Positions 1 through 64,000 of a stretch of 64,000 bases of DNA are shown here, piece after piece. Positions within the stretch are counted from its first letter, which is position 1; every line of letters starts with the position of its first letter. The stretch covers positions 1 to 64,000 of the forward strand of contig JANQJS010000038.1 of NCBI GenBank assembly GCA_028281535.1. The letters are read 5' to 3'. The DNA comes from Sedimentisphaerales bacterium. Its GTDB lineage: Bacteria; Planctomycetota; Phycisphaerae; Sedimentisphaerales; SM23-30. The translations under genes were made by a program, and so were the position numbers. The notes beneath the pieces were generated by a model. The model was not told the DNA's origin and did no database searches. It worked only from the letters and a program-made list of their open reading frames with translations.

Positions 1-481
1 CAAGTTCATTGTTTGGAACCATGCGATCAAATGCAACTTGAGCCCATTTTTGCCAATCCATGTCATTATCATCTGACAACCAGGCTTCAACGGTCGGTGC
101 AATGAAATTATCAAAATCGAGTGGGCCTTCACCCGCACCAAGATAAACGCCAACACGCTGAGCTGCAGGGTGGTCGCTATTTGATTCATCGAGTGGAAAA
201 GGCAAGTTGGCTTGTTTCCATGCTAGACTTGCTGCCCCTATGATAAACCGAGCATTTCTGCCTGCGTCTTTATGTTCGGCATGCAGTTCTTCTGGGATAT
301 GCTCCAGGTGATCGAAGTCAGGCACCTGAGCAGAAAATTGTGTTGGAAAGGTACTGGCGTCAAAAAGCGTTGTTTTAGAAACACCACTTGCACCTTCCAT
401 GAGACCTTTCCAGACGGTTTCTACATCATTGCCTAATGGCGTTGTCACTCCCATACCTGTAATAACAACACGTCGATTCAT
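1..481 (-). CDS. beta-ketoacyl-ACP synthase, N-terminal part (cut by window edge)
   Basis: The reading frame opens at ATG 481 and runs off the left edge after about 160 codons, so this is the N-terminal portion only. It begins MNRRVVITGMG, the standard first beta strand of FabF-type condensing enzymes, followed by the usual LFDASTFP region and the GVYLGAGEG stretch that precedes the active site. The catalytic Cys would fall just beyond the edge and cannot be checked. It starts 6 nt after the stop of the neighbouring ketosynthase-like gene (488-1810), so the two are almost certainly co-translated. Since that neighbour lacks the nucleophile, this protein is the better candidate for the catalytic subunit of a heterodimer. 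Family assignment is strong. Substrate and role (fatty acid versus polyketide or polyene) are unknown. Confidence 0.85.
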   Translation of the reverse strand, partial: MNRRVVITGMGVTTPLGNDVETVWKGLMEGASGVSKTTLFDASTFPTQFSAQVPDFDHLEHIPEELHAEHKDAGRNARFIIGAASLAWKQANLPFPLDESNSDHPAAQRVGVYLGAGEGPLDFDNFIAPTVEAWLSDDNDMDWQKWAQVAFDRMVPNNEL

Positions 482-487
482 GATTGT

Positions 488-1810
488 CTATCCTTGATAT
501 TTTGATATGACCACAGCGGCTGTTTGCCCACCAAATGTATAGCAGCAGGTGGCGGCGTGGTCGATTGAAATTTCAGTCGTCGCTTGCTGATTGATATTTA
601 GTCCATAATCTGGATTAGGATTTGGGCAGTTAATTGTTTTTGCAATTTTACCCTCTTTGAGAAAAAGCAAAGCGTTAATCAAATCGATGGTTGGAGCGGC
701 CGCTCCGCAGTTTCCGGTTTGACCTTTGCTGGCAAATATTTTGAGATCGGCGGTGTGATCTTTAAATACGTGATGAATGGCTTTGGCTTCCGCGGCGTCA
801 TGTGTTGCCACTGCCAGGCCATGAGGAATTAATGTGTTGATGTCATTTGGCGTTAACTTTGCATTCGAAATGGCTTTTTCAAGTGCAATCGATACGCCTC
901 TGCAGTCGGCTTCTGGTGTTACATAGTCTTTACTGAAATTATATGACCCACCAAATCCCGTTAACTCGGCATAAATATCAGCACCACGTTTTTGGGCATG
1001 CTCTAATTCTTCTAATACGATCACACCTGATCCTTCAGCAACCGCAGTGCCATCAGCATCACGATCAAAAGGTCTACAAGCTTCTTTCGGGCGATCATTG
1101 TAATTTGTACTGGCTGTTTTCTGGAAGCATTGACGTGTTAGTTTCACTCCGTTGACTTTACTTTCTGAGCCGCCTGCAACCATCAAATCTGCTTTGTCGT
1201 TTTTTATTAAGTTGTAGGCTTCACCAATAGCCAGAAGTCCAGAGGCATCGGCACAAGTAATCGCATTGCTTGGTCCTTGCAAATCATGAATGATGCTGAT
1301 ATGGCAACTCAGCATATTGGGTAAATACTTTAATAGCCAAAGAGGCGTTAGAGTGGCCATACCTTCATTGCCCCATTTGGTATAACTGAATTGATTATTT
1401 TCCGTGGCGTGTACAGTGGAGCCGCCCAATTCAACTAGATCGCAGCTAATGAGTCCCGCGCCGACATTTACACCGCTTCGTGTCGGTTCAATGGAGATAT
1501 CACCTTCAGGATCCGTTCCCTTGGTTACCAGTTTCGCACCACGAATGGCATCGTCAGCTGCAATAACAGCCATTTCGATATCTCGTGACATGAGCTTGGT
1601 GGCTTTGCGGTGTGACTTTGGAACATATTTATTCATTTTGACCCTGGCAGATTCACCGGCGATCTGGCTAGGGAATTTACTGGCGTCAAATGATTGTATG
1701 TTATCGACTCCCACTGTTCCGTCAAAAAGGTTTTGTCGATATTCTTCCAAGCCAAGGCCAATGGGGTTGACTGTTCCCATGCCTGTAATAACCACGCGGC
1801 GGTTTGACAT
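488..1810 (-). CDS. ketosynthase-fold protein with the nucleophilic Cys replaced (chain-length-factor-like)
   Basis: A 440-residue thiolase-fold condensing enzyme homologue of full FabF length, starting MSNRRVVITGMG. Aligning without gaps from GPS (180-182) through AIGEA (194-198) puts Asp188 where FabF has its catalytic Cys; Cys186 sits two residues earlier. The first active-site His is kept (PHG, H330) and the Lys is kept (SKGQ, K362), but the second His is Asn367 (TGN instead of TGH). This pattern is expected of a non-condensing partner such as a chain-length factor, which in type II polyketide systems also lacks the Cys. It sits between a dehydratase gene and a second ketosynthase gene (481 to beyond 1) on the same strand, with gaps of 26 and 6 nt. 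The fold is certain. The non-catalytic role is inferred from the residues. Confidence 0.85.
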   Translation of the reverse strand: MSNRRVVITGMGTVNPIGLGLEEYRQNLFDGTVGVDNIQSFDASKFPSQIAGESARVKMNKYVPKSHRKATKLMSRDIEMAVIAADDAIRGAKLVTKGTDPEGDISIEPTRSGVNVGAGLISCDLVELGGSTVHATENNQFSYTKWGNEGMATLTPLWLLKYLPNMLSCHISIIHDLQGPSNAITCADASGLLAIGEAYNLIKNDKADLMVAGGSESKVNGVKLTRQCFQKTASTNYNDRPKEACRPFDRDADGTAVAEGSGVIVLEELEHAQKRGADIYAELTGFGGSYNFSKDYVTPEADCRGVSIALEKAISNAKLTPNDINTLIPHGLAVATHDAAEAKAIHHVFKDHTADLKIFASKGQTGNCGAAAPTIDLINALLFLKEGKIAKTINCPNPNPDYGLNINQQATTEISIDHAATCCYTFGGQTAAVVISKYQG

Positions 1811-1836
1811 GAAATTTTCCTATCTTACTATGTGAG

Positions 1837-2322
1837 TTATGTGTGGTTGCTACTTGTATCTGGGCGATAGATTTTGAGCATACTCATAAATTGTTCATTG
1901 AAGACAAAATTTTCTTCAGGGAATTCCAGGCCACCCATATTTTGATCGATATGACTGAACATCATTTGGATTTCCCCAAGAACCCTATCGTTACAGTAAA
2001 CGGTTCCCTTAATGGTTGCGGCTTCATCAGCGATGTTCTCGACAGAGGCTTCAAGTTTAAGTTGATCGCCAGGCAGAGCCAGGTCATGAAACGTAGCGCG
2101 TGTGATTTTTGCCAGGATAACCTTTTCACTGTAATCTTTTGCTTCGCCTACTAGAATACCACCTGTTTGTGCCATGGCTTCAATAATCAGTGAAGCAGGC
2201 ATCACAGGGAACCCAGGAAAGTGGTCGTGCAAATGCTCTTCAGCCAAGCTGATATTTTTTATCGCAACGGCACGTTTGCCCGATTCAAATTCTATAAATT
2301 TATCGATCCAGATCCAACGCAT
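1837..2322 (-). CDS. FabZ/FabA-like 3-hydroxyacyl-ACP dehydratase (hot-dog fold)
   Basis: A 161-residue single hot-dog domain. The active-site pattern is visible: His in DHFPGFPVMP and Glu in LIIEAMAQTGG, matching the His/Glu pair of FabZ. The usual Pro-Gly after the loop is Pro-Ala here. FabZ enzymes dehydrate 3-hydroxyacyl-ACP to the trans-2-enoyl form in the cytoplasm. The gene lies between the acyl carrier protein (2373) and the Cys-less ketosynthase (1810), all on the minus strand, and starts MRWIWIDKF in parallel with MRFILLDKV of the second copy at 2826-3296. Two dehydratases flanking one ACP suggest repeated reduction/dehydration or different chain lengths. Which step each performs cannot be told from sequence. 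Confidence 0.85.
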   Translation of the reverse strand: MRWIWIDKFIEFESGKRAVAIKNISLAEEHLHDHFPGFPVMPASLIIEAMAQTGGILVGEAKDYSEKVILAKITRATFHDLALPGDQLKLEASVENIADEAATIKGTVYCNDRVLGEIQMMFSHIDQNMGGLEFPEENFVFNEQFMSMLKIYRPDTSSNHT

Positions 2323-2372
2323 GTGGTGTCTATCTTATACCCTTTATAAGTTCTTGCTAGTTATGCAGAACG

Positions 2373-2762
2373 TTAGTTGAGTTTGCCTTCGATATAACCC
2401 AGTATTGAGCTGACTTTAAATAGATCGCCAATTTTATTAATATCCGGATCTTTTGCAAATTCACTAAAATCAACGTGAGGCATTTGTTCAGTTAGCTGGG
2501 CAAGGCCTGCTTCGGTAACTTTGCCATCAACGATGAGATCGCTGTCACCTAGCACATTGTCACCAGGGAAAAGTTCTTCACGAGGGATCTTGATATCAAA
2601 AGCTTTCTCCAAACGAAAGACAATGTCCAAAAAGTCAATACTTTCAGCGCCTAAATCTTCCATGAGGCGGGCATCTTCGGTGACTTCGTCATCGTCTACA
2701 CCTAAAGCATCTACCAGAGTGTCTTTGACTTTTTCATAAATTTCTTCGCGGCTCAATGACAT
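2373..2762 (-). CDS. acyl carrier protein, extended form (about 129 residues)
   Basis: An ACP homologue with the phosphopantetheine attachment Ser in DLGAESIDFLDIVF. Helix 1 (EEIYEKVKDTLVDALG) and helix 2 are normal, but the protein is 129 residues against about 78 for housekeeping ACPs. The extra length follows helix 2 and contains an EELFPGDNVLGDSDLIVDGKV-type insertion, then a C-terminal helical tail. It would carry the growing acyl chain as a thioester for the flanking ketosynthases and dehydratases. It is clearly distinct from acpP at 10551-10805, so the genome has at least two ACPs, and this one is dedicated to the accessory cassette by context. The start is ATG 2762. Upstream GGAGG (on the minus strand) fits as a ribosome binding site. 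Confidence 0.85.
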   Translation of the reverse strand: MSLSREEIYEKVKDTLVDALGVDDDEVTEDARLMEDLGAESIDFLDIVFRLEKAFDIKIPREELFPGDNVLGDSDLIVDGKVTEAGLAQLTEQMPHVDFSEFAKDPDINKIGDLFKVSSILGYIEGKLN

Positions 2763-2825
2763 AGTGTTTTAAACCTCCAGTTTTAAATAACACAATTCAA
2801 GTTTAATAATTCTATTCTTAAATCA

Positions 2826-3296
2826 TTAAAGTGCGCCAACCAGTTGGGCACGTGATTTCATTTCTTTGATCAATTTTTCATCAGCTTGAGAGAAGGATGC
2901 ATCTCGATCAGCTAGGTTAAAGTGGTTTAATGATAAACGCGCTTCGACCATCGGTTGATCTTCTATGTGAGCATGAGCAATAAATTTGCTTTCTGTCTCT
3001 GAAATTGATTTAGCCTCTAGCGACATTTTTAATATATTGCCAGGCTTGACAAAACTTTTATATTTGATGTTTCTCGCTTCTTTTAAAACGATCATACTCT
3101 GCTGAAAATTATTTGTGACGCGTACGAGCATGGCTGCGGTTTGCACCATCGCTTCTACCATAAACACACCAGGTAGAACCGGGAAGTTTGGAAAATGATC
3201 AGATAGATATTCCTCTGATAGACTCAGTGCTTTGACGGCGGTAATGCGCTCGCCAACGACTAAATCAGTCACTTTGTCCAATAAAATAAAACGCAT
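2826..3296 (-). CDS. second FabZ/FabA-like 3-hydroxyacyl-ACP dehydratase
   Basis: Hot-dog fold protein of about 156 residues with His in DHFPNFPVLPG and Glu in FMVEAMVQT, the FabZ catalytic pair. I chose the ATG at 3296 (MRFILLDKV) rather than an upstream in-frame ATG at 3368, because the paralogue at 1837-2322 starts in exactly this way and a GGAG box lies 13 nt upstream. It is the first-transcribed dehydratase of the cassette: dehydratase, ACP, dehydratase, Cys-less ketosynthase, ketosynthase. It is 60-odd nt from the ACP gene. It differs from its neighbour in keeping the classical Pro-Gly in the active-site loop. It is likely a cytoplasmic dehydratase of an ACP-bound intermediate. The final product is unknown. 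Confidence 0.83.
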   Translation of the reverse strand: MRFILLDKVTDLVVGERITAVKALSLSEEYLSDHFPNFPVLPGVFMVEAMVQTAAMLVRVTNNFQQSMIVLKEARNIKYKSFVKPGNILKMSLEAKSISETESKFIAHAHIEDQPMVEARLSLNHFNLADRDASFSQADEKLIKEMKSRAQLVGAL

Positions 3297-3450
3297 TAGA
3301 TGCTCAATACTCCTTAATTTATCTTTGTAACCGCCTTGAAAAATCGGAGTTACAAATATTAATAGCAATTAACTAAAACGACATTTTAGGGATGCCTGTC
3401 TAGTTTTCCAATCATTTTTGATAAATTTTTATGAAATAGTGACTTTTGGG

Positions 3451-4554
3451 CTAAGATGCAATTTCTTTCAGGCGGGAGATACCTTTTTCAATTTGCTCGT
3501 TGCTGGTGGCGAAACTAATTCGAAAATGGGTGTCTTGCTGTGAAAAAACTGATCCAGGGATGATTAAGACGTTGTTCTGAATCGCTTTTTCCACAAACTC
3601 GCTGGCTTTTTGGTTAGGTGCTTCTACAAAAGCATAAAACGCTCCTTCTGGCTTATGTAGGTTGAAAGACTCCTTTAGTCCATCGTAGATTAAATCTCGT
3701 TTCTCACGGTAAGACTTAATTTCATTGGAAATATCGCAGTCAAGAGCATCAGCAGCGGCTTTTTGGAATGGATGAGCAGCACAGACAAAGGTATATTGCT
3801 GCAGCGTGGCCATGCGTTCGGCTAATTCTAACAACGCTTCAGGAAAAAGGATGTACCCTAGTCGCCAACCGGGAACACCATAGGTTTTAGAGAAACCGCG
3901 GAGGACGAGCGTTTTTTCATAGTAATTAGCAATACTCACAGGGGGGCTGTCATAACTGAATTCCCAGTAGATCTCATCTGAGATAATGATTAGGTCATGT
4001 TTCTGTGCTATTTGGGCAATCTTTTTTAGAAGACTTTCGTCAAGCATCCTACCTGTAGGATTCGCTGGTGAATTGATAATTAATATCTTACTTTTGTCAG
4101 TAATGGAATTTTCGATCATGTCTGCAGTTAATTGAAAATCTGGGTAGGTGTTTAAATAGACACATTTGCCATCCATTAATCCCACCAAATGGCTGTAACT
4201 GACGAAATAGGGGTCAGGTACCAATACTTCATCACCTGGATTCACTAATGCCATGAAAGCCAAATGGAGGGCGCCGCTGACACCTGAAGTCACGATAGCG
4301 TCGAGAGATTTCCACCCAAATTCTTCAATGGCTTTCTTTTTAAGTCCTTCTCTTAGAGCTGGAATACCTGCTGTAAGTGCATATCCATTATATTTGTCGT
4401 CGATTGCTTCATGGGCAGCAGCTTTTAAATTTGCGGGCACATCGAAGTCAGGCTCTCCGATACTGAAATCGACAGGGTCTGTCATTTGAGAAGCCAGTTG
4501 CCATATTCGTCGTATGCCTGATGCGTCGATCTTTTTACATCTGTCTGAAATCAT
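3451..4554 (-). CDS. class I/II pyridoxal-phosphate aminotransferase (AspC-like)
   Basis: A 367-residue fold-type I aminotransferase. Visible hallmarks are the N-terminal DFSIGEPDFDVP, NSPANPTGR, the SDEIYWEF segment that supports the cofactor, and the PLP-binding Lys in RGFSKTYGVPGWR. The C-terminal Arg that binds the substrate carboxylate is in HFRISFA. It most resembles aspartate/aromatic or AspC-like transferases; the amino donor and acceptor cannot be read from the sequence. It is on the same strand and upstream of the accessory ketosynthase cassette, with about 150 nt between them, so it may be transcribed with the cassette. A strong terminator (4573-4611) separates it from the gene upstream. 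Start ATG 4554. Confidence 0.85.
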   Translation of the reverse strand: MISDRCKKIDASGIRRIWQLASQMTDPVDFSIGEPDFDVPANLKAAAHEAIDDKYNGYALTAGIPALREGLKKKAIEEFGWKSLDAIVTSGVSGALHLAFMALVNPGDEVLVPDPYFVSYSHLVGLMDGKCVYLNTYPDFQLTADMIENSITDKSKILIINSPANPTGRMLDESLLKKIAQIAQKHDLIIISDEIYWEFSYDSPPVSIANYYEKTLVLRGFSKTYGVPGWRLGYILFPEALLELAERMATLQQYTFVCAAHPFQKAAADALDCDISNEIKSYREKRDLIYDGLKESFNLHKPEGAFYAFVEAPNQKASEFVEKAIQNNVLIIPGSVFSQQDTHFRISFATSNEQIEKGISRLKEIAS

Positions 4555-4572
4555 AGCTCATTAATTTCTATT

Positions 4573-4611
4573 AAAAAAACCTTGTCGCTTACAAAATAAG
4601 GACAAGGTTTT
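4573..4611 (-). terminator. rho-independent terminator after the small basic protein gene
   Basis: A perfect 11-bp inverted repeat (4576-4586 with 4601-4611; arm ACCTTGTC plus A/T pairs) with a 14-nt loop. Read on the minus strand it is followed directly by a run of seven T. It lies 41 nt past the stop of the small basic protein gene and before the start of the aminotransferase, so it should end transcription of 5773-4652. Confidence 0.8.
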
Positions 4612-4651
4612 AAATTTTCGATATTTTATCAAGAACAAGAATAAAGAAGTT

Positions 4652-4858
4652 CTATTTATCCTCTTCATCTTTCTTTTTCTTGGTCTTTTTGCCAGCGATA
4701 CTTTTACGGTGGGCTACTTTTGGCAAACCAAGAGGCGAATTTTCTTCTTCAGTCCATTTGCCATTATCTTCGAGAACCAAAAGGCGTTCAGCTCTTTTTA
4801 GCACATTACGATGGCGGCTAAGCGTATTTTTCCCTTTGAGAGAACGATCTACTGACAT
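4652..4858 (-). CDS. PVC-type small basic protein
   Basis: A 68-residue, Lys/Arg-rich protein beginning MSVDRSLKGKNTLSRHRNVL, with ERLLVLEDNGKW and LGLPKVAHRK further on. This matches the small basic protein family that I know from Planctomycetes, Verrucomicrobia and Chlamydiae (TIGR04137 as I recall it). Its function is unknown, though the charge and size suggest association with rRNA or the ribosome. The Lys/Glu-rich tail is low complexity. The gene follows the membrane protein gene 4880-5773 by 21 nt on the same strand and ends before a strong terminator. It is a useful marker that the host belongs to the PVC group. Start ATG 4858. Confidence 0.8.
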   Translation of the reverse strand: MSVDRSLKGKNTLSRHRNVLKRAERLLVLEDNGKWTEEENSPLGLPKVAHRKSIAGKKTKKKKDEEDK

Positions 4859-4879
4859 GTCATAAACTCCTATATTCTT

Positions 4880-5773
4880 TTAATTTAATGTCTTAATATT
4901 GCTTTTAATTACTGGAAAAGCACCTGAGAAGGTATCTTTGCCAAATCCCAAAGCACCTTTGGGCTTGTTTTTATTGTATTTAGCACCAACTTTCACGATG
5001 ATGTCTTTTAATCGAGCAGCTTCTATACTCTTTTTTCGTTCGAAAGTCAAGCGTGTATATAAAACGTAACGGCCTTGAAATCGTCCAATTTCTGTATCCA
5101 AGCCGCTTTTGTTAAAATATTCCTGTACTGGACGAAGCTCTCGTTGGCTTTCGTAGCCACACATGATATAGCATAAGCTTCCTTCTGTATTTAATACAGG
5201 TTTTGGTTCCGGTGTTTTATTGGCAACTTCTGGTGCAGATGTCACAGGTATCGTTACAGCAACAGGTTTGACTGGCTCCTGTTTAACGATAGGTGTTGTT
5301 ACTGCAACAGGCGGCCTGCTTGTGGCCTGAGACGATTTCTCAGGGTAAATATTTTGTCTCACAGGCGATTGTCTTACCAGTGAGAGCGGGTCAGCAGGTT
5401 GTTGCTGATCTTCAGTTATGGCTACCTGTGGTTGCTCATAGACCGTATTTCGCTGTCCCAGCATGTAGCTGACCATGTGGGTTAGAATCAGGCCTAGGAT
5501 CACCAATCCCAATATCCAGAATGAGGCCGAAATTTCCAGCTGTTTATTGTTCAAATGAGCCGATACTGTTGGGCCATTTAACAATTCTTTGATCAGCTTG
5601 GAAGAAGGTGCTGGTTTAGCACTCTCTTTTGCCTTTGTTTCGTTATTTACTTTTTTTGTCTCCTGGCCAGTATAAAACCAACTCGGTGTTTCAAGAGTTT
5701 TGCCTTTACCAGGGTGATTTTGTTCCTTGCTGATTAATTCATACAAGGCAGGCTTATATTTTTTGCCCGACAT
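4880..5773 (-). CDS. single-pass membrane protein with SPOR-like C-terminal region
   Basis: A 297-residue protein of unknown function. Residues 1-80 are polar and probably cytoplasmic. Residues 84-105 form one strongly hydrophobic segment (FWILGLVILGLILTHM). Next comes a Pro/Val/Thr-rich linker (about 110-190) typical of a periplasmic spacer. The last 100 residues hold a compact domain beginning LCYIMCGYES and including GRFQGRYVLYT, which resembles a SPOR-type or RNP-like peptidoglycan-binding fold, although I cannot confirm it. The layout suggests an inner-membrane protein with a periplasmic sensor or wall-binding domain. It is first in a short transcript with the small basic protein gene and is divergent from rpmF. 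Start ATG 5773. Confidence 0.6.
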   Translation of the reverse strand: MSGKKYKPALYELISKEQNHPGKGKTLETPSWFYTGQETKKVNNETKAKESAKPAPSSKLIKELLNGPTVSAHLNNKQLEISASFWILGLVILGLILTHMVSYMLGQRNTVYEQPQVAITEDQQQPADPLSLVRQSPVRQNIYPEKSSQATSRPPVAVTTPIVKQEPVKPVAVTIPVTSAPEVANKTPEPKPVLNTEGSLCYIMCGYESQRELRPVQEYFNKSGLDTEIGRFQGRYVLYTRLTFERKKSIEAARLKDIIVKVGAKYNKNKPKGALGFGKDTFSGAFPVIKSNIKTLN

Positions 5774-6023
5774 ACGAGACTCCTTCTCGCTAGAATTGCG
5801 TTATCCATAATCTTTGTAAAATCTTCCAAGCATTTATTCACTTTCTAATACAATTCGAAAGCACCTAAGGGTACTTTGGAGTTCATTTCCAAAGACGCAT
5901 AATTTTGAAATACCTTAACAAATTGTAAATGAAAATGCAAACAGGTTTTACGAAAGATTTTAAATTTTATTTTGACATGAATAATGGCTTTTCAGAGAGG
6001 GGGGAGGTTCTAGCAGTTTTCTC

Positions 6024-6052
6024 TTGACAGTTCGCCATATCTCCTGTATTTT
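6024..6052 (+). promoter_or_regulatory. sigma-70-type promoter for rpmF-plsX-fab operon
   Basis: TTGACA at 6024-6029, a 17-bp spacer, then TATTTT at 6047-6052, about 90 nt before rpmF. The rest of the 371-bp divergent gap (5774-6144) is AT-rich and shows no other feature I can support. Confidence 0.55.
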
Positions 6053-6144
6053 CTTGCAATTACAAATCCCTATGCGCGGGATATGTAGGAAATGTTGTTC
6101 AATGTGAAAAATTATAAATGAATGTATATAAGTAGGTTATATAA

Positions 6145-6327
6145 ATGTTACCTGTAAAGAAAACATCGAAAGCTCGTAAACGTAAGCGTCGCAGCCATCA
6201 TGCCCTCAAGGCTCCAAATTTTTATTTCTGCAAAGAAAGTGGAACAGTCAAACTTCCTCACACGGCTTGTGCTAAGACAGGGTATGTGAACAAATCACTG
6301 ACACTTGAGCTGGATGCAGAAAAATAA
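6145..6327 (+). CDS. rpmF: 50S ribosomal protein L32
   Basis: A 60-residue basic protein starting MLPVKKTSKARKRKRRSHHALKAP, the conserved L32 N-terminus. It belongs to the large ribosomal subunit. In the Cys-containing form of L32, four Cys bind zinc as two CxxC pairs. Here only one Cys of each pair remains (CKESG and CAKTG), so the zinc ribbon is half eroded and probably does not bind metal. The order rpmF-plsX-fabH-fabD-fabG-acpP-fabF is the classical bacterial lipid operon, which supports the call. The start ATG 6145 lies just after an AT-rich leader, with no strong Shine-Dalgarno sequence visible. Confidence 0.92.
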   Translation: MLPVKKTSKARKRKRRSHHALKAPNFYFCKESGTVKLPHTACAKTGYVNKSLTLELDAEK

Positions 6328-6344
6328 ACAATCAGGCTGTGATC

Positions 6345-6412
6345 AGAGCTTTAAGAATTCAGCAAATCAATTCAGTGCATCATGGAAAAGATGGTGTTTT
6401 AAGCTCTTTTTT
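6345..6412 (+). terminator. possible attenuator between rpmF and plsX
   Basis: A 7-bp inverted repeat, AGAGCTT (6345-6351) and AAGCTCT (6401-6407), runs into a six-T stretch. The loop is long (49 nt), with a weak inner CATC/GATG pairing. It could reduce read-through from the ribosomal gene into plsX. The evidence is weak. Confidence 0.3.
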
Positions 6413-6445
6413 AATAAACAGTAACAGTTAAAGGATGAATGTTAC

Positions 6446-7462
6446 ATGCGTATAGCTCTCGATGCGATGGGTGGAGATAATGCTCCAGCAGAGATTGTTG
6501 CCGGTGCCGTTAAAGCACTAGAGCAGCTTGAAGAGAGTGACCAAATATTATTGATTGGTGACGAGGGGGTCGTCAAAGAGCATCTCGACAAAATAAATGC
6601 TTCCCAGAATGATCGATTGCAAATCGTCCATGCTCCAGAAGCTGTTGGGATGGATGAGTCACCTGTCGAGGCATTGCGTAAGAAGCGAAAAAGTTCAATC
6701 GCAATTATGGCCAAAATGGCTGCTGGCGAAGAAGCAGATGTGGCTATTAGTGCAGGGAATACTGGGGCGTGCGTTGCTGCTTGTCAGATGAGAATGCGAT
6801 TGCTTCCTGGGATTATTCGACCCGGGATTTTGGTCGTTTTTCCAGCCATGGCTGGCCCGATAGCCATTTGTGATGTTGGTGCTAACATTGCACCAAAATC
6901 AAGTCACTTGCATCAATATGCACTCATGGCAAGTATCTACATGAGAGAAGTTATTGGTATTGAAAATCCCAGAACGGGATTGATAAATATAGGCGAAGAG
7001 GAAAGTAAAGGCAACGAATTGGCAAAGAAGGTCAATCAGTTGTTACGTGAAGATGATCGCGTTGAATTTATAGGAAATGTTGAACCTCGGGAATTTCTAA
7101 AACGACCTTGTGAAGTTATTGTTTGTGATGGTTTTGCTGGGAATATTATCTTGAAGTTTTCAGAGGGTTTGGCAGAAGGGTTGTTTGGCGTCATTTTGCA
7201 GGAGATCAAAAAATTGGCTCCTGAGCTTGTTCAAAAATTTATGCCCATCATCCAGAAAATTTATGCCGATCATGATCACACCGAGTTTGGTGGGGCCCCG
7301 TTATTGGGTGTAGATGGTACTTGCATTATATGCCATGGATCTAGTGATGCTCGAGCAATGAAAAATGCGATCCTTCGAGCCAAAAATCAAGTCCAAACTG
7401 GTTTTAACGATATGATCGTCGATGCACTGCAACAAGTACCAATCACGGAGGCTGAAGATTAG
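6446..7462 (+). CDS. plsX: phosphate acyltransferase PlsX
   Basis: A 338-residue homologue of PlsX, which converts acyl-ACP and phosphate to acyl-phosphate for phospholipid synthesis at the cytoplasmic face of the membrane. Recognisable segments are the N-terminal MRIALDAMGGDNAP, the SAGNTGA motif around residue 105, the NIGEEESKGN segment and VCDGFAGN near 230. Full family length. An AAAGGA box precedes ATG 6446. Its position between rpmF and fabH is the usual one. No abnormality seen. Confidence 0.95.
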   Translation: MRIALDAMGGDNAPAEIVAGAVKALEQLEESDQILLIGDEGVVKEHLDKINASQNDRLQIVHAPEAVGMDESPVEALRKKRKSSIAIMAKMAAGEEADVAISAGNTGACVAACQMRMRLLPGIIRPGILVVFPAMAGPIAICDVGANIAPKSSHLHQYALMASIYMREVIGIENPRTGLINIGEEESKGNELAKKVNQLLREDDRVEFIGNVEPREFLKRPCEVIVCDGFAGNIILKFSEGLAEGLFGVILQEIKKLAPELVQKFMPIIQKIYADHDHTEFGGAPLLGVDGTCIICHGSSDARAMKNAILRAKNQVQTGFNDMIVDALQQVPITEAED

Positions 7463-7575
7463 GCTTACCTTTTTCAAAGAATACGGATGTTCTTTATTTT
7501 CTTTCACTACATGATTTTTAGTACAACTTATTAATAAAACACTGCTCGAAGTTTAGTGGTGTTATTTAAATTTAA

Positions 7576-8589
7576 ATGGCTAATTCCGAAAAGATATTTA
7601 CCAATCAACGTAAAGCGATCATTGCATCCACTGGGCATGCCGTGCCAGGAAAAGTTTTAACCAATGCTGATCTTGAAAAAATGGTTGAAACGTCGGATGA
7701 ATGGATCACAACGCGGACTGGTATAAAAGAACGTCGAATCATTGATGATGGCCAGACCACGGCGTCGCTAGCTATTGAAGCATCCAAGGTCGCATTAGCC
7801 GATTCGGGAATCACCGCCAGTGATTTAGATCTCATTATATGTGCAACGATTACACCTGAGATGGTTTGTCCAGCAACCGCGTGTGTCGTTCAAGATGGGC
7901 TAGGTGGTAGCCATTGTGCCGCATTTGATTTAGCGGCTGCTTGCAGTGGATTTACCTATGGCGTTTCAACAGCTGCATCGTTTATTGCGGCAGGCCACAA
8001 CGAGAATGTGTTAGTCATTGGGGCCGAAACCTTATCCACGATTACGAATTACGAAGATCGCTCCAGCTGCATTCTTTTTGGTGATGGTGCAGGGGCTGTG
8101 GTCTTACGAGCTGAGGAAAACACTGATGCCGGGTTGCTTTACTCCAGCATGAGTGCGGATGGTTCTTATTGGAAAACGATTTCCTGTGAAGCCTATGGCA
8201 GCAAAAACCCTGTTAGCCAAAAACTAGAAGAAGATCATTTGAAATATCTCGTCGTTAATGGGCGTGAAACGTATCAAGTGGCTGTCCGCACGATTGTTGA
8301 ATTAATTGAAAATGCCTTAAAAGCCTGCGATATCGGATTGGATGATGTTGCATCGATTATACCTCACCAGATGAATGCACGGATTATTGAGTCTGTTGCG
8401 AAACGATTAGGTGTCGGTGAAGATAAGTTTTTTGTCAACATCGATAAGTATGGCAATACATCTGCAGCGTCTATTCCAATTGCTTTGGATGAAGCTATCC
8501 GTAATGGCCATGTTAATAAAGGTGACTTGGTTGTTCTTGTTGCCTTTGGTGGTGGTATTACCTGGGGTATCAATCTGATTCGTTTGTAA
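7576..8589 (+). CDS. fabH: beta-ketoacyl-ACP synthase III
   Basis: A 337-residue KAS III, which starts fatty acid synthesis by condensing an acyl-CoA primer with malonyl-ACP. The catalytic triad is visible: Cys in LAAACSGFTYG, His in IPHQMNARI, and Asn in YGNTSAASIP. The N-terminal TSDEWITTRTGIKERR is diagnostic for FabH. There is a roughly 12-residue N-terminal extension before the first strand. It is 113 nt after plsX and 32 nt before fabD, in the housekeeping operon. Start ATG 7576; no strong ribosome binding site is visible upstream, so a slightly later start is possible. Confidence 0.95.
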   Translation: MANSEKIFTNQRKAIIASTGHAVPGKVLTNADLEKMVETSDEWITTRTGIKERRIIDDGQTTASLAIEASKVALADSGITASDLDLIICATITPEMVCPATACVVQDGLGGSHCAAFDLAAACSGFTYGVSTAASFIAAGHNENVLVIGAETLSTITNYEDRSSCILFGDGAGAVVLRAEENTDAGLLYSSMSADGSYWKTISCEAYGSKNPVSQKLEEDHLKYLVVNGRETYQVAVRTIVELIENALKACDIGLDDVASIIPHQMNARIIESVAKRLGVGEDKFFVNIDKYGNTSAASIPIALDEAIRNGHVNKGDLVVLVAFGGGITWGINLIRL

Positions 8590-8621
8590 CAACGGATTAT
8601 AATAATTATTAAGGAACTGAA

Positions 8622-9572
8622 TTGAAAACAGCTTTTATATTTCCTGGGCAAGGCGCTCAACATGTTGGTATGGGCGAGAAGTATTTTGATTTGACGCCTG
8701 AGATAACAGCTCTAGTCAATCAAGCCAATGATATACTTGGCTATGATATCAAACAAGTATGTCTTGAAGGACCTGCGGAAAAATTAGATACAACCGCTGT
8801 TTCTCAGCCGGCTATTTTTGTGACGAGTGTTGTGGTGCTGACAGCTGCACGCTTGGGTAAACTCTCACCTGAACTTGCGGAAATGACGCCTGATATGTAT
8901 GCCGGCTTGAGTTTAGGCGAATACACAGCGCTTTATGCCAGTGGTGTGATGGATTTTGAGCAGGCATTAAAATTGGTTCAGCTACGTGGCAAGAGTATGC
9001 AGCAAGCTGCCGAGATGCGACAAGGCACAATGGTATCGATCATGGGCTTGGGAGAGCCAGACGTGATTGGAATTTGTGATACGGTTTTGAAAGAAAATAT
9101 CGAAGAGGATGATCAATTAGAAACTATCTTGTCTCCTGTGAATTTTAATTCACCTGGGCAAATTGTCGTGAGTGGGTCATTAAAAGCCTGTGAAAGAGCT
9201 GCAGAAGTCACCTCTGAGCTGGATGGTGCAAGAGCAATACCGCTAAGTGTTGCCGGAGCCTTCCATACCAAGATGATGCAACCTGCTGTAGATCAATTAT
9301 CACAGGCCATTGCTCAAACAGGCTTTAATGAATTTTCTGTCCCGGTTATTGCCAATGTCGATGCGTTATGTTATGACTCAGTAGGTCAGATTTCAGAGAA
9401 ACTATTAAGTCAGTTGGTTTCTCCTGTTCGTTGGCAACAGTCCATTGAGTCTTTGTTGGATCAGGGATATGAGCGTTTTATTGAAATGGGGCCAGGTAGG
9501 GTCTTGACAGGATTAGTGAAAAAAATTGCAAGGGCAAAAAAGATTAAGCCCGTGATTGAAAATATTTCTTAG
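8622..9572 (+). CDS. fabD: malonyl-CoA:ACP transacylase
   Basis: A 316-residue FabD that loads malonyl groups onto ACP. FPGQGAQHVGMG at the N-terminus, the nucleophile Ser in GLSLGEYTAL, Arg in QLRGKSMQ and the catalytic His in GAFHTKMM are all present. The start codon is TTG at 8622, supported by AAGGA at 8611-8615 with normal spacing and by the position of the first beta strand. An in-frame ATG upstream is absent. It sits between fabH and fabG in the lipid operon. Confidence 0.95.
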   Translation: MKTAFIFPGQGAQHVGMGEKYFDLTPEITALVNQANDILGYDIKQVCLEGPAEKLDTTAVSQPAIFVTSVVVLTAARLGKLSPELAEMTPDMYAGLSLGEYTALYASGVMDFEQALKLVQLRGKSMQQAAEMRQGTMVSIMGLGEPDVIGICDTVLKENIEEDDQLETILSPVNFNSPGQIVVSGSLKACERAAEVTSELDGARAIPLSVAGAFHTKMMQPAVDQLSQAIAQTGFNEFSVPVIANVDALCYDSVGQISEKLLSQLVSPVRWQQSIESLLDQGYERFIEMGPGRVLTGLVKKIARAKKIKPVIENIS

Positions 9573-9630
9573 AATAATTTAGTTGGCTGTAACCAATCTG
9601 GATTTTCCAGACTAGCGATGAAAGAACAAA

Positions 9631-10368
9631 ATGTCTGAAAACAAATTAGCAATCGTAACCGGTGGGTCAAGAGGGATTGGACGTGAGATTGTCTATGCAC
9701 TTGCGGGACAAGGTCGTACGGTTGTAGCTTTGGCAACCAATCAGGAACGTCTGGATGCTTTGCAATCAGAAGCGAAAGAAAAAGGATACGATATCCTTGT
9801 CAAAGCGGTTGATGTGACTGATAGCGAGCAATTAACCGAAGTGATTCAAGGCTTGGCCGACGAGCATGGTGGCGTGGGGATTTTAGTCAATAATGCGGGA
9901 ATTACCCGTGATGGTTTAATGATGTCCATGAGTGACGAAGCCTTTGATCAAGTGATCGAGACGAATTTAAAATCAGCCTTTGTTGCCATTCGAGCAGCTT
10001 TACGATCAATGATTCGCAATAAATTTGGCCGAATTATTAACATTAGTTCTGTTGCTGGCGTCATGGGAAATGCTGGCCAAACGAATTATGCCGCGAGCAA
10101 ATCGGGCCTGATTGGTATGACAAAATCACTAGCTCGTGAAGTGGCACGGAAAAATGTGACCGTCAATTGTATTGCTCCTGGCTTTATCGCTACAGACATG
10201 ACTGATGTGTTGCCGGATAAGGTCAAAGAAGGAGCTACGGCCATGATTCCCATGCAAAAAATGGGGCAGGCTGAGCAAATTGCCCATGCGGCAGCTTATT
10301 TTGCCAGTGATCAGGCATCTTACACGACAGGGCAGGTCCTCTGTGTGGATGGCGGCATGGCAATGTAA
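9631..10368 (+). CDS. fabG: 3-oxoacyl-ACP reductase
   Basis: A 245-residue short-chain dehydrogenase of the FabG type, the NADPH-dependent first reductive step of chain elongation. The Rossmann motif TGGSRGIGRE, the NNAG motif, catalytic Ser in INISSVAG, and the YAASK pair (Tyr and Lys) are in their expected places, and the C-terminus ends VDGGMAM as in most FabG proteins. It follows fabD by 58 nt. Start ATG 9631. Confidence 0.95.
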   Translation: MSENKLAIVTGGSRGIGREIVYALAGQGRTVVALATNQERLDALQSEAKEKGYDILVKAVDVTDSEQLTEVIQGLADEHGGVGILVNNAGITRDGLMMSMSDEAFDQVIETNLKSAFVAIRAALRSMIRNKFGRIINISSVAGVMGNAGQTNYAASKSGLIGMTKSLAREVARKNVTVNCIAPGFIATDMTDVLPDKVKEGATAMIPMQKMGQAEQIAHAAAYFASDQASYTTGQVLCVDGGMAM

Positions 10369-10416
10369 CAGGCGTGGTGCTTGTAAGATAATATTTAAAA
10401 AGTGGTTACAAAATAC

Positions 10417-10445
10417 TTGCATGATGTTTTTCAACAAGTTATATT
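10417..10445 (+). promoter_or_regulatory. candidate promoter for acpP-fabF
   Basis: TTGCAT at 10417-10422, a 17-bp spacer and TATATT at 10440-10445, about 105 nt before the acpP start. A separate promoter would allow the high ACP expression known in other bacteria. Inferred from sequence match only. Confidence 0.5.
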
Positions 10446-10550
10446 ACCGCCACTTGTGAAAAAGAAGTAAATATGTACAATGATCTATCAATGTATTGAT
10501 CATTATTGAATGATATTGGTAAATATGGATTTCATCTAAGGAGATTTACC

Positions 10551-10805
10551 GTGGCTGATGATATTGAAGCAAAAATTAAAGCAATCGTCGCAGAACAGTT
10601 AAGCGTGGATGAAGCTGAAATTTCACGTGAAACCCATTTCGTAAATGACTTAAGAGCAGACAGCCTGGATACGGTTGAGCTTGTCATGGAATTTGAAGAT
10701 GCGTTCGATACCAGTATTCCTGATGAAGATGCTGTGAAAATCGAAACGATTGGTGATGCGATCGATTACGTTACGCAGCATGCAGGACAAAGCAGCGCTG
10801 AGTAA
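10551..10805 (+). CDS. acpP: acyl carrier protein (housekeeping)
   Basis: An 84-residue ACP with the phosphopantetheine Ser in [12 protein letters not shown], of normal length. I chose the GTG at 10551, because AAGGAG lies 7 nt upstream and the protein then begins [10 protein letters not shown] as ACPs do; an ATG 45 nt earlier would add an unusual leader. It carries acyl intermediates for fabD, fabG and fabF. It is much shorter than the accessory ACP at 2373-2762, and the two share only the core motif. Confidence 0.93.
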
Positions 10806-10844
10806 AACTTACATTAAAAACAAGATAATGAGAAGGTGGTTATT

Positions 10845-12083
10845 ATGGCCGACAAGCGGCGCGTAGTGATTACCGGTATGGGACTTGTGACCGCTTTAGG
10901 TGAGTCCCTTGATACCGTATGGGATAGTTTAATAGCAGGTAAAAGCGGTGTTCGAGTTGTTAACAGCTTTGATACCAGTAAATACCCTGTCAAGATTGGT
11001 GGCGAAGTTGATTACGATCCAACACGTTTAATTGATAAGCGTGAAGCGAAGCGTATGGATCGTTTTTCGCAATTTGCGATGACAGCCGGTATAGATGCCT
11101 TTAACGATAGCGGGCTAGATTTAGAAAGTCTAAACCGTGATCGTTGTGGTTGCATTGTTGGTTCAGGTATTGGTGGTTTATCAACCATTGAACAGGAACA
11201 CAAAAAAATTATCGAAAAAGGTCCTGATCGCGTCAGTCCTTTTTGTGTTCCTAAGTTAATGGTCAATGCCTGTAGCGCAAATCTGGCTATCTATTATAAA
11301 TTCCGCGGTGCTAACCATTCCATCGTTACAGCATGTGCCTCCGCAGCTCATGCGATTGGGCACGCTTATCGAGAAATTCAACGTGATGATGCCGATGTGG
11401 TCATTACTGGAGGGTCTGAAGCAGCTTTGATTCCTTTAGGTATGGCAAGTTTTTGCGCTCTAAAGGCATTAAGTACACGCAACGATGAGCCGGAAAAAGC
11501 ATCTCGTCCATTTGATCGAGATCGTGAAGGTTTCGTTTTAGGCGAAGGTGCCGGCATGATGGTATTGGAAGATTATGAATTTGCAAAAAAACGGGGGGCA
11601 CGTATTTATGCTGAGCTAGTAGGGTTTGGCATGACATGCGATGGTGGTCATATTACACAGCCAAGCCCTTGTGGCGAAGGCGCTGTTGATTCGATGAATA
11701 TGGCTTTGCGTGATGCAGACTTGGCTCCTGAGAAAGTCAGCTACATCAATGCGCATGGCACAGGAACGAAGATGAATGATTCCAGTGAATCCGCAGCGGT
11801 CAAAACCGTCTTTGGTTCACATGCGAAAAACATCCCTCTAAGCTCGACTAAAAGTCATCTTGGCCATCTCTTAGGTGCCAGTGGTGGCGTGGAATTGGTC
11901 TTTAGCGCCTTAGCACTTCAAAGAGGTGCTATCCCTCCAACCATTAATTTAGATAACCCTGATGAGGGTTGTGATCTGGATTATACACCATTAGAAGCTC
12001 GCCAGGCTGACTTGCAATACGCCATGAGTAACTCGTTTGGTTTTGGCGGACATAATGCGACATTGGTGATTGGAAAAGTTTAG
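10845..12083 (+). CDS. fabF: beta-ketoacyl-ACP synthase II
   Basis: A 412-residue elongating ketosynthase. All catalytic residues are present: Cys in VTACASAAHAIG, His in NAHGTGTKMND, and Lys and His in STKSHLGHLLGAS (Leu replaces the usual Thr before Gly-His). The start ATG 10845 has AGAAGG 8 nt upstream; a GTG 9 nt earlier is possible but lies over the Shine-Dalgarno sequence. It is the last gene of the lipid operon. Its stop overlaps the stop of the convergent TPR/glycosyltransferase gene by 4 nt. It provides the reference against which the altered ketosynthase at 488-1810 can be judged. Confidence 0.95.
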   Translation: MADKRRVVITGMGLVTALGESLDTVWDSLIAGKSGVRVVNSFDTSKYPVKIGGEVDYDPTRLIDKREAKRMDRFSQFAMTAGIDAFNDSGLDLESLNRDRCGCIVGSGIGGLSTIEQEHKKIIEKGPDRVSPFCVPKLMVNACSANLAIYYKFRGANHSIVTACASAAHAIGHAYREIQRDDADVVITGGSEAALIPLGMASFCALKALSTRNDEPEKASRPFDRDREGFVLGEGAGMMVLEDYEFAKKRGARIYAELVGFGMTCDGGHITQPSPCGEGAVDSMNMALRDADLAPEKVSYINAHGTGTKMNDSSESAAVKTVFGSHAKNIPLSSTKSHLGHLLGASGGVELVFSALALQRGAIPPTINLDNPDEGCDLDYTPLEARQADLQYAMSNSFGFGGHNATLVIGKV

Positions 12084-13534
12084 CAACCTAAATGATATGT
12101 TTGGGTGAGTTCTTTTTTACATTGATCAATGACACTTTGCCATCTATTTGGCTTTTCCTGTCTAAATAATTGTGCGTTTGGATACCATGGTGTATCTGTG
12201 CGATTTATCATCCATCTCCAATCAGGTGTGTGGGGTAATAATATCCATGTGCGTTTATGCATTGCTGCTGCGAGGTGGGCAATCACGGTATCCACGGATA
12301 TGATAAGATCTAAGTGTTTAATGAGAGATGCGGTAGTAGAAAAGCTATCCATAAATTCATTTAGCTCAATTATATTTGGTGTGTTAGACAGGATTGTGTT
12401 ATCACCGTCGCGTTTTTCTTTTTGTAAACTATAAAATGTGACTCCCTTTAACTGAAACAGTGATTCAAATTGTTCTAATTTGATTGAGCGGTTATGGTCG
12501 TTAGAAAATGTGGGATTCCCGGCCCAGGCAATTCCCACTTTCAAATCTTTATTTTTAATAATGCAGTCTGGTGGTGTTGATGTGTTTGCAATCAAATAAG
12601 GAGTTTGTGATGGGATTGTATCCAGGTTCGTTTTACAGAGATATGGTAAGCTCATCAGTTGGGCGTGAACATCAAACTGCGGCATAGGGTCACCATCCGT
12701 ACAAATATGAGCATCAAAATTTTGTTCTTTCATAAATTGGAATAGAGCTTTTTTGGTTGATAATATAATTTTTCCATGCTTACTAAGTTCTTTCACGTAG
12801 CGACAAAATTGAATATTATCACCATAGCCTTGTTCCGTTTGCAGGAAAAGTGTTCGTCCATTTAAATCACTACCATCCCATTGTGGTTGTTCAAAATCAG
12901 GTGGCGTGAGGTCGGGGTGTTTGAGTCGCCATTCATATTCTTGCCAGCCTTGTTGTAGATCCCCGGTTAAAAGTTGTGTTGTCGCAAGATTGTAATGTGA
13001 TAGGACATGATTGGGACTGAGTTCGATGGCGTATTTAAATTGTTCAATCGCTTCGTTAAATCGATGCTGGTTTACAAATGCTTGTCCCAGGTTATTGATT
13101 GCCTGGGTATTTTTTGAGTCGAGATTAAGCGCACTTCTAGAATACTCTATAGCCTGGTCTGGTTGGTTATAGCGAATCAGCGACATGCTCAAGTAGTTTA
13201 ATGCGATAATATTTTCTGGGTCAACAAATAGGGCCTTGCGATAGGCTATATGTGCCTGGCGAAATTCATTGATGGCTTCATACACCTGCCCTAAATGGCA
13301 ATGAAATGGTGAGTAATTATCTGTGATTTCGATCGATTGTTTGATGTAAAATAAACCTTTGATATGATCGCCACATTGTGAGTATCCCATTCCCAACCAA
13401 TGCAATGCGTCTGCATAAAGGGGATCGACAGCGAGGATTTCATCGTAAAGCTTCATGGCTTGAGATATCTGGCCATTATGATGCATGGATAGTGCAAGTG
13501 TGAATTTGTTCTTTTGGGATAGTGTTTTAGTCAT
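12080..13534 (-). CDS. TPR protein with GT9-like glycosyltransferase domain
   Basis: A 484-residue protein. Residues about 10-215 contain five or six tetratricopeptide repeats (for example ALNLDSKNTQAINNLGQAF and AIELSPNHVLSHYNLATTQL). The remainder resembles the glycosyltransferase family 9/heptosyltransferase-like C-terminal half common in planctomycete and proteobacterial TPR proteins, with TEQGYGDNIQFCRY, VGIAWAGNP, SVDTVIAHLAAAM and DWRWM. This suggests a cytoplasmic sugar transferase whose TPRs bind a partner or protein substrate, possibly flagellin or another surface protein, but the acceptor is unknown. I chose ATG 13534 (MTKTLSQKN) instead of an in-frame start ten codons earlier. It is convergent with fabF, overlapping it by 4 nt. 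Confidence 0.75.
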   Translation of the reverse strand: MTKTLSQKNKFTLALSMHHNGQISQAMKLYDEILAVDPLYADALHWLGMGYSQCGDHIKGLFYIKQSIEITDNYSPFHCHLGQVYEAINEFRQAHIAYRKALFVDPENIIALNYLSMSLIRYNQPDQAIEYSRSALNLDSKNTQAINNLGQAFVNQHRFNEAIEQFKYAIELSPNHVLSHYNLATTQLLTGDLQQGWQEYEWRLKHPDLTPPDFEQPQWDGSDLNGRTLFLQTEQGYGDNIQFCRYVKELSKHGKIILSTKKALFQFMKEQNFDAHICTDGDPMPQFDVHAQLMSLPYLCKTNLDTIPSQTPYLIANTSTPPDCIIKNKDLKVGIAWAGNPTFSNDHNRSIKLEQFESLFQLKGVTFYSLQKEKRDGDNTILSNTPNIIELNEFMDSFSTTASLIKHLDLIISVDTVIAHLAAAMHKRTWILLPHTPDWRWMINRTDTPWYPNAQLFRQEKPNRWQSVIDQCKKELTQTYHLGC

Positions 13535-13755
13535 AATAATTGAGCAACGAATTATCGTTGCCACGATCGATTTTATTAAATTCCAGATCTTCAGTGAGCT
13601 CTATAGGCGACAGCGATGTACACCATTTAATTATCGAAGAATCTAATAACAGTTGTAAAATTTTATGGAATATTATATCTTATCCAACGTCTTACAATTC
13701 TAGACACGGTTTATCTATTGAATTCGAATCAAATTACTATTGCAAAGGAGTCAAC

Positions 13756-15144
13756 ATGAAACGTGATAACTTATTGGGAAGAATAACATTACCATTTATC
13801 GCTTTTTTGATGATCGTTTCAGTTTTCTTGACATCTGAACTGCTTGCTTCAGGCTGGCCTCAGTTCCGCGGTCCACAGGGCGACGGTATTAGTCAGGAAA
13901 CCAATTTGCCTGACAGCTGGGATTCGGAGAAAAATATTCAATGGAAAATTCCTGCTCCTGGTTCTGGTTGGGCCGCTCCCATTATCTGGGAAGATAAAAT
14001 TTATGTCGCTGGCGTTGTTGAGGATCAGCCAAGCCCCTTGAGTGAAGAGGATGAAGAAGAGGAGGAAGACGAAGAGGATGAAGATGATGAAACTCCTCCC
14101 GATACGGTTTTTCGGTGGGAATTGCATTGCCTGGACCTGGCGACAGGCAAAAATATTTGGACAAAAGTTTGTCATAAAGGCAAATCTCGCATCTCCAAGC
14201 ATCGTGACAACACCTTTGCATCAGAAACACCTGTGACTGATGGTAAGCATATTTATGTCTATTTTGGCATGCGTGGTGTTTATTGCTACGACATGAAGGG
14301 CAATAAAGTCTGGGAAAAAGATTTAGGATCATTTGAAATGATGAATGGTTGGGGAACGTCTAGCTCGCCTGTGCTTCATGGCGATCATCTTTTCGTTCAG
14401 GTGGACAATGAAGAAAAATCATTTCTTGTAGCACTCAATAAAAAAGATGGCAAAGAGGCATGGCGGGTTGATCGAGATGAACGATCGAATTGGGGTTCAC
14501 TTTTTCTTTGGAAAAACAAAAAACAAACCGAAGTGATTGCCAGTGGTAAAAAGATTATATCATATGAACCAACAAGTGGCAAAATACTTTGGGAGCTTGA
14601 CATGAAAGGTGGTCGTGCTAGTGCAACGCCTGTTGGTGATGAAGATCATCTTTTTGTTAGTAATGAGAAGCGTCGTCGTCGAGGTGGTGGAAATCGTGGC
14701 GGCGGTGGAGGGGGCGGCCTGTTCGCTGTGAAAGCGGGTGCTTCCGGCAATATTACCCTTAAAGAAGGTGAAACTAAAAGTGATGCTATTTCATGGGTGC
14801 AACCAGATGCTGCATTTAAAGCTGCGTCTCCCATTGTGTACCAAGGGCAAATTTATATCCTTGATCGGCGTGGTGGTTTCCTGACATCATTTGATGCAAA
14901 GACAGGCAAACCCGTTATTGAGAAGAAGCGTTTAGGTAGTGCTTTTTGGTCATCTCCCTGGGCATATAATGGTAAAGTATTCTGTTTAGATGAAGCAGGC
15001 GACACCCATGTGATAAAGCCTGACAAAGAATTTAATAAAGTGGCGACGAATTCTATTGAAGATCGATTCTGGGCAACTTCTGCGATGTCTCAGGGGGCCT
15101 TGGTGCTTAGAGGTGTGGATTATCTATATTGTATAAAGCAATAA
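13756..15144 (+). CDS. secreted PQQ-like beta-propeller protein
   Basis: A 462-residue protein starting at ATG 13756 with AAAGGAG 7 nt upstream. An N-terminal signal peptide (hydrophobic LPFIAFLMIVSVFL, then SELLASG) is followed by WPQFRGPQGDGIS, the hallmark opening of planctomycete PQQ-repeat proteins. Repeats such as LDLATGKNIWTK, LNKKDGKEAWRV, YEPTSGKILWEL and FDAKTGKPVIE mark blades of a BamB-like propeller. The tryptophan-docking pattern is there, but no catalytic residues of quinoprotein dehydrogenases are evident, so it is probably a binding or scaffold protein in the periplasm. Two low-complexity insertions stand out: a nearly pure Asp/Glu run at about residues 96-113 and an Arg-then-Gly run at about 305-322. 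Confidence 0.8.
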   Translation: MKRDNLLGRITLPFIAFLMIVSVFLTSELLASGWPQFRGPQGDGISQETNLPDSWDSEKNIQWKIPAPGSGWAAPIIWEDKIYVAGVVEDQPSPLSEEDEEEEEDEEDEDDETPPDTVFRWELHCLDLATGKNIWTKVCHKGKSRISKHRDNTFASETPVTDGKHIYVYFGMRGVYCYDMKGNKVWEKDLGSFEMMNGWGTSSSPVLHGDHLFVQVDNEEKSFLVALNKKDGKEAWRVDRDERSNWGSLFLWKNKKQTEVIASGKKIISYEPTSGKILWELDMKGGRASATPVGDEDHLFVSNEKRRRRGGGNRGGGGGGGLFAVKAGASGNITLKEGETKSDAISWVQPDAAFKAASPIVYQGQIYILDRRGGFLTSFDAKTGKPVIEKKRLGSAFWSSPWAYNGKVFCLDEAGDTHVIKPDKEFNKVATNSIEDRFWATSAMSQGALVLRGVDYLYCIKQ

Positions 15145-15163
15145 TGACTCGTGAAAAGGTCAG

Positions 15164-15580
15164 TTATAAATTAAAACAAAGCTTGTGTTCATTGACAATG
15201 CGGATGATTTTAATCGATAGTTCATCCAGTGATGAGCCTTTATAAAAATAGCCAAACGCTTTATGAGATTGGGCTTCTAATAGTTTTTCATCTTCGTCAT
15301 GAATACTTGTGATGATGACTGGAATGTGTTTGGTTAAATCATTGGAATGTAATTCGTCTAATGTCTCTATGCCGTTCATCTCTGGCATCATGTAATCCAT
15401 GATGATGATATCTGGCATGTCGCCATTGTCTATCGACTCTAAACATTTTTTGCCACTTTCAGTGCAACGAACAGTATAGCCCGTTCGGGTTAAATAGGAA
15501 CTGGCAAGCTTTAAAAAAATAGGATCATCATCAACGAGCAGGATGTTCATGTGCTTGTCGTGTGTCAATTTAGAACTCAT
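15164..15580 (-). CDS. stand-alone response regulator receiver domain
   Basis: A 138-residue CheY-like protein with no output domain. The acidic pocket is DDD in LLVDDDPIF, the phospho-acceptor Asp is in IIIMDYMMPEMNG, Thr/Ser in VIITSIHD and the Lys in YFYKGSS. It would be phosphorylated by an unidentified kinase and act by protein-protein contact. No kinase or chemotaxis gene is adjacent, so the partner is elsewhere. Start ATG 15580 with GGAG upstream; an internal ATG at residue 11 is also possible. Convergent with the PQQ gene with 19 nt between stops. Confidence 0.85.
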   Translation of the reverse strand: MSSKLTHDKHMNILLVDDDPIFLKLASSYLTRTGYTVRCTESGKKCLESIDNGDMPDIIIMDYMMPEMNGIETLDELHSNDLTKHIPVIITSIHDEDEKLLEAQSHKAFGYFYKGSSLDELSIKIIRIVNEHKLCFNL

Positions 15581-15812
15581 AGTAGCCTATCTCCAAGTTT
15601 AATTTTAATAATATTTATCAGGCGAGCGTACTGCTATTGCTTGGGTTACTATCGACTGTTTATTAACCCTTCTTAATAGGCAAACATAAGATGAATATCC
15701 CTTTTAAAATAGAGCTGATTTAGGAGCTATTCCATTATTAATTTGGGGATTATTCAGGGAAAGAGAAAAATTATATGGACTTAAAATATGGTGGGGCGCT
15801 GTATGGGTGATT

Positions 15813-16268
15813 TTAAGAGAATCGTTCAGCTAGTACTTTTTCTCGATATGTAAAAATACCTTCTAACTGCTTTTTGATCCATAGGCTGTGCATCCATTCC
15901 CCTATAAACCCTTTACCAATGGAGTAGGTCACAATGTCAGTAGCAAGGACCCCATTGCCTGATGTCTCAAAACGATGTTCGTGATGCCAAAGCTTGTAGG
16001 GGCCAAAACGTTGTTCATCCACAAAGTAGTTTGGCTCATTCACATGCGTAATTTCAGTGACCCAGGACATTGGGATTTTCATAAGCGGATAAATCTGGTA
16101 GGTAATCATCATGCCTGGGTACATTTTTCCGTCTGGTTTTATAACGATATCCATTGATAAATTAGGAGGCGTAATTTCTTGAAGATTCTCTGGATTCGAG
16201 AAAAACTCCCACGCCTGTGACATGGTTATAGGTAGTTCCAGTTGGCATTTTAGTTGATGAATTTTCAT
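15813..16268 (-). CDS. SRPBCC (START-like) ligand-binding domain protein
   Basis: A 151-residue cytoplasmic protein of the SRPBCC fold, often annotated as a coenzyme Q-binding or cell-division-inhibitor-like cyclase/dehydrase. Indicators are the opening beta strand and helix (ELPITMSQAWEFFSNPENLQEITPP), SWVTEITHVNEPNYFVDEQRFGPYKLWHHEHRFE and the long C-terminal helix. Its ligand is unknown. I prefer the ATG at 16268 (MKIHQLKC), where the fold begins, over one 13 codons upstream; no convincing ribosome binding site is present at either. It is 44 nt downstream of the PfpI-family gene on the same strand and is probably co-transcribed with it. Confidence 0.7.
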   Translation of the reverse strand: MKIHQLKCQLELPITMSQAWEFFSNPENLQEITPPNLSMDIVIKPDGKMYPGMMITYQIYPLMKIPMSWVTEITHVNEPNYFVDEQRFGPYKLWHHEHRFETSGNGVLATDIVTYSIGKGFIGEWMHSLWIKKQLEGIFTYREKVLAERFS

Positions 16269-16312
16269 ACTTTTACTACGACCAAACAGAGCTGTTTGTT
16301 CATACAACTATT

Positions 16313-16846
16313 TCACGATAGTTGTAAGACTTGCAGGATCCCTTTGCAAAAATCAGGAAGATCATCAGGCTTTCGGCTTGAGACAAAATGGCGATCAACC
16401 ACTACTGGCGAATCTTCCCATATGGCACCCGCATTAACAAGATCATCTTTGATCCCTGGCGACCCTGTCGTTTTTACGTTTTTGTAAACGCCTGCGGAGA
16501 TGGCCATCCAGCCGCCATGGCAAACGGCCGCGATCAATTTATTTTCGCGATCGAAATCTTGAATCAAACTTAGCACTTTTGGGTCGCGACGTAATTTATC
16601 AGGCATAAATCCACCAGGTAAAATAATCCCGTCAAAGTCAGCGCTTTCCATATCACAGATCGCTGCATCAGATTTACATGGGTAACCATTTTTACCTTGA
16701 TAGACCGTCTCTGATTCTGGTCCAGCAACGACAACATGGATCCCAGCTTCAATCAAGCGAAGTTTGGGGTACCATAGTTCCAGATCTTCATAAATATCAC
16801 CAGTGAGTATCAAAATTCTTTTAACGGTAGATGGGTTTGATTTCAT
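16313..16846 (-). CDS. DJ-1/PfpI family protein (protein deglycase or intracellular protease-like)
   Basis: A 177-residue class I glutamine amidotransferase-like protein. The nucleophile elbow is visible as AAVCHGGWMAISAG, with the conserved Glu in DIYEDLELWYP and the LPGGFMPDKLR turn. The His after the Cys is retained. Members act as chaperones, glyoxalases or deglycases, or as proteases when oligomeric; the precise activity cannot be assigned. Start ATG 16846 has AGGAG with ideal spacing. It leads a short two-gene unit with the SRPBCC gene and is divergent from the 1422-residue secreted protein. Confidence 0.82.
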   Translation of the reverse strand: MKSNPSTVKRILILTGDIYEDLELWYPKLRLIEAGIHVVVAGPESETVYQGKNGYPCKSDAAICDMESADFDGIILPGGFMPDKLRRDPKVLSLIQDFDRENKLIAAVCHGGWMAISAGVYKNVKTTGSPGIKDDLVNAGAIWEDSPVVVDRHFVSSRKPDDLPDFCKGILQVLQLS

Positions 16847-17058
16847 TGCTCTCTCTCCTTTTATTTTTTTATCAGTTTTATTAACAACCTTCTATGTTAA
16901 ATTATACATCATTTAGGTCGGTTTTCCAGTGAACTCGAAAATATTTCAATGGCAAATTGAAAGTGTAAATCATGGGATAGGGCGTTAAAACAAAGGGTCA
17001 TTACCGTCAAGCTTAGGAGCTTAGACCTTAAGATCAAATGCAACAGAATGGTCATGAT

Positions 17059-17086
17059 TTGACAGGGGCTTATATGGGTTTATAAT
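17059..17086 (+). promoter_or_regulatory. near-consensus sigma-70 promoter
   Basis: TTGACA at 17059-17064, a 16-bp spacer and TATAAT at 17081-17086, about 84 nt before the secreted protein gene at 17170. It is the best housekeeping promoter match in the window. The rest of the 16847-17169 gap shows nothing more I can support. Confidence 0.75.
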
Positions 17087-17169
17087 GATATATGTTGTTG
17101 GAAAATAATTGTTTCTGTCGGCAATAAGTGTTAATGCTACCGTAGCCATCAGCGTCAAGGAGGATTTGG

Positions 17170-20100
17170 ATGTTGGGTCGATTTAAAAGGGTCAGTAGAT
17201 TATCCGTATGTTTACTATTTGCGTTTTTGCTTGTGTTTTCAGAAACGCTACAAGCTGCGAAAATGTTCTGGACGGATTGGGGGAATGATCTGATTCGCAA
17301 GGCTGATGTTACTGGGCTCAATCAACAGACGGTGATTTCTCTTGGCTTAGTTTTTCCTCGCGGCATTGCTGTCGATACGGTCAATCAGAAAGTCTACTGG
17401 ACAGACAATGGCACCGACACGATTGAAAGAAGTAATTTAGATGGATCAAATAATCAGATAATGGTTAGTGGGTTAAGCAATCCTATCGGGTTGGTATTGG
17501 ATGTCGGAGGCAATAAGATCTATTGGACTGATATCACCTCAAAAAAGATTCAAAAATCAAACCTAGATGGCAGTGGTGTGCAAGATGTACTAACCGGTTT
17601 AAACCAGCCTTGGGGGCTTGATATCGATTTTACCAATTCCAAACTTTATTTTACCGATGCCTTAAATAATACTATTAGTCGATGTAATTTTGATGGATCT
17701 GGAGTTGAGTTGCTTATTAATACTGGTCTGTCTTTTCCACGTGATATTGCATTAGATGTTGTTGGTAATAAAATGTATTGGGCTGAAGATGGATCAGATA
17801 AAATTCGCTCGGCAGATTTGAATGGCAACAGTATCACAGATGTCGTGACGGGGTTGGCTGATCCGTTTGGTTTAACGATTGATGTTGATGCTGATAAACT
17901 TTATTGGACAGAGTTAACGGGAGATCGGATTGCCAGCTCTGATTTAAATGGAAACAACGTAACAACATTGGTTTCGACAGGACCGACATCTGCCCCCAAT
18001 AGTATTGCATTGGATTTGTCAATTGCTTCTCAGCCGAGTGAAGGTCCGCTTTCTCCTGGCGAATATGTTCCTTACGATACCCCGTCAGGTGTTGGTGTAC
18101 TCTATAATGCCGGAGCTGTGGCAGTGCATGTCTCCATGAGCGATGGTGGGCTTGCCAATCAACTGGATACACTATCGATCGAAACCGATGTAGCTGGTGA
18201 TGTTCATTTAATCGCAACAGATCAACTGACGGGGGCGTCCGGAATCTTAATCAGCGGTACGCAGGCCGTGGCATTAACGTTGCAGACGGGGCTGGATATT
18301 GCTGATATCGGTACGATCTGGGCCAACGGTCTTTCGTTTTTAGATGGGGTAGATCCGGGAAATAATGCCTCGGTTCAGGCCGCGAACTCTGATGTCTTTG
18401 GTTCGATTACCTTGCTGGAAACGGGCTCGACCATTGATGAAATTTCAATAACCGATCCTAATAGTGGAGCAGGTAGTGGTGTCATCAGCAGTAATATAAA
18501 TGTTGATGGTACGCTGACAACATTGCAGGTTGATGGATTTGCACAGGGGATTTGGGATTTAGAAACGAGTGTTGATGGGAATTGGAATGTTGGTGGAGCT
18601 TTTGCTGCTCAGGTGAATATGGCTTTATCTGTTGCTCCGACATCACATATGACATTTGATTCAATGACAGGGGGATTTATTTCACAATCAGGAGATTGGC
18701 AGGGAGCAATGACTATTTCCCAGGGAAATCTGGCCGGCACGATCACCCTTAATCAGGGAAACTATTCAGGTAATATAGATGTATTGCAGGGAAATCTTAG
18801 CGGACAACTTCACTTACTTTCAGGGGATTTGTCTGGTTCAATTAATGTGCCGAATGGCACGATAGATCAGATCATATTAAATGATGGAAGAATAAATTCC
18901 TTTGTAACTATTACCTCAGGAGGTTTAATTAATAGCATTAGTTGTTCAGGTGATATTGCTGGTGATATTCATGCTGGAGGTGGGCTGAATAGTTTAATTT
19001 CGATTGATGGAAATTTAACTTCTGAAGCTCAGGTTGTATCGGGTGGCACTGTCAGTTTGATTGATCTTGATTCAAATTTGACTGACCCGAATAATGCTGG
19101 AGCGTTTGAAGCCGATGTGAGTGTCGTTGGCGATGTTGTTTTGATAGAAATTGGAAGTGATTTTAGTGGTTCCCTGCAAGCAACGCATCATATTTCCAGT
19201 TTGCTTGTTGGTGGAGATATTGTATCTTCTGCTATGGTCAAAGCGGATTCTGATTTAGATCGACAGGGGGATATCAATATTATTGTTGCTGGTGGGAGCA
19301 TCGATATCGATGCATCGGCCGAAAATATTAATGCCATACAATCAGGCGCTTTAGGTAGTGGAGCAACCATTACAGGTAGTATTGTTGCAAACCAAAAAGT
19401 GAGTCTGGTCGATGCTGGTAGTGAAACAATGTTGGCGACTGTTATGGCTAAGGATGCTGTAACAGCATCCCCCCTTTTGGCAGTGATAGATAGTGATGTG
19501 AAGTATCTTATAGAATCTGATGCCGAACCTAATGATGCACATTTTGATTTGACATTTTATGGAAATAGTAATTCCGCAGATATTGTTATGAATATCTTAA
19601 ATGGCAGCGATTATGAATTAGAATTACGAACCGTCAATATGGCTGACAATAGCATCAATGATGCGCCTTTTGATTTAAATCAATTCAGTTTTGATCCTAA
19701 TACCACGAGTCGAGATTTGTCACTTCTGACCGTTGAAGGAAGCATTGTTCAGTCATTAATCATTGATAATGGTTCAGGGGGATCAATTGGTGCTTTGGTG
19801 GTTCAGGAGAATTTACTTGCTAGCACTTCTGATACAATTCAAGTCGATTTTATTGAATTAATTTCTACCAGTCAAATTGGTGGAATCGAAGCAACAGCGG
19901 CGTTGGTAGATCAGGTGGTAGAAACCAGTAACAATCAGGATCCTCTTACGAGTCCTGCAGATGGTAGTTTTAGAATTCCCGTCAGTTCAATAAATAATAC
20001 ATTTGCCTTTGTTGCGAATGAAACAGCCATTACGTTTATTGAATCAAATCTTGCTGAATGCGAATATACAGCGGCCGTAGATAAAGAAGTTACACTAACA

Positions 20101-21438
20101 ATAAGTAATGGCTTGCCAGAAAGAGGTGTTCAAAGACTCGTGCCATCGCAGTATGCTACAATACAAGCAGCTATTGATGCCAGTAGTGATGATGATATTG
20201 TGATTATCGCTCCGGGTACCTATACTGGAACTGGTAATCGAGATATCGATTTTCAGGGCAAGAAAATTATTGTTCGAAGTGAGGATCCTGATGATCCTTT
20301 GATTATGAATTCAACGGTTATTGATTGCAACGGTTCTGTTGTAAATAATCATCGTGGTTTTATCTTTAATAATGCAGAATCTAATAGTTCCGTGTTAAGT
20401 GGTCTGACAATTCGAGATGGTTTTTCTGATTTTGGAGGTGGGATATTATGTGAGAATAGTTCTCCTACCATTTCATTTTGTCAAATTGAAAATTGTTTGG
20501 CTACAAATAATGGCGGTGGTCTCTACGGTAGTAATACGAGTCAGCCAGCAATCAGTTTCAGCTTGTTTAAAAATAATACCGCCAGTTTTTTTGGTGGGGG
20601 CCTTTCATTATGGTCTGCTAGCCAGATAAGGTTACAAAATGTAGCATTGGTAGGTAATCAGGCTAAATTTGGCGGGGGTATTTATGCGACAGAAAGTGGA
20701 CTGGTATTATCGAATGTTACGGTTACTAAAAATATGGGTGATATATCCAGCAGCCGAGGCGGCGGTTTATTTGCCTTAGATGCAAATATCGCGATTGATA
20801 ATTCTATCTTCTGGAATAATCAAGCTCCTTTTGGTCATGAAATTGCATTAAATGGGGCAACGACAACCTTAGAAATAAATTATAGTGACATTCAAGGTTC
20901 TGAGAATCAAATAGACAATATTGGCGGTGCAAATATCATGTGGGGATTGGGTAATATTGATCAGGATCCATTATTTGTTGACCCGAATAATGATTTAAGA
21001 TGTCAAAGTCAAGGATTGCGCTGGGATCCTGATTTCTTCGGAGCGGGCAATGGTGGATGGGTTTCAGATGCGCAAACCAGTCGTTGTATTGATGCCGGAA
21101 ATCCTGGTAAGTCCCTTAAAGATGAAGTATTAGACATACCTGCAGATCCTCTCAATTTAATTGGCGTAAATATTCGCTTAAATATGGGCGTTTATGGTGG
21201 CACAGATCAAGCAAGCCTGGCACCTGGACAATTGATTGATCCCATTGGTTGGTCTTTATTAGAAGATCTTACGAATGATGGACATGTCAATATTAATGAT
21301 ATCGCAGGGTTTTCAGAAAGTTGGTTAGCGAATACGTTGTGTTTGCCTGGAGATATAAATAGAAATGGACTTGTCGATATGTATGATCTTGTAGACATAT
21401 CACAAGCCTGGTTTAATACTACATCCTGGGCACACTAA
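17170..21438 (+). CDS. large secreted protein: YWTD propeller, beta-solenoid, pectate-lyase-like repeats, dockerin-like tail
   Basis: A 1422-residue exported protein starting at ATG 17170 with AGGAGG upstream. It has an N-terminal signal peptide (LSVCLLFAFLLVF...LQAA). Residues about 30-285 hold LDL-receptor class B (YWTD) repeats such as KVYWTDNGTD, KIYWTDITS and KLYWTELTG, which form a six-bladed propeller. A long Gly/Ser/Asn-rich region follows, with short repeats like GNLAGTITLNQGN and GNLSGQLHLLSGD (about 500-640), typical of a beta-solenoid. From about 990, YATIQAAIDAS and APGTYTGTG start a parallel beta-helix of the pectate-lyase/right-handed type. Residues 1364-1420 carry two EF-hand-like dockerin repeats (LTNDGHVNINDIAGF, DINRNGLVDMYDLV). 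It is likely a surface or extracellular adhesin or carbohydrate-binding protein. No enzymatic residues recognised. Confidence 0.75.
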   Translation: MLGRFKRVSRLSVCLLFAFLLVFSETLQAAKMFWTDWGNDLIRKADVTGLNQQTVISLGLVFPRGIAVDTVNQKVYWTDNGTDTIERSNLDGSNNQIMVSGLSNPIGLVLDVGGNKIYWTDITSKKIQKSNLDGSGVQDVLTGLNQPWGLDIDFTNSKLYFTDALNNTISRCNFDGSGVELLINTGLSFPRDIALDVVGNKMYWAEDGSDKIRSADLNGNSITDVVTGLADPFGLTIDVDADKLYWTELTGDRIASSDLNGNNVTTLVSTGPTSAPNSIALDLSIASQPSEGPLSPGEYVPYDTPSGVGVLYNAGAVAVHVSMSDGGLANQLDTLSIETDVAGDVHLIATDQLTGASGILISGTQAVALTLQTGLDIADIGTIWANGLSFLDGVDPGNNASVQAANSDVFGSITLLETGSTIDEISITDPNSGAGSGVISSNINVDGTLTTLQVDGFAQGIWDLETSVDGNWNVGGAFAAQVNMALSVAPTSHMTFDSMTGGFISQSGDWQGAMTISQGNLAGTITLNQGNYSGNIDVLQGNLSGQLHLLSGDLSGSINVPNGTIDQIILNDGRINSFVTITSGGLINSISCSGDIAGDIHAGGGLNSLISIDGNLTSEAQVVSGGTVSLIDLDSNLTDPNNAGAFEADVSVVGDVVLIEIGSDFSGSLQATHHISSLLVGGDIVSSAMVKADSDLDRQGDINIIVAGGSIDIDASAENINAIQSGALGSGATITGSIVANQKVSLVDAGSETMLATVMAKDAVTASPLLAVIDSDVKYLIESDAEPNDAHFDLTFYGNSNSADIVMNILNGSDYELELRTVNMADNSINDAPFDLNQFSFDPNTTSRDLSLLTVEGSIVQSLIIDNGSGGSIGALVVQENLLASTSDTIQVDFIELISTSQIGGIEATAALVDQVVETSNNQDPLTSPADGSFRIPVSSINNTFAFVANETAITFIESNLAECEYTAAVDKEVTLTISNGLPERGVQRLVPSQYATIQAAIDASSDDDIVIIAPGTYTGTGNRDIDFQGKKIIVRSEDPDDPLIMNSTVIDCNGSVVNNHRGFIFNNAESNSSVLSGLTIRDGFSDFGGGILCENSSPTISFCQIENCLATNNGGGLYGSNTSQPAISFSLFKNNTASFFGGGLSLWSASQIRLQNVALVGNQAKFGGGIYATESGLVLSNVTVTKNMGDISSSRGGGLFALDANIAIDNSIFWNNQAPFGHEIALNGATTTLEINYSDIQGSENQIDNIGGANIMWGLGNIDQDPLFVDPNNDLRCQSQGLRWDPDFFGAGNGGWVSDAQTSRCIDAGNPGKSLKDEVLDIPADPLNLIGVNIRLNMGVYGGTDQASLAPGQLIDPIGWSLLEDLTNDGHVNINDIAGFSESWLANTLCLPGDINRNGLVDMYDLVDISQAWFNTTSWAH

Positions 21439-21462
21439 AATTTGTTAATGGTAACTTGCCTA

Positions 21463-22863
21463 TTAGCCACCTAATAAAATTGACAATATAGATGATTTGC
21501 TTTGATTTAATGATCCTAGCAAAGCGGCATTGATTTCAAATAGGGTATTAAGTCGTTGGTTGTTGGCAGTCTCAGAGACAACGTCGACATCATTGAGTTG
21601 ACTGATACCAGAGGCCAGGTTGACTTTCGTCGCGGCCATTGAATTAAGGGTTGAATCAACGGTGTATCGGCTAACGGCACCTAGTCGACCGCGTTCATAT
21701 GAGATTAAATTACTCCCTGCTTCGATAATATCCTGGGCTGCTTCAAAATTACCAGTAGAAATTGCGTTTGTACCACCACTCTTTAGGGTTGTTAATTTTC
21801 CCAGGCTGTCATTTCCCAGGTTTCCAGCTGATACTGAGGAAATACCGATGTTCAGAGCGTCACTGGCTGCTGGGCTCAATTGAAAATTTGCACCATTACC
21901 ACTGACAGTAAACGTTTCAGATCCAGTTGTCGTACCAAACGCGGTGGTTAAAGTAAATTTAGCTGATGTAGATCCACTTGAGAAATTGATCGCCATGCCA
22001 TTTTCTTCTGCTGCGGAACCATTGACTGTAACGGTAGGGTCTACACCGTAATCTGATGTGATACTACCATTGAAATTGAAGGTACCTTGGGTAACATTAA
22101 CGGCGACATATTGATCATCGCCATAATATTCTGAATAGAGTTCGAGGTTACCGCCATTATTGACTGCTGTGACGCCTGTGACTTCGGTTTGTGCATTGAT
22201 GGCTGTTTCCATCGTGGCAACATTTGTGGCTGCCGCAAAAGAAAAATCGTAAGACCCCTTATTGCCTGTGACCGTAAATTCTGTAGTAGCCCCTAAAGCC
22301 CCACCAGCATAAATCATTTGCGCACGTTGAGCCGCACTGGTGACAGCTACGGTAAGATCTACAGACCCACTAGATGTGTCTGCTGAATTAATTCGAACAT
22401 CTTGAAGATCTGCTGAATCGATCCCTGAGACATTAAAGCCAAGATTACCATCCAGCAATCGTGTGCCATTAAATGTGGTTGTATTGGCAATACGGTTAAT
22501 TGAATCAATGGCGCTATCGATTTCAGCTTGATAGGCTGCTTTTTCGTCAGCGGTTGCGCCGCTGTCGGATGCCAGGACCACTTTGGTGTTAATCGTATCG
22601 AGTAAGTCGGAGATTTCGCTCAGTCCACCATCAGCGGTGTCGAGCATATTGGAAATGCGTTGGCCATTTTTTGTAACCGCATCAATTTCTGCTACTTCAG
22701 ATTCCAACTGCGATAGACGGATTACCCCTGAAGGGTCGTCTGCGGCCGTAGTAATTCGCTGTGCTGTAGCGAGTCGTGTGTTTGACAAAGCTAACTGTGT
22801 TCCCAGGCTCATCAAATTATTGAGTATGCCTTGGCTTTGAAAGCTAGAGTTAATATTAAACAT
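21463..22863 (-). CDS. fliC: flagellin
   Basis: A 466-residue flagellin, the filament subunit exported by the flagellar type III system. The N-terminal D0/D1 region shows LSNTRLATAQRITTAADDPSG and the long heptad helix ending NTTTFNGTRLLDG; the C-terminal partner helices include LNSMAATKVNLASGISQLNDVDVV and end ILSILLGG. The middle (about 150-370) is Thr/Ser/Gly-rich, offering many sites for O-glycosylation, in keeping with the nonulosonate and Maf genes at 50-60 kb. I chose the second of two adjacent ATGs (22863), since GGAGG is 6 nt upstream of it. A glycosyltransferase gene is divergent across a 427-bp gap. Confidence 0.92.
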   Translation of the reverse strand: MFNINSSFQSQGILNNLMSLGTQLALSNTRLATAQRITTAADDPSGVIRLSQLESEVAEIDAVTKNGQRISNMLDTADGGLSEISDLLDTINTKVVLASDSGATADEKAAYQAEIDSAIDSINRIANTTTFNGTRLLDGNLGFNVSGIDSADLQDVRINSADTSSGSVDLTVAVTSAAQRAQMIYAGGALGATTEFTVTGNKGSYDFSFAAATNVATMETAINAQTEVTGVTAVNNGGNLELYSEYYGDDQYVAVNVTQGTFNFNGSITSDYGVDPTVTVNGSAAEENGMAINFSSGSTSAKFTLTTAFGTTTGSETFTVSGNGANFQLSPAASDALNIGISSVSAGNLGNDSLGKLTTLKSGGTNAISTGNFEAAQDIIEAGSNLISYERGRLGAVSRYTVDSTLNSMAATKVNLASGISQLNDVDVVSETANNQRLNTLFEINAALLGSLNQSKSSILSILLGG

Positions 22864-23219
22864 CATATTCCTCCTGTATCTCCGATAGTGCTTGGCCGCT
22901 CAAAATTTCCCTGGACGAGCGCGCAAGCTGGGCGCAAAAAAATAAGCATGGCATCGTTACATTACAGGTAAACGAATGGCATGCTTCTTAAAGTCGCTTT
23001 ATGTTTTTACTTGGCAGCATTCAGACGTACGCTGAGCACTTGACCAAATGTGGCTGTATGCCGGGAGATGTTGTTAGACTGTGATTTCCTGGATCAGCCG
23101 TTTACCAACAAGCCTTATTTGTTGGCTGTTAATCTCGACATAAATTTGTATTAACTATTCAACTTTAATGTAAAATATAAATAGGGGACAAGCAAGCGAA
23201 TCAACAATAATTGTATAAA
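22864..23219. other. flagellin upstream gap
   Basis: Non-coding leader of flagellin, shared with the divergent glycosyltransferase gene. It contains a 7-bp inverted repeat CCAACAA/TTGTTGG (23105-23111 and 23119-23125) able to form a small hairpin. I found no convincing sigma-28 or sigma-54 site directed at flagellin; only a weak match exists at 22973-23001. No open frame of note. Confidence 0.4.
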
Positions 23220-23248
23220 TAAAGTTAGCAAATTTGTCTGTCCGATAA
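23220..23248 (+). promoter_or_regulatory. sigma-28-like promoter before the glycosyltransferase gene
   Basis: TAAAGTTA at 23220-23227, 13 nt, then TCCGATAA at 23241-23248, which matches seven of eight bases of the FliA -10 element GCCGATAA. The spacing is 2 nt longer than in E. coli. It ends 42 nt before the GTG start at 23291. A motif with identical spacing lies before the Maf gene (59726-59754). Confidence 0.45.
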
Positions 23249-23290
23249 TATAGTATGTGATTGGAATGATTATCGTCAAAGGTTGAAATT

Positions 23291-24634
23291 GTGAAAACAA
23301 TCTTATATATAACGCATCATTATAAACCCAGTTCTTTCGCTGCAGGATTACGTGCTGAGCGATTTATAGAGGCTTTATCGAACCATTATCGAGTGGTGGT
23401 TGTTACCTTGGCTGAATCGCCTTCCATCCAATCAGGGCAAGACAATTTAAAGGTCTACCGGATCGGGCAGAATGGCGATATCCCCAGTGAGTTAAATTGT
23501 AGCGATTGTAACAACTGGCCAGAGCATTTGGATCTGCCAGGACCAGACTTAGATCCGACTTTGGCTAGAGCGCTTTATCGTTCAGGTCAAGCTATTATCG
23601 GACAAGAAAAACCAGAGTGGATTTTTACTACAGCGCCGCCATTTCCCTATTTAGCGGTAGGTGCTCAATTATCAAAATTACATCAAATTCCACACGTCAT
23701 AGAGTTTCGTGATGCCTGGTTTACAGGGATGTACTGGCCTTATCAAAATCGATCCCAAAAATCGAGTGCTAAAAGATGGGAAAAAGAATGTGTTGATTCC
23801 GCAGAAAAGATTATTACGGTAACTGATACCTATAGAGACATACTTATTGATCAGTACGGTAAGCAAATAAATGATAAAATTATAACAATACGTCATGGTA
23901 TTTTTTCCAGTGAAATGAATTTCCCTCAAGGGGCTGACGACCAATTAATTTTGGATAACAATAAGTTCAATTTTGTCTATACCGGGCAGTTAAGAGGTTT
24001 GGATGTTGTTTCCACCTCACGAGTTTTGAAACCATTTTTGAATATAGCCAGAGGGGTAAAACGTCTAGCTACAGGGGCAACTCATTGTGAAAACTTAATG
24101 CTTGAGTGGATGTCTCCTCATATTCTATTTACTTCAATTTCAACACTTGTTAAAAAAAATCCTGATCTTAAGAACAAAATACATGTGAGTTTTGTCGGGC
24201 GAGAATTTTCAGAAATTGATGAATGGATCAAGCGTTTAAATATTGAAACGATGGTCACTCAATATGGATTACAGCCATTTCATAAAGCCCGGAGTATTGC
24301 CCAGCAGGCAAACAGCCTTATCATGAGTTTATATGGGATTCGGGGAATGGATTACCATTGGTGTGTTCCGAGTAAAATTTATACCTATATGGGAACTGGG
24401 AATCATGTCTTAGCGTTGTTACCTCCTGGTGAGGCTGCTGATATTATTACGCGATCAGGACTTGGAAAAGTGGTTCATCCGGAAGACCAAATTGGGCTTA
24501 CCAATTCGATTGAAGAGCTTTATCATAATTGGCAACAAGGCCAAAAATTGAGTCAGCCTGATTGGGACTATATCAACCAATTTAAATTTGATGATCAAGT
24601 TGAGAAAATGATTCGTTGTATAGGTCGAGTGTAA
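23291..24634 (+). CDS. GT4-like glycosyltransferase
   Basis: A 447-residue GT-B fold transferase. The N-terminal half opens with ILYITHHYKPSSFAAGLRAERFIEAL, the usual acceptor-side start of group 1 transferases. The C-terminal half contains VPSKIYTYMGTGNHVLALLPPGEAADII, the nucleotide-sugar-binding region of GT4 enzymes. An insertion of about 60 residues lies between the domains (around 240-300). It has no membrane segment. Donor and acceptor are unknown; its position divergent from flagellin and the sigma-28-like element upstream suggest a role in flagellin or envelope glycosylation. Translation starts at GTG 23291. Confidence 0.75.
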   Translation: MKTILYITHHYKPSSFAAGLRAERFIEALSNHYRVVVVTLAESPSIQSGQDNLKVYRIGQNGDIPSELNCSDCNNWPEHLDLPGPDLDPTLARALYRSGQAIIGQEKPEWIFTTAPPFPYLAVGAQLSKLHQIPHVIEFRDAWFTGMYWPYQNRSQKSSAKRWEKECVDSAEKIITVTDTYRDILIDQYGKQINDKIITIRHGIFSSEMNFPQGADDQLILDNNKFNFVYTGQLRGLDVVSTSRVLKPFLNIARGVKRLATGATHCENLMLEWMSPHILFTSISTLVKKNPDLKNKIHVSFVGREFSEIDEWIKRLNIETMVTQYGLQPFHKARSIAQQANSLIMSLYGIRGMDYHWCVPSKIYTYMGTGNHVLALLPPGEAADIITRSGLGKVVHPEDQIGLTNSIEELYHNWQQGQKLSQPDWDYINQFKFDDQVEKMIRCIGRV

Positions 24635-24635
24635 A

Positions 24636-24672
24636 TGTGCTGGAATTAATAGGCAAAAAAATAACCAGCACA
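24636..24672 (+). terminator. hairpin just after the glycosyltransferase stop
   Basis: An 8-bp inverted repeat TGTGCTGG (24636-24643) and CCAGCACA (24665-24672) with a 21-nt loop begins 2 nt past the stop. It lacks a T-run, so it may only stabilise the mRNA end. The rest of 24673-24912 is non-coding; nothing else supported. Confidence 0.35.
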
Positions 24673-24912
24673 AGAATCGGCCGGTCGGGGGAAGGGAGGG
24701 AAAACCAAAACCTGCGCTGGCTCTTAAGTCATATTTAATTGTTCATACAAATTATTTGACATAACTATCGTATTAACTACTTCTATTATCAGCTTTATCG
24801 TATATTACTACTATCGGAATTCCCCTGATATTTGCAAATTACAAATAGTGGATTCGTGACTCTTTAAATGGATCTTTTGTGTTATTTGGTGAATGTTGGC
24901 TATAATATTAAT

Positions 24913-25938
24913 TCAGCCACCAATCGAATACATTTCGACTTTTTTACTAGAGCTAATCGAAGAGGTGTTTCTTAATTGAGAGTATTGGTCTTGCCGATCA
25001 GTCCAATGTTGTTTAATGGTTTTTAATAAGTCTTCGTCAGATGTTTGATTTCGTAGAAGTGTTTTTAGATCAAATCCATTTTGTGCAAACAGGCAGGTAT
25101 AAAGCTTACCATCAGCAGAAAGCCTGGCGCGATGGCAATCGCCACAGAATGGGTGCGATACAGAAGAAATAAATCCAAATTCTCCCGAGCCATCTGAAAA
25201 TTGATAACGTTGAGCTACTTCACCTTTATAGTTTGGGTCGATAGGGTAAACGTTCCATTTTTTTTCGATTGTTTTCAATAGTTTTTTGGAAGAAACAACG
25301 TCTTTGGTTGACCATTGATTAAGATTGCCAACATCCATGAATTCAATGAAACGCAAAATTAAATTGTGTTTTTTGCAATACTCCAGCATCTCTATAACGC
25401 AATGATCGTTGATATCTTTTTTGACCACCATATTGATTTTGACAGGACCTGATAATTGCTTTTTGGCTAAAGCAATGCCATCTAAAATATTTTGTAGTGG
25501 AAATGATTTGCCAGAAATTTTTTCAAAAATATGTTGGTCTAATGAATCTAGACTAACCGTTATTCTATCCAGGCCAGCATCTTTTAGTTTATCGATATTT
25601 TGAGACAGAAGTGCACCGTTCGTTGTTAGTGCGATATCTTCAATACCTTGAATAGGTTTAAGCATTGAAATTAACTGATGGCAATCTTTTCTAACGAGAG
25701 GTTCGCCGCCTGTGATACGCAATTTCTTGACACCGCATTGGCTAAATAATTTTACCGTGCGAATTATTTCTTCGTAGCTGAGAATGTTGGACCGATCCAT
25801 GAATTGATAAGATTCGTTATAATGAGATTCTGGCATGCAATAAGTGCATCGGAAATTACAGCGATCTGTTATCGAAATCCTTAGGTCTCGTAAAGGTCTG
25901 GCTAATTGATCAATTGGATTTTGTTGTGAGGTTTTCAT
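24913..25938 (-). CDS. moaA: GTP 3',8-cyclase (molybdenum cofactor step 1)
   Basis: A 341-residue radical SAM enzyme that, with MoaC, converts GTP to cyclic pyranopterin monophosphate. The N-terminal cluster motif is RCNFRCTYCMPE, the SAM-binding GGEP is in LRITGGEPLVRKD, and the C-terminal second [4Fe-4S] site is CGDCHRARLSADGKLYTC. The protein ends SIGG, the Gly-Gly tail required for activity in known MoaA. It overlaps the end of the YdeP-like gene by 4 nt (ATGA), so the two are translationally coupled. The other Moco genes are divergent at 28379-32349. Confidence 0.95.
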   Translation of the reverse strand: MKTSQQNPIDQLARPLRDLRISITDRCNFRCTYCMPESHYNESYQFMDRSNILSYEEIIRTVKLFSQCGVKKLRITGGEPLVRKDCHQLISMLKPIQGIEDIALTTNGALLSQNIDKLKDAGLDRITVSLDSLDQHIFEKISGKSFPLQNILDGIALAKKQLSGPVKINMVVKKDINDHCVIEMLEYCKKHNLILRFIEFMDVGNLNQWSTKDVVSSKKLLKTIEKKWNVYPIDPNYKGEVAQRYQFSDGSGEFGFISSVSHPFCGDCHRARLSADGKLYTCLFAQNGFDLKTLLRNQTSDEDLLKTIKQHWTDRQDQYSQLRNTSSISSSKKVEMYSIGG

Positions 25939-28130
25939 TTGGCCTCTATAGTTACAGGAATATTTTTAAAAGCTGGTGTCATTGATGAAGGGTCAGAATG
26001 TTTCGGTACCAGGATATTGGATTCGGGATAATACATTGCAACATTACCTGCGGGGATGTCAAATTCACGTACAAGGATATTGTCAAGCTTTCCTGTAGGA
26101 TTGGATACGGTGACTTTTTGATCAATCTCAAGACCAAGCTTAACTCGGTCTTGGTGGTTCATCATGATAATATCACGTCGTTCCTGGCCTCGGTAAAAAT
26201 CTTCTTCTTCATAAACAACCGTATTAAATTGCCCTTCAGATCGAATGGTCATGAGAGAAAACTGATCCTGGTTTTTTTTCAGGCTTGGCATCTGCACCGC
26301 ATGAAAATTCGCTCGTCCTGATTCCGTATTAAACTTGGGGCGATGGAAAATACGATCATCAATATAAAATTCTTTTTTTGTCTGATCAATTTGGGCAATT
26401 TCAGAAAAGCCTGGAATGCATTTACTGATCGCCTGGCGAATAGAATCATGTTCATTAAATTTTTGCCAGTCTATGGGGGTTGTATTTTTTAATACGTCGT
26501 GTGCCATGCTAGTGATCAGTTCAACTTCGCTGGGGATCTGATCGAAACGGCTTGGGCCGCCGTCACTGAGACGGACATAATTAAACATTGATTCCTGAGT
26601 TGTCGTTTGTCGCTCTTCGTCGCGTGCCAAAACGGGTAAGACCAGTGTTTCCTTGCCACGCCCACTAATATGACCTGTATTTAGTGTTGTACTTAAATAT
26701 GTAACCAGGTCTATTTTTTCTAAAGCGGCTCTCGCGAACTGTGAATCAGGATTGGCGCCATATAAATTTCCTCCCAGACATAGTGCGAATCGCATATGGT
26801 CTTGATATGCTTTTTCCATGCAAGCGAGGGTATCCAGGCCGGAGCTAGTCGGTAAAGTGACATTGAATTCATTTTGCAATCGATCAAATATGGCATCTTT
26901 CAACCTGGGTGTCACTCCCACAGAACCAATACCTTGCACATTGCTATGGCCTCGAATCGGCATCAGGCCCGCTGCAGGTTTTCCTAACATGCCTCGCATC
27001 AATGCCAGATTTCCAATCATTTGTACATTTTCTACGCCATGATCATGATGTGTAATACCCATGGCCCAGGCAAATATCACTTTGTCAGCTTGGCTATAGA
27101 GCGTTGCAAGATGTTCTATGTCCTTTCGGTTAATACCACTACTAGATTCAATCTCTTGCCAGTTGGATTGCTGAATGGTTTGCTTGAAAGAATCCCATCC
27201 TTGCGTATTTTGGTCGATAAAATCTTGATCGATATTTCCACGATCTAAAAGTGTCTTGGCAATACCAGTCATCAGAGCAATATCGCCGCCTATATGAGGT
27301 TGGATATATTCATCAGATACTTTTGACCCTAGAAGCATACTAATGGGTTCTGATGGAATTTTAAATCGTTCCAATCCAACTTCCCTTAGCGGGTTAATGA
27401 CAATGACTTTGCCGCCTTTGCGTCTAAGCTTAACCATTGAATGAATCAATCGAGGATGATTCGACGCAGGATTTGCACCAATCAAAAACAATAAGTCACT
27501 TTGATGGAGATCATCCAGAGTCAGTGTGGCTGTGCCAGATCCTGTTATGCTGGTTAATCCCACACCAGAAGCCTGGTGGCAATAATAAGAACAATTGTTC
27601 ACATTATTGGTGCCATAAAGTCGAGCAAAAAGCTGTAATAAAAATCCCGCTTCATTCGACGATCGACCACTAAAATAAAAGAAACTTTCATCGGGTAAGG
27701 TCGCTGTTAATCTACTGGATAATTTTTCGTAAGCTTGCTGCCAACTTATGATTTGGTAATGGCTGTCATTGGCACCAGCGTATAAGGGGTGAGTGATTCG
27801 CCCGGCAGATTCTAATTGTTTCGGTGTAAATGTTTTTAATGTTTCCAGACTAAAACGCCTAAAAAAATCTTCTGGTATGGCTCCTTGCATATCTGCAGCC
27901 ATCGCTTGCATAGATTTTTTACAAACAGACGGGAAGTGGCCAGATTCATTGACCATACCGCCTTTTTGCCCGCCCATACCGAGAGCGCATGTTTTACAAG
28001 CATTCTTTGTTCGTAATGCTTTATATAATTTAAGCAAACCGCCTACTTCACGTCCTTTTTTAAAACTATAAAATAGAGCAGGCCAGCCGCCGCCGGCTGA
28101 AGGGCGTTTAAACTTTTTAGTTTTAGACAA
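25935..28130 (-). CDS. YdeP/FdhF-like molybdopterin oxidoreductase
   Basis: A 731-residue member of the DMSO-reductase superfamily, closest to the formate dehydrogenase-like YdeP family. The N-terminus has ACKTCALGMGGQKGGM and SVCKKS, the Cys of an iron-sulfur cluster. NCSYYCHQASGVGL aligns with the selenocysteine loop of FdhF and places a Cys as the metal ligand. The C-terminal domain with MMNHQDRVKLGL and IPAGNVAMYYP binds the pterin. No Tat or Sec signal is seen, so it is likely cytoplasmic. E. coli YdeP has been linked to acid resistance; the substrate is unknown. It is transcribed with moaA, which overlaps its end by 4 nt, and is divergent from moaD. Confidence 0.85.
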   Translation of the reverse strand: MSKTKKFKRPSAGGGWPALFYSFKKGREVGGLLKLYKALRTKNACKTCALGMGGQKGGMVNESGHFPSVCKKSMQAMAADMQGAIPEDFFRRFSLETLKTFTPKQLESAGRITHPLYAGANDSHYQIISWQQAYEKLSSRLTATLPDESFFYFSGRSSNEAGFLLQLFARLYGTNNVNNCSYYCHQASGVGLTSITGSGTATLTLDDLHQSDLLFLIGANPASNHPRLIHSMVKLRRKGGKVIVINPLREVGLERFKIPSEPISMLLGSKVSDEYIQPHIGGDIALMTGIAKTLLDRGNIDQDFIDQNTQGWDSFKQTIQQSNWQEIESSSGINRKDIEHLATLYSQADKVIFAWAMGITHHDHGVENVQMIGNLALMRGMLGKPAAGLMPIRGHSNVQGIGSVGVTPRLKDAIFDRLQNEFNVTLPTSSGLDTLACMEKAYQDHMRFALCLGGNLYGANPDSQFARAALEKIDLVTYLSTTLNTGHISGRGKETLVLPVLARDEERQTTTQESMFNYVRLSDGGPSRFDQIPSEVELITSMAHDVLKNTTPIDWQKFNEHDSIRQAISKCIPGFSEIAQIDQTKKEFYIDDRIFHRPKFNTESGRANFHAVQMPSLKKNQDQFSLMTIRSEGQFNTVVYEEEDFYRGQERRDIIMMNHQDRVKLGLEIDQKVTVSNPTGKLDNILVREFDIPAGNVAMYYPESNILVPKHSDPSSMTPAFKNIPVTIEAK

Positions 28131-28253
28131 TAGTCGTTCTCACAATAGTCGACAGAAAAAATATTACTTTGCTTAGTTGGCTGCGCATGACATTATATCA
28201 CGCAATTTAGTATAGCTTACCAGAAAGTAAATAAAAAGCACTAAATTTGTAAG

Positions 28254-28265
28254 TCTATATATAGA
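28254..28265. promoter_or_regulatory. 12-bp palindrome in the divergent Moco gap
   Basis: TCTATATATAGA is a perfect palindrome roughly midway between the YdeP-like gene (start 28130) and moaD (start 28379), a place where a dimeric regulator could control both directions. It is AT-only at the core, so it may be chance. No Moco riboswitch structure was recognised in 28131-28378. Confidence 0.25.
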
Positions 28266-28378
28266 AATAGTTAATACTTTGTGCTATCCTGGTCAACTAA
28301 GTGTAGAAACAATCGTCAGTCTATGCTAAACTAGATGATATATAAATCACTAAGTAACATAATGTTGAATGAGGCTAT

Positions 28379-28618
28379 ATGAACATACATGTATTATATT
28401 TTGCGATTTTGCGTGAACAGGCAGGCATGGAAAAAGAAATTTTTGTAACGGATGCTGCCAATCCATCTGAATTATATAATCAGCTCAAAGAGCGATTTTC
28501 ATTTTCCATGGATCCTTCAAAATTAAAAGTGGCGATCAATGAGCAATTTTCTGATTGGCAGACACCTCTCAGTGATGGAGATACTGTTGCCTTTTTAACG
28601 CCCGTGGCAGGAGGGTAA
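28379..28618 (+). CDS. moaD: molybdopterin synthase small subunit MoaD
   Basis: A 79-residue ubiquitin-like sulfur carrier. It begins with the beta strand MNIHVLYFAILREQAG and ends PVAGG, the C-terminal Gly-Gly that becomes the thiocarboxylate donating sulfur to cPMP. It pairs with MoaE, whose gene starts 3 nt downstream. The adenylating enzyme MoeB that activates it is not in this window. Start ATG 28379. First gene of the plus-strand Moco operon. Confidence 0.92.
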   Translation: MNIHVLYFAILREQAGMEKEIFVTDAANPSELYNQLKERFSFSMDPSKLKVAINEQFSDWQTPLSDGDTVAFLTPVAGG

Positions 28619-28621
28619 ATC

Positions 28622-29059
28622 ATGTTCGAATTATCTCAGAAACCGTTAGAAGCAATTGATTTTAAGTCTCAGTTTTCGAATCCTCAGGCGGGTGCCTACG
28701 TCACTTTTGAAGGGTGGGTGCGAAATCATAATGAAGGTAAAGATGTTTTATCTCTGGATTACCAATCATATGAATCCATGGCACAAAAAGAAGCTCAAAA
28801 AATCATCGAAGAGGCCAAGTCAAAATTTGAGATATATGATGTACATTGCATGCATCGGGTTGGGCAGTTGCAAATTGGTGATATGGCCGTATTTGTAGGT
28901 GTCATTTCTGCGCATCGGCAAGCAGCGTTTTTGGCATGCCAATATACCATCGATCAAATCAAAGCAAGAGTGCCTATTTGGAAGAAAGAATATTACACCG
29001 ATGGTGATTCGGGTTGGGTACATTGTGAACATTGCAGCAAAGTAAAAATTTCAGAATAA
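28622..29059 (+). CDS. moaE: molybdopterin synthase catalytic subunit MoaE
   Basis: A 145-residue MoaE, the large subunit that turns cyclic pyranopterin monophosphate into molybdopterin using MoaD thiocarboxylate. Typical segments are GAYVTFEGWVRNHNEG, VLSLDYQSYESMAQKEAQKI, CMHRVGQLQIGDMAVFV and the conserved Lys in VPIWKKEYYTDGDSGWVHC. It is tightly packed between moaD (3 nt) and moeA (3 nt). Confidence 0.94.
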   Translation: MFELSQKPLEAIDFKSQFSNPQAGAYVTFEGWVRNHNEGKDVLSLDYQSYESMAQKEAQKIIEEAKSKFEIYDVHCMHRVGQLQIGDMAVFVGVISAHRQAAFLACQYTIDQIKARVPIWKKEYYTDGDSGWVHCEHCSKVKISE

Positions 29060-29062
29060 ATC

Positions 29063-30292
29063 ATGACAGCTAAAACAGAATTAACAGATGTTGTAACAAT
29101 GATCCAACCAGCTGAAGCTCTTGATCTGGTATTGCAAAATGTACCTCAATCAGTCATAGAAAATATAGCACCAGAAGATGGATTGAATAGAGCCTTGGCA
29201 CAAATTATTCATTCGGATCAGGATTATCCTGCCTTTGACCGATCTATGATGGATGGATTTGCTGTACGCCTTGCTGATTCAGGAAAACCGGTCGAATGTA
29301 TAGGGGAGTTGGCAGCTGGAATGCATGCTGATCTTATATTAAAAGATGGACAATGTGTTCAAATTATGACCGGCGCTCCATGCCCTCAGGGAACAGAGGT
29401 TGTTGTGCCTAAAGAAAAAATAGAATGGCAAGGTCGTCAAGTGCTTCTTCCTGGTGATCTTTTATTAGATAAACATATTGCTCGCAAAGGAACAGAATGT
29501 TCAGCAAATGCTAAGGTTTTAAAGCCTGGTGATATTGTGTCGCCATTGGCACTAGCGAATATCGTAAGTTTTGGCTATCAAAAAATTGATGTCTACCGTA
29601 TTCCAACTGCAGCAATATTAACGACAGGCAGTGAGTTAGTACCGTCAGGTCAATCTTTAAAGCCTGGGCAAATTCGTGATTCAAATGGTCCGATGTTTTC
29701 AGCCCTATCACAGCAATTAGGTTTAAATATACCATCTCGCCATTTAGTTTCTGATGATATCGAGTCTCTAAAGGAATCGATAAATAACGCTTTAAAGCAG
29801 GCTGATTTGATTTTGATCTCTGGTGGCGTTTCGGTGGGGAATTATGATTACGTTCCACAGGTCATCCTGGACATCGGCGCAGAAATTATTTTTCACAAAG
29901 TAAAACAAAGACCCGGTAAGCCCATCTTATTTGCACGCAAAGAAGATAAATTGATTTTTGGTTTGCCAGGAAATCCACTCTCTGGTTTGTGGGGGTTTCA
30001 TGGATATGTCAAACCCGCTATTAAAAAATGGATGGGGATTGATCCATCACCCAAAAGGAGTAATGGAAATTTAACTGATGAAATTAAAAATAAAGGGCCT
30101 CGAAAAAGATTTGTTTTGGCAATCGCCACAGAAAAGGATAATGACCCATTCTCTTGGAATGTAACACCCTTACCAGGCCATGGCAGTGCAGATATCTATT
30201 CGCCAGCTAATGCAAATTGCTATATTTCCATTGGCCCAGGCGATGTGAAAATGGATAAAAAATCACCTATAGAATTTGAATGGATAATGTGA
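29063..30292 (+). CDS. moeA: molybdopterin molybdenumtransferase
   Basis: A 409-residue MoeA that inserts molybdate into adenylated molybdopterin. Domain order is standard: DYPAFDRSMMDGFAVR near the N-terminus, MTGAPCPQGTEVVVP, the MoCF-type core with TGSELVPSG, SGGVSVGNYDYVP and FGLPGNPLSGLWG, then the C-terminal beta domain. Start ATG 29063 follows the moaE stop by 3 nt; a second ATG 12 codons in is possible. It completes the last common step of Moco synthesis together with the MoaB-like protein. Confidence 0.94.
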   Translation: MTAKTELTDVVTMIQPAEALDLVLQNVPQSVIENIAPEDGLNRALAQIIHSDQDYPAFDRSMMDGFAVRLADSGKPVECIGELAAGMHADLILKDGQCVQIMTGAPCPQGTEVVVPKEKIEWQGRQVLLPGDLLLDKHIARKGTECSANAKVLKPGDIVSPLALANIVSFGYQKIDVYRIPTAAILTTGSELVPSGQSLKPGQIRDSNGPMFSALSQQLGLNIPSRHLVSDDIESLKESINNALKQADLILISGGVSVGNYDYVPQVILDIGAEIIFHKVKQRPGKPILFARKEDKLIFGLPGNPLSGLWGFHGYVKPAIKKWMGIDPSPKRSNGNLTDEIKNKGPRKRFVLAIATEKDNDPFSWNVTPLPGHGSADIYSPANANCYISIGPGDVKMDKKSPIEFEWIM

Positions 30293-30295
30293 CAA

Positions 30296-30766
30296 ATGAA
30301 AGATTTAACACATGTTGATAAAGATGGCCAGGCACACATGGTCGATATTTCTGAAAAGCAGGATTCCAAGCGTGTTGCCATTGCTAGTGGGCTATTAAAA
30401 ACCACTTCAGAGGTCGTGGAATTAATTGAGAAAAACGCCCTTAAAAAAGGTGATTGTTTGGCTACAGCTCGTATTGCCGGTATTATGGCCGCCAAAAAAA
30501 CTCACGATTTAATTCCATTATGTCATCCATTGCCGATTAGTTCAATTTCGATTGATTTCGAATTACATGAAACAAGTATTACGATTCATAGCACTGTTTC
30601 AACCATTGGTAAAACAGGCGTTGAAATGGAAGCGTTAACCGCTGTTTCAGTCGCCGCGCTCACAATATATGATATGTGTAAAGCGGTTGATAAATCTATG
30701 ACGATCGAAGACATAAAATTGATAAAGAAAACAGGGGGTAAAAGTGGAGATTACAAGCGAGGCTGA
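30296..30766 (+). CDS. moaC: cyclic pyranopterin monophosphate synthase
   Basis: A 156-residue MoaC acting after MoaA in the first step. Diagnostic motifs are LTHVDKDGQAHMVDIS at the N-terminus, ARIAGIMAAKKTHDLIPLCHPLPIS in the middle and GVEMEALTAVSVAALTIYDMCKAVD with the catalytic Lys. It starts 3 nt after moeA and ends 4 nt before the moaB start. Full length, no oddities. Confidence 0.95.
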   Translation: MKDLTHVDKDGQAHMVDISEKQDSKRVAIASGLLKTTSEVVELIEKNALKKGDCLATARIAGIMAAKKTHDLIPLCHPLPISSISIDFELHETSITIHSTVSTIGKTGVEMEALTAVSVAALTIYDMCKAVDKSMTIEDIKLIKKTGGKSGDYKRG

Positions 30767-30770
30767 TATC

Positions 30771-31277
30771 ATGAGTACAGAACAATTTAATTTTGCCGTT
30801 TTAACAATTAGTGATCGTTGTTCAAATGGAGAGCGTCAGGATGAATCTGGACCATTGGTCAAAAAATTAGTGGAACAAAATTTAAACGGGCATTGTAACT
30901 TTTATGAAATCGTACCCGATGATCGTGAAGGCATTGAAAATGATTTAAAGTTATTATGTGATAATGTTGATTGTGCGTTAGTTCTAACAACCGGTGGGAC
31001 AGGACTTGCTCCTAGGGATCATACGCCAGAAGCAACTATGGCCATTATGGAACGAGAAATACCTGGTATTGCTGAAAATATTCGTCATGCCGGATTAAAG
31101 CATACACCATTGGCAATACTTTCAAGAGGTGTTTGTGGATTGCGAAATCAGACAATTATCATTAATTTATCCGGCAGCCCTAAAGCCGTTTCAGAACAAT
31201 TGGAAACACTTTATCCTATATTGCCGCATGCAATAGAATCTGCAGCAGGCCGGACAAAGGATTGTGCACGCGATTAA
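30771..31277 (+). CDS. moaB: MoaB/Mog-type molybdopterin adenylyltransferase
   Basis: A 168-residue MoCF-fold protein that adenylates molybdopterin to prime molybdenum insertion. Key motifs are FAVLTISDRCSNGERQDESGP, VLTTGGTGLAPRDHTPEAT and LSGSPKAVSEQL. I chose ATG 30771, preceded by GAGG at good spacing and 4 nt after the moaC stop, over a GTG nine codons upstream inside moaC. Mog and MoaB are too alike to separate by eye; the symbol moaB is a convention here. Confidence 0.88.
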   Translation: MSTEQFNFAVLTISDRCSNGERQDESGPLVKKLVEQNLNGHCNFYEIVPDDREGIENDLKLLCDNVDCALVLTTGGTGLAPRDHTPEATMAIMEREIPGIAENIRHAGLKHTPLAILSRGVCGLRNQTIIINLSGSPKAVSEQLETLYPILPHAIESAAGRTKDCARD

Positions 31278-31295
31278 ACCAGAAAAGGAACGTTT

Positions 31296-31793
31296 GTGAA
31301 TCGAATACATATTGTAGGTCGAAAGAATACGGGCAAAACCACGCTGGTTGTTGAGTTAGTAAAAACGATACGTCAGCGCGGTATCACAGTCGGGACAATT
31401 AAGCATACACATCATACGTATGAGCTAGACCAACCTGGGAAAGATTCCTATCAGCATCGCCAAGCAGGTGGAAGTCCCGCCGCATTTATTTCTGGGCAAT
31501 CCACGGCAGTCTTTTTAGACACCAAAACGAGTCAGACGGCGTATCAAAAACTTGAAAAGCTCTATAGCGACTGTGATATAGTCATTGTTGAAGGAGATAG
31601 TCATAGTGGTTTTCCTACGGTTGAAGTTTATCACAAAGAATCAACCGACTCATTAATCGCAACCGAAAACAAGTCCATTTTAGCCATTATTTCTGATGAT
31701 GCTGTTGATACGGATTTACCCGTGTGGCCTAGAGCTGATATAGAGGAGCTGGTCAATCGGATTTTAGAATTATCAGGATATAAATTTGAATAA
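31296..31793 (+). CDS. mobB: Moco guanine dinucleotide biosynthesis adaptor MobB
   Basis: A 165-residue P-loop GTP-binding protein. The Walker A motif is GRKNTGKTTLV, followed by the switch-like TIKHTHHTYELDQPGKDSYQHRQAG that is characteristic of MobB. It assists MobA in forming the guanine dinucleotide form of the cofactor. Translation starts at GTG 31296 with AAAGGA upstream. Its last codons overlap the mobA start by 8 nt. Confidence 0.9.
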   Translation: MNRIHIVGRKNTGKTTLVVELVKTIRQRGITVGTIKHTHHTYELDQPGKDSYQHRQAGGSPAAFISGQSTAVFLDTKTSQTAYQKLEKLYSDCDIVIVEGDSHSGFPTVEVYHKESTDSLIATENKSILAIISDDAVDTDLPVWPRADIEELVNRILELSGYKFE

Positions 31794-32349
31794 GCTACCT
31801 GTATATATTTTAGCGGGTGGAAAAAGTTCACGTTTTGGCAGCGATAAAGCAAGAGCTAAAATTAATGATAAAACATTGTTAGAGTTGAATTGCGAAGTCG
31901 TTAAACCTGTAGCATCATCCATTACGGTGATTTCACAACAAAAAGATGCCTATCAAGATCTTGGATTGAAAACAATCGCGGATGATATTAAAGATTTAGG
32001 GCCCATGGGCGGTCTTCAGAAGGCACTGTCGGACATGATTCATGAAGGATGGTTTTTTCTTATTAGTTGTGATTGGGTTGGGTTGGAAACGCAATGGTTC
32101 GTTCGCTTGCAGGCGAATATATCAAATTCGGTGAATGTTGTTTTGTATCGTGATGAGTTTCGTCAGCCACTCCTAACGCTTTATCATACAAATATAAATC
32201 AGCGTGTTGATCAATTATTATTAGATGGGAACAGGTCGTTGCAGCAACTTTTAGATCAAGAGAAAATTCTCAGTCTTGATGTACCTGAGCGTTGGGAGCA
32301 AGCTCATCAAATTAATTCTCAGGAAGAGTATATAAAATATTGTCAATAA
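31786..32349 (+). CDS. mobA: molybdenum cofactor guanylyltransferase
   Basis: A 187-residue nucleotidyltransferase that adds GMP to Mo-molybdopterin, giving the bis-MGD cofactor used by DMSO-reductase family enzymes such as the YdeP-like protein next door. The nucleotide-binding signature ILAGGKSSRFGSDKA is clear, with Asp in ISCDWVG. The apparent start is TTG 31786, overlapping the mobB end, which implies translational coupling. Last gene of the operon. Confidence 0.9.
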   Translation: MNKLPVYILAGGKSSRFGSDKARAKINDKTLLELNCEVVKPVASSITVISQQKDAYQDLGLKTIADDIKDLGPMGGLQKALSDMIHEGWFFLISCDWVGLETQWFVRLQANISNSVNVVLYRDEFRQPLLTLYHTNINQRVDQLLLDGNRSLQQLLDQEKILSLDVPERWEQAHQINSQEEYIKYCQ

Positions 32350-32741
32350 CCATAGCTAAATCTAAATGGTAGTCAGTTCATATATTTTGATCATGTCGCT
32401 ACCAAACAAATGTGTAGTAGTATCCCTCTGGGCCTTTTTGAGGATTAAATCATCCAAGAGGTTTTGGTGAAGAAATTTGGTATAGATCTAGTGATGTTAG
32501 TATCTACGAAGTATACCTCCATTAAATTGGACAATGCTTTCTGATTTTAATCACAATCACTGGACGCGGCCAGCTGGTGGAATCCATAACTACCTGTTTT
32601 ATAAGATGATAATAGATAAATGGGGATGTCATTTATTTGATGTGCCTTTTTTTTTCGGGGATTTGCAATTGGTGATTTTCTTGCTACAATGCTTTTTTAT
32701 AAGGTAAGTGTTTGCAACCAGTTGACATGTAGGAGTTTGTC
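32350..32741 (+). promoter_or_regulatory. gap before trpD with a promoter at 32663-32690
   Basis: Within this 392-bp non-coding stretch the clearest signal is TTGCAA (32663-32668), a 16-bp spacer and TACAAT (32685-32690), about 52 nt before trpD. No trp-type leader peptide or attenuator was recognised. A 57-codon open frame at 32528-32704 has no ribosome binding site and no recognisable similarity. Confidence 0.5.
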
Positions 32742-33752
32742 ATGCTGAATGAAATAACCCAGGAATTATTGAATCATGATGATATTGCTTTTGACCAGAT
32801 GGAAAAGGTTTTAGGCACTATTTTAAATGGTGAGTGTGATCCTGTGGCCATTGGGGCCTTTTTAACGGCATTAGCATCTAAAGGGGAAACGGCTCAGGAG
32901 ATTGCCGGCTTAGCTGCTGCGATGCGGGCAAAAGCTGTACCTGTGATTCCAAAATGTAATGACGCCATTGATATTGTTGGGACAGGCGGTGATGGGGCAA
33001 AAACATTTAATATCAGTACAACGACAGCATTTGTTGTTGCAGGTTGTGGTGTTAAAGTCGCAAAACATGGTAATCGTGCTATTACCAGTCAGTGCGGCTC
33101 TGCAGATATATTAGCTCAGTTGGGAGTTAAAATAGATGCTTCACCAGAAGTAATTGCTGATTGCATTGATCAAGCCAATATTGGGTTTATGTTTGCTCCT
33201 TGTCATCATCCAGCAATGAAATATGTCCAGCCTATACGCAAAGCTCTTGGATTTCGCACCGTTTTTAATATTTTAGGGCCATTGTCCAATCCTGCTCATG
33301 TTTCTTCTCAGTTTACAGGAGTTGCTAACCTGGATTTAGTCACGACTATGTCAGAAGCTTTAAAGATACTTGGAACAAAACGTGCGATGGTTGTTTTTGG
33401 AAATGGCATGGATGAAATCAGTATTTCGGATGAGAGCCATTATGCATTACTTGAAAATGGTCAGGTGACGCATCATACATTTGATCCCGGAGATTGTGAG
33501 ATTTCACCTGCTGGTATCGATCAATTAGTGGGCGGCAGTCTTGAAGATAATGAAAAACTTACACGTGGCATCATCAGTGGTGAGGTTGATGGGCCATGCC
33601 TTGACGTTGTCCTGGTTAATGCGGCGGGGGCATTGATTGTAGCTGAAAAAGTAAAGGATTTTTCAAGCGGCATTGACATGGCCAGAGAATCCATTCAATC
33701 TGGTAGTGCATTAAAAGCATTAACCTCTATCGTCAAGATTTCAAACCAATAA
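32742..33752 (+). CDS. trpD: anthranilate phosphoribosyltransferase
   Basis: A 336-residue TrpD joining anthranilate to phosphoribosyl pyrophosphate in tryptophan synthesis. DIVGTGGDGAKTFNISTTT, the KHGNRAITSQCGSAD motif (PRPP and metal site) and FAPCHHPAMKYVQPIRKALG are diagnostic. TAGGAG precedes ATG 32742. Its stop overlaps the trpF start by one base. trpC, normally between these two genes, is not present here. Confidence 0.95.
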   Translation: MLNEITQELLNHDDIAFDQMEKVLGTILNGECDPVAIGAFLTALASKGETAQEIAGLAAAMRAKAVPVIPKCNDAIDIVGTGGDGAKTFNISTTTAFVVAGCGVKVAKHGNRAITSQCGSADILAQLGVKIDASPEVIADCIDQANIGFMFAPCHHPAMKYVQPIRKALGFRTVFNILGPLSNPAHVSSQFTGVANLDLVTTMSEALKILGTKRAMVVFGNGMDEISISDESHYALLENGQVTHHTFDPGDCEISPAGIDQLVGGSLEDNEKLTRGIISGEVDGPCLDVVLVNAAGALIVAEKVKDFSSGIDMARESIQSGSALKALTSIVKISNQ

Positions 33753-34378
33753 TGCAAGCTCAAATAAAAATATGTGGTATTACCAGGTATCAGGATGCAA
33801 TTGATTCCATTGAATTAGGGGCAGGCCTGCTGGGATTTAATTTTTATCCAAAGAGTCCGAGATATTTATCCGCTAAACATGCAAATTCTATTATTAAAGA
33901 TTTACCAGAAAATCATGTAAATGTCGGTGTTTTTGTTAATGAGCCAATCGATAAAGTGTTTGAGGTATATCATGAAGCTGGCTTGCAGTCTGTGCAATTA
34001 CATGGCGATGAAATAAATGATGATTGTGTTGCATTAAAAAATCAAGGTGTGCATGTCATAAAAGCATTACGGATACGAACTCAAGAGGATATTCAGACTG
34101 TTAAAAATTATGATGTAGACACATATTTACTAGATGCCTATCGTGAAGAACTTTATGGTGGGAGTGGCCATGTTTTTGATTGGTCATGGATTAAGGGCGA
34201 GCAACAACAAAATGTCTTTTTAGCCGGCGGTATTGGTCCTGCGAACATTCAAGATGCCCTTGCTGTAGGAACTTATGGCATTGATTTGTGTAGTGGTGTT
34301 GAATCTGAACCAGGTGTCAAAGATCCTGAAAAGTTAAAAAAGTTATTTGCAGGTATACAAGAGTATTATGGCAATTAA
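33752..34378 (+). CDS. trpF: phosphoribosylanthranilate isomerase
   Basis: A 208-residue TIM-barrel isomerase. The catalytic Cys is in IKICGITR, the catalytic Asp in YLLDAYREELYGGSGHVFDW, and the C-terminal phosphate site includes LAGGIGPANI and GIDLCSGVE. It starts with ATG within TAATG of the trpD stop and its end overlaps the nadD start by 11 nt, so trpD-trpF-nadD are coupled in translation. Confidence 0.95.
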   Translation: MQAQIKICGITRYQDAIDSIELGAGLLGFNFYPKSPRYLSAKHANSIIKDLPENHVNVGVFVNEPIDKVFEVYHEAGLQSVQLHGDEINDDCVALKNQGVHVIKALRIRTQEDIQTVKNYDVDTYLLDAYREELYGGSGHVFDWSWIKGEQQQNVFLAGGIGPANIQDALAVGTYGIDLCSGVESEPGVKDPEKLKKLFAGIQEYYGN

Positions 34379-35003
34379 TTCCGTTTTACTTTTTGGGGGG
34401 ACTTTTGATCCAATTCATCATGGCCACCATGAAATTGCAACATTTGTCGCAACAAAACTGTCTGTAGATAAAGTGATTTTTGTTCCAGCTGCAGACCCTC
34501 CTCATAAAGATACGGCTAGTATTACCTCTGCTAAAGATCGATATGCTATGGTTGAGCTTGCGATTCAAGATGAACCATTATTTTCGATTTCAGATTGTGA
34601 ACTAAAACGGCAAGGGCCAAGTTATACGATTGACACCATACGTTATTTTCAAGATCTGTTTGGAAGTAGTACGCAGTTGTTTTGGTTGATTGGCGCAGAT
34701 AGCATTAAGGATTTGGGTGGTTGGTATAAAATTGAGGAATTGGTTGAATCCTGTCAGATCGTCACGGCTTGCCGTCCAGGGGCAAATAAACAAGAACTAC
34801 AATTATTATGCAATTCTTTGTCCACTGGAATGATAAAACAACTAGAGACATATTGGATTGAAACACCTGAAATAGATATCAGCTCTACTTCTATTCGAGA
34901 GTGTGCTATTGATAATAAACCTATTGATTCATGGGTTAGCTTACCTGTTGTTGAATATATTCATAAACATCAATTATATAAAAAAAACCATGGCAACAAT
35001 TAA
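34368..35003 (+). CDS. nadD: nicotinate-nucleotide adenylyltransferase
   Basis: A 211-residue NadD that forms deamido-NAD. The nucleotidylyltransferase signature GGTFDPIHHGHHE opens the protein, PPHKD and SYTIDTI follow, and the C-terminal DISSTSIRE motif is present. I chose ATG 34368 (MAINSVLLFGG), inside the end of trpF, because the fold begins there; an earlier ATG adds seven residues. A terminator for the opposite strand overlaps its last codons (34980-35013). Confidence 0.93.
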   Translation: MAINSVLLFGGTFDPIHHGHHEIATFVATKLSVDKVIFVPAADPPHKDTASITSAKDRYAMVELAIQDEPLFSISDCELKRQGPSYTIDTIRYFQDLFGSSTQLFWLIGADSIKDLGGWYKIEELVESCQIVTACRPGANKQELQLLCNSLSTGMIKQLETYWIETPEIDISSTSIRECAIDNKPIDSWVSLPVVEYIHKHQLYKKNHGNN

Positions 35004-35013
35004 TGCTGCCATG
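34980..35013 (-). terminator. rho-independent terminator for the 36520-35057 gene, inside the end of nadD
   Basis: On the minus strand CATGGCA (35013-35007) pairs with TGCCATG (34995-34989) across an 11-nt loop, followed by GG and eight T (34987-34980). It lies 44 nt past the stop of the secreted protein gene and occupies the last nadD codons. Confidence 0.65.
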
Positions 35014-35056
35014 ATTGGAGAAATATTAACTACTTGTATGTTAATATCTTTTGCGA

Positions 35057-36520
35057 TTAGCATCCAGCTTGGCTGCAATTGAGCCAATCCTGTATGAATT
35101 CAGACAAATCTAAAATGTCTACGGTGCAATCATTATTAAAGTCATGCGAATTAAATTCAAGAGCACCACATTCATCTTCAGTAACAGTGATAGCTATAGC
35201 AGCAGGGATTTCTGTATAAGTACCATCACCACTAATTGTTGTTACTGCAGTTGTTCCAGTAGGTTCTCCTGTGCCGGGTGTGCCACGAAACTCTTCATCT
35301 TGCACTGCTGATAATGCTACGGTTTGGGCTGTGTTCCAGTTACCAGAATCAAACGTTAGTTGATTAGGATCTGATGTGAAGAATGGATTATTTGGATCAG
35401 TGAAACCATCGGTGATATCAACAAAAACAGGTGATGATGGTGATCGGTTTAATGTGTAAACCAGTGATCCTGTAGGGCCAGCAATACTTTCTTCGAGTTC
35501 TGTGTCAACAGCTTCTACAAAGACACAACCTGAATCCAGATCCATCACATTGATTGCTAATGGTACTTGGGCTGCGCCACCATCAAACGCTGAGTCAAAT
35601 GCTGCACTAACTTGGGCTTGGAATGGAAACGGTTCAATACAAGTTTCAAAGTTAGTGTCATTAGAACCTGCCACAGATACTGTTTGAGGTGTTTCCCAGT
35701 TTCCATTAGTAAATGTCAAGACTCGAGGTGCGGCAACGGTGTCTAGTTCGATATCTAATCCTGATAGAGGGTCTAATGTTACAAAAATTGGACCTGTTAC
35801 AGGACCGAGATTCGGATCTAGTGAAATTACCATGTTTGTTGGTGTGCCACCTTCTATAACATCAATTGTAGATGGGCTTGCATTTGCTACAATGACTTGA
35901 CCAGGGTTCGTATTGTGTTGGATATCAATGATCACTTGATCAATACAGACATTTTCACCTGGTTCCTCCATAAAAAATTGGATATCATCGCACCCAAAAG
36001 GTGACGTTAGGACAGCTTCAACAGCAACGGTAAAATATCCATTGCCTAAATCCGCGGGGACATCAACAGGCTCTGACTCAATTCCCTCCGCCAGGTCACA
36101 ACCGACAAAACTTTCTCCGTCGTCAAAAACACCTGTTGCAGATTCAATTCCGGTGAAAGGTAAAGCTGATAACGTTGACGTTACCTGTACGCGTACAGTT
36201 GTACTTTCTCCTTCGACAGCCAGATTGGTTACCAATGCACGAATTAGTTCGCCAGCGACGACACCTTTGCGACCACCCGTGCTTTCACAAGCTTCAGTGC
36301 CAAATTCTTGTCCTTCGAGTACACTCGCAGTGACAAACGGAAAGTCAGGGCTTGTTATGTCGACATCCGCAGCATTGATGTCATTGGGATCAGTGAAATC
36401 AAAAACAACTTTTACCGTATTGGCAGATCCGCGCCATGAAGGTGCAAACTCATCATTTGCATAAATCGGTAAAGCATACAAGAGGCATGCTAGACCTACT
36501 TTTATCATTAATTTATTCAT
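35057..36520 (-). CDS. secreted Calx-beta-like protein with dockerin-like C-terminus
   Basis: A 487-residue exported protein. It has a short signal peptide (MIKVGLACLLYALPIYA). Residues about 20-195 form an unidentified beta-rich domain with paired Cys. About 210-420 contain two repeats with the shape VIEGG, LTFTNGNWETPQTVSVAGSND and LTFDSGNWNTAQTVALSAVQDEE, the extended beta-sandwich often seen beside Calx-beta modules. The last 45 residues are a single EF-hand/dockerin-like repeat, FNNDCTVDILDLSEFIQDW. Start ATG 36520 with GGAG 9 nt upstream. It is paralogous to the next gene (36651-38261), with which it shares the repeat type and a similar untranslated leader. Role unknown; extracellular. 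Confidence 0.7.
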   Translation of the reverse strand: MNKLMIKVGLACLLYALPIYANDEFAPSWRGSANTVKVVFDFTDPNDINAADVDITSPDFPFVTASVLEGQEFGTEACESTGGRKGVVAGELIRALVTNLAVEGESTTVRVQVTSTLSALPFTGIESATGVFDDGESFVGCDLAEGIESEPVDVPADLGNGYFTVAVEAVLTSPFGCDDIQFFMEEPGENVCIDQVIIDIQHNTNPGQVIVANASPSTIDVIEGGTPTNMVISLDPNLGPVTGPIFVTLDPLSGLDIELDTVAAPRVLTFTNGNWETPQTVSVAGSNDTNFETCIEPFPFQAQVSAAFDSAFDGGAAQVPLAINVMDLDSGCVFVEAVDTELEESIAGPTGSLVYTLNRSPSSPVFVDITDGFTDPNNPFFTSDPNQLTFDSGNWNTAQTVALSAVQDEEFRGTPGTGEPTGTTAVTTISGDGTYTEIPAAIAITVTEDECGALEFNSHDFNNDCTVDILDLSEFIQDWLNCSQAGC

Positions 36521-36650
36521 TATAATTATCTCCAATATACATTATTTCTCCACTCACTGGCTTGGTCATTTCAGCGGCCGGTGAGGATATGAATCAAGAT
36601 GATTCACATGATTTAATTATTTAATAATCTTTAAAACTATCACGTTGTTG

Positions 36651-38261
36651 TTATGGACAATTTGCAATTAATGGTTCTGTACAATCAGCCCAAGAGCCAC
36701 TGAAAATTGAAAAATCTAGCAAGTTAACAAAGCAGTCTTGATTGAAATCTTTTTCAATGAATGGTAATTGACCACATTCATCTTGAGTGATATTGACATT
36801 CACATTGCTAATCGTGCTAAAATTGTTAGGGTCAATTTCACTGTGAGTTGCACTAGAAATAATGGTGTCAACTAATGCACCATCATCGAGTAATTCATCA
36901 TCTGGAATTGCTTTAACAGTCACTTCTTGAGGAGTACCCCAATTTAAATTATCGAATGTTAGAGTGGATGGGTCAATTTCAACAACTGAAGCATCTGGCG
37001 TAGCAGTAATCACCAAAGAACCACCAATTGGCGCTCGGTTTAGAACGTATGAATAAACAGCTTGTTGTTCAGGATTATTCGGGTCCAATTCTTCCACTGA
37101 GACATCTGTTGGATCTACAATCACACAACCTGTATTGTTATCAAGGACGCTAACATTTACTGAAGGATTATTGTAGTTGTTGTAGGCAGAGTTTGGATCA
37201 CTAGGGACTGCTGAAGATGCTATGTTTGATGCTTCAATACAGCTCTCAAAAAGACTGTCATCAACAGCTGATGCCGTAACCGTTTGAGGTGTATCCCAAT
37301 TGGAAGTTGTAAATGTTAAAGTGATAGGTGTACCAGCACCTAAACCTAGATCGATATCAGTGCCGTCATTAGTACCATCATTTGGATCAAGTGTTATTTC
37401 TACGTTTACACCCGCTTCAGGGCTACCTTGTGCCAAAGTTACCGTAAATGTTGTTGAATTATTAACGGTTGATTCAGTCAATGTACCAAGGTTCGATGGA
37501 TCAAATATTACCGTTGGTGGTACTTTTTGAGCCGCATGTGCCGCAATTGTTTCAGGAGCTAATGCAAAATCATAAATAGCAAATTCATCCAGGATACCTA
37601 TGAAGTTTCGTCCGGCTACTTCACCTGCCCACGCACCAATTTGTGAGTCCGTAAAGCAAGTACCTGGTTCTGTTGCAGTAAAAGGATCACCAGGAACACC
37701 ATCAATATAAATTGCACCGGGTTCTCCTGCAACAAAAGTAATCGCAATGTGTGTGATAGGCACTTCGCCAATGCCACCTGGCAGACCACCTTCAGCAAAT
37801 CCTGCCCCTGGTGCATCCACTTCCATGAAACCATCATCAAATACGACGACATGAAGTGCACCGCCATCACCCGTGTTATCACCAGGGTAAGCATCTGTAT
37901 GATAAATAGAAGTGCAGCATTCACCAGTACCAACACCATCAAATGCTACGATAATAAATTCGATCGTATATTCAGCTGAGCAGATACCCAGATCTGGTAC
38001 ATCGACAAAATTGTCGCCGCCAGGAAATCCTACACCGGTACCGTGAGCTCCTGCTGCTGTTAAGTCAATGGTTCCGCCTGTGTAAGTCCCGTCAAAACCA
38101 TTTCCTGATGAGTCTACAGCGGTTGTACCAGTTACTTCCGTAAATTCGTAGTAAAGTATTGGGCCTTCATCAAGGACCAAGTCTCGATACGCTGCTTGTG
38201 AGCTAGTTGCAAAGCAAGCCAGCAGTATCAAGCACCACATGACTATTAAACACTTTTTCAT
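36651..38261 (-). CDS. secreted LamG-domain protein with Calx-beta-like repeats and dockerin-like end
   Basis: A 536-residue exported protein. After a signal peptide (IVMWCLILLACFATSSQA) there is a concanavalin/LamG domain (about 25-245) opening GPILYYEFTEVTGTTAVDSSGNGFDG and including GILDEFAIYDFALAPETI. Two repeats follow (about 250-490) with FTTSNWDTPQTVTASAVDDSLFE and FDNLNWGTPQEVTVKAIPDDELL, the same unit as in the downstream paralogue. The C-terminus is FNQDCFVNLLDFSIF, a single dockerin-like EF-hand. LamG domains usually bind carbohydrate, so it may be a surface sugar-binding protein; that is inference. Start ATG 38261 with GGAG upstream. Confidence 0.72.
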   Translation of the reverse strand: MKKCLIVMWCLILLACFATSSQAAYRDLVLDEGPILYYEFTEVTGTTAVDSSGNGFDGTYTGGTIDLTAAGAHGTGVGFPGGDNFVDVPDLGICSAEYTIEFIIVAFDGVGTGECCTSIYHTDAYPGDNTGDGGALHVVVFDDGFMEVDAPGAGFAEGGLPGGIGEVPITHIAITFVAGEPGAIYIDGVPGDPFTATEPGTCFTDSQIGAWAGEVAGRNFIGILDEFAIYDFALAPETIAAHAAQKVPPTVIFDPSNLGTLTESTVNNSTTFTVTLAQGSPEAGVNVEITLDPNDGTNDGTDIDLGLGAGTPITLTFTTSNWDTPQTVTASAVDDSLFESCIEASNIASSAVPSDPNSAYNNYNNPSVNVSVLDNNTGCVIVDPTDVSVEELDPNNPEQQAVYSYVLNRAPIGGSLVITATPDASVVEIDPSTLTFDNLNWGTPQEVTVKAIPDDELLDDGALVDTIISSATHSEIDPNNFSTISNVNVNITQDECGQLPFIEKDFNQDCFVNLLDFSIFSGSWADCTEPLIANCP

Positions 38262-38655
38262 AATTCATCTCCATGACCTGTAAATTCATTTTCTCCACTC
38301 ATCTGATTGTTACAGGAACCAAGCAGATCGAGGCCCTTGAAGATGTACACGCATCAACAAGGTGTCTTTAAACATAAACAACACACACACTAGTAACACA
38401 CTTACTATGCTGTTTACATGTGTTTACCGATTACATGATTTGAAGGGGGGGGAAACCTGACCTATACACACTTACTTTGACTTATAGATGAGAGTTTTCT
38501 CCGGTTCTCCATTAAAGAGGCCCTACCAGGAAAAATTAGTGTGTTCCCGGCAGAGCACAATATCACTAGTATTTATATTTTCATTTCTTCATAATATTTC
38601 TTAAGTTGGCAAGGCCTTAAAGATTCAAGGCCTTGCCACTATGTAGGAATCTTAA
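38262..38655. other. gap between two secreted-protein genes
   Basis: A 394-bp non-coding stretch, holding the leader and promoter of the LamG gene and the 3' region of the giant gene. It contains CA-rich repeats near 38380-38475 (several cacact-type units) and a tract of eight G at about 38440. The element CACACACTAG (38384-38393) recurs at 44639-44648 upstream of the giant gene. No open frame of note. Confidence 0.4.
38608..38637 (-). terminator. terminator-like hairpin after the giant gene
   Basis: A perfect 11-bp inverted repeat, GGCAAGGCCTT (38608-38618) and AAGGCCTTGCC (38627-38637), with an 8-nt loop, 18 nt past the stop at 38656. No T-run follows on either strand, so termination or mRNA stabilisation are both possible. 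Confidence 0.6.
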
Positions 38656-41600
38656 TTAATCACGCACTTGATATGAATCAAAGTGCAATTCACCACTCGT
38701 ACGTGTCACTACGACTGTATGAGGTCCACAACTTAATGATGTGTCTTCAAAGGCTAACACTTGCGTTTCAGAGCCAGAACCAACACTAAATGATTGTGCA
38801 GGGCCACCATCAATCGAGACGGTTCCACCCTGTGAGCTATCAAATTGCCACACATAAATTCTTACACCATTACCGTTGATGGAGAAGGTCGCGGTAGCAC
38901 TGCCTGCATCAGCCCATTGTGCATCATTATTGAGTGCGCCTGGCGCTGACACATTTCCTGCGAATCCGCTATAAGAAATGGTTCCGCTGGTGTTATTGAC
39001 CTGAGAATTCCAGGTTGTTCCGCAACCACTAGGCGTATCTGTTGTTGCACATGCTGCTGATGAGTAACTGCCTGTGTTACCTACGCTATCACGAGATCTA
39101 ACTTGGTAGCAGTACTGGGTGCTCGCTGTTAAGCCGGAATCGTTATAGGTGGTTGATGTTTGCCATCCACTATCGGTTGCACCTGGGCCACCGGTTGTTT
39201 CGTTGAATTGATATTCAACGGGACCAGATGGGTCACTTCCAGTGCCAGCAACCATATTAATCGAGGTTTCACCAGTTGAATTCGGTGCTGTAGCAAAAGT
39301 TGCTGGATTGGGTGATGGAGGCGTTGTATCTGGGAGTGCATCAGTTGTAGCACAAGAAGCCGAAGATGAGCTACCCGTATTACCAGCACTATCACGTGAC
39401 GTGACCGTATAGCAATATTGTGTACTTGGGCTTAGTAGCGTATCTGTATAACTCGTGGATGTTTGCCATGTACTATTGCTACCTCCAGCATTACCTGAGG
39501 TTTCTGTGAAAAAATATTCTACAGGTGACGATGGATCACTCGCTGTGGTTGCTGTCATACTGATTGAGCTGGTTCCCGCAGAGGCAGGGGGTGATGCAAA
39601 CGTTGCAGGATTAGGAGTTGGAGGTGTTGTGTCACCACCACCACCTTGGTCTGCAAAAACGATATATGAAACTTGCTCAGTTGTATGGTTTCGTTCAGTA
39701 TCATTGAGTTGATCTTCATCAATCGCAAGATTAATTGAGGTTTCTGAGATAGGATTCGCACCGTAGAATAGCGCCCATCCACCATTACCACCATCTACTG
39801 CCGCCATTGTTGCAATACCAATCGACGCCGTTCCAGATAAACCGCTGATGCTATAACTGTAAGGTGGTGAGTTTGTCACGCCACGTATTGTGTCGCCACC
39901 AACACCTGAAGTATAGTTGACACCATCCATGGTACCTGAACCTGATTCTACAACGATGTAACCAATGGTTTCATTGGCGTGAGCATTATCAGGATCTTCG
40001 TTAACGGTTTTACCAACTTGTAGAGCAGAACTACTTGGTGGGGATTGGCGAGAACTACCACGTGACCAAAATTCTACATGCCCCGCATCGTTGTAGGTCA
40101 TAACTTGACCTACAACTACAGGACTCGTATAGCTGTTGGCATAGGTTTGTGCTTCACCAACCCAGGAATTGTTGTTGGATGTTACAGTGGAATTGTATTT
40201 GACCGCTTCCATGGTTACTCCATCCTGAGCTTGAGTGTACACACCTTCTTCAACGACCATATAGTAGATATCAGATGCTGCTGGTGCTGTGGAAGATCCG
40301 TCAAGACGAACCTGGAAGCTATTACCCGTTGCATTCTGAATTCGCACCGTACCTGGTGCTGAAGCATTGGTATAATTAGGTGTGGCAACGACAACCATTG
40401 AACTATAACTGCTACCCAAATTTACAGTGGTCCAACTACTACCAACGCCGCTGACCACACCTGTTTCTAAGTTAATACCTGTTCCGCCTACGGCTTGGGT
40501 TGTTGCTGATTCCGAAGCAGAAGCAGAAGTGACATTTCCTGAACTATCACGAGCGGTGACGGTGTATGAATACATTGTGCTTGGCGATAGACCGGTATCT
40601 GTATAACTTGGACTTGCTTGCCATGCACTATTACTGCCGCCGGGATTGCCTGTTAATTCCGTAAAGAAATATTCAACAGGTGGGCTTTGACCATCCAGTG
40701 CTGTCGTCGCTGTCATGCTAATGGCTGATTCACTATCTGCAGACGGAGCTGATGCAAACGTCATAGGATTTGGAATCGGAGCAACTGCATCTGTGCCGCC
40801 ATTAACTGTAATGACGCCAAACATGAATTCTGGAGCACCACTACCGTGAACATGACAGTGATAGTTATACTGATTAGGAGCACCCGCATCACCAGACGAA
40901 TTATCCAGGAATGATTGGTCAAACGTAACAGAGAACACCGTTGCTTCTGGATTGGTTGTAGTAGGATCTGCTGAAGAATTAAAGAGCATCGTGCCAGCTG
41001 GATAATCAGGGTCACCCAATAATTCTGTGTGAGCACCTGATAAGCCTGACCAGACGTTATGGCCTGCTTCAACAAAATTCCAATCAATAGTATCGCCAAC
41101 ATTCAAAGTTACATTTGATGGCGTGAATACATTACCTGGCCCAACTTGAATTTCGACATGGCCATCTTCTGCTGCAGTTGTCACAGCTTGAGATGTTGAG
41201 TAGCTACCGGTATTACCAACACCATCACGCATACGTACACGATAGATGTATTGGGTAGCTGCATTCAAACCATAATCAAGATAAATATTCGATGTTGTCC
41301 AGCCACTATCCGTTGCACCTGTATTTCCTGTGGTTTCATCAAAATCATATTGTACGAAAGGTGATGGATCGCTTCCAACGGTAGCTGTCATTGTGATCAT
41401 TGTGTCACCAATAGCTGTTGGTACTGTTGCGAAGGTTGCAGGATTGGGTGTTGGCGGATCTGTATCTGGTGTTGCTTGTGTAGTTGCACAGGAAGCGGTT
41501 GAAGCCGTTCCCGTATTCCCCAAGCTGTCACGAGATTGAACCGTGTAGCAATATTGTGTGCTTGCGGACAATCCTGTATCGGTATAACTGGTACCTGTTT

Positions 41601-44583
41601 GCCAGCCACTGTCTGTTCCACCCGCATTACCTGAGGTTTCATCGAAATTGTATTCAACAGGCGTGCTTCCACCCGCATCTGTTGCCGTGGTTGCCGTCAT
41701 GTCAATCGCACTGCTACTTGTTGCATTGGGTACAGAAGCAAATGTTGCAGGATTAGGCGTTGGAGGATCAGTATCGCCACCGCAACCACCGCCAGACAAG
41801 TCTGTCACAACTAAGTTGCGATAGGAAACGGTACCAGTGCCACCTTGATGACAGAATAAACCAATACGTCCAGGAGCGGCATATGTATGACCCGTTGGGT
41901 TGTGGCCACAAGTCGTTGAGGTCGAATCAAAATTAGTAATGGTCTGGATGCCATTGACCCATACATTAAAGATCGTTCCTTGGACAGTAATTCTTAAGGA
42001 ATTCCAATCGCCATCATTGTAATTTGCGCGAGGGATTCCACCTAAGCAATCCAATGGGTTTGTATCAGGATATGGATCCATTAAAGCACCCCATCCAACC
42101 GTTGCACCACCTTCATCGATATTATTAACAATGATACCGGCTAAGCCCTGACGACCTGAAGCAAAGGTCAGAGGTACCCAATTATTGGTACGCATCACAG
42201 GTCCAGCATTGGTGACATTTGGGTTGATCTTCAGATCACAAGTGAATTCGTAGTCACTGTAATCATTTTTATCAGTGACGATAAAATAGGGAATTGATGG
42301 ATCAACAGTAAAGACAATTTCACCATTTGAAACCGCAACGTGACCGCCTGAAATAGCAGATTCTGGCCCTTCGTTCCAGCCGGTTAAATCTGTGCCATTA
42401 AAAATCGATCCAAATCCACTGCAACCACCACCAGCGTTAGTCGTGGCTGATGCATTTGTAGAAGCTGTTGTTGTATTACCGACAGAGTCACGAGCTTGAA
42501 CATTATAGGTGTATTGTGTTGAAGCCGTTAAACCTGAATCGGTATAACTGGTGGAAGTTTGCCATGCGCTATCGGTTGCGCCAGGTCCACCTGTGGTTTC
42601 ATCAAATTGATATTCAACGGGCCCCGAAGGATCACTTGCAGTCGTTGCAGTCATGCTAATCGCAGTGTCACTATCTGCTGATGGTGCTGAGGCAAATGTC
42701 ATTGGATTAGGGGTTGGAGGTGTGGTGTCGGCACCAGCTGAAGTCGTTGCACATGATGTACTTGAATAACCTGTTTGATTTCCTTGTGAATCGCGTGCAC
42801 GAACTTGATAGCAATATTGCGTACTGGCACTCAAACCACTATCTACGTAAGTCGTTGATGTTTGCCATCCACTGTCGGTTGCGCCAGCGTTACTGGTTGT
42901 TTCGTTAAATTGATATTCTACTGGATCGCTGCCTTCGGCATCCGTTGAGACCGTTGACACTGCGGTGATTTGTGCGCTGCCATTAGCCGTTACTGACGAC
43001 ATTGAAGGTTGGCTTGGTGGATTGGTATCTGGTGGAGGGCCACTGCCATCAATTTTAATCCAACTAGCTACTGAAGGAACCAGGGTTTCTGAGTTGTTCG
43101 ATAAAATAAATAAACTGTAGTATCCTGGTGGAATTAAGTTTGGATTGCTGGGAATAGTGACCGTTAATGATGAACCACCATCGGAGAAACTACATTGAGT
43201 ACCAATAACATTATATTTGAAATGGTGAGTTGATGACCCATGGCGATAAAGAACAACATCTGCGATGGTGTTGCTCGAAGAATAATTCACATTGATATTT
43301 TGACCATATCCTGCTGTGCTTGGGGCAGAGTTAATTGTGGGACGAGCACCTGCAGACAAGTATGGAGGAGAATAGAACTGGATGTCACCCGTTTCTCCTC
43401 CAGCACCAATCGCATTTGGTCCAGCACCACCACCTGAGGCAACCAGTACACGACCGTCTGGTAATAAGGCACCGGTTGAGTGATATTGACGACCATAAAC
43501 GTTATCTTGTGCGGTGGTTTGCCAGCTACCTGTGCCAGCATCTGGAATATATATAGCATCTGTCGTTCCACTACCACCACCAAACACGAACACATTGCCA
43601 TTAGGCATTAGAACGGCATCTTCATAGAAAATTTCACCATTAGGTGCTGAACCGGGTTTGACTGGACCAGCAACCCAGGCAGGACTTGGTTGACTCAGAT
43701 CGATAATATCTGTACCTTTATAACCATTTTCAAGTTGACTCAACCCATCTAAAACAACAAATCGACCATCTAATAATCTGACGGATTCGTTGTATTGTCG
43801 AATCGGCGCGTTGGAAGCACCGGCATCCCCAGCACAGACTTCTACTACAGAATTACCAGGATTATTGGCCCAGTTACCAACGGTTTGGTGTAGCGACACT
43901 TGATTGGTATTGACATTGACTTCCCAGATTTTTGTTGAGATGAACATACCCGTTTGAAATATACGAAAAATACCAGTTCCTGGGTTATCAGGTAATAAGT
44001 GAATACGAGGATAGGCTTGACCTTCTTGTTGGAAACCTGGAATGTTGTTTCCGTTATTGAATAATGTCCAGTTACCTGTTGATGGATCGTAGTATTCTGC
44101 TGAAGATTCACAGTCATCGGGTTGGCCAAATCCTTCCGTGAGACCACCTAATGTGAATATCTTACCATCACCGAGGATGATAGTAGAAGGATACCATCGA
44201 GCTCGCTGCATGGCTGTAATATCCGTGTGTTGATTTGTGGCTGGGTCAAAGATCGTTGCCTTGTTGTGGAAGGGGTTTTGGCCACCATTGAGTAAATAGC
44301 GACCGTCTGCGAGGACTGTCATACCTGCACACAAATAATCATCATTTGTTTGTTGGGTGGTACCGCCTACTGGATTTGTATAATCAAAGGCATAGGTTGG
44401 ATTATTCGATCCTGGATTACGAAAAGCCACAAAGTGAACTTCATTGGTGTTCAATACGGCTGAATGAACACCTTCAACAGCAAGACTGACTGGTGATGAC
44501 CAGCTACCTTGCCCCCATGACATTTGTGCTGCCATGGAAAGCATGAAACATTGAAACATTAAATACATTAATCTTTTTTTCAT
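38656..44583 (-). CDS. giant secreted copper-radical oxidase with DUF1080-like and cupredoxin domains
   Basis: A 1975-residue exported protein with a signal peptide (FQCFMLSMAAQMSWG). Residues 25-515 form a galactose/glyoxal-oxidase-type propeller plus C-terminal E-set domain. The copper-radical residues are all visible: Cys85 (YLCAGMTVL), Tyr131 (RWYPS), Tyr367-His368 (RQYHST) and His453 (SSTHHF). Two FN3-like repeats follow. Residues about 722-930 resemble 3-keto-disaccharide hydrolase/DUF1080 (GSIFNGTDLTGW...GDWNSLRITVQG). About 1144-1263 is a type-1 copper cupredoxin (GHNVWS, YHCHVHG, then Met). About 1369-1644 is a domain I do not recognise. The last 120 residues are jelly-roll-like. Seven FN3-like repeats of about 100 residues link these parts. 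Likely oxidises an extracellular alcohol or aldehyde, producing peroxide; the cupredoxin might pass electrons or store copper (inference). Confidence 0.82.
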   Translation of the reverse strand: MKKRLMYLMFQCFMLSMAAQMSWGQGSWSSPVSLAVEGVHSAVLNTNEVHFVAFRNPGSNNPTYAFDYTNPVGGTTQQTNDDYLCAGMTVLADGRYLLNGGQNPFHNKATIFDPATNQHTDITAMQRARWYPSTIILGDGKIFTLGGLTEGFGQPDDCESSAEYYDPSTGNWTLFNNGNNIPGFQQEGQAYPRIHLLPDNPGTGIFRIFQTGMFISTKIWEVNVNTNQVSLHQTVGNWANNPGNSVVEVCAGDAGASNAPIRQYNESVRLLDGRFVVLDGLSQLENGYKGTDIIDLSQPSPAWVAGPVKPGSAPNGEIFYEDAVLMPNGNVFVFGGGSGTTDAIYIPDAGTGSWQTTAQDNVYGRQYHSTGALLPDGRVLVASGGGAGPNAIGAGGETGDIQFYSPPYLSAGARPTINSAPSTAGYGQNINVNYSSSNTIADVVLYRHGSSTHHFKYNVIGTQCSFSDGGSSLTVTIPSNPNLIPPGYYSLFILSNNSETLVPSVASWIKIDGSGPPPDTNPPSQPSMSSVTANGSAQITAVSTVSTDAEGSDPVEYQFNETTSNAGATDSGWQTSTTYVDSGLSASTQYCYQVRARDSQGNQTGYSSTSCATTSAGADTTPPTPNPMTFASAPSADSDTAISMTATTASDPSGPVEYQFDETTGGPGATDSAWQTSTSYTDSGLTASTQYTYNVQARDSVGNTTTASTNASATTNAGGGCSGFGSIFNGTDLTGWNEGPESAISGGHVAVSNGEIVFTVDPSIPYFIVTDKNDYSDYEFTCDLKINPNVTNAGPVMRTNNWVPLTFASGRQGLAGIIVNNIDEGGATVGWGALMDPYPDTNPLDCLGGIPRANYNDGDWNSLRITVQGTIFNVWVNGIQTITNFDSTSTTCGHNPTGHTYAAPGRIGLFCHQGGTGTVSYRNLVVTDLSGGGCGGDTDPPTPNPATFASVPNATSSSAIDMTATTATDAGGSTPVEYNFDETSGNAGGTDSGWQTGTSYTDTGLSASTQYCYTVQSRDSLGNTGTASTASCATTQATPDTDPPTPNPATFATVPTAIGDTMITMTATVGSDPSPFVQYDFDETTGNTGATDSGWTTSNIYLDYGLNAATQYIYRVRMRDGVGNTGSYSTSQAVTTAAEDGHVEIQVGPGNVFTPSNVTLNVGDTIDWNFVEAGHNVWSGLSGAHTELLGDPDYPAGTMLFNSSADPTTTNPEATVFSVTFDQSFLDNSSGDAGAPNQYNYHCHVHGSGAPEFMFGVITVNGGTDAVAPIPNPMTFASAPSADSESAISMTATTALDGQSPPVEYFFTELTGNPGGSNSAWQASPSYTDTGLSPSTMYSYTVTARDSSGNVTSASASESATTQAVGGTGINLETGVVSGVGSSWTTVNLGSSYSSMVVVATPNYTNASAPGTVRIQNATGNSFQVRLDGSSTAPAASDIYYMVVEEGVYTQAQDGVTMEAVKYNSTVTSNNNSWVGEAQTYANSYTSPVVVGQVMTYNDAGHVEFWSRGSSRQSPPSSSALQVGKTVNEDPDNAHANETIGYIVVESGSGTMDGVNYTSGVGGDTIRGVTNSPPYSYSISGLSGTASIGIATMAAVDGGNGGWALFYGANPISETSINLAIDEDQLNDTERNHTTEQVSYIVFADQGGGGDTTPPTPNPATFASPPASAGTSSISMTATTASDPSSPVEYFFTETSGNAGGSNSTWQTSTSYTDTLLSPSTQYCYTVTSRDSAGNTGSSSSASCATTDALPDTTPPSPNPATFATAPNSTGETSINMVAGTGSDPSGPVEYQFNETTGGPGATDSGWQTSTTYNDSGLTASTQYCYQVRSRDSVGNTGSYSSAACATTDTPSGCGTTWNSQVNNTSGTISYSGFAGNVSAPGALNNDAQWADAGSATATFSINGNGVRIYVWQFDSSQGGTVSIDGGPAQSFSVGSGSETQVLAFEDTSLSCGPHTVVVTRTSGELHFDSYQVRD

Positions 44584-44852
44584 AACTCTACTTCCTTTAA
44601 TTATGATTCATACTACACACATCATACACATTGTTATGCACACACTAGATCGCCAGGCATGCAAGCAGAGGTCGTCTGTTCTACTTGCGAATAGTCTCCT
44701 ATTATTTAATATATTGTTTTAGAGGCGGTGGGTTTTTGTTTGAAGGTTAGGGCAAGCGCAAAAAAAACGCGTCCACTTCACGTTGAGTCAACTTCGTACC
44801 GCCAAGTTCGTCAGTTGACTTGAGTCAATTAGTTTCTTAAATATTGTTTGAT
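44584..44852. promoter_or_regulatory. regulatory gap with paired TTGAGTCAA palindromes
   Basis: Upstream region of the giant gene and 3' region of the FecR gene. Two copies of the 9-bp palindrome TTGAGTCAA lie at 44783-44791 and 44820-44828, 37 bp apart. Between and around them AGTCAAC/GTTGACT can also form a stem on the minus strand, followed after about 16 nt by eight T, so a terminator is the alternative reading. CACACACTAG at 44639-44648 is shared with 38384-38393. Confidence 0.35.
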
Positions 44853-46646
44853 TTATTGTGTTGTTTTATAAATATCACTAATTTCTTGTTTAGTTAATTC
44901 TCGATTGTAAATTGTAAAATCATCGATCCGGCCTTGAAACGATTTAGGTGAAGGTTCAATACAATCTGAAATACCAATACAGATATTTTCAGTAAATAAA
45001 TTATTCTTTGATCCGAGGTAATTCTCATTAAGGGGGATAATTTGTTTATGGTTATGTGATATTCCATTAATATATAAATGACAATCTTGAGTTATGATGG
45101 AATAGGTCGCAGCAATGTGATACCATTTCTTTGGCTCGAGTCGATTTAATGATGACATATTAGTTAGATTGCGACTTTTTGGTGTGTCACTATCTTGGTT
45201 TCTTGTGTTATTTTTATAATATTGAATTGAATAATTTAAATGGCCATCATCAAGAATGTTTATTTGAGTAATGAGCTGTGATGGATAATTTGAGTTTATT
45301 CGACAGAACGCATGTTGTAAAACACCTCGAGCCGTATAATCAGAAGTATCATCAATATATAACCTGAACATAATTGTGTTTGCAAACGTGCGATGTTGTT
45401 TAATTGGTTCCTCTCGAGCAGAATTAATACCATACGAGCTATTTAAGATCAGTGTTTTATTGTTCGCTGAATTCTTTCCGACGTATTGTTGTTCAGTCAC
45501 GATTGTATCGTCTGAAGATGCATGGTAGATATCAGGCGACATGATATTATAAATTATGTTGTCGTTATCTATATTTTGGTCAAATGTCCAATACAGTATG
45601 GGGTTACTAGCTAAAATTGCGTTATGGTATGAACCATGTATTGAGGGATGTTTTAAATCGGTATTTAGTGCTTTTGGCATTGTTTTTACGAAAGCCGTAG
45701 TGTTGATGTTTATATAGCTGATCTGACCATTGGTTGAGATTAACCTTGCTTGTCCACTCTTTAATTCCTCTATCTCGCTAGGTGTTGTATTGGAAGAGAT
45801 ACCTACTTTACCTTCAAATACATGACATTCACTCGATCCATCTTCTAGAACAGAGACCCCAAATTGTGTACCATAATCAATGATAGACGCGTTAGGTGTT
45901 GTGACTTGAAAACCAATTGCCCTGGGAGGAACCGTCGCTGTAAGTTTGCCTAACTGCAGAGAAGCCCCATTAGCCGATGTTAGTTCAAATTTTGACGGTC
46001 CCTGTAAAATAATGAGCGTCCCTTGGTCAAATGCTATTTTTGCAGTTCCTTCGATTAGATGATATGTTTTATTAACTAATCGAGCGTTATGTTCCATTGA
46101 GTCAGATGTTGAATCCCAAATTGCCCCTTGGGTTTGAATTAGTTTTGCAACATCTGTATATTGTGTTGGTTTAAATAAAAACCAAGCTAGAAATGCAACG
46201 CATAAGCAGGCTGCAATAAGCTGGATGGGTCTATAAAATGATATTTTTTTATATGTGATAGATTGATTGGTTCTGTTTTTTGTTTGACTATTTTTATGTT
46301 CAGATAAAAATGCGTCCAATTGTTCGCTGGCGAGTGCTTCGATTTTCTTTTTTCGTTTACTAGCAATTTTTTCAGCTTCTTGAGCATCTAATCGGTTTTG
46401 TTGATCAATAAATTCTCGATAGACAGCTTCCATATCAGTATCAATCTGTTGGGGGGAATTGTCATGATCTATTAATTCCATAATGCTTTTTGCTAATATG
46501 GCATGGTCATAAGATAATTCAATGTATTGTTTTAATGTATTGGGATCTTGTTGCAATTGCTGTTGGAAATCTTGCAATTGGGTTTCACTTAAGCTTCCTT
46601 CAAACGCTTGCAATATGAGTGTTGTCATGGGATCTTTACCGTTCAT
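44853..46646 (-). CDS. FecR-like anti-sigma protein fused to LamG domain
   Basis: A 597-residue single-pass membrane protein. The cytoplasmic N-terminus (about 1-140) is helical and charged (LILQAFEGSLSETQLQDFQQQL), as in anti-sigma domains. A membrane segment (LIAACLCVAFLAWFLF) follows at about 145-162. Next is a FecR domain with AKIAFDQGTLIILQGPSKFEL and VTTPNASIIDYGTQFGVSV. The C-terminal 220 residues form a LamG/concanavalin-like domain ending IDDFTIYNRELTKQEISDIY. I chose ATG 46646, which overlaps the stop of the sigma factor gene by one base and has GGGAG 8 nt upstream. It probably holds the sigma factor until the LamG domain senses an extracellular glycan (inference). Confidence 0.85.
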   Translation of the reverse strand: MNGKDPMTTLILQAFEGSLSETQLQDFQQQLQQDPNTLKQYIELSYDHAILAKSIMELIDHDNSPQQIDTDMEAVYREFIDQQNRLDAQEAEKIASKRKKKIEALASEQLDAFLSEHKNSQTKNRTNQSITYKKISFYRPIQLIAACLCVAFLAWFLFKPTQYTDVAKLIQTQGAIWDSTSDSMEHNARLVNKTYHLIEGTAKIAFDQGTLIILQGPSKFELTSANGASLQLGKLTATVPPRAIGFQVTTPNASIIDYGTQFGVSVLEDGSSECHVFEGKVGISSNTTPSEIEELKSGQARLISTNGQISYININTTAFVKTMPKALNTDLKHPSIHGSYHNAILASNPILYWTFDQNIDNDNIIYNIMSPDIYHASSDDTIVTEQQYVGKNSANNKTLILNSSYGINSAREEPIKQHRTFANTIMFRLYIDDTSDYTARGVLQHAFCRINSNYPSQLITQINILDDGHLNYSIQYYKNNTRNQDSDTPKSRNLTNMSSLNRLEPKKWYHIAATYSIITQDCHLYINGISHNHKQIIPLNENYLGSKNNLFTENICIGISDCIEPSPKSFQGRIDDFTIYNRELTKQEISDIYKTTQ

Positions 46647-47176
46647 CAGGCTTTCTCCCAATCTGCTATAGTCCGATTAATGCATTCTCTTAAAGATTCG
46701 TGAAGCTGAGAAAACTTTTTGTATAAACTCTTGACAGGTTTATCCATATTTTCAGCAATGGATTTGATTTTTTCGCCAGTATCAAAACGCAGCTTTAATA
46801 AATGGATATCATCAGGTGTTAATTTTTTAAGACAAGAGGTCAATGCTTGTTGGCGCTTTTCTACCGTTTTAATTTCAATCGCCGATTGTTGTGAAACCAA
46901 TTCAAAAACGGAATTATTAATAAGTACGTGTGCATTACGTTTTTTCTGTCTGAAATTAAGAACAACATTTTTGGCAATGGTTAAACTCCATGCGCCAAAA
47001 TTACTGCCTTGTTCAAATGTTTCAAATTTCCGGCATAGTATCATGACAGTCTCTTGGAATAGGTCATCAGCATCAGAGAGGTTATGAACAATACTAACAA
47101 TATAAGCATAAATCTTATTTTGGTGGCTTTTCAGGAGCTTTGCCAGTTGTTCATGATTTTTATTTATTTGGCTCAT
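46646..47176 (-). CDS. ECF RNA polymerase sigma factor (planctomycete FecR-linked type)
   Basis: A 176-residue sigma-70 family protein with region 2 (YIVSIVHNLSDADDLFQETVMILCRKF, then GAWSLTIAKNVVLNFRQKKRN) and region 4 (LLKLRFDTGEKIKSIAENMDKPVKSLYKKFSQL). This matches the subfamily I know from Rhodopirellula/Verrucomicrobium-type genomes. It is co-translated with the FecR-LamG protein (1-nt overlap), its likely anti-sigma factor. Downstream on the same strand are the giant oxidase and two LamG/dockerin proteins, possible regulon members. Start ATG 47176. Confidence 0.9.
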   Translation of the reverse strand: MSQINKNHEQLAKLLKSHQNKIYAYIVSIVHNLSDADDLFQETVMILCRKFETFEQGSNFGAWSLTIAKNVVLNFRQKKRNAHVLINNSVFELVSQQSAIEIKTVEKRQQALTSCLKKLTPDDIHLLKLRFDTGEKIKSIAENMDKPVKSLYKKFSQLHESLRECINRTIADWEKA

Positions 47177-47390
47177 TGCTTCACACTTTATCCATCACTT
47201 TGTATTGGTTAATATTTATATGTGAGCTGGGATCAGAATTACCCCAAAAATATTTAGAAAAGTTGCATGAAAAAGTCAGACAGATTCATTGTTATTTGTA
47301 AATTATCGACTTATAGCAATTTTCAATTGAATTTCTCCAGTGGATTTCTAATCAAAGATAATAGGTTGGGACATGAATCAGAGGGGAAAA

Positions 47391-47465
47391 TACGCCCGGC
47401 AGGATTCGAACCTGCGACCTTCGCTTTAGGAAAGCGGTGCTCTATCCTGGCTGAGCTACGAGCGC
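47391..47465 (-). tRNA. tRNA-Arg (anticodon CCU)
   Basis: A 75-nt cloverleaf on the minus strand. The acceptor stem is 47465-47459 with 47398-47392 (two G-U pairs), the D arm GCTC...GAGC, the anticodon loop TTCCTAA giving CCT, and the T arm GCAGG-TTCGAAT-CCTGC. The outermost anticodon-stem pair (C27-A43) is mismatched. CCA is not encoded. It would read AGG codons. Confidence 0.85.
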
Positions 47466-47718
47466 GAGTCTGAGAGCCAGATAATATACCTACTTTAACA
47501 GCTCCATCGCGAACGTCAAGTCAGCATTTTAAGCTTGGATACCCTGTGGGTGATGTGAATAAACTATCATTTCATAAGATTTTATGACAGAATGATTGAC
47601 TTTGAGATCGAACGATATTATTATGCCTACCTAACATTTATTTTGTCCCGAAATGCGGGCAAATTGTTCCACATGGAACAATTCGAGTTAAATGTAAATG
47701 TTTGTAAAATAAGAGCTT

Positions 47719-47802
47719 GGCCGAGTGGCGGAATTGGCAGACGCAGAGGACTTAAAATCCTCTGTCCGCAAGGACGTGCGGGTTCGAGTCCCGCCTCGGC
47801 TA
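47719..47802 (+). tRNA. tRNA-Leu (anticodon UAA)
   Basis: An 84-nt type II tRNA. Acceptor stem GGCCGAG pairs with CTCGGCT, the anticodon stem-loop GAGGA-CTTAAAA-TCCTC gives TAA, a long variable arm (TGTCCGCAAGGACGT) marks it as leucine, and the T arm is GCGGG-TTCGAGT-CCCGC. CCA is not encoded. It is divergent from tRNA-Arg, with an empty 253-bp gap between them. Confidence 0.93.
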
Positions 47803-47870
47803 GCTATTTATCATTTTAGGGGAATTCACCCATCTTTTAATCAATCAGGCTAAATATTTGTAGGTCATTT

Positions 47871-49073
47871 TTAGCTAGAATTTCGTTCTTGCTTTGGTTG
47901 CTTATGAATTGGCTTGACGGGTTGATTGAACATATGGGCATGACTCTCGAAGCTATTGAGAATATATTGAGTGATTTCTGGGGCAGCCAATGTTGTGTCT
48001 GCTAATAAGCAGGTGCCATTCTTATTGATGCGAAGTTTTTGGGTCTGTGCATTACTTTGTTGTGTAATCAATTCCGCGGCGAGATTCATGCTGTCATTTT
48101 TCTCACGAGTGACCAATAATAATTTTTGATTATTATTCAGAATAGATGCGGCATGAATGGCCGAGAACTCTGCGTCATTTGTGCCAAAATAGGCTTTGCA
48201 TGCCCACACATAAGCTGATGTGAGTGAGGCGCAGAGAAACCCTGAAGGGGCCAGTTTTTTCTCTACAGCGTTATGTAGGCTGCTATAGAGGTCAGCTGTA
48301 ATCACGGTCGATATGGTTGGATCATACCCGGCAGCTCGCAGGCATGCCATACCGCCCATATCTTGACCGATAACCACAATTCGATCGGGGTCTACATTGG
48401 CCTGGTCTTTCATGTAATGCACTGCAGCAAGCACGTCATCCGTTTCATTTAAGCCAAAACTGCGAGGTGCTTTTTCACTTTGACCACAACTACGAAAATC
48501 AAAAAGTAAAACCTCAAATCCATGATTGTTTAAATAGCTTGCTAAGGGTAACATTTGTTCACGATTCGCACCAATGCCATGAGCTAAGATGGCAGCAGGG
48601 CGTTTGCGTGTTAAGGCTTTATCTCCATCTTTTAATATTTCGCTTGCATTAATCGATGGGATAAACCATGCGGCAAGTTCAGTGCCATCTTTGCTATTAA
48701 TCGTGATGTTTTCATAATATAATCCCATTGCATTTGGTGAAAAACCTGGAGCTTTTGAATCGTTAGGATTCACAGTGGAATATACCGTAAATGCAATGCA
48801 TAATAATATTATGAGCGGGAGTTCTAAAAGGCGTAATCCAACACCGAGACCTAATCGTCGCCAGCGGGGATGCTTGAAGTGATACCATTTATAGTCATCG
48901 TCATGAGAAGATGATGATTGTCTGTTTACTGTTTTGTCTGTTCTGCTGTCATTAGCTGGACTGAATACTGATGTTGTTAAAAGTTTCAACACTTTCATCA
49001 GTGGCTTTTTGGATTTGTTCCAAAGAAAGCAGATGCAATTTAGATAAAACCAACCGATAATTTTTCTAGCCAT
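47871..49073 (-). CDS. membrane-anchored alpha/beta-hydrolase-fold protein with Asp nucleophile position
   Basis: A 400-residue protein. After a polar N-terminus, one hydrophobic segment at about 78-96 (ELPLIILLCIAFTVYST) anchors an outward domain. The hydrolase core shows AILAHGIGANREQMLP (oxyanion region), VLLFDFRSCGQSEK and the nucleophile elbow VIGQDMGGMACL around residue 236. The elbow has Asp where esterases have Ser (GxDxG), as in epoxide hydrolases or dehalogenases. The usual catalytic His near the C-terminus is not evident; the position seems to read NGTCLLADTT. So it may be a non-classical or inactive member. Start ATG 49073 with AGGG upstream. Monocistronic by position. Confidence 0.7.
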   Translation of the reverse strand: MARKIIGWFYLNCICFLWNKSKKPLMKVLKLLTTSVFSPANDSRTDKTVNRQSSSSHDDDYKWYHFKHPRWRRLGLGVGLRLLELPLIILLCIAFTVYSTVNPNDSKAPGFSPNAMGLYYENITINSKDGTELAAWFIPSINASEILKDGDKALTRKRPAAILAHGIGANREQMLPLASYLNNHGFEVLLFDFRSCGQSEKAPRSFGLNETDDVLAAVHYMKDQANVDPDRIVVIGQDMGGMACLRAAGYDPTISTVITADLYSSLHNAVEKKLAPSGFLCASLTSAYVWACKAYFGTNDAEFSAIHAASILNNNQKLLLVTREKNDSMNLAAELITQQSNAQTQKLRINKNGTCLLADTTLAAPEITQYILNSFESHAHMFNQPVKPIHKQPKQERNSS

Positions 49074-49217
49074 ATTTTATATCCCTGAAATAGTGACTTG
49101 ATTAAGTATAAAATATAAAAATCAAGACGCCAATATATGGACATAAAATAGTTGAGTTTAATCAAATTCAGATACCGCCATGTAAGAACTTAAATAGTTA
49201 AGTTCCGATTATAGCGG

Positions 49218-49577
49218 TTATGCCGTTTGTGATAATGGCATATCTGATTCTTGGTGAATTTGTGTATCCAGGGGTTGGTTCAGCTTCAGAACGGCTTTAG
49301 GGGTGCCTGAGTTAGTATCTATTCGTATTACCTGAGCCCATTGGAAATAATTACCCATGGTAAAATCAGGTCGCTGGCTCAATGGATAGCTAAAACGTGC
49401 AATAATATGTTCACCGACCTGGGGAATGTTATTGTTGGGGACAGTTAAGCTAACACCGTGACGACTTAAGTCAAAAATCTGGCCTTGTGTAAATTCTCCA
49501 TTTTCTTCAAATCCATACCAAATTGGCCAGCTAAAACGAAGTCTGTTTTCTCTTCGTCTTTCGACTTGTTGCGTCAT
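49218..49577 (-). CDS. PilZ-domain c-di-GMP-binding protein
   Basis: A 119-residue single PilZ domain. The two nucleotide-binding motifs are present: an Arg-rich RRRENRLRF at the N-terminus (RxxxR) and DLSRHGVSL (D/NxSxxG). PilZ proteins bind cyclic di-GMP and often set flagellar speed, adhesion or exopolysaccharide output. It is a separate gene between the hydrolase and the HDOD/nonulosonate operon, so a link to flagella is plausible but not shown. Start ATG 49577. Confidence 0.85.
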   Translation of the reverse strand: MTQQVERRRENRLRFSWPIWYGFEENGEFTQGQIFDLSRHGVSLTVPNNNIPQVGEHIIARFSYPLSQRPDFTMGNYFQWAQVIRIDTNSGTPKAVLKLNQPLDTQIHQESDMPLSQTA

Positions 49578-49764
49578 CCTCTATCTCCTAACTTGTCAGG
49601 GGGTGTTTAATTAACTTGTGTTTATATTAATTCGGAAAAAGAGAAGAGTGGATTTAGAACTATTTGTATATTGCGATAGAGTTTTCAAAAAAAAAATAAA
49701 ATTCATATGATTTACGCATAAAAATAGTTTTAATTGCTATAAATTGACAATTTTCTGCGCATAA

Positions 49765-49799
49765 AAAAAGGCCTTCAGAAATAGTCTGGAGGCCTTTTT
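49765..49799 (-). terminator. rho-independent terminator after the HDOD gene
   Basis: A 15-bp stem with one G-T pair, AAAAAGGCCTTCAGA (49765-49779) against TCTGGAGGCCTTTTT (49785-49799), with a 5-nt loop, 19 nt past the stop at 49819. The symmetrical A/T ends make it capable of acting in both directions. Confidence 0.85.
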
Positions 49800-49818
49800 A
49801 TGTGGTGTTGTTGTCAAA

Positions 49819-50667
49819 CTATTCAATCAATGTCCTTACGACACTGAGTTCTTCTTCAATATTTTCACTAATTTCTTCTAATTGCTCATCCGTTAAGCCG
49901 ATTTCCTGCAGCAGTGCTGGATCAATGGTTTCGGTTTCAACTGTAATACTGAGTCCTAGGTTTTTCTGAGCACAAAGAATATCAGAAATGTGAGTAACAA
50001 TCGCTAATAGACGATTTTCTTTTGCCAGTTCAGAAGGATTGTGGTGATAACCTGAGACGTATTGGAAAGAACGTGGGAATTTCCATTTTGCAGTCAAGGC
50101 CATACCGATTTCCTGATGATTTGCACCAATGGCTTTTTCTTCTGCCATGCGATATGGAACGCCTGCTTTCGCCTGGTTAACGATTTCTGGGATTTGATCG
50201 CTGTAGCACTGCAATAGAGCAACTAATCCAAGATCATGTATCAGACCTGCTAAAAAGGCTTCATCAGGAAGCGCCAGTCCAATCGCACTGGTGATTAGTT
50301 TGTTGGTTGCGCCTACGGCAACACTGTGCGTCCAAAGGTCTTTACCAGTAAAGTCATCGCAGGGCGATGCTTGCTTAAACATTTTGGTTAATGAAGCGGC
50401 AATAGCTATGTTTTTAACCGCATTGAGGCCTAAAAGCATAATTGCTCGATCGATACTACCGATTTGGCCAGGCAAACCATAAAATGCTGAGTTAACCACT
50501 CGCAGAACACGTGCCGACAAAGCCGGATCGTTGCAGACGATTTTATGCAAATCGTGAGCTGTGCTGCGTGGGTCTTGTACCACTTCCACGATTCGCATCG
50601 TGATTTCAGGTAGGGTTGCAATTTCAATCGTTTTGCTGGCTATTTCTTTTGCTGCTGCATTTGCCAC
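49819..50667 (-). CDS. HDOD-domain signalling protein
   Basis: A 282-residue protein made essentially of one HDOD domain (a non-hydrolytic relative of HD-GYP), with IATLPEITMRIVEVVQDP, NDPALSARVLRVVNSAFYG, IDRAIMLLGLNAVKNIAI and LIHDLGLVALL. HDOD proteins are regulators in motility, chemotaxis or nucleotide second-messenger signalling; catalytic metal ligands of true HD enzymes are mostly absent. I chose GTG 50667 with AAGGA 8 nt upstream, rather than a TTG eight codons earlier. It follows the neuC-like gene by 13 nt, so it belongs to the nonulosonate operon. A strong terminator follows it. Confidence 0.82.
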   Translation of the reverse strand: MANAAAKEIASKTIEIATLPEITMRIVEVVQDPRSTAHDLHKIVCNDPALSARVLRVVNSAFYGLPGQIGSIDRAIMLLGLNAVKNIAIAASLTKMFKQASPCDDFTGKDLWTHSVAVGATNKLITSAIGLALPDEAFLAGLIHDLGLVALLQCYSDQIPEIVNQAKAGVPYRMAEEKAIGANHQEIGMALTAKWKFPRSFQYVSGYHHNPSELAKENRLLAIVTHISDILCAQKNLGLSITVETETIDPALLQEIGLTDEQLEEISENIEEELSVVRTLIE

Positions 50668-50680
50668 TGTTTTGATCCTT

Positions 50681-51829
50681 TTAGTAAACAATCTTTTTTC
50701 TTAACAACGTTTTATCCACTCGAATTTTTGCCAATGCTTTGGCTATTTTCTGGCCGGCCTTGCCGCTGCCATAAATTCTATTGCATTTAAGATGTCCCAC
50801 TGCCTTGCGTTGGCTGATTTGGTCAAGACCCTTTTTAATATGCTGAAAACCATATTTTGAATCTATGACGTTCGTATCGCGCTCGCGCCCTGTCTGGCGT
50901 GGGCCAACGTTCAATACATCGGCATTTAAATAGCTGGACTCTATAATTCCACAAGAACTATTTCCAACTAGTGCAAATGTTTTGCGTAGTAAGCCTAAAA
51001 ATATCGGACGTGGTAAATGTTTGAGGATACAGTGATCGACTTTGAAATTATATTGCTGGATTGCTCGGATGATTCCTGAATGACCCGGGTCAGAGTTGGG
51101 ATATAAGATGATGAGAGGCAGACCTTTAGATTCACATGCTTTGAGTGTTTGTTTCATCCAGGTTTCTTCTTTTGTCGCAGCAAAACCAGCTGGATGTTGT
51201 AGAATGATCATGAATGGATCTTGGGTATTCAATCCAGTGCATTCATCCAAAATAGATTTTTTTTTACAGGGTATGCCCGATAATTCATCGATTGCTGGTG
51301 AGCCCGTCTGATAAATACGAAAAGGATCTTCACCTAACTTAATTAAGCGGGATTTAGATTGGGCTGAGGCAGGAAAATGAATGTGAGCCAGCTTGGAGAT
51401 AGCATGGCGGTAAGCATCATCCTGGATACCTGTGGCAACATCACCTCCATGGATGTGAGCAATAGGAATTTGGCTGGCAGTTGCTGCACTGGCCGCGGCA
51501 AAAATTTCAATGCGATCGCCAAGCAGCAGGACAATATCGGACTTTAGTTCCGCGTAAGCTTTACTCATCTTAGATATCGCTTTGCCAAGTCCGACAGCAT
51601 GGTTAAGTATGTTATCATCTTCTGTTTGAAGTTTTACCTTTGCATCAATCGGCAATCCGTCTGATTCGATTTCTTTGACAGTATAGCCAAAAGTTTTTAA
51701 AAGGTGCATGCCTGTTGCGATGATTTGGAGTTTAAGATCAGAATGTTTTTGAATTGCTTGTATAACAGGTTTAAGAAGCCCATATTCAGCGCGAGTACCA
51801 GTGACTACCGTGATTCGACGTTTTTTCAA
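50681..51829 (-). CDS. neuC: UDP-N-acetylglucosamine 2-epimerase (hydrolysing), NeuC/LegG type
   Basis: A 382-residue GT-B-fold epimerase that hydrolyses a UDP-HexNAc while epimerising C2, giving the free ManNAc-type precursor of a nonulosonic acid. Marks are ITVVTGTRAEYGLLKPVI, LLLGDRIEIFAAASAAT, IAHIHGGDVATGIQDDAYRHAISKLAHIHF and GNSSCGIIESSYL. Start is TTG 51829 with AGGA 9 nt upstream. Whether the product is ManNAc (sialic acid) or a 2,4-diacetamido sugar (legionaminic acid) cannot be told; no aminotransferase or dehydratase for the latter lies in this cluster. Confidence 0.88.
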   Translation of the reverse strand: MKKRRITVVTGTRAEYGLLKPVIQAIQKHSDLKLQIIATGMHLLKTFGYTVKEIESDGLPIDAKVKLQTEDDNILNHAVGLGKAISKMSKAYAELKSDIVLLLGDRIEIFAAASAATASQIPIAHIHGGDVATGIQDDAYRHAISKLAHIHFPASAQSKSRLIKLGEDPFRIYQTGSPAIDELSGIPCKKKSILDECTGLNTQDPFMIILQHPAGFAATKEETWMKQTLKACESKGLPLIILYPNSDPGHSGIIRAIQQYNFKVDHCILKHLPRPIFLGLLRKTFALVGNSSCGIIESSYLNADVLNVGPRQTGRERDTNVIDSKYGFQHIKKGLDQISQRKAVGHLKCNRIYGSGKAGQKIAKALAKIRVDKTLLRKKIVY

Positions 51830-51844
51830 TGAAGTATATCCTGC

Positions 51845-52612
51845 TTAGGAGTCAATGATAGAATTCGATGGGTTCTTTTTTGTCGTTTTAGATGTTGTTT
51901 CAATGATTGACGAGGCAGATTTTGGATAAGACCAGAATCGGTCAATTTCATCCTGTCCAGGATTTTCATTGTTATATGTAGGCTGCATGTTAATTGCTTT
52001 CGCAGGCACACCTACCACTGTTGTCGACGATTCCACATCTTGAACCACGACTGCACCTGCACCAACAACAGCATTTTGGCCTATGGTAATCCCTTGAATA
52101 ATCGTTGCTCCTATACCCACAAACGCATAGGGTTGTACCGTAACATGGCCAGCGATTCTGACGCCTGGGCATATGTGTGAAGATTTTAATATGTTGGATT
52201 CATGATCGATGATGCTGCCTGTATTGATAATGACGGAGTCTTCAATTGCTGCTAGTGTGCAAATATTTGCTCCCGCTGCGATCACGACATTTTTTCCAAT
52301 TGTACAGGTGCTTGCTATATTGGCCGAAGGGTGAATTGCTGAGACAAGGTTTACACCGGCTTGTTCAAACTTTTTGGTATAAGCGTCGCGGATGCGATTG
52401 TCACCGATGGCAATGATCGCACCTCCTATGCCATACTCTTCGAATTTGTCCACCATGGATAAATCGCCTAGAACTCGAAGGCCGCCAATTTTTTTATTAT
52501 GTAGGGCTTTGTTGGCATCTAAAAAACCGGCCAAATCAAATTGGTGGTTGCTGCGCAATATATCCAATACGACTCTCCCGTGACCTCCTGCACCGACGAT
52601 AACGATATTCAT
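51845..52612 (-). CDS. neuD: NeuD-family sugar O/N-acyltransferase
   Basis: A 255-residue acyltransferase. The N-terminal 75 residues form a Rossmann-like domain (MNIVIVGAGGHGRVVLDIL) and the rest is a left-handed beta-helix of hexapeptide repeats (ASTCTIGKNVVIAAGANICTLA, VGIGATIIQGITIG, VGAGAVV). Enzymes of this family acetylate sialic acids or their precursors using acetyl-CoA. The catalytic His is likely in INTGSIIDHES. It starts within the neuB stop (ATGA overlap) and is 15 nt from neuC. The C-terminal 40 residues are Ser/Thr-rich and not part of the fold. Confidence 0.85.
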   Translation of the reverse strand: MNIVIVGAGGHGRVVLDILRSNHQFDLAGFLDANKALHNKKIGGLRVLGDLSMVDKFEEYGIGGAIIAIGDNRIRDAYTKKFEQAGVNLVSAIHPSANIASTCTIGKNVVIAAGANICTLAAIEDSVIINTGSIIDHESNILKSSHICPGVRIAGHVTVQPYAFVGIGATIIQGITIGQNAVVGAGAVVVQDVESSTTVVGVPAKAINMQPTYNNENPGQDEIDRFWSYPKSASSIIETTSKTTKKNPSNSIIDS

Positions 52613-53679
52613 GAATTTTCATCCTTGCGATTAGTAAGAAAATCATAACGGAGTAATTGATCAGCAGGTATGTCACAATTGGCCCTGCTTCCCACGATAG
52701 ATTTTAATTTTTCAGAGGGAATTCCATTGCCGGGCCGTTTCTCAGTCAGCATATCTTCGGTGATGATACTACCCGCTTTTATATATTGCTGTGCAACGAT
52801 GCTGGTATGTACTTTTTCTTTGATAAAACGTTCTTGAGGCAGGGGCGATTTGTTATATTGCCCACATGCGATTGAGGCTTGTCTGGCTTTATAAATATAA
52901 TCTTTCAGTTCCGCTGGCGACAAACTCATTTTATGATCTGGGCCTTCAAGTGATTTGTCCAATGTAAAATGTTTTTCAAGAATCGTCGCACCAGCTGCGA
53001 CGGCAAGTGCGCCTGTTTCAGTTTCTAGCGTGTGATCAGAAAAACCAGTTGGCAGTCCGAGATGTTCATGCAAATAACCGATTGCATATAAATTAGCCTG
53101 GTCCAGTGATGTTGGGTAAAGGCTCACGCAATGTAAGACAGCAAGGTTGCCGCAACCGTTTTCAGTCAATGTTACAATGACTTTTTCTATGTCTGATAAC
53201 AAAGACATTCCTGTCGACAAAATGACTGGCAGGCGTGTTTGCCCGATTTCTTTTAACAGGGAATGCATTGAAGTGTTCCCTGAACCAATTTTGATAGATT
53301 CCATGCCGATTTGACACAAAACCTTTAACCAGTAGGTGGAAAAGGGGGTTGCCAAAAAATCAATATTTCGCATTTGGCAAAATTCAAATAATGCATGAAG
53401 ATCATGTTCTCGAAGTTCACATTTTTTGAGCATGTCATATTGGCTTTGTGAACCAGTGTCGTTTTCGATTTGGTAGTCTGCTTTGGGAGCTGATTTGGTT
53501 GTCAGCTCGTCCGCACTGAATGCCTGAAATTTTACAGCATCCGCGCCAGCTTGAACCGCAGCATCAATTAATTCATAAGCGGTTTCCAGGCAGCCATTAT
53601 GATTCACGCCGGCCTCAGCAATGACATAAGGCGGTTTTGTTTTAATAAAACTTTCGCACCATGATGGTTTATTTGACAT
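52609..53679 (-). CDS. neuB: N-acylneuraminate-type synthase (NeuB/LegI)
   Basis: A 356-residue enzyme that condenses phosphoenolpyruvate with an N-acylmannosamine-type sugar to a nine-carbon nonulosonic acid. The TIM barrel has YVIAEAGVNHNGCLETAYELI, AVKFQAF, ATPFS, KIGSGN, VILSTGM and LEKHFTLD. A C-terminal SAF (antifreeze-like) domain begins around residue 295 (YIKAGSIITEDMLTEKRPGNGI). All of these are usual for NeuB, PseI and LegI; the exact acid cannot be distinguished. It is the core gene of the operon, between the radical SAM enzyme (9 nt) and neuD (4-nt overlap). Confidence 0.92.
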   Translation of the reverse strand: MSNKPSWCESFIKTKPPYVIAEAGVNHNGCLETAYELIDAAVQAGADAVKFQAFSADELTTKSAPKADYQIENDTGSQSQYDMLKKCELREHDLHALFEFCQMRNIDFLATPFSTYWLKVLCQIGMESIKIGSGNTSMHSLLKEIGQTRLPVILSTGMSLLSDIEKVIVTLTENGCGNLAVLHCVSLYPTSLDQANLYAIGYLHEHLGLPTGFSDHTLETETGALAVAAGATILEKHFTLDKSLEGPDHKMSLSPAELKDYIYKARQASIACGQYNKSPLPQERFIKEKVHTSIVAQQYIKAGSIITEDMLTEKRPGNGIPSEKLKSIVGSRANCDIPADQLLRYDFLTNRKDENS

Positions 53680-53688
53680 GACTAAAGA

Positions 53689-55170
53689 TTATCCTACAGC
53701 AGCATTAAATCCATGGCGTTTGCGGTGAGCTTGCATTTCGGGCGATTCCAGTTGTCGCTTGGCACGCTCATATAATTCGTATCCATACCAGTCGATTTCT
53801 TGCTGGCGAACTTCTTCTTCGGTAGGTGGTGTATAATTATGTCGTGCAATCTCGAGAGCTTCGTCGCGAGTGGCAATCAATTCATCGTCTGGCATATCAG
53901 ATAAATTAACGGTTAAATCTACGGCATCACCAATGTCGAAGACAAATTTTTCTTCATCAATAACCATTTGCAGACCATTACTTTTGCCATATTTTTGTTT
54001 CATCTGTGGGGAATTTTTAAATTCATCATACAGAGGTGTTCCTGGATAAGGACATGTAATCATCAGGGCTGACAATGGAATATTTAGCTTTTTGCAATAT
54101 TCAACAGTTTCCATGATGGTCTCACGTGTTTCACCTGGGTAACCTGTCATAAAAGATACTGGCGTACGCAAGCCTGCTCGGCGACTGTTTTCAATCGCTT
54201 TGGCAGCTTTTTCAGGTGTGGTGTTTTTCTTCATACGTTTAAGAATGGTTTCTGAGCCACTTTCAAGGCCATAGCTCACTGAGACACAACCACTCATCCG
54301 CATGCGTTTGAGTAGCTCATAATCACAAATATTTACACGTCCTGTGCAACTCCAGCGAACATTGAGTTTTTGTTTATCAATTAGATCGCAAATGTCAAAG
54401 ACCCGTTTTTTGTCAATAACAAAACAATCATCCTGGAAACTGACAAAATCAACTTGATAACGATTATACAATTCTGTCATTTCGCCCACGACATCTTCCG
54501 CACTTCGTCCTCTGTATTGTCTACCAAAAATACGATAGCAATATTGACATGGGTAAGGACATCCGCGGGAACTAATAACATCAATATCACGTCCCACACC
54601 TACGACTGGGTTTGCCAAGTAGACTTCCATGGGGAAAAGATCCCAGGCAGGATAAGGCAGTTCGTCTAAATTTTCTCGTTGTGGTCGGCCCGCTGTTCGT
54701 ATGATTTGATTGTCCTGTTTGTAAGCTAGCCCTGGAATATCTTTGAGATCTTGATCATTTAGTAATGCGGGCATGAGCTCCAGGATGGTGTCATCGGCTT
54801 CAGCAATTGTCATCACATCGATTTCTAAATTGTTTAGAGCCGTTTCAATAATTGATGTCCCGACTGAGCCGCCCAGAACAATTTTAATATCTGAATTGTA
54901 GTCTCGAACCATTTTACAGAATTCTTTGGTCCATCTATAGACTGTTATCATGCCACCAATCCCAATGATGGGAGTGTCATAGGTTTTAATTTCATCCATG
55001 ACTTGTTGGTGGGACCAGCGTAAGCCATTGACGTCGAGCACGGCAACCTTGTATCCGGCTTTTCTTAGAATTGCTGCGATCAGTCCAATGCCGCAGGGAA
55101 AATTGCGTGGTCGATCCCAGGTTCGAAGTGGTGGGAAGACCAACAGTATATCAACTTGCTTTTTTCCCAT
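53689..55170 (-). CDS. B12-binding-domain radical SAM protein
   Basis: A 493-residue radical SAM enzyme. The N-terminal 150 residues have the Rossmann-like cobalamin-binding fold (LLVFPPLRTWDRPRNFPCGIGLIAAIL, IGIGGM), although the DxHxxG cobalt ligand is not seen. The iron-sulfur motif is SSRGCPYPCQYCYR near residue 205, then YGLESGSETILKRMKKN and the GYPGET strand. The C-terminus is helical. Such enzymes modify unactivated carbons, commonly by methylation. Being inside the nonulosonate operon, it may alter the sugar or a flagellin side chain. Start ATG 55170, AGGA upstream. Confidence 0.85.
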   Translation of the reverse strand: MGKKQVDILLVFPPLRTWDRPRNFPCGIGLIAAILRKAGYKVAVLDVNGLRWSHQQVMDEIKTYDTPIIGIGGMITVYRWTKEFCKMVRDYNSDIKIVLGGSVGTSIIETALNNLEIDVMTIAEADDTILELMPALLNDQDLKDIPGLAYKQDNQIIRTAGRPQRENLDELPYPAWDLFPMEVYLANPVVGVGRDIDVISSRGCPYPCQYCYRIFGRQYRGRSAEDVVGEMTELYNRYQVDFVSFQDDCFVIDKKRVFDICDLIDKQKLNVRWSCTGRVNICDYELLKRMRMSGCVSVSYGLESGSETILKRMKKNTTPEKAAKAIENSRRAGLRTPVSFMTGYPGETRETIMETVEYCKKLNIPLSALMITCPYPGTPLYDEFKNSPQMKQKYGKSNGLQMVIDEEKFVFDIGDAVDLTVNLSDMPDDELIATRDEALEIARHNYTPPTEEEVRQQEIDWYGYELYERAKRQLESPEMQAHRKRHGFNAAVG

Positions 55171-55220
55171 TCTGTATCCTTTCGCTTATCCTCAGAAGTA
55201 TAGTTTAATAAATTCAAAAA

Positions 55221-55961
55221 TCAAACAAATGATTTTATTGAATGTGTATGCAGGTTCTTGTCAGCTTTTTCTCGAATGATGGCTTCTGCTAGATAGAAAT
55301 CACGAAGTGAGTCAATATCCACGGTTTCGTGAGCTTCCTGCATGACGCCTCGACGATCTGTTCCCAAAAAGGCATGTGGATTATCACTTTCAGCAGACTC
55401 CATGAGTGTTTGATATTTTACGGCACACACCGCTCCATCAATAGAATAGAGTGGTGGTAGGTTTTGGCGTTGATAAATGTTATTTTCGATATAGACGTTG
55501 GCTTTGTCGTCATCAAGTTGGTAAAGCCAATAAGGATGAAATTTTCCAACGGGTGACATCGTTTGTGCTGAATCTGCATCGGTTTCGATTAGTTTGTTAA
55601 TGGTTTTGTCGATGATACCTTCAGCTCTTACTGGAATATTGGCATAAAGCAGGACGACAATGTCTGGAATATAGCTTTGAGTTTCTGCTAATTTTACGCA
55701 ACAGTGCCGCATCGCATCGTCAATTTTTGAAAGATGATTTGCTAGGTGCTCTGGGCGTTCAACTAAATCAACATTATAGTCTTGTGATATTTCTTTAATA
55801 AATGGATCATCTGTTGAGATGGCAATTTTATCCAGTTTCTTTGCATTAAGGGCCGCTTCGATCGTGTAACTTATAACAGGTTTATCAAGTAGTTCACGGA
55901 TGTTCTTTTGCGGTACGCCTCGACTGCCTGCTCGAGCTGGGATGATACCTAATATGTTCAC
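55221..55961 (-). CDS. neuA: CMP-nonulosonic acid cytidylyltransferase
   Basis: A 246-residue nucleotidyltransferase activating the nonulosonic acid with CTP. The signature IIPARAGSRGVPQKNIREL is intact, with ISTDDPFI and the GAVCAVKYQTL substrate region. The product, a CMP-sugar, is the donor expected for a Maf-type transferase. Start is GTG 55961 with AGGAG 9 nt upstream. It is 27 nt after the fused pseudo-radical SAM gene and 50 nt before the radical SAM gene. Confidence 0.92.
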   Translation of the reverse strand: MNILGIIPARAGSRGVPQKNIRELLDKPVISYTIEAALNAKKLDKIAISTDDPFIKEISQDYNVDLVERPEHLANHLSKIDDAMRHCCVKLAETQSYIPDIVVLLYANIPVRAEGIIDKTINKLIETDADSAQTMSPVGKFHPYWLYQLDDDKANVYIENNIYQRQNLPPLYSIDGAVCAVKYQTLMESAESDNPHAFLGTDRRGVMQEAHETVDIDSLRDFYLAEAIIREKADKNLHTHSIKSFV

Positions 55962-55988
55962 TGTTCGTTGCTCCTGTTTGGTTGCGAG

Positions 55989-57641
55989 TTAGCGATGCCA
56001 TTCCTTGCAATTGACACATAATTCGTTTGTATTGAAATTGCATTGCTTGTGTGACTGTCGAAGTTCGTCAAGTGGGCCACCTTGCCAGATCTCTTTAAGG
56101 CTCTGGTTGGCAGCGTTGCCAACAATGCTCTTGCCTGAAAAGTCTTGCATGCAGGTGGTGACATTTCCATCAGATAAGATAGACATAACGCGCGATAGTT
56201 TTCGACATGATTCCCGGTTGGGGGGTGACATGTTCATAATTGCTTTGTCTTTGATCTGGCCTGAGAAATCATTAAATCCTTCAATTAATGCGTGACCACA
56301 TTTTCGTACCCAGTGCGCAAAGAAGTCATCCATGTCGCCATAGGTGTCATGTGATTTTACCATGACAGGAATGAGTAGTGGCCCGTTATGGTTATGACTG
56401 GCTTCAAGAAATGGATAAATTTGGTCGAGGAGTTGATCGTAAGAATCTTGTCCTTTTAATTCTTTGTATAGCTCTGGACTATGGGTATCGATATACACAC
56501 TGATGACATCAACATCACTATGTATCAGATCATCAGCAAGAGAATTTTTTAATAGTAGGCCATCGGTAATAATGTTGATGCCAAAAATGCCATTATCCTT
56601 AGCAATTTTAACCATCTCTAATAATTGGGGGTGAGCCAGCGGTTCACCAAAGCCACCAAATGTTAAGCAAATATCGTCGTAGGCTGTGCAATCTTTCATG
56701 ATTTTTGTGAAAAGATTAAGATCCATCTGCTTGCGTTGATTAGCCATCTCTGCATGAGGATACCCCTGGATACGCAGCGTTTGGTCGGTAGTGATTTCAA
56801 TTTCGATCTCTTGTGGGAAATGAAATTTCTGGTGTTCGATTGTCTTGAGATTTGTGACAGTATTTTCGGCAGAATTCGTTGTTGTGGTCTTTTCGGCTAT
56901 CTGCTCTGGTTTCGTGACAATCTGCTCGAGAAGCTCAATACTTCGTTGCGTGTCAGCTAGATACCGAAATTGTGAAAAATTTATCTCTTGGTTTGTTGGG
57001 CAAATGCAATTGCTATTGATGAAATCTGCTCTGGCGGCGTCTGGATTGTAATTTAAAAGATCACATATGGTGACATTGGCTTCAATTAATTCTGAAAGTA
57101 GGTCCATTCGATAAATGCAGCTTGTTAAGCCAGGTGCGGTGTGCGAAAAAGTGAACCGCATCTCTTCTTCGTATTCAAAATGATGATCAATTAATTTGTC
57201 GAGTAGTACCGGGTCAAGACAAATTGCTTCCGCGGCAATGGGGACCGCTGAATAGGCATCCAGCTTTAGCATCATGTTGTAAATTTCAGCCGTAACGGGT
57301 TGTTCATCAAAGCAGGTTGCATCACCAATACCTCCTCGCCATGAGGACAATGCCCATTTGCGTTTTTTGATAATTCGATGTTTTGGTATAGCGTGTTCGA
57401 TGCCTTTGATGTGTATGTCATATGACTTGAGATTTTTTGAAAGCGTCTCTAATTGTCCTTGAGGGCAGCAGACAAAGATTTCATCCAGTTTTTTTGCCTG
57501 GTGTAAAATGTCAATTGTGTGATGCAGGATCGGTTTCTCGTTGATGGTATAATTAATTTTTGAAGATGTTCCTATGGAGCTTTGATCAAGATCTGCATAG
57601 ATCATGGCCATGGTTTTTTTGGGAGTCGCTTGGCTAATCAT
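55989..57641 (-). CDS. fusion: nucleotidyltransferase-like + radical SAM-like lacking its Cys + SPASM
   Basis: A 550-residue protein. The N-terminal 230 residues resemble SpsF/NTP-transferase enzymes (MAMIYADL...NEKPILHHTIDILHQAKKLDEIFVCCP), but the Arg/Gly-rich nucleotide loop is not intact. From about 275 the sequence reads EIEIEITTDQTLRIQGYPH, aligning with the radical SAM start where CxxxCxxC is expected, yet no Cys is there. The rest of the fold is kept: GGFGEPLAHPQL and GINIITDGLLL. The C-terminus (about 460-550) is a SPASM-type Cys-rich domain (DGNVTTC, CNFNTNELCVNCKEW). It resembles the spiro-SPASM family as I recall it. I chose ATG 57641 (AAGGAG 10 nt upstream), which overlaps the Maf gene by 8 nt. 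Function unknown; it may be non-catalytic or use SPASM clusters only. Confidence 0.7.
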   Translation of the reverse strand: MISQATPKKTMAMIYADLDQSSIGTSSKINYTINEKPILHHTIDILHQAKKLDEIFVCCPQGQLETLSKNLKSYDIHIKGIEHAIPKHRIIKKRKWALSSWRGGIGDATCFDEQPVTAEIYNMMLKLDAYSAVPIAAEAICLDPVLLDKLIDHHFEYEEEMRFTFSHTAPGLTSCIYRMDLLSELIEANVTICDLLNYNPDAARADFINSNCICPTNQEINFSQFRYLADTQRSIELLEQIVTKPEQIAEKTTTTNSAENTVTNLKTIEHQKFHFPQEIEIEITTDQTLRIQGYPHAEMANQRKQMDLNLFTKIMKDCTAYDDICLTFGGFGEPLAHPQLLEMVKIAKDNGIFGINIITDGLLLKNSLADDLIHSDVDVISVYIDTHSPELYKELKGQDSYDQLLDQIYPFLEASHNHNGPLLIPVMVKSHDTYGDMDDFFAHWVRKCGHALIEGFNDFSGQIKDKAIMNMSPPNRESCRKLSRVMSILSDGNVTTCMQDFSGKSIVGNAANQSLKEIWQGGPLDELRQSHKQCNFNTNELCVNCKEWHR

Positions 57642-59613
57642 TGTTGTTTGACTCCTTGTTATCATGCTTTTTGAGCTCATCTTCGATGCGTTCGACTCCT
57701 TTGTGGAGTAGGTCAATTAACCTCTGGCAGCCATCTTTCAGTTGGGTGACGTAGTTTATATCTCGTAACAATTGTTGACGTTGTCGTTTAGTTCCCTGGT
57801 TGTTTTGAATGCCAATGGCTCGATCATTTCTAAAACGAATCCATTCGGCTGTTTGAGATACACTACCAATAAGCTGGTAAATCTTTGGGCGTTGACTTAC
57901 TTTGACCCTTAATTCGTCAAGGCGAATCATCTTGTTGTTTAAAGCCGCTTGATCTTCGACTAGTTCTAGCATTTCTGTCACAAGGTCAATCGTTTCGATA
58001 ACAATTTCTCGAAATTCCTCAGCTTCTTCAATGCGATTATTGAGAATGTCTTTACACTTTTTAAGCGGTTTTGGATTAAACCACTTTGAAATTTCAGGGT
58101 ACTCAAAAAGCGAAGGAGGGATGGGATCTTTGCAAAATTCCTCAGCCGCTTCTTCGAGAGTCATGACTTGTGAAAACTGTTTTTTGACACCGCCACCTGT
58201 TGCGTCGATGACCCGAGAAGTCGATTTAGCAAAATCTCTTTCAAACTGTTGCAAATAGGTAAACATTTCTTCGTCTGTATATATGGGTTTATCGTTACAA
58301 TCTTTTACGCGACGCAATGACTGCCCTTGACGAAGAATGCGTTCAAATTCTTTGTTTTCCATGGTGCAGAAACGGTTGAGTTCTGGTTTCCAGATGTCGT
58401 GTAATGCATTTCCTGGCGAATAGTAAACATGATTTGTAAATCCTAAATCTTGTCCGATGAAAATAATTGGATCGGCACCAATATATTGAGCCAGGTAGAA
58501 TGACAGATGGGCAACGGTTGTGCCGCCTGTGAGATTGTCATGGGGATCTTCATAACCTTCAAGTACCACCGAGAGAAATTCATTCCATAAGAGGGTAATA
58601 GGGCCTATGTCACGATACGTATCAATGACATCAGAGTGGGCTTTGGGTTCAGCAACCATTTGAACTTTTGGCAATTCACCAACACCTTCAAAAAAGCGTT
58701 TGCATACATGAGAAAAATCCAAGCTGGTCACAAAGTCTGGTTCAATGCCAACATTTAATAATGGCTTCAGGACGGTTTGGACTGCAATCACAACCACGTT
58801 TGGTCGGATTTTCTTGAGCAGCTCAAGATTTTTTCTCAGAGATGGCCCTGCGGATACTACGATTGCTGGTTTGCCTTCAAAACGTTTTTTGTAAATTTCA
58901 ATCGAGGGTGTTGATAAATAGGTAGGTAAATTGCTGATCAGGTTTTCGCACGTTGTAATATGGCATCCAATCAGAGTCCAAATATTGGCCCGAAGGAATG
59001 ACATATACTCACCAATGGTTTTATGGATTTTTGTATAAAATTCCTGGTTGTATTTTTGCAAGGCATGTGTGTATACAACGCCGAGCATAATAATCGAAGT
59101 ATGCTTTTCAAATTTCTTGAAGATTTCACTGCGATTGGTATCTGTGATAATCAGCAAACGACCATCTTTGATCATTTCGGAAAAGTCAAATAACTCAAAT
59201 GCCATGCGTATCAATGTTGTGTTTGATTCACAAACAGCAATAAACGTGTCGCCTGTGATTCTTTCTGCCAATGCTTGAATGTGGTAGCCAAGGCCAAAAC
59301 CATCAACAATAAAGCAGGCTGGAATTTTGCCTTCATTTTCTTCGATTTGTTTTTCTGCTTGTTCTTCAGCACCATCTGCCCATTGCTCAGCTTCACGTTG
59401 TGGATCATAGCGACTATGCAAATAGACTTTTCGTCCATTGTCGCCATTAACTTTGCAGGTGACCATGCCGTTGCGCGTCTCTTCGAGTTCAATAAAATCT
59501 TGGGGGTCGATGAGATCAAGTTCTTGTGCGAAATGGGGAGCGACTTCACATAACGCTCGCATGTTGGTTATGTAGGGTGTTGTTGTTTCTAATTGTTTTG
59601 GCAACGTTAGCAT
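57634..59613 (-). CDS. Maf/DUF115 flagellin nonulosonate transferase-like protein
   Basis: A 659-residue protein of the DUF115/MptE-like family, whose members include motility-associated factors that transfer nonulosonic acids to flagellin. The N-terminal part (about 1-230) is mixed alpha/beta (FIVDGFGLGYHIQALAERI). The core begins GKPAIVVSAGPSLRKNLELLKKI and includes VVIAVQTVLKPLLNVGIEPDFVTSLDFSH and DPIIFIGQDLGFTNHVYYSPGN. The last 130 residues are helical and charged, probably a coiled coil. It is the first gene of the nonulosonate operon and has a sigma-28-like motif 112 nt upstream. Cytoplasmic. Start ATG 59613. Confidence 0.85.
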   Translation of the reverse strand: MLTLPKQLETTTPYITNMRALCEVAPHFAQELDLIDPQDFIELEETRNGMVTCKVNGDNGRKVYLHSRYDPQREAEQWADGAEEQAEKQIEENEGKIPACFIVDGFGLGYHIQALAERITGDTFIAVCESNTTLIRMAFELFDFSEMIKDGRLLIITDTNRSEIFKKFEKHTSIIMLGVVYTHALQKYNQEFYTKIHKTIGEYMSFLRANIWTLIGCHITTCENLISNLPTYLSTPSIEIYKKRFEGKPAIVVSAGPSLRKNLELLKKIRPNVVVIAVQTVLKPLLNVGIEPDFVTSLDFSHVCKRFFEGVGELPKVQMVAEPKAHSDVIDTYRDIGPITLLWNEFLSVVLEGYEDPHDNLTGGTTVAHLSFYLAQYIGADPIIFIGQDLGFTNHVYYSPGNALHDIWKPELNRFCTMENKEFERILRQGQSLRRVKDCNDKPIYTDEEMFTYLQQFERDFAKSTSRVIDATGGGVKKQFSQVMTLEEAAEEFCKDPIPPSLFEYPEISKWFNPKPLKKCKDILNNRIEEAEEFREIVIETIDLVTEMLELVEDQAALNNKMIRLDELRVKVSQRPKIYQLIGSVSQTAEWIRFRNDRAIGIQNNQGTKRQRQQLLRDINYVTQLKDGCQRLIDLLHKGVERIEDELKKHDNKESNNND

Positions 59614-59725
59614 TATTTTCTGATTCGTCTTCCTTGATGGCGGTTAATGTAATCCGTTTAGCATTACCAATGAAAATTTTGCATCTGACCACAAAATCAA
59701 AAAGCGTGGCTATAATAGTTATAGT

Positions 59726-59754
59726 TTATCGAGAACAAATCTCTTAAAACTTTG
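59726..59754 (-). promoter_or_regulatory. sigma-28-like promoter before the Maf operon
   Basis: On the minus strand CAAAGTTT, 13 nt, then CTCGATAA, with AAAGTT and CGATAA separated exactly as in the motif before the glycosyltransferase gene (23220-23248). It lies about 112 nt upstream of the Maf start. The spacing is 2 nt longer than the E. coli FliA consensus, so it is a candidate only. Confidence 0.4.
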
Positions 59755-59923
59755 TCTAAAATAACCTAGGTTTTCCGATGTTATAATCGATAACACTGTA
59801 GCATTTAATGTCTTATTTGTAAACACTTTGTAGAAGTTTATATCGGTTTAAACCTATGAATAACATCAATTTTGATATTTTGTTTTATGATGGCAAATGT
59901 TTGCCCAGATGGGAGCTTTGAAG

Positions 59924-60490
59924 ATGTCTGAGTCACCAATGGTTGGCGTTATTACCGGCGTTATTATCGAGTTGTTTATCGTTATTTCCTATCGATCTCT
60001 ACAATTTCGTTGGAGAAGTTTATTATTGTTGATAGGTCCGGTGGTTATTGCGGGGGCGCTGGCGATCGATTATTTTGTCGTTACAAATAAAGAAGCCTTG
60101 ATCGCAACCACGAAAACAATCATCCAGGCAGCTGAAGATGAGAACGCAGAAGCGATTATTCGGCTTTTAGATGAGGATATTGAGATGAGTAGCGATGAAA
60201 TACCAGGCGTGCAAGGCGTTGGAATTGACAGGGCATCGCTGGTAATTCGGGGCTATTTAAATGGGCCATTTATATCGAATAACATTATCCGGGAGCTTAG
60301 TGTCAAGAAAGTAAGCGATACTCACGGAAGTGTCTATTTCAGTGTCAGTACCACTTTTGACCCAAAAAGTAAAAAGGCTGCGGGGGGCTATGTCAGGTCA
60401 GACTGGCAATTTGACTATATCATAGATTCTTCTATGGAAACCTACAAAGTGAGTAAAATGACAAATCTTAGGATTCGCAGAGGGGGCTAA
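59924..60490 (+). CDS. small membrane protein with NTF2-like outer domain, function unknown
   Basis: A 188-residue protein I do not recognise. Two hydrophobic segments lie near the N-terminus (GVITGVIIELFIVISY and LLLLIGPVVIAGALAIDYFVV), followed by a 120-residue soluble part with helices (LIATTKTIIQAAEDENAEAIIRLLDEDIEM) and a beta sheet ending YKVSKMTNLRIRRGG. That order (helices, then curved strands, with IIRLLDEDIEM typical) resembles NTF2-like/DUF4440 domains, which is a guess. I chose ATG 59924, preceded by GGGAG at 8 nt, over an ATG nine codons earlier. It is divergent from the Maf operon and convergent with the ABC permease. Confidence 0.6.
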   Translation: MSESPMVGVITGVIIELFIVISYRSLQFRWRSLLLLIGPVVIAGALAIDYFVVTNKEALIATTKTIIQAAEDENAEAIIRLLDEDIEMSSDEIPGVQGVGIDRASLVIRGYLNGPFISNNIIRELSVKKVSDTHGSVYFSVSTTFDPKSKKAAGGYVRSDWQFDYIIDSSMETYKVSKMTNLRIRRGG

Positions 60491-60566
60491 ATATTCGCGA
60501 ATTCGATCGATATATGGGGAGTAAATTACAGATAATCTGTGATATTTGATTAAGGCATAAACCTGG

Positions 60567-61592
60567 TCAATAATTAGCCTGTTTGTTTTTTAGAAGAAGA
60601 TGGATGAAAAAGGGCGAACCTGTGACGGCCGTAATGATGCCGACAGGCATTTCTGTCGGGGCGAGTATTGTTCGAGCAATGGTGTCGCATACAACCAGAA
60701 ATGCCCCTCCTAGTAAAAATGTCGAGGGCAAAATAATTCGGTGATCAAACCCTGAAAGTTGCCGCACGATATGTGGGATAATTAAGCCAACAAAACCGAT
60801 CGGGCCCGCTAATGAGACGACTGCCGCAGTGGTGAGACCGCCTGCGATAAATACATTTCGTTGTAATGTGTGAACATCGACGCCGTGGCCCATAGCCATT
60901 TCCTGGCCAAGAGCAATATGATTTAGGCTGGGGGTTTGCATGAAAAGTAAAACCAACCCTGGAATGAGTAGTGGCAAAAGGGCGGATAATTCGCCATAGC
61001 CTATGACGTCAACACCTCCCATAGTCCAGCGATTCATGGCAACCAATTTATTGGGGCTTGCAAAATAACTCAGCAAAAGAATGATTGCGCTACAGAATAT
61101 CCCAATGGTGACTCCGGTCAGCAATAAGGTAAAAATGGATGTCGTTGTCTTGCGTTTTGCCAGTGAGTAGATAAAAAAGAGCGTGAGACTCGACCCTAAT
61201 AGAGCAAAGCATTGTGTTGAAGTTAATGGGCCTAGCCGAAAAGATAAACTTGAAAAAGTAATGGCTAAGTATGCACCTACCGTGCCACCGCCCGTAACAC
61301 CCAGTGTGTAGGGGGTGGCTAGTGGGTTACGTAAAATGACTTGAAAAACAGATCCTGTTAGAGCAAGGCTGGCTCCGACAAGAAACGCTAAAATTGTTCT
61401 TGGGAGTCGTTGATCGATTAATATTTTTGTGTCTATATGGTATTCCGCAGAGTGCGTTAGATCAGAAAGCACCTGTTCCGCATCGAGCTTTTCACTTCCA
61501 ATCCATGGGGTAATGCAAAGTACCAACAATGTGACGATTAGATACTTTGTGCATGACAGCAAGCAGTGGCGTTTAGTAGGTAATGATCTCAT
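60567..61592 (-). CDS. BtuC/FecCD-type ABC transporter permease
   Basis: A 341-residue polytopic membrane protein with about ten hydrophobic helices, the permease of a cobalamin/siderophore-type importer. Family marks are RLPRTILAFLVGASLALTGSVFQVILRNPLATPYTLGV, MNRWTMGG, LSLAGPIGFVGLIIPHIVRQLSG and a C-terminal PTEMPVGIITAVTGSPFFIHLLL. It starts 9 nt after the ATPase gene. It works with the ATPase 61602-62396 and the binding protein 62393-63322. B12 or ferric chelate substrates both remain possible. Confidence 0.9.
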   Translation of the reverse strand: MRSLPTKRHCLLSCTKYLIVTLLVLCITPWIGSEKLDAEQVLSDLTHSAEYHIDTKILIDQRLPRTILAFLVGASLALTGSVFQVILRNPLATPYTLGVTGGGTVGAYLAITFSSLSFRLGPLTSTQCFALLGSSLTLFFIYSLAKRKTTTSIFTLLLTGVTIGIFCSAIILLLSYFASPNKLVAMNRWTMGGVDVIGYGELSALLPLLIPGLVLLFMQTPSLNHIALGQEMAMGHGVDVHTLQRNVFIAGGLTTAAVVSLAGPIGFVGLIIPHIVRQLSGFDHRIILPSTFLLGGAFLVVCDTIARTILAPTEMPVGIITAVTGSPFFIHLLLKNKQANY

Positions 61593-61601
61593 GATTGTTA
61601 T

Positions 61602-62396
61602 TTAATTGTTTTCTGTGATTGCTGGCAAAACAACAAATTTATTAGAAGAGGGGTATTGACTGAAAATGATTTTGTCTTGATAAATCGGCTCTAGCACTTC
61701 TGGACAAATGACTTGGTCTGTTTTATTTTGAATAATAACTTTACCTTGATCAAGTAGAACGAGTTCGTCGCAATATATTGCGGCAAGATTTAAATCGTGC
61801 GTAACGATGCCAATAGCGATATCATTATTTTGTAACGATTTTAGTAGGTTAAAAAAGATAGATTGATGATACATGTCCAGGCCCGTTGTTGGTTCATCCA
61901 GCAAGAGGACCTTCGGTGTTTGCGCTAATACGGAAGCTAATAAGACACGTTGCTTTTGGCCGCCTGACAATTCGTTAAGATAGCGATGACGCAAATCAGT
62001 AGTTTGAGTTTGTTCTAGGCAATCCTGAACAATCATTAAGTCACTCTTTTCTAAAAAACATGCACCTTTCAAATGAGCAAAACGTCCCATCGAAACGATT
62101 TCTTCTACGGTATACTCATAATTGCTGTTGACTTGTTGTGGTAAATACGCGAGTGATTTAGCAATCACTTTTCTAGAAAATTGGTTGATGAGCGTGCCAT
62201 GTAGAGACACTGTCCCTTTGCTGGGTTGGATTAATCCCGCAGAAATTTTAAGTAGCGTACTTTTGCCGGCGCCGTTCGGGCCGATGATACCAACCAGTTT
62301 TCCTGGCGACAGGTTAAGCGAAACATGCTCCAATTGCCAATCTGAATGCGAATATGAAAAATCGACTTGATCTACATGGAGATAGGACAATGTCAT
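61602..62396 (-). CDS. ABC transporter ATP-binding protein (BtuD/FecE type)
   Basis: A 264-residue ATPase with Walker A GIIGPNGAGKSTLLK, Q-loop region LAYLPQQ, signature LSGGQKQRVLLASVLA, Walker B VLLLDEPTTGLD and the switch His in IVTHDLNLAA. It powers the adjacent BtuC-like permease. Its start overlaps the end of the binding-protein gene by 4 nt. Confidence 0.93.
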   Translation of the reverse strand: MTLSYLHVDQVDFSYSHSDWQLEHVSLNLSPGKLVGIIGPNGAGKSTLLKISAGLIQPSKGTVSLHGTLINQFSRKVIAKSLAYLPQQVNSNYEYTVEEIVSMGRFAHLKGACFLEKSDLMIVQDCLEQTQTTDLRHRYLNELSGGQKQRVLLASVLAQTPKVLLLDEPTTGLDMYHQSIFFNLLKSLQNNDIAIGIVTHDLNLAAIYCDELVLLDQGKVIIQNKTDQVICPEVLEPIYQDKIIFSQYPSSNKFVVLPAITENN

Positions 62397-63322
62397 TGAT
62401 CCAGATCTCCACGCAATATTACCGATAGAGTTTTGGCTGCGATTGCTAGTCTTGGGCCTGGTATAAACAAAGAACTTTCTTGGGTGAAATAGATTTTGTC
62501 ATTTTGCACTGCAGGGATATCTGGAAAAAATTGCCAATTTCCTGCCAGGCTCGTTTGGATCTCTGGTGTAAGATTGTCACTGTTATGAATTTCAATAATT
62601 ATTTCGGGCGTTCGCTTTAATAATGATTCTTTTGATATTTTAGGGTAAAGCTCTTTAACATCATCGAAAATATTTTTACCGCCTGCAATTTCTACGAGTT
62701 CATTGATAAATGTATTTGGACCTATTGTTGCCAGGCTGGCCATCGACCCTTTTTCGCGAAACATGGAAATGAAAACCTTTTTTGGAATTTGACCTTGATG
62801 TGACGATTCGATTTTGCTGAGCTCTGTTTTTATCTTTTGACACATTTCTGCCGATTCTTGCAATCGTCCTATTTTTTTTCCTATTTTTAGGATAGCCGTA
62901 AACACATTATCAATATTATCTAATTCGAAATTTAGGAACTCGATCTTTTGATCCTGACAAAATTGAGTCATTTTTTCAAAGTGGCCCTGATAGATAATTA
63001 AATCAGGATTTAAAGCAATAATTTTTTCAAAATTTGGATTAATATAAGCACCGACTTTTTGAATGTCTTGGGCGGCTTCTGGGAACTTGCAGAATTCTGT
63101 TACTCCGACAATCTGTTGCTGGCCACCTAAAGCAAAAACTATTTCTGTAATACTGGGTGCGAGGCAAATAATTCGTTGGTACTCAGGGGGTGCATTGGTT
63201 GCCGGAGCTTCAGCCGGTACTTGGGTCTGTTTATGACTTAATATTTGTTTTGCAAAAAAAACACCAGCTGTACTGATGCCAAATAGTAATATGATAAGTA
63301 GTAATGTTTTTTTAAGGGACAT
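62393..63322 (-). CDS. periplasmic substrate-binding protein (BtuF-like)
   Basis: A 309-residue TroA/BtuF-type binding protein. An N-terminal hydrophobic segment (LLLIILLFGISTAGVFF) without a lipobox Cys suggests a membrane anchor or signal peptide. The family opening is RIICLAPSITEIVFALGGQQQIVGVTEF, followed by INPNFEKIIALNPDLIIYQG and a long connecting helix. The sequence most resembles cobalamin-binding proteins, which would fit a need for B12 by the radical SAM enzyme in this window, but siderophore specificity cannot be excluded. I chose ATG 63322; a TTG six codons earlier would overlap the previous gene. Confidence 0.85.
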   Translation of the reverse strand: MSLKKTLLLIILLFGISTAGVFFAKQILSHKQTQVPAEAPATNAPPEYQRIICLAPSITEIVFALGGQQQIVGVTEFCKFPEAAQDIQKVGAYINPNFEKIIALNPDLIIYQGHFEKMTQFCQDQKIEFLNFELDNIDNVFTAILKIGKKIGRLQESAEMCQKIKTELSKIESSHQGQIPKKVFISMFREKGSMASLATIGPNTFINELVEIAGGKNIFDDVKELYPKISKESLLKRTPEIIIEIHNSDNLTPEIQTSLAGNWQFFPDIPAVQNDKIYFTQESSLFIPGPRLAIAAKTLSVILRGDLDQ

Positions 63323-63326
63323 GATC

Positions 63327-64000
63327 CTATTGTAAGTCAAATAGAGAATTATTTAAAGGAGCAAACCAGCCAACATTCATTTTTTGGGCATCAGCACCAA
63401 AGGTGTTTAGCGTGTTCGTCTCAATTTGATCCTCTGATGATTCAATATAAGCCATTTTTTCTTGAGTGACATGACCATCTATCCAGGCAACATTCGCAAA
63501 TCCGCCATGACGAAAATGTATCGTAGGGTCATATTCCTGAATGGTGCCATATTCATCACTGCCATCTAATTCCTGTCCATTCTGAACCACATATCGAGGC
63601 CATGCAAATGACGTTTCGATGTAATAGGAATGTCCCTGATTGACTCTGGGCATCGCTACGTCAGCAAACATAAGTGTCTCAGATGGCTGCTTGATACTTG
63701 AGGCCTGTGGTGTGGTTGCATAAGCTTCCTGGTAAGATGACATACTCCTTGTTGCACCTGGTAAATGAAGACGCGAACCAATATAAATCATATTGTAACC
63801 ATACCCTCCAGAGCCATTTTCATAGCTAACATTCCATTGCCCTTTAACAAAGTCGATCAATTCAGGGCATTCCTGGATTCTCGCATCAGAGAGGTAATCA
63901 ATCAGTGGGCTACGGGATGAATCAAAAGGGGCGTTGATGTGATTTCGGCTTCCATGCCAACGGTGCAGGCTATCCTGTTGCCATAAATCAGGTGCCGCGG
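63327..64000 (-). CDS. prepilin-like H-X9-DG protein (DUF1559 family), N-terminus beyond window
   Basis: The frame is open from the window edge to the stop at 63327 (about 224 codons), so the N-terminal type IV pilin-like helix, if present, lies outside. The C-terminal signature is in FRHGGFANVAWIDGHVTQEKM: His, nine residues, then Asp-Gly, the H-X9-DG motif of planctomycete DUF1559 proteins. PSETLMFADVAM and Trp/Tyr-rich strands precede it. These proteins are numerous in Planctomycetes; most are presumed to be secreted or surface pseudopilins of unknown function. Its end is 4 nt from the chosen start of the BtuF-like gene. Confidence 0.82.
   Translation of the reverse strand, partial: AAPDLWQQDSLHRWHGSRNHINAPFDSSRSPLIDYLSDARIQECPELIDFVKGQWNVSYENGSGGYGYNMIYIGSRLHLPGATRSMSSYQEAYATTPQASSIKQPSETLMFADVAMPRVNQGHSYYIETSFAWPRYVVQNGQELDGSDEYGTIQEYDPTIHFRHGGFANVAWIDGHVTQEKMAYIESSEDQIETNTLNTFGADAQKMNVGWFAPLNNSLFDLQ

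Follow-up and report, generated by a model that had tools for sequence, protein, structure and literature searches.

Why does one bacterial gene join a copper-radical oxidase (CRO), a DUF1080-like domain and a type-1 copper domain in a single secreted chain? The gene lies in a stretch of 64,000 nucleotides from a Sedimentisphaerales bacterium (the whole of which we call the window). The first-pass annotation had read it as a trio, in which the oxidase could make an oxidised sugar, the DUF1080-like part could cleave or bind that sugar, and the copper domain could pass on electrons or copper. The centre of the finding lies elsewhere and is larger than first noted: it is the pair of CRO and cupredoxin with its thirtyfold cassette, not the trio with DUF1080.

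Layout of the focal exoprotein

Pfam and profile searches bore out the annotated chain: one secreted protein holds the oxidase, FN3-like linkers, a DUF1080-like domain and a type-1 copper domain. They also named kelch repeats and FN3-like repeats, and the chain proved to hold two further domains, which we label HLEC and CTER (Table 1). We rejected an assembly chimera, and consider an artefact of assembly unlikely: the gene shares no exact stretch longer than 49 nt with the other cassette loci that were fetched, and within itself it repeats no exact sequence of 24 nt or longer.

Table 1. Features of the focal gene and its cassette, in positions of the window.
Feature	Coordinates	Strand	Basis or remark
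Modular CRO-cupredoxin exoprotein, CDS, 1975 aa	38656..44583	(-)	ATG-to-stop open frame, Pfam
Signal peptide, residues 1-25	44509..44583	(-)	sequence, read by eye
GlxA-type copper-radical oxidase (CRO), residues 26-511	43051..44508	(-)	profile and structure-chain matches
CRO early-set domain	43051-43344	(-)	
CRO site codon, C85	44329-44331	(-)	
CRO site codon, Y131	44191-44193	(-)	
CRO site codons, Y367/H368	43480-43485	(-)	
CRO site codon, H453	43225-43227	(-)	
FN3-like repeats x2, residues 518-716	42436..43032	(-)	
PF06439/DUF1080 fold, residues 717-929	41797..42435	(-)	sole copy in any CRO frame of the genome
FN3-like repeats x2, residues 934-1136	41176..41784	(-)	
Plastocyanin-like cupredoxin, residues 1138-1262	40798..41172	(-)	
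Cupredoxin ligand codon, H1175	41059-41061	(-)	
Cupredoxin ligand codon, C1243	40855-40857	(-)	
Cupredoxin ligand codon, H1246	40846-40848	(-)	
Cupredoxin ligand codon, M1254	40822-40824	(-)	
FN3-like repeat x1, residues 1262-1362	40498..40800	(-)	
Domain 'HLEC' (label coined here), ~285 aa, residues 1366-1650	39634..40488	(-)	no Pfam name
FN3-like repeats x2, residues 1648-1848	39040..39642	(-)	
C-terminal domain 'CTER' (label coined here), ~125 aa, residues 1850-1975	38659..39036	(-)	no Pfam name
FecR/LamG protein, putative membrane anti-sigma or sensor	44853..46661	(-)	FecR 33.1 bits vs 24
ECF sigma factor, TIGR02989	46646..47176	(-)	142.7 bits vs 124.55
ATAAGTCGAT element upstream of the sigma gene	47305..47314	(-)	core AAGTCGA
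LamG protein with dockerin-like tail, downstream of the CRO gene	36651..38261	(-)	tail by eye
Protein with dockerin-like tail, downstream of the CRO gene	35057..36535	(-)	tail by eye

The end of the oxidase domain is recognised by PF09118 (GO-like early-set; E 1.6e-18, residues 414-511). PF07250, the glyoxal oxidase propeller, matches partially, with an E of 1.2e-8 and 34.9 bits, under its cut-off of 37.5, and the NCBIfam GlxA model NF052501 gives 164 bits (E 3.6e-48) against an equivalog cut-off of 800. The focal CRO resembles GlxA, without qualifying as GlxA proper. Its nearest solved relative is GlxA, an AA5-type radical copper oxidase of Streptomyces (PDB 4unm, E 2.5e-36), and a profile of the family also finds GlxA first (E 5.8e-72), followed by other CROs, among them galactose oxidase (1gof, E 1.3e-55), an AA5_2 galactose 6-oxidase that shares the kelch and early-set fold and, by profile, the site.

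The five active-site residues listed in the annotation (C85, Y131, Y367, H368 and H453) are exact, and lie in the motifs YLCAG, RWYPS, GRQYHS and STHHF when aligned to GlxA. Judged by sequence, the features of the CRO class are present: a kelch propeller with a GO-like early-set domain, the Cys and Tyr of the cofactor, an axial Tyr and two His. GlxA carries the same Cys, Tyr, Tyr-His and His site and the same RWYP motif, whose Trp reads Ala in chains 5lqi and 5lxz; the Trp is invariant in 25 aligned copies of the present family. The GlxA chain as matched has no cupredoxin. In the present family the CRO stands at the N-terminus of frames of 865 to 2948 amino acids; the genome has some 30 copies of it, and they come with an ECF/FecR cassette. 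Counting from Y131, T149 falls at what we take to be the place of W290 in galactose oxidase. The W290/R330 pair is described as an indicator of galactose oxidase activity in excerpts of three papers taken jointly (PMC11267884, PMC4736821, PMC9770985).

At the copper domain, the His, Cys, His and Met noticed at first pass are indeed found in that order (H1175, C1243, H1246 and M1254) with the spacing of plastocyanin. Pfam does not name this cupredoxin in the whole focal protein, where it is too divergent; taken in isolation, the domain reaches 22.4 bits with PF00127, above the cut-off of 21.2. The cupredoxins of paralogues match PF00127 clearly (one at an E of 1e-12, and down to 4.9e-12 in the genome-wide search), and a profile built from 25 cupredoxin copies finds plastocyanins at 4e-6. 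At an E of 0.001, the genome holds 26 PF00127 matches, 25 of which are in frames of the CRO-cupredoxin family: 24 belong to CRO frames and one to a frame truncated where its contig begins. The focal domain does not figure in this list of 26. A single-sequence structure model of the cupredoxin and a model of HLEC have a mean pLDDT of 41 and 39, too low to be of use.

The DUF1080 fold and the proposed relay

Could the DUF1080 part cleave what the oxidase makes? The match to PF06439 is clear (E 1.9e-22 at residues 723-926, with 80.7 bits against a cut-off of 26.8), and this speaks for a relay in which the CRO would oxidise a sugar and the DUF1080 domain would cleave it as a 3-keto-disaccharide hydrolase. 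Three observations led us to abandon that part of the annotation. The domain occurs in a single CRO gene: of the 12 PF06439 matches in the genome, the other 11 lie in other frames, of 234 to 573 amino acids. A motif of the stand-alone copies is lost: read from the alignment, Y(E/Q) is present in 10 of the 11 stand-alone copies and Y(E/Q)xD in 8 of 11, whereas the focal domain, which shares the signature of the 3-keto-disaccharide hydrolases but is set in a CRO chain, lacks it. The chemistry does not fit either: a CRO gives aldehydes, while the known DUF1080 hydrolases, according to excerpts of one paper (PMC9007349), act on C3-ketones, sugars whose C3 has been oxidised by another enzyme, a dehydrogenase. 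Matches of the focal domain to solved members are also weak (the best at 1.4e-4). The same excerpts mention a DUF1080 protein, THTE_1561, reported as an endo-xanthanase/lichenase, which leaves room for other DUF1080 chemistry. On balance we consider the relay very improbable.

For the DUF1080 part, a role in binding or as a spacer is more likely; the first-pass annotation had itself named a pure binding domain as an outcome that would refute its proposal. In the focal gene it is a one-off insert, probably glycan-binding, and the constant unit is CRO plus cupredoxin.

A family of paralogous cassettes

The genome (4.44 Mb in 67 contigs, 99.4% complete, with contamination rated 0.01) contains 31 CRO-specific early-set domains; with two fragments at contig edges counted in, its CRO loci number 33. 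Contamination or a stray single gene was ruled out, given this rating and the spread of the family over many contigs. CRO and cupredoxin share one frame in 29 of the 31 early-set genes, normally in the order CRO-FN3-FN3-cupredoxin. Of the two exceptions, locus L051 has an intact frame of 1247 amino acids, with PASTA and F5/8 domains and without cupredoxin; it lies deep inside the clade and therefore reads as a loss of the cupredoxin. The other (L045:4672-8208) has a frameshifted CRO spread over three frames with the cupredoxin in the next frame, and is apparently a broken gene.

Beyond this core the proteins vary. Their tails combine FN3 repeats, HLEC and CTER in variable order, and the gap between CRO and cupredoxin varies as well, holding the DUF1080 fold and two FN3 repeats in the focal gene. 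Four large paralogues (L056, L057, L064 and L067) have about 500 amino acids of unnamed sequence before the cupredoxin, at the place of the focal DUF1080 fold. HLEC has 19 other near-full copies in the genome. The same HLEC/FN3 tails are also found behind other heads: a G8 domain with a CEMIP-type beta-helix in L070:6591-12590, and unnamed heads in L065:5009-9202 and L069:999-5543.

Copies of the CRO share a median pairwise identity of 44%, those of the cupredoxin 59%, of HLEC 74% and of CTER 39%. Distances between CROs follow those between cupredoxins (Mantel r 0.51, n = 28, p 0.0005; r 0.53 when restricted to the 12 genes that carry HLEC as well). Their correlation is not clear with HLEC (r 0.18-0.20, p 0.08-0.09) or with FecR (r 0.10, p 0.17), and is weak with sigma (0.23, p 0.026). 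These distances suggest that CRO, FN3 and cupredoxin are inherited as one block with freer tails and regulators, for which physical linkage alone could suffice.

Both copper sites are kept across the family. In the CRO, the Cys is present in all 30 rows that have a residue there, the first Tyr in 31 of 31 and each His in 31 of 31; the axial Tyr is found in 27 of 31, with Asp or Glu in the other 4. These four (L056:5206-13368, L057:4829-13087, L064:5066-13909 and L067:3-6758) form one clade (100/100). In the cupredoxin, His, Cys and His are present in all 31 domains, and the axial ligand is Met in 23 and His in 8; the axial-His domains are in L042, L045 (two), L047 (two), L055, L058 and L059. 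All cupredoxins of the family share a Y/F-H-C-H-x-H motif, where extra His flank the Cys on both sides. The plastocyanins and amicyanins of PF00127 have the ligand order H, C, H, M and the C-x-x-H spacing in common with these domains, which differ from them by the invariant extra His (HCHxH), by the axial His in 8 of 31 and by the fusion to a CRO.

In the window, the genes follow one another as sigma, FecR/LamG, CRO exoprotein and two dockerin-tailed proteins. Sigma and FecR/LamG genes are both present within 4 kb upstream on the same strand in 22 of the 33 CRO loci, and at least one of them in 25; some of the remaining loci sit behind another CRO or a dockerin-tailed pair. Dockerin-tailed proteins follow the CRO in five loci (the window, L044, L046, L054 and L062). 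The AAGTCGA core occurs upstream of 14 of 26 sigma genes, that of the window included, and a longer form of this motif fits only 4 of 194 loci. Upstream of the CRO genes themselves, we found GTGTGTGT in 17 of 30 cases and GAAAGGAA in 19 of 30. In two loci (L051:3291-5591 and L052:4909-7191) the sigma match falls in frames of about 766 amino acids, where sigma and FecR are perhaps fused. Elsewhere in the window, positions 49819-59613 have matches to NeuC, a B12-radical SAM protein and a PseD-like protein, perhaps a surface-glycan cluster, and positions 25935-28130 encode an FdhF/YdeP-type molybdoenzyme, with a MoeA-like gene at 29063-30292.

Where does this family come from? In a tree of 74 CRO domains, the 30 rows of this genome form one clade (100/98, and 200 of 200 bootstrap trees). 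No CRO match was found in 12 genomes of the same family, and one of 46 genomes of the same order has one; HLEC is absent from all 58 of these relatives. The single clade and the scarcity of CROs among relatives argue for a burst in one lineage. More widely, and counting this genome, CRO matches occur in 27 of 392 genomes drawn from the phylum and 32 of 397 from the class. Other genomes with matches have one to seven copies, setting apart one (G059) that had appeared to hold nine: on reading, these were nine partial kelch-type matches only. TIGR02989-like sigma genes, for their part, are found in 59 of 59 genomes, this one and its 58 relatives (48 here, 2 to 35 in the others). As sigma genes are common to all 59 genomes and CROs absent from most, the regulators are common stock and the CRO payload is not. 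The sigma family, the dockerin-like tails and the general look suggest a planctomycete; the planctomycete marker PSD1 gave no match, and neither did any control.

The fusion itself was sought further afield. A profile scan of wider genome contigs returned nothing with the focal CRO as query and, with the family alignment, one Anaerolineae CRO without a cupredoxin match; viral contigs gave no CRO. Among plasmids, 22 records have CRO-like matches, with a cupredoxin in none of the 15 matches listed. None of the frames read outside this genome matches the CRO and cupredoxin profiles together, although many of the loci stop some 1.5 kb beyond the early-set domain, and a cupredoxin profile built from this genome's family alone could miss distant cupredoxins. 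Pfam found no Copper-bind domain in five longer outside frames. A search of titles and abstracts, which mostly did not extend to subscription journals, found neither a CRO-cupredoxin fusion nor a bacterial CRO expansion.

Candidate roles of the cupredoxin

What could a plastocyanin-like domain do for a CRO? The role first proposed for it, to pass on electrons or copper, is plausible, and the pairing with the CRO holds in nearly all CRO genes of this genome. Our leading explanation, still tentative and a little short of an even chance, is an exported GlxA-type CRO with the plastocyanin-like domain in cis as its redox partner. As far as the genes themselves can tell, the two copper sites, their joint conservation (29/31), the single-clade burst and the sigma/FecR cassette are established.

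The pathway that we envisage would begin with FecR/LamG sensing a glycan outside the cell and freeing the ECF sigma factor, which would switch on the CRO cassette. The exoprotein would bind the glycan through its accessory domains (the DUF1080 fold, HLEC and CTER), and the CRO would oxidise a primary alcohol or an aldehyde, yielding H2O2. The type-1 copper would then take single electrons from the copper/tyrosine site of the CRO; this removal could convert the inactive Cu(II)-tyrosine form to Cu(II)-tyrosyl radical, the active one, or the electrons could go to another acceptor. Each paralogue would work on its own surface or ligand.

According to excerpts of the papers mentioned above (PMC11267884, PMC4736821 and PMC9770985, jointly), CROs convert primary alcohols to aldehydes and O2 to H2O2, a resting CRO must give up one electron to form its tyrosyl radical, and in fungi a tandem haem peroxidase activates alcohol-oxidase CROs by taking one electron from them. 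The Colletotrichum peroxidase and alcohol oxidase, as these excerpts present them, are likewise a CRO with a dedicated one-electron partner; that partner is a separate haem peroxidase in trans, whereas here it would be a domain of blue-copper type in cis. Radical formation and electron removal are both tasks that suit a one-electron copper domain in the same chain as a CRO. Our search for haem peroxidases was for the Dyp type only: none was found in the genome, and the control was detected.

Is the variable architecture compatible with electron transfer? Since the gap between CRO and cupredoxin varies, the architecture does not preserve any fixed route for electrons, and this variable spacing speaks for a flexible, transient contact instead. 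The co-divergence of the two domains also follows from joint duplication, which weakens its support for a redox pairing, and the four CROs with Asp or Glu for the axial Tyr count against a redox partner. Alternatively, the cupredoxin may be a structural or binding domain with no redox function, in matrix or adhesion proteins whose CRO would modify glycan as GlxA does, or be partly inactive. The huge FN3 content (206 matches in the fetched loci), the shuffled tails and variable spacing, the drift of the axial ligand between Met and His and the same four CROs without axial Tyr would all suit such proteins. Complete invariance of His, Cys and His (31/31) is not expected of a mere spacer, and we hold this alternative to be distinctly unlikely.

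The main rival to an electron role is copper delivery: the cupredoxin would store copper or act as its chaperone, loading the CRO and driving formation of the Cys-Tyr crosslink, and would move copper and not electrons. Excerpts of the same three papers, taken jointly (PMC11267884, PMC4736821, PMC9770985), state that maturation of Streptomyces GlxA needs copper delivery by Sco, and DtpA. The Y/F-H-C-H-x-H motif, with its extra His invariant in the family, points in the same direction, and a fusion in cis would suit copper-poor water. The ligands, however, are the electron-transfer type-1 set and match plastocyanin, with an axial Met in 23 of 31 domains. We hold copper delivery to be unlikely.

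We return to the redox partner in cis, which remains our preferred reading. A broader proposal, possible but doubtful, is that these proteins form a class of self-partnered CROs, in which the cis cupredoxin would act as one-electron activator or outlet, with no need of a peroxidase and perhaps with turnover in which O2 is not the direct acceptor, deployed in some 30 separately regulated glycan-sensing cassettes.

The natural route by which CROs pass from the resting to the active radical form is largely open; the excerpts cited describe a dedicated peroxidase in some fungi. With a one-electron copper protein in the same frame as the oxidase in 29 of 31 genes, this family offers a direct test of activation in cis, and supplies natural variants for it: cupredoxins with an axial Met or an axial His, CROs with Tyr as against Asp or Glu at the axial place, and one copy that lost the cupredoxin. 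Independently of that test, a single bacterium carries about 30 CROs, most of them behind a sigma/FecR pair of their own, against none to seven in the other genomes searched, the partial matches of G059 set apart: this expansion and its cassette stand even if the redox role fails.

Follow-up and report, generated by a model that had tools for sequence, protein, structure and literature searches.

A planctomycete protein clade without the radical SAM cysteine motif, encoded beside the flagellin glycosyltransferase Maf, as its probable partner subunit

Modules that direct a flagellin O-glycosyltransferase to the right acceptor may be attached to the enzyme or separate from it. The N-terminal flagellin-binding domain of FlmG is a precedent for such a specificity module (PMC7591256), and GlfM is presented, in a passage of PMC13317340 that refers to Unay et al. 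2024, as a co-encoded glycosylation factor of Maf-2. By analogy, we propose a comparable role for a protein of different build, a large two-fold pseudoenzyme likened to GlfM by role alone. It is encoded in a 64,000-nucleotide stretch of DNA from a Sedimentisphaerales bacterium of the phylum Planctomycetota (GenBank assembly GCA_028281535.1, contig JANQJS010000038.1, positions 1 to 64,000), hereafter the window. Two groups of described enzymes share its folds. BtrN (4m7s/4m7t) aligns with it by sequence and by fold over the barrel and the four-Cys twitch domain, but BtrN is a radical SAM dehydrogenase that carries CxxxCxxC and cleaves SAM, whereas the window protein lacks those cysteines and has an additional N-terminal domain. 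That domain resembles SpsF and the CMP-nonulosonate cytidylyltransferases (6oew, KdsB, CMP-NeuAc synthetase, PseF) in fold and strand order, yet it lacks the Arg of the CTP loop and contains an insertion of ~30 aa. Judged by its sequence, the window protein is built on radical SAM/SPASM and cytidylyltransferase scaffolds but has, for neither of them, the feature on which catalysis is defined.

The best curated family for the window protein is spiro-SPASM (TIGR04321), for which our literature search found no paper. The 510-position profile of this family aligns (positions 75–506) over the second half of the N-terminal domain, the barrel and the SPASM region; in the homologue L114, the N-terminal part aligns only once the insertion, which is absent from the profile, is removed. 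The score of 159.4 bits remains under the 250-bit cut-off, which is not exceeded in any of the 294 genomes of the phylum, and by the NCBI cut-off the protein is not a member of spiro-SPASM but a sister. We probed the loop columns of TIGR04321 by scoring copies of the window protein with Cys substituted at the three loop positions. The substitutions raised the score by 1.7, 4.2 and 2.3 bits, compared with ~6–7 bits in a canonical model, and removal of the four twitch Cys cost 25 bits. Because these gains are below the canonical ones, the loop-Cys columns of spiro-SPASM look mixed, which suggests that this family is not uniformly Cys-free. An earlier reading of the sequence alone had supposed the Cys to be lost throughout it. 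A haloarchaeal family that NCBI names pseudo-SAM/SPASM protein (TIGR04347) gives a weak match of 29 bits, which does not approach its 525-bit cut-off and does not include the N-terminal cytidylyltransferase-like domain. Hits on Brachyspira plasmids are radical SAM or SPASM proteins of ~330 aa and not the N-domain fusion; on plasmid pBHWA1 (7427–15194) radical SAM and SPASM-domain genes stand in tandem, one of them annotated as SPASM domain-containing only.

The gene for the window protein (Table 1) ends with the stop codon 55989–55991 and contains no internal stops or frame breaks. We prefer ATG 57641 as its start, since AAGGAG lies ~11 nt upstream and the codon overlaps the end of maf; TTG 57716 is a possible alternative. 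The ATG lies inside the last Maf codons (Maf stop 57634–57636; AAT GAT TAG / ATG ATT AGC), and the translational overlap with Maf that had been read from the sequence is thus present, over 8 nt. An AlphaFold2 model built on a 39-sequence alignment shows a predicted cytidylyltransferase-like domain followed by a BtrN-like barrel and twitch domain. BtrN is also the first match of the model in the PDB by Foldseek, covering barrel and twitch, and MoaA and anSME are matched as well; the profile search agrees, with all four Cys aligned to the BtrN twitch. PF04055 matches 37 of the 39 aligned members. For the window protein itself, Pfam reports SPASM (PF13186) above the cut-off (E 9.4e-12) and a truncated Radical_SAM match.

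Table 1. Position and supporting evidence of the features discussed, in window coordinates
Feature	Coordinates	Strand	Evidence
Pseudo-radical-SAM/twitch protein, 550 aa, ATG 57641	55989..57641	(-)	TIGR04321 E 1.3e-46; AF2 pLDDT 87.6, pTM 0.89
N-terminal cytidylyltransferase (SpsF)-like domain, residues 9-243	56913..57617	(-)	6oew profile match; Foldseek 6oew TMt 0.66
Degenerate nucleotide loop, residues 16-40; Arg lost, G24 and Lys/Arg kept	57522..57596	(-)	alignment
Insertion, residues 86-113, RKWALSSWRGG..FDE	57303..57386	(-)	absent from NTase and TIGR04321 profiles
Pseudo-radical-SAM barrel, residues 276-470	56232..56816	(-)	BtrN match by sequence and fold, TMt 0.74-0.77
Loop at the CxxxCxxC place, residues 284-296, no Cys	56754..56792	(-)	sequence and alignment
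GGFGEP, remnant SAM-binding motif, residues 329-334	56640..56657	(-)	Glu relaxed in Cys-less members
Twitch/SPASM domain with C479, C497, C542, C545	55992..56231	(-)	PF13186; BtrN twitch alignment
Maf flagellin glycosyltransferase	57634..59613	(-)	directly upstream, 8-nt overlap; PF01973 1.2e-40, PF20157 1.1e-9, NF050051 4.2e-35
PseF-like CMP-nonulosonate cytidylyltransferase	55221..55961	(-)	TIGR03584 4.5e-28
B12-binding radical SAM enzyme, intact CxxxCxxC	53689..55170	(-)	profile/Pfam matches
NeuB nonulosonate synthase	52609..53679	(-)	TIGR03569 4.8e-113
NeuD/PglD-type acetyltransferase	51845..52612	(-)	TIGR03570 2.6e-64
NeuC UDP-GlcNAc 2-epimerase	50681..51829	(-)	TIGR03568 5.4e-115
Flagellin gene, same window	21463..22866	(-)	PF00669 E 1.7e-26 at C60:22444-22854

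The sequence-only reading had described a loop without Cys at the place of the radical SAM motif, with GGFGEP and the C-terminal Cys retained. The loop is exactly as read, TTDQTLRIQGYPH, the positions of canonical Cys 1, 2 and 3 being taken by Q287, I291 and Y294 (Q287-x3-I291-x2-Y294), and both retained features are present at the residues given in Table 1. Homologues place this in a wider frame. An earlier scan of the genome collection with the single protein as query gave no match, and a later one brought up 43 members from Planctomycetota with E-values no higher than 2e-23 and, beyond this phylum, only Cys-bearing radical SAM proteins. Within the family-level group of the window, nine other genomes encode proteins 41–45% identical to the one studied here, and a phylum-wide TIGR04321 search added more divergent fusions of equal size, all without CxxxCxxC. 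Among 88 distinct barrel homologues, the motif is missing from all 64 Planctomycetota proteins with an N-terminal extension (63 with the same N-terminal domain, one with an unrecognised one) and kept in 24 of 24 relatives that lack the domain. Such an absence is far beyond chance, and it excludes the possibility that homologues generally retain the Cys. In the maximum-likelihood tree, the 64 Cys-less proteins fall on one side of a single branch (support 100/97). Because they form one clade, the loss of CxxxCxxC appears to have been single and ancient; one loss suffices. Because Pfam and NCBI models give these proteins the label radical SAM/SPASM, genome annotation would name them radical enzymes; such a name would mislead, as the common ancestor of the clade seems to have lost the site of the catalytic cluster in a single event.

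The most constant neighbour of the clade is Maf. In the window, Maf comprises the MptE-like and Maf N-terminal domains. In 54 distinct loci the gene immediately upstream, read from the same strand, is maf, mostly with overlapping stop and start codons (at one of them, L086, the assembly seems to carry a broken Maf frame). In eight further genomes Maf and the N-terminal domain share a single ORF of 964–1471 aa, with or without a recognisable barrel. Maf is therefore adjacent or fused in 62 of 66 loci and unlinked in four; three loci that end at a contig edge stand apart from this count. Moreover, each of the 27 sampled genomes that encode the full protein, i.e. those in which the hit includes the N-domain region (or the fused equivalent in G216), carries a PF01973 domain, which is found in 52 of the 294 phylum genomes overall. 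About five of 27 would be expected by chance, although a formal p-value would be misleading since the genomes are related. At least 25 of these genomes have flagellin, compared with 160 of 294 overall. One exception, G320, in which no flagellin was detected, encodes a Maf–partner fusion (L131) whose Maf part is also decayed; the genome is 97% complete, and both parts appear to have decayed once the flagellum was lost. The pair is present in at least one sequenced planctomycete whose chromosome is complete and does not bear the label of a metagenome assembly (L114, 'syqfu'). In the window's family and in some others, nonulosonate genes lie next to the pair, but none were detected near many of the Phycisphaerae pairs; what stays constant is thus the unit of Maf and the pseudo-radical-SAM protein. 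Not every Maf requires this partner, since genuine Maf homologues without it exist in the phylum (e.g. L156, L158 and L163). Inspection of the partnerless Mafs revealed no single common replacement; the distant ones bear other domains. Six distant Maf-like proteins from other families of the phylum (L149–L153 and L167; 795–1140 aa) have extra domains and no pseudo-radical-SAM partner.

Adjacency and fusion establish a partnership and not a mechanism. We consider it probable, from these genomic patterns, that the protein is a double pseudoenzyme serving as a dedicated partner subunit of Maf. The earlier suggestion of a scaffold or specificity factor gains strength from the near-universal adjacency and the natural fusions. 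In the proposed course of events, a domain of nucleotidyltransferase fold would have become attached to an ancestral SPASM/twitch radical SAM protein. At an early point in the Planctomycetota clade this protein would have lost, in one event, the cluster that cleaves SAM, with its barrel retained as a scaffold. The N-terminal domain would have lost catalysis at the CTP loop and gained a new invariant site. The subunit would be made in coupling with Maf, bind it and, in the cytoplasm, set its acceptor or donor specificity or its activity, and so affect flagellin glycosylation. Co-encoding, a feature of the GlfM role, is found in the adjacent and fused loci, and by analogy a GlfM-like accessory role of the protein may be envisaged. 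The link to Maf would make the protein a tangible example, open to experiment, of how a radical SAM fold can be reused as a glycosyltransferase subunit, and a handle on how flagellin O-glycosyltransferases choose their acceptor, for which the natural fusions offer ready-made single-chain constructs for structural work.

The N-terminal domain is the part for which a different role has most to recommend it. Its best Foldseek match is the Leptospira cytidylyltransferase 6oew, KdsB and CMP-NeuAc synthetase are matched as well, and it aligns with the neighbouring PseF by hhalign (E 7.9e-8). The sequence-only reading regarded the domain as SpsF-like and degenerate, without the usual Arg and Gly of the nucleotide loop. 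Almost all members do have a hydrophobic residue in place of the Arg, but the Gly (G24) is kept, as is Lys/Arg at the position of the catalytic Lys, and the domain is not merely degenerate. Its insertion, RxW-x4-WRGG....DE, is the best-conserved stretch of the protein, with a mean column identity of 0.66 versus 0.53–0.56 for the domains, and R94, W96, W101, R102, G103, G104 and D112 are invariant in 39 sequences. In alignment with the PseF-family profile, ~20–30 residues around RKW..WRGG have no counterpart. When the insertion is deleted in silico, nucleotidyltransferase profiles run through the N-terminal domain (in L114, TIGR04321 does so too), and since its removal restores the alignment, the WRGG stretch represents an addition relative to both families. 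Near the end of the fold, an Asp–Thr pair is also conserved, D230 being invariant and T231 nearly so.

Such conservation leaves room for a catalytic role. The domain may still work as an enzyme, perhaps as a transferase or nucleotidyltransferase whose site was rebuilt at RxW-x4-WRGG, and modify the nonulosonate donor or act in a second glycan step after Maf, while the pseudo-radical-SAM part only supports it. The prominence of the insertion, its survival in fusions that have lost the twitch Cys and the retained D230/T231 pair would all fit. By contrast, the nucleotide loop has lost its Arg in almost all members, active PseF-type synthetases are encoded alongside in many genomes, and G216 homologues with an intact twitch domain lack the motif. 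We regard a working N-terminal domain as unlikely, albeit with a real chance of being correct. Under the partner-subunit reading, the WRGG site would instead serve for binding, either of the CMP-nonulosonate donor or of some portion of flagellin.

The C-terminal cysteines C479, C497, C542 and C545 fit the CX17C...CX2C arrangement of an auxiliary cluster, and PF13186 matches 39 of 39 members. They correspond to the four-ligand twitch set of BtrN and not to a full SPASM domain with seven or eight Cys, and they probably hold one [4Fe-4S] cluster in most lineages. All four are kept in 59 of 64 homologues; the five in which they are wholly or partly lost (L128, L130, L131, L138 and L139) all lie in one part of the tree. 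Thus, the predicted cluster appears to be under strong selection in most lineages and dispensable in one, a pattern that favours a structural or regulatory cluster over chemistry. In the fused L129 and L134–L137 the barrel has decayed further still, and in the latter four it is no longer recognised. The decayed fusions keep Maf and a WRGG-like motif (SWRGG, CWRAG, MWGGG or SFRGG), the reverse of the G216 pattern. Decay of the C-terminal part while Maf and the N-terminal domain persist fits a non-catalytic, supporting role of the barrel.

The same cysteines could serve as a redox or iron sensor, the twitch [4Fe-4S] cluster switching the Maf complex and gating flagellin glycosylation by oxygen or iron. 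Their retention in most members despite the loss of the catalytic cluster is consistent with this, as is the confinement of their loss to one clade in which Maf fusion also occurs. However, that clade keeps Maf and the N-terminal domain, which means that the role can do without the cluster, and the pattern is equally well explained if the cluster is purely structural; we consider a sensor improbable. A broader and still speculative form of the partner-subunit reading, to which we give a small chance, is that a metabolic cytidylyltransferase and a metabolic radical SAM enzyme, both catalytically dead, were joined as a dedicated Maf subunit to form a new class of protein-glycosylation factor, with the twitch cluster acting as a redox or iron switch that the Maf-fused lineage later abandoned.

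It is very doubtful that the protein is still an active radical SAM enzyme, its cluster bound through an unusual ligand set. The barrel is retained, as is GGxG[E/D]P, but the Glu of this motif is relaxed to Asp in half of the clade (E in 31 and D in 33 of the 64 Cys-less members, compared with E in 23 of 24 Cys-bearing relatives). The TNG-type Asn, present in 24 of 24 Cys-bearing relatives, is likewise relaxed. The loop has been rebuilt clade by clade, with a conserved R-[IL]-x-x-Y-P-[HQ] for the family of the window and RPR......RGP in most Phycisphaerae. Finally, only four Cys are invariant across the 39 aligned sequences, and all of them belong to the twitch domain, so no substitute ligand set for the catalytic cluster is visible. 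The original interpretation as a pseudo-radical-SAM protein is upheld, the motif being empty throughout the clade. A sequencing error, a frameshift hiding CxxxCxxC, on which that interpretation might have foundered, or a decaying pseudogene has a negligible probability and was rejected, as we found no point in its favour and the frame is intact, as are the homologous ORFs in dozens of genomes, with invariant residues and a well-supported clade.

The setting in a nonulosonate operon, also part of the sequence-only reading, is confirmed by the NeuB, NeuC, NeuD/PglD and PseF-like genes alongside (Table 1). The B12-binding radical SAM gene (53689–55170) occupies the same place in the operon across the window's family. 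In L062 (13140–15728) and L063 (5821–8367) a B12-binding radical SAM enzyme and NeuB share one ORF, and because of this arrangement a radical modification of the nonulosonate is suggested. PseF-like and NeuB-like sequences are likewise joined in a single 813-aa ORF in L076 (9619–12057). At 60567–63340 (-) of the window, near this operon with its B12-dependent radical SAM gene, we recognised by reading a BtuC/BtuD/BtuF-like ABC importer set, which could supply cobalamin or iron. L053 encodes an intact radical SAM/SPASM protein (CQLHCVFC) whose N-terminal extension resembles, by eye, a WbqC-type domain.
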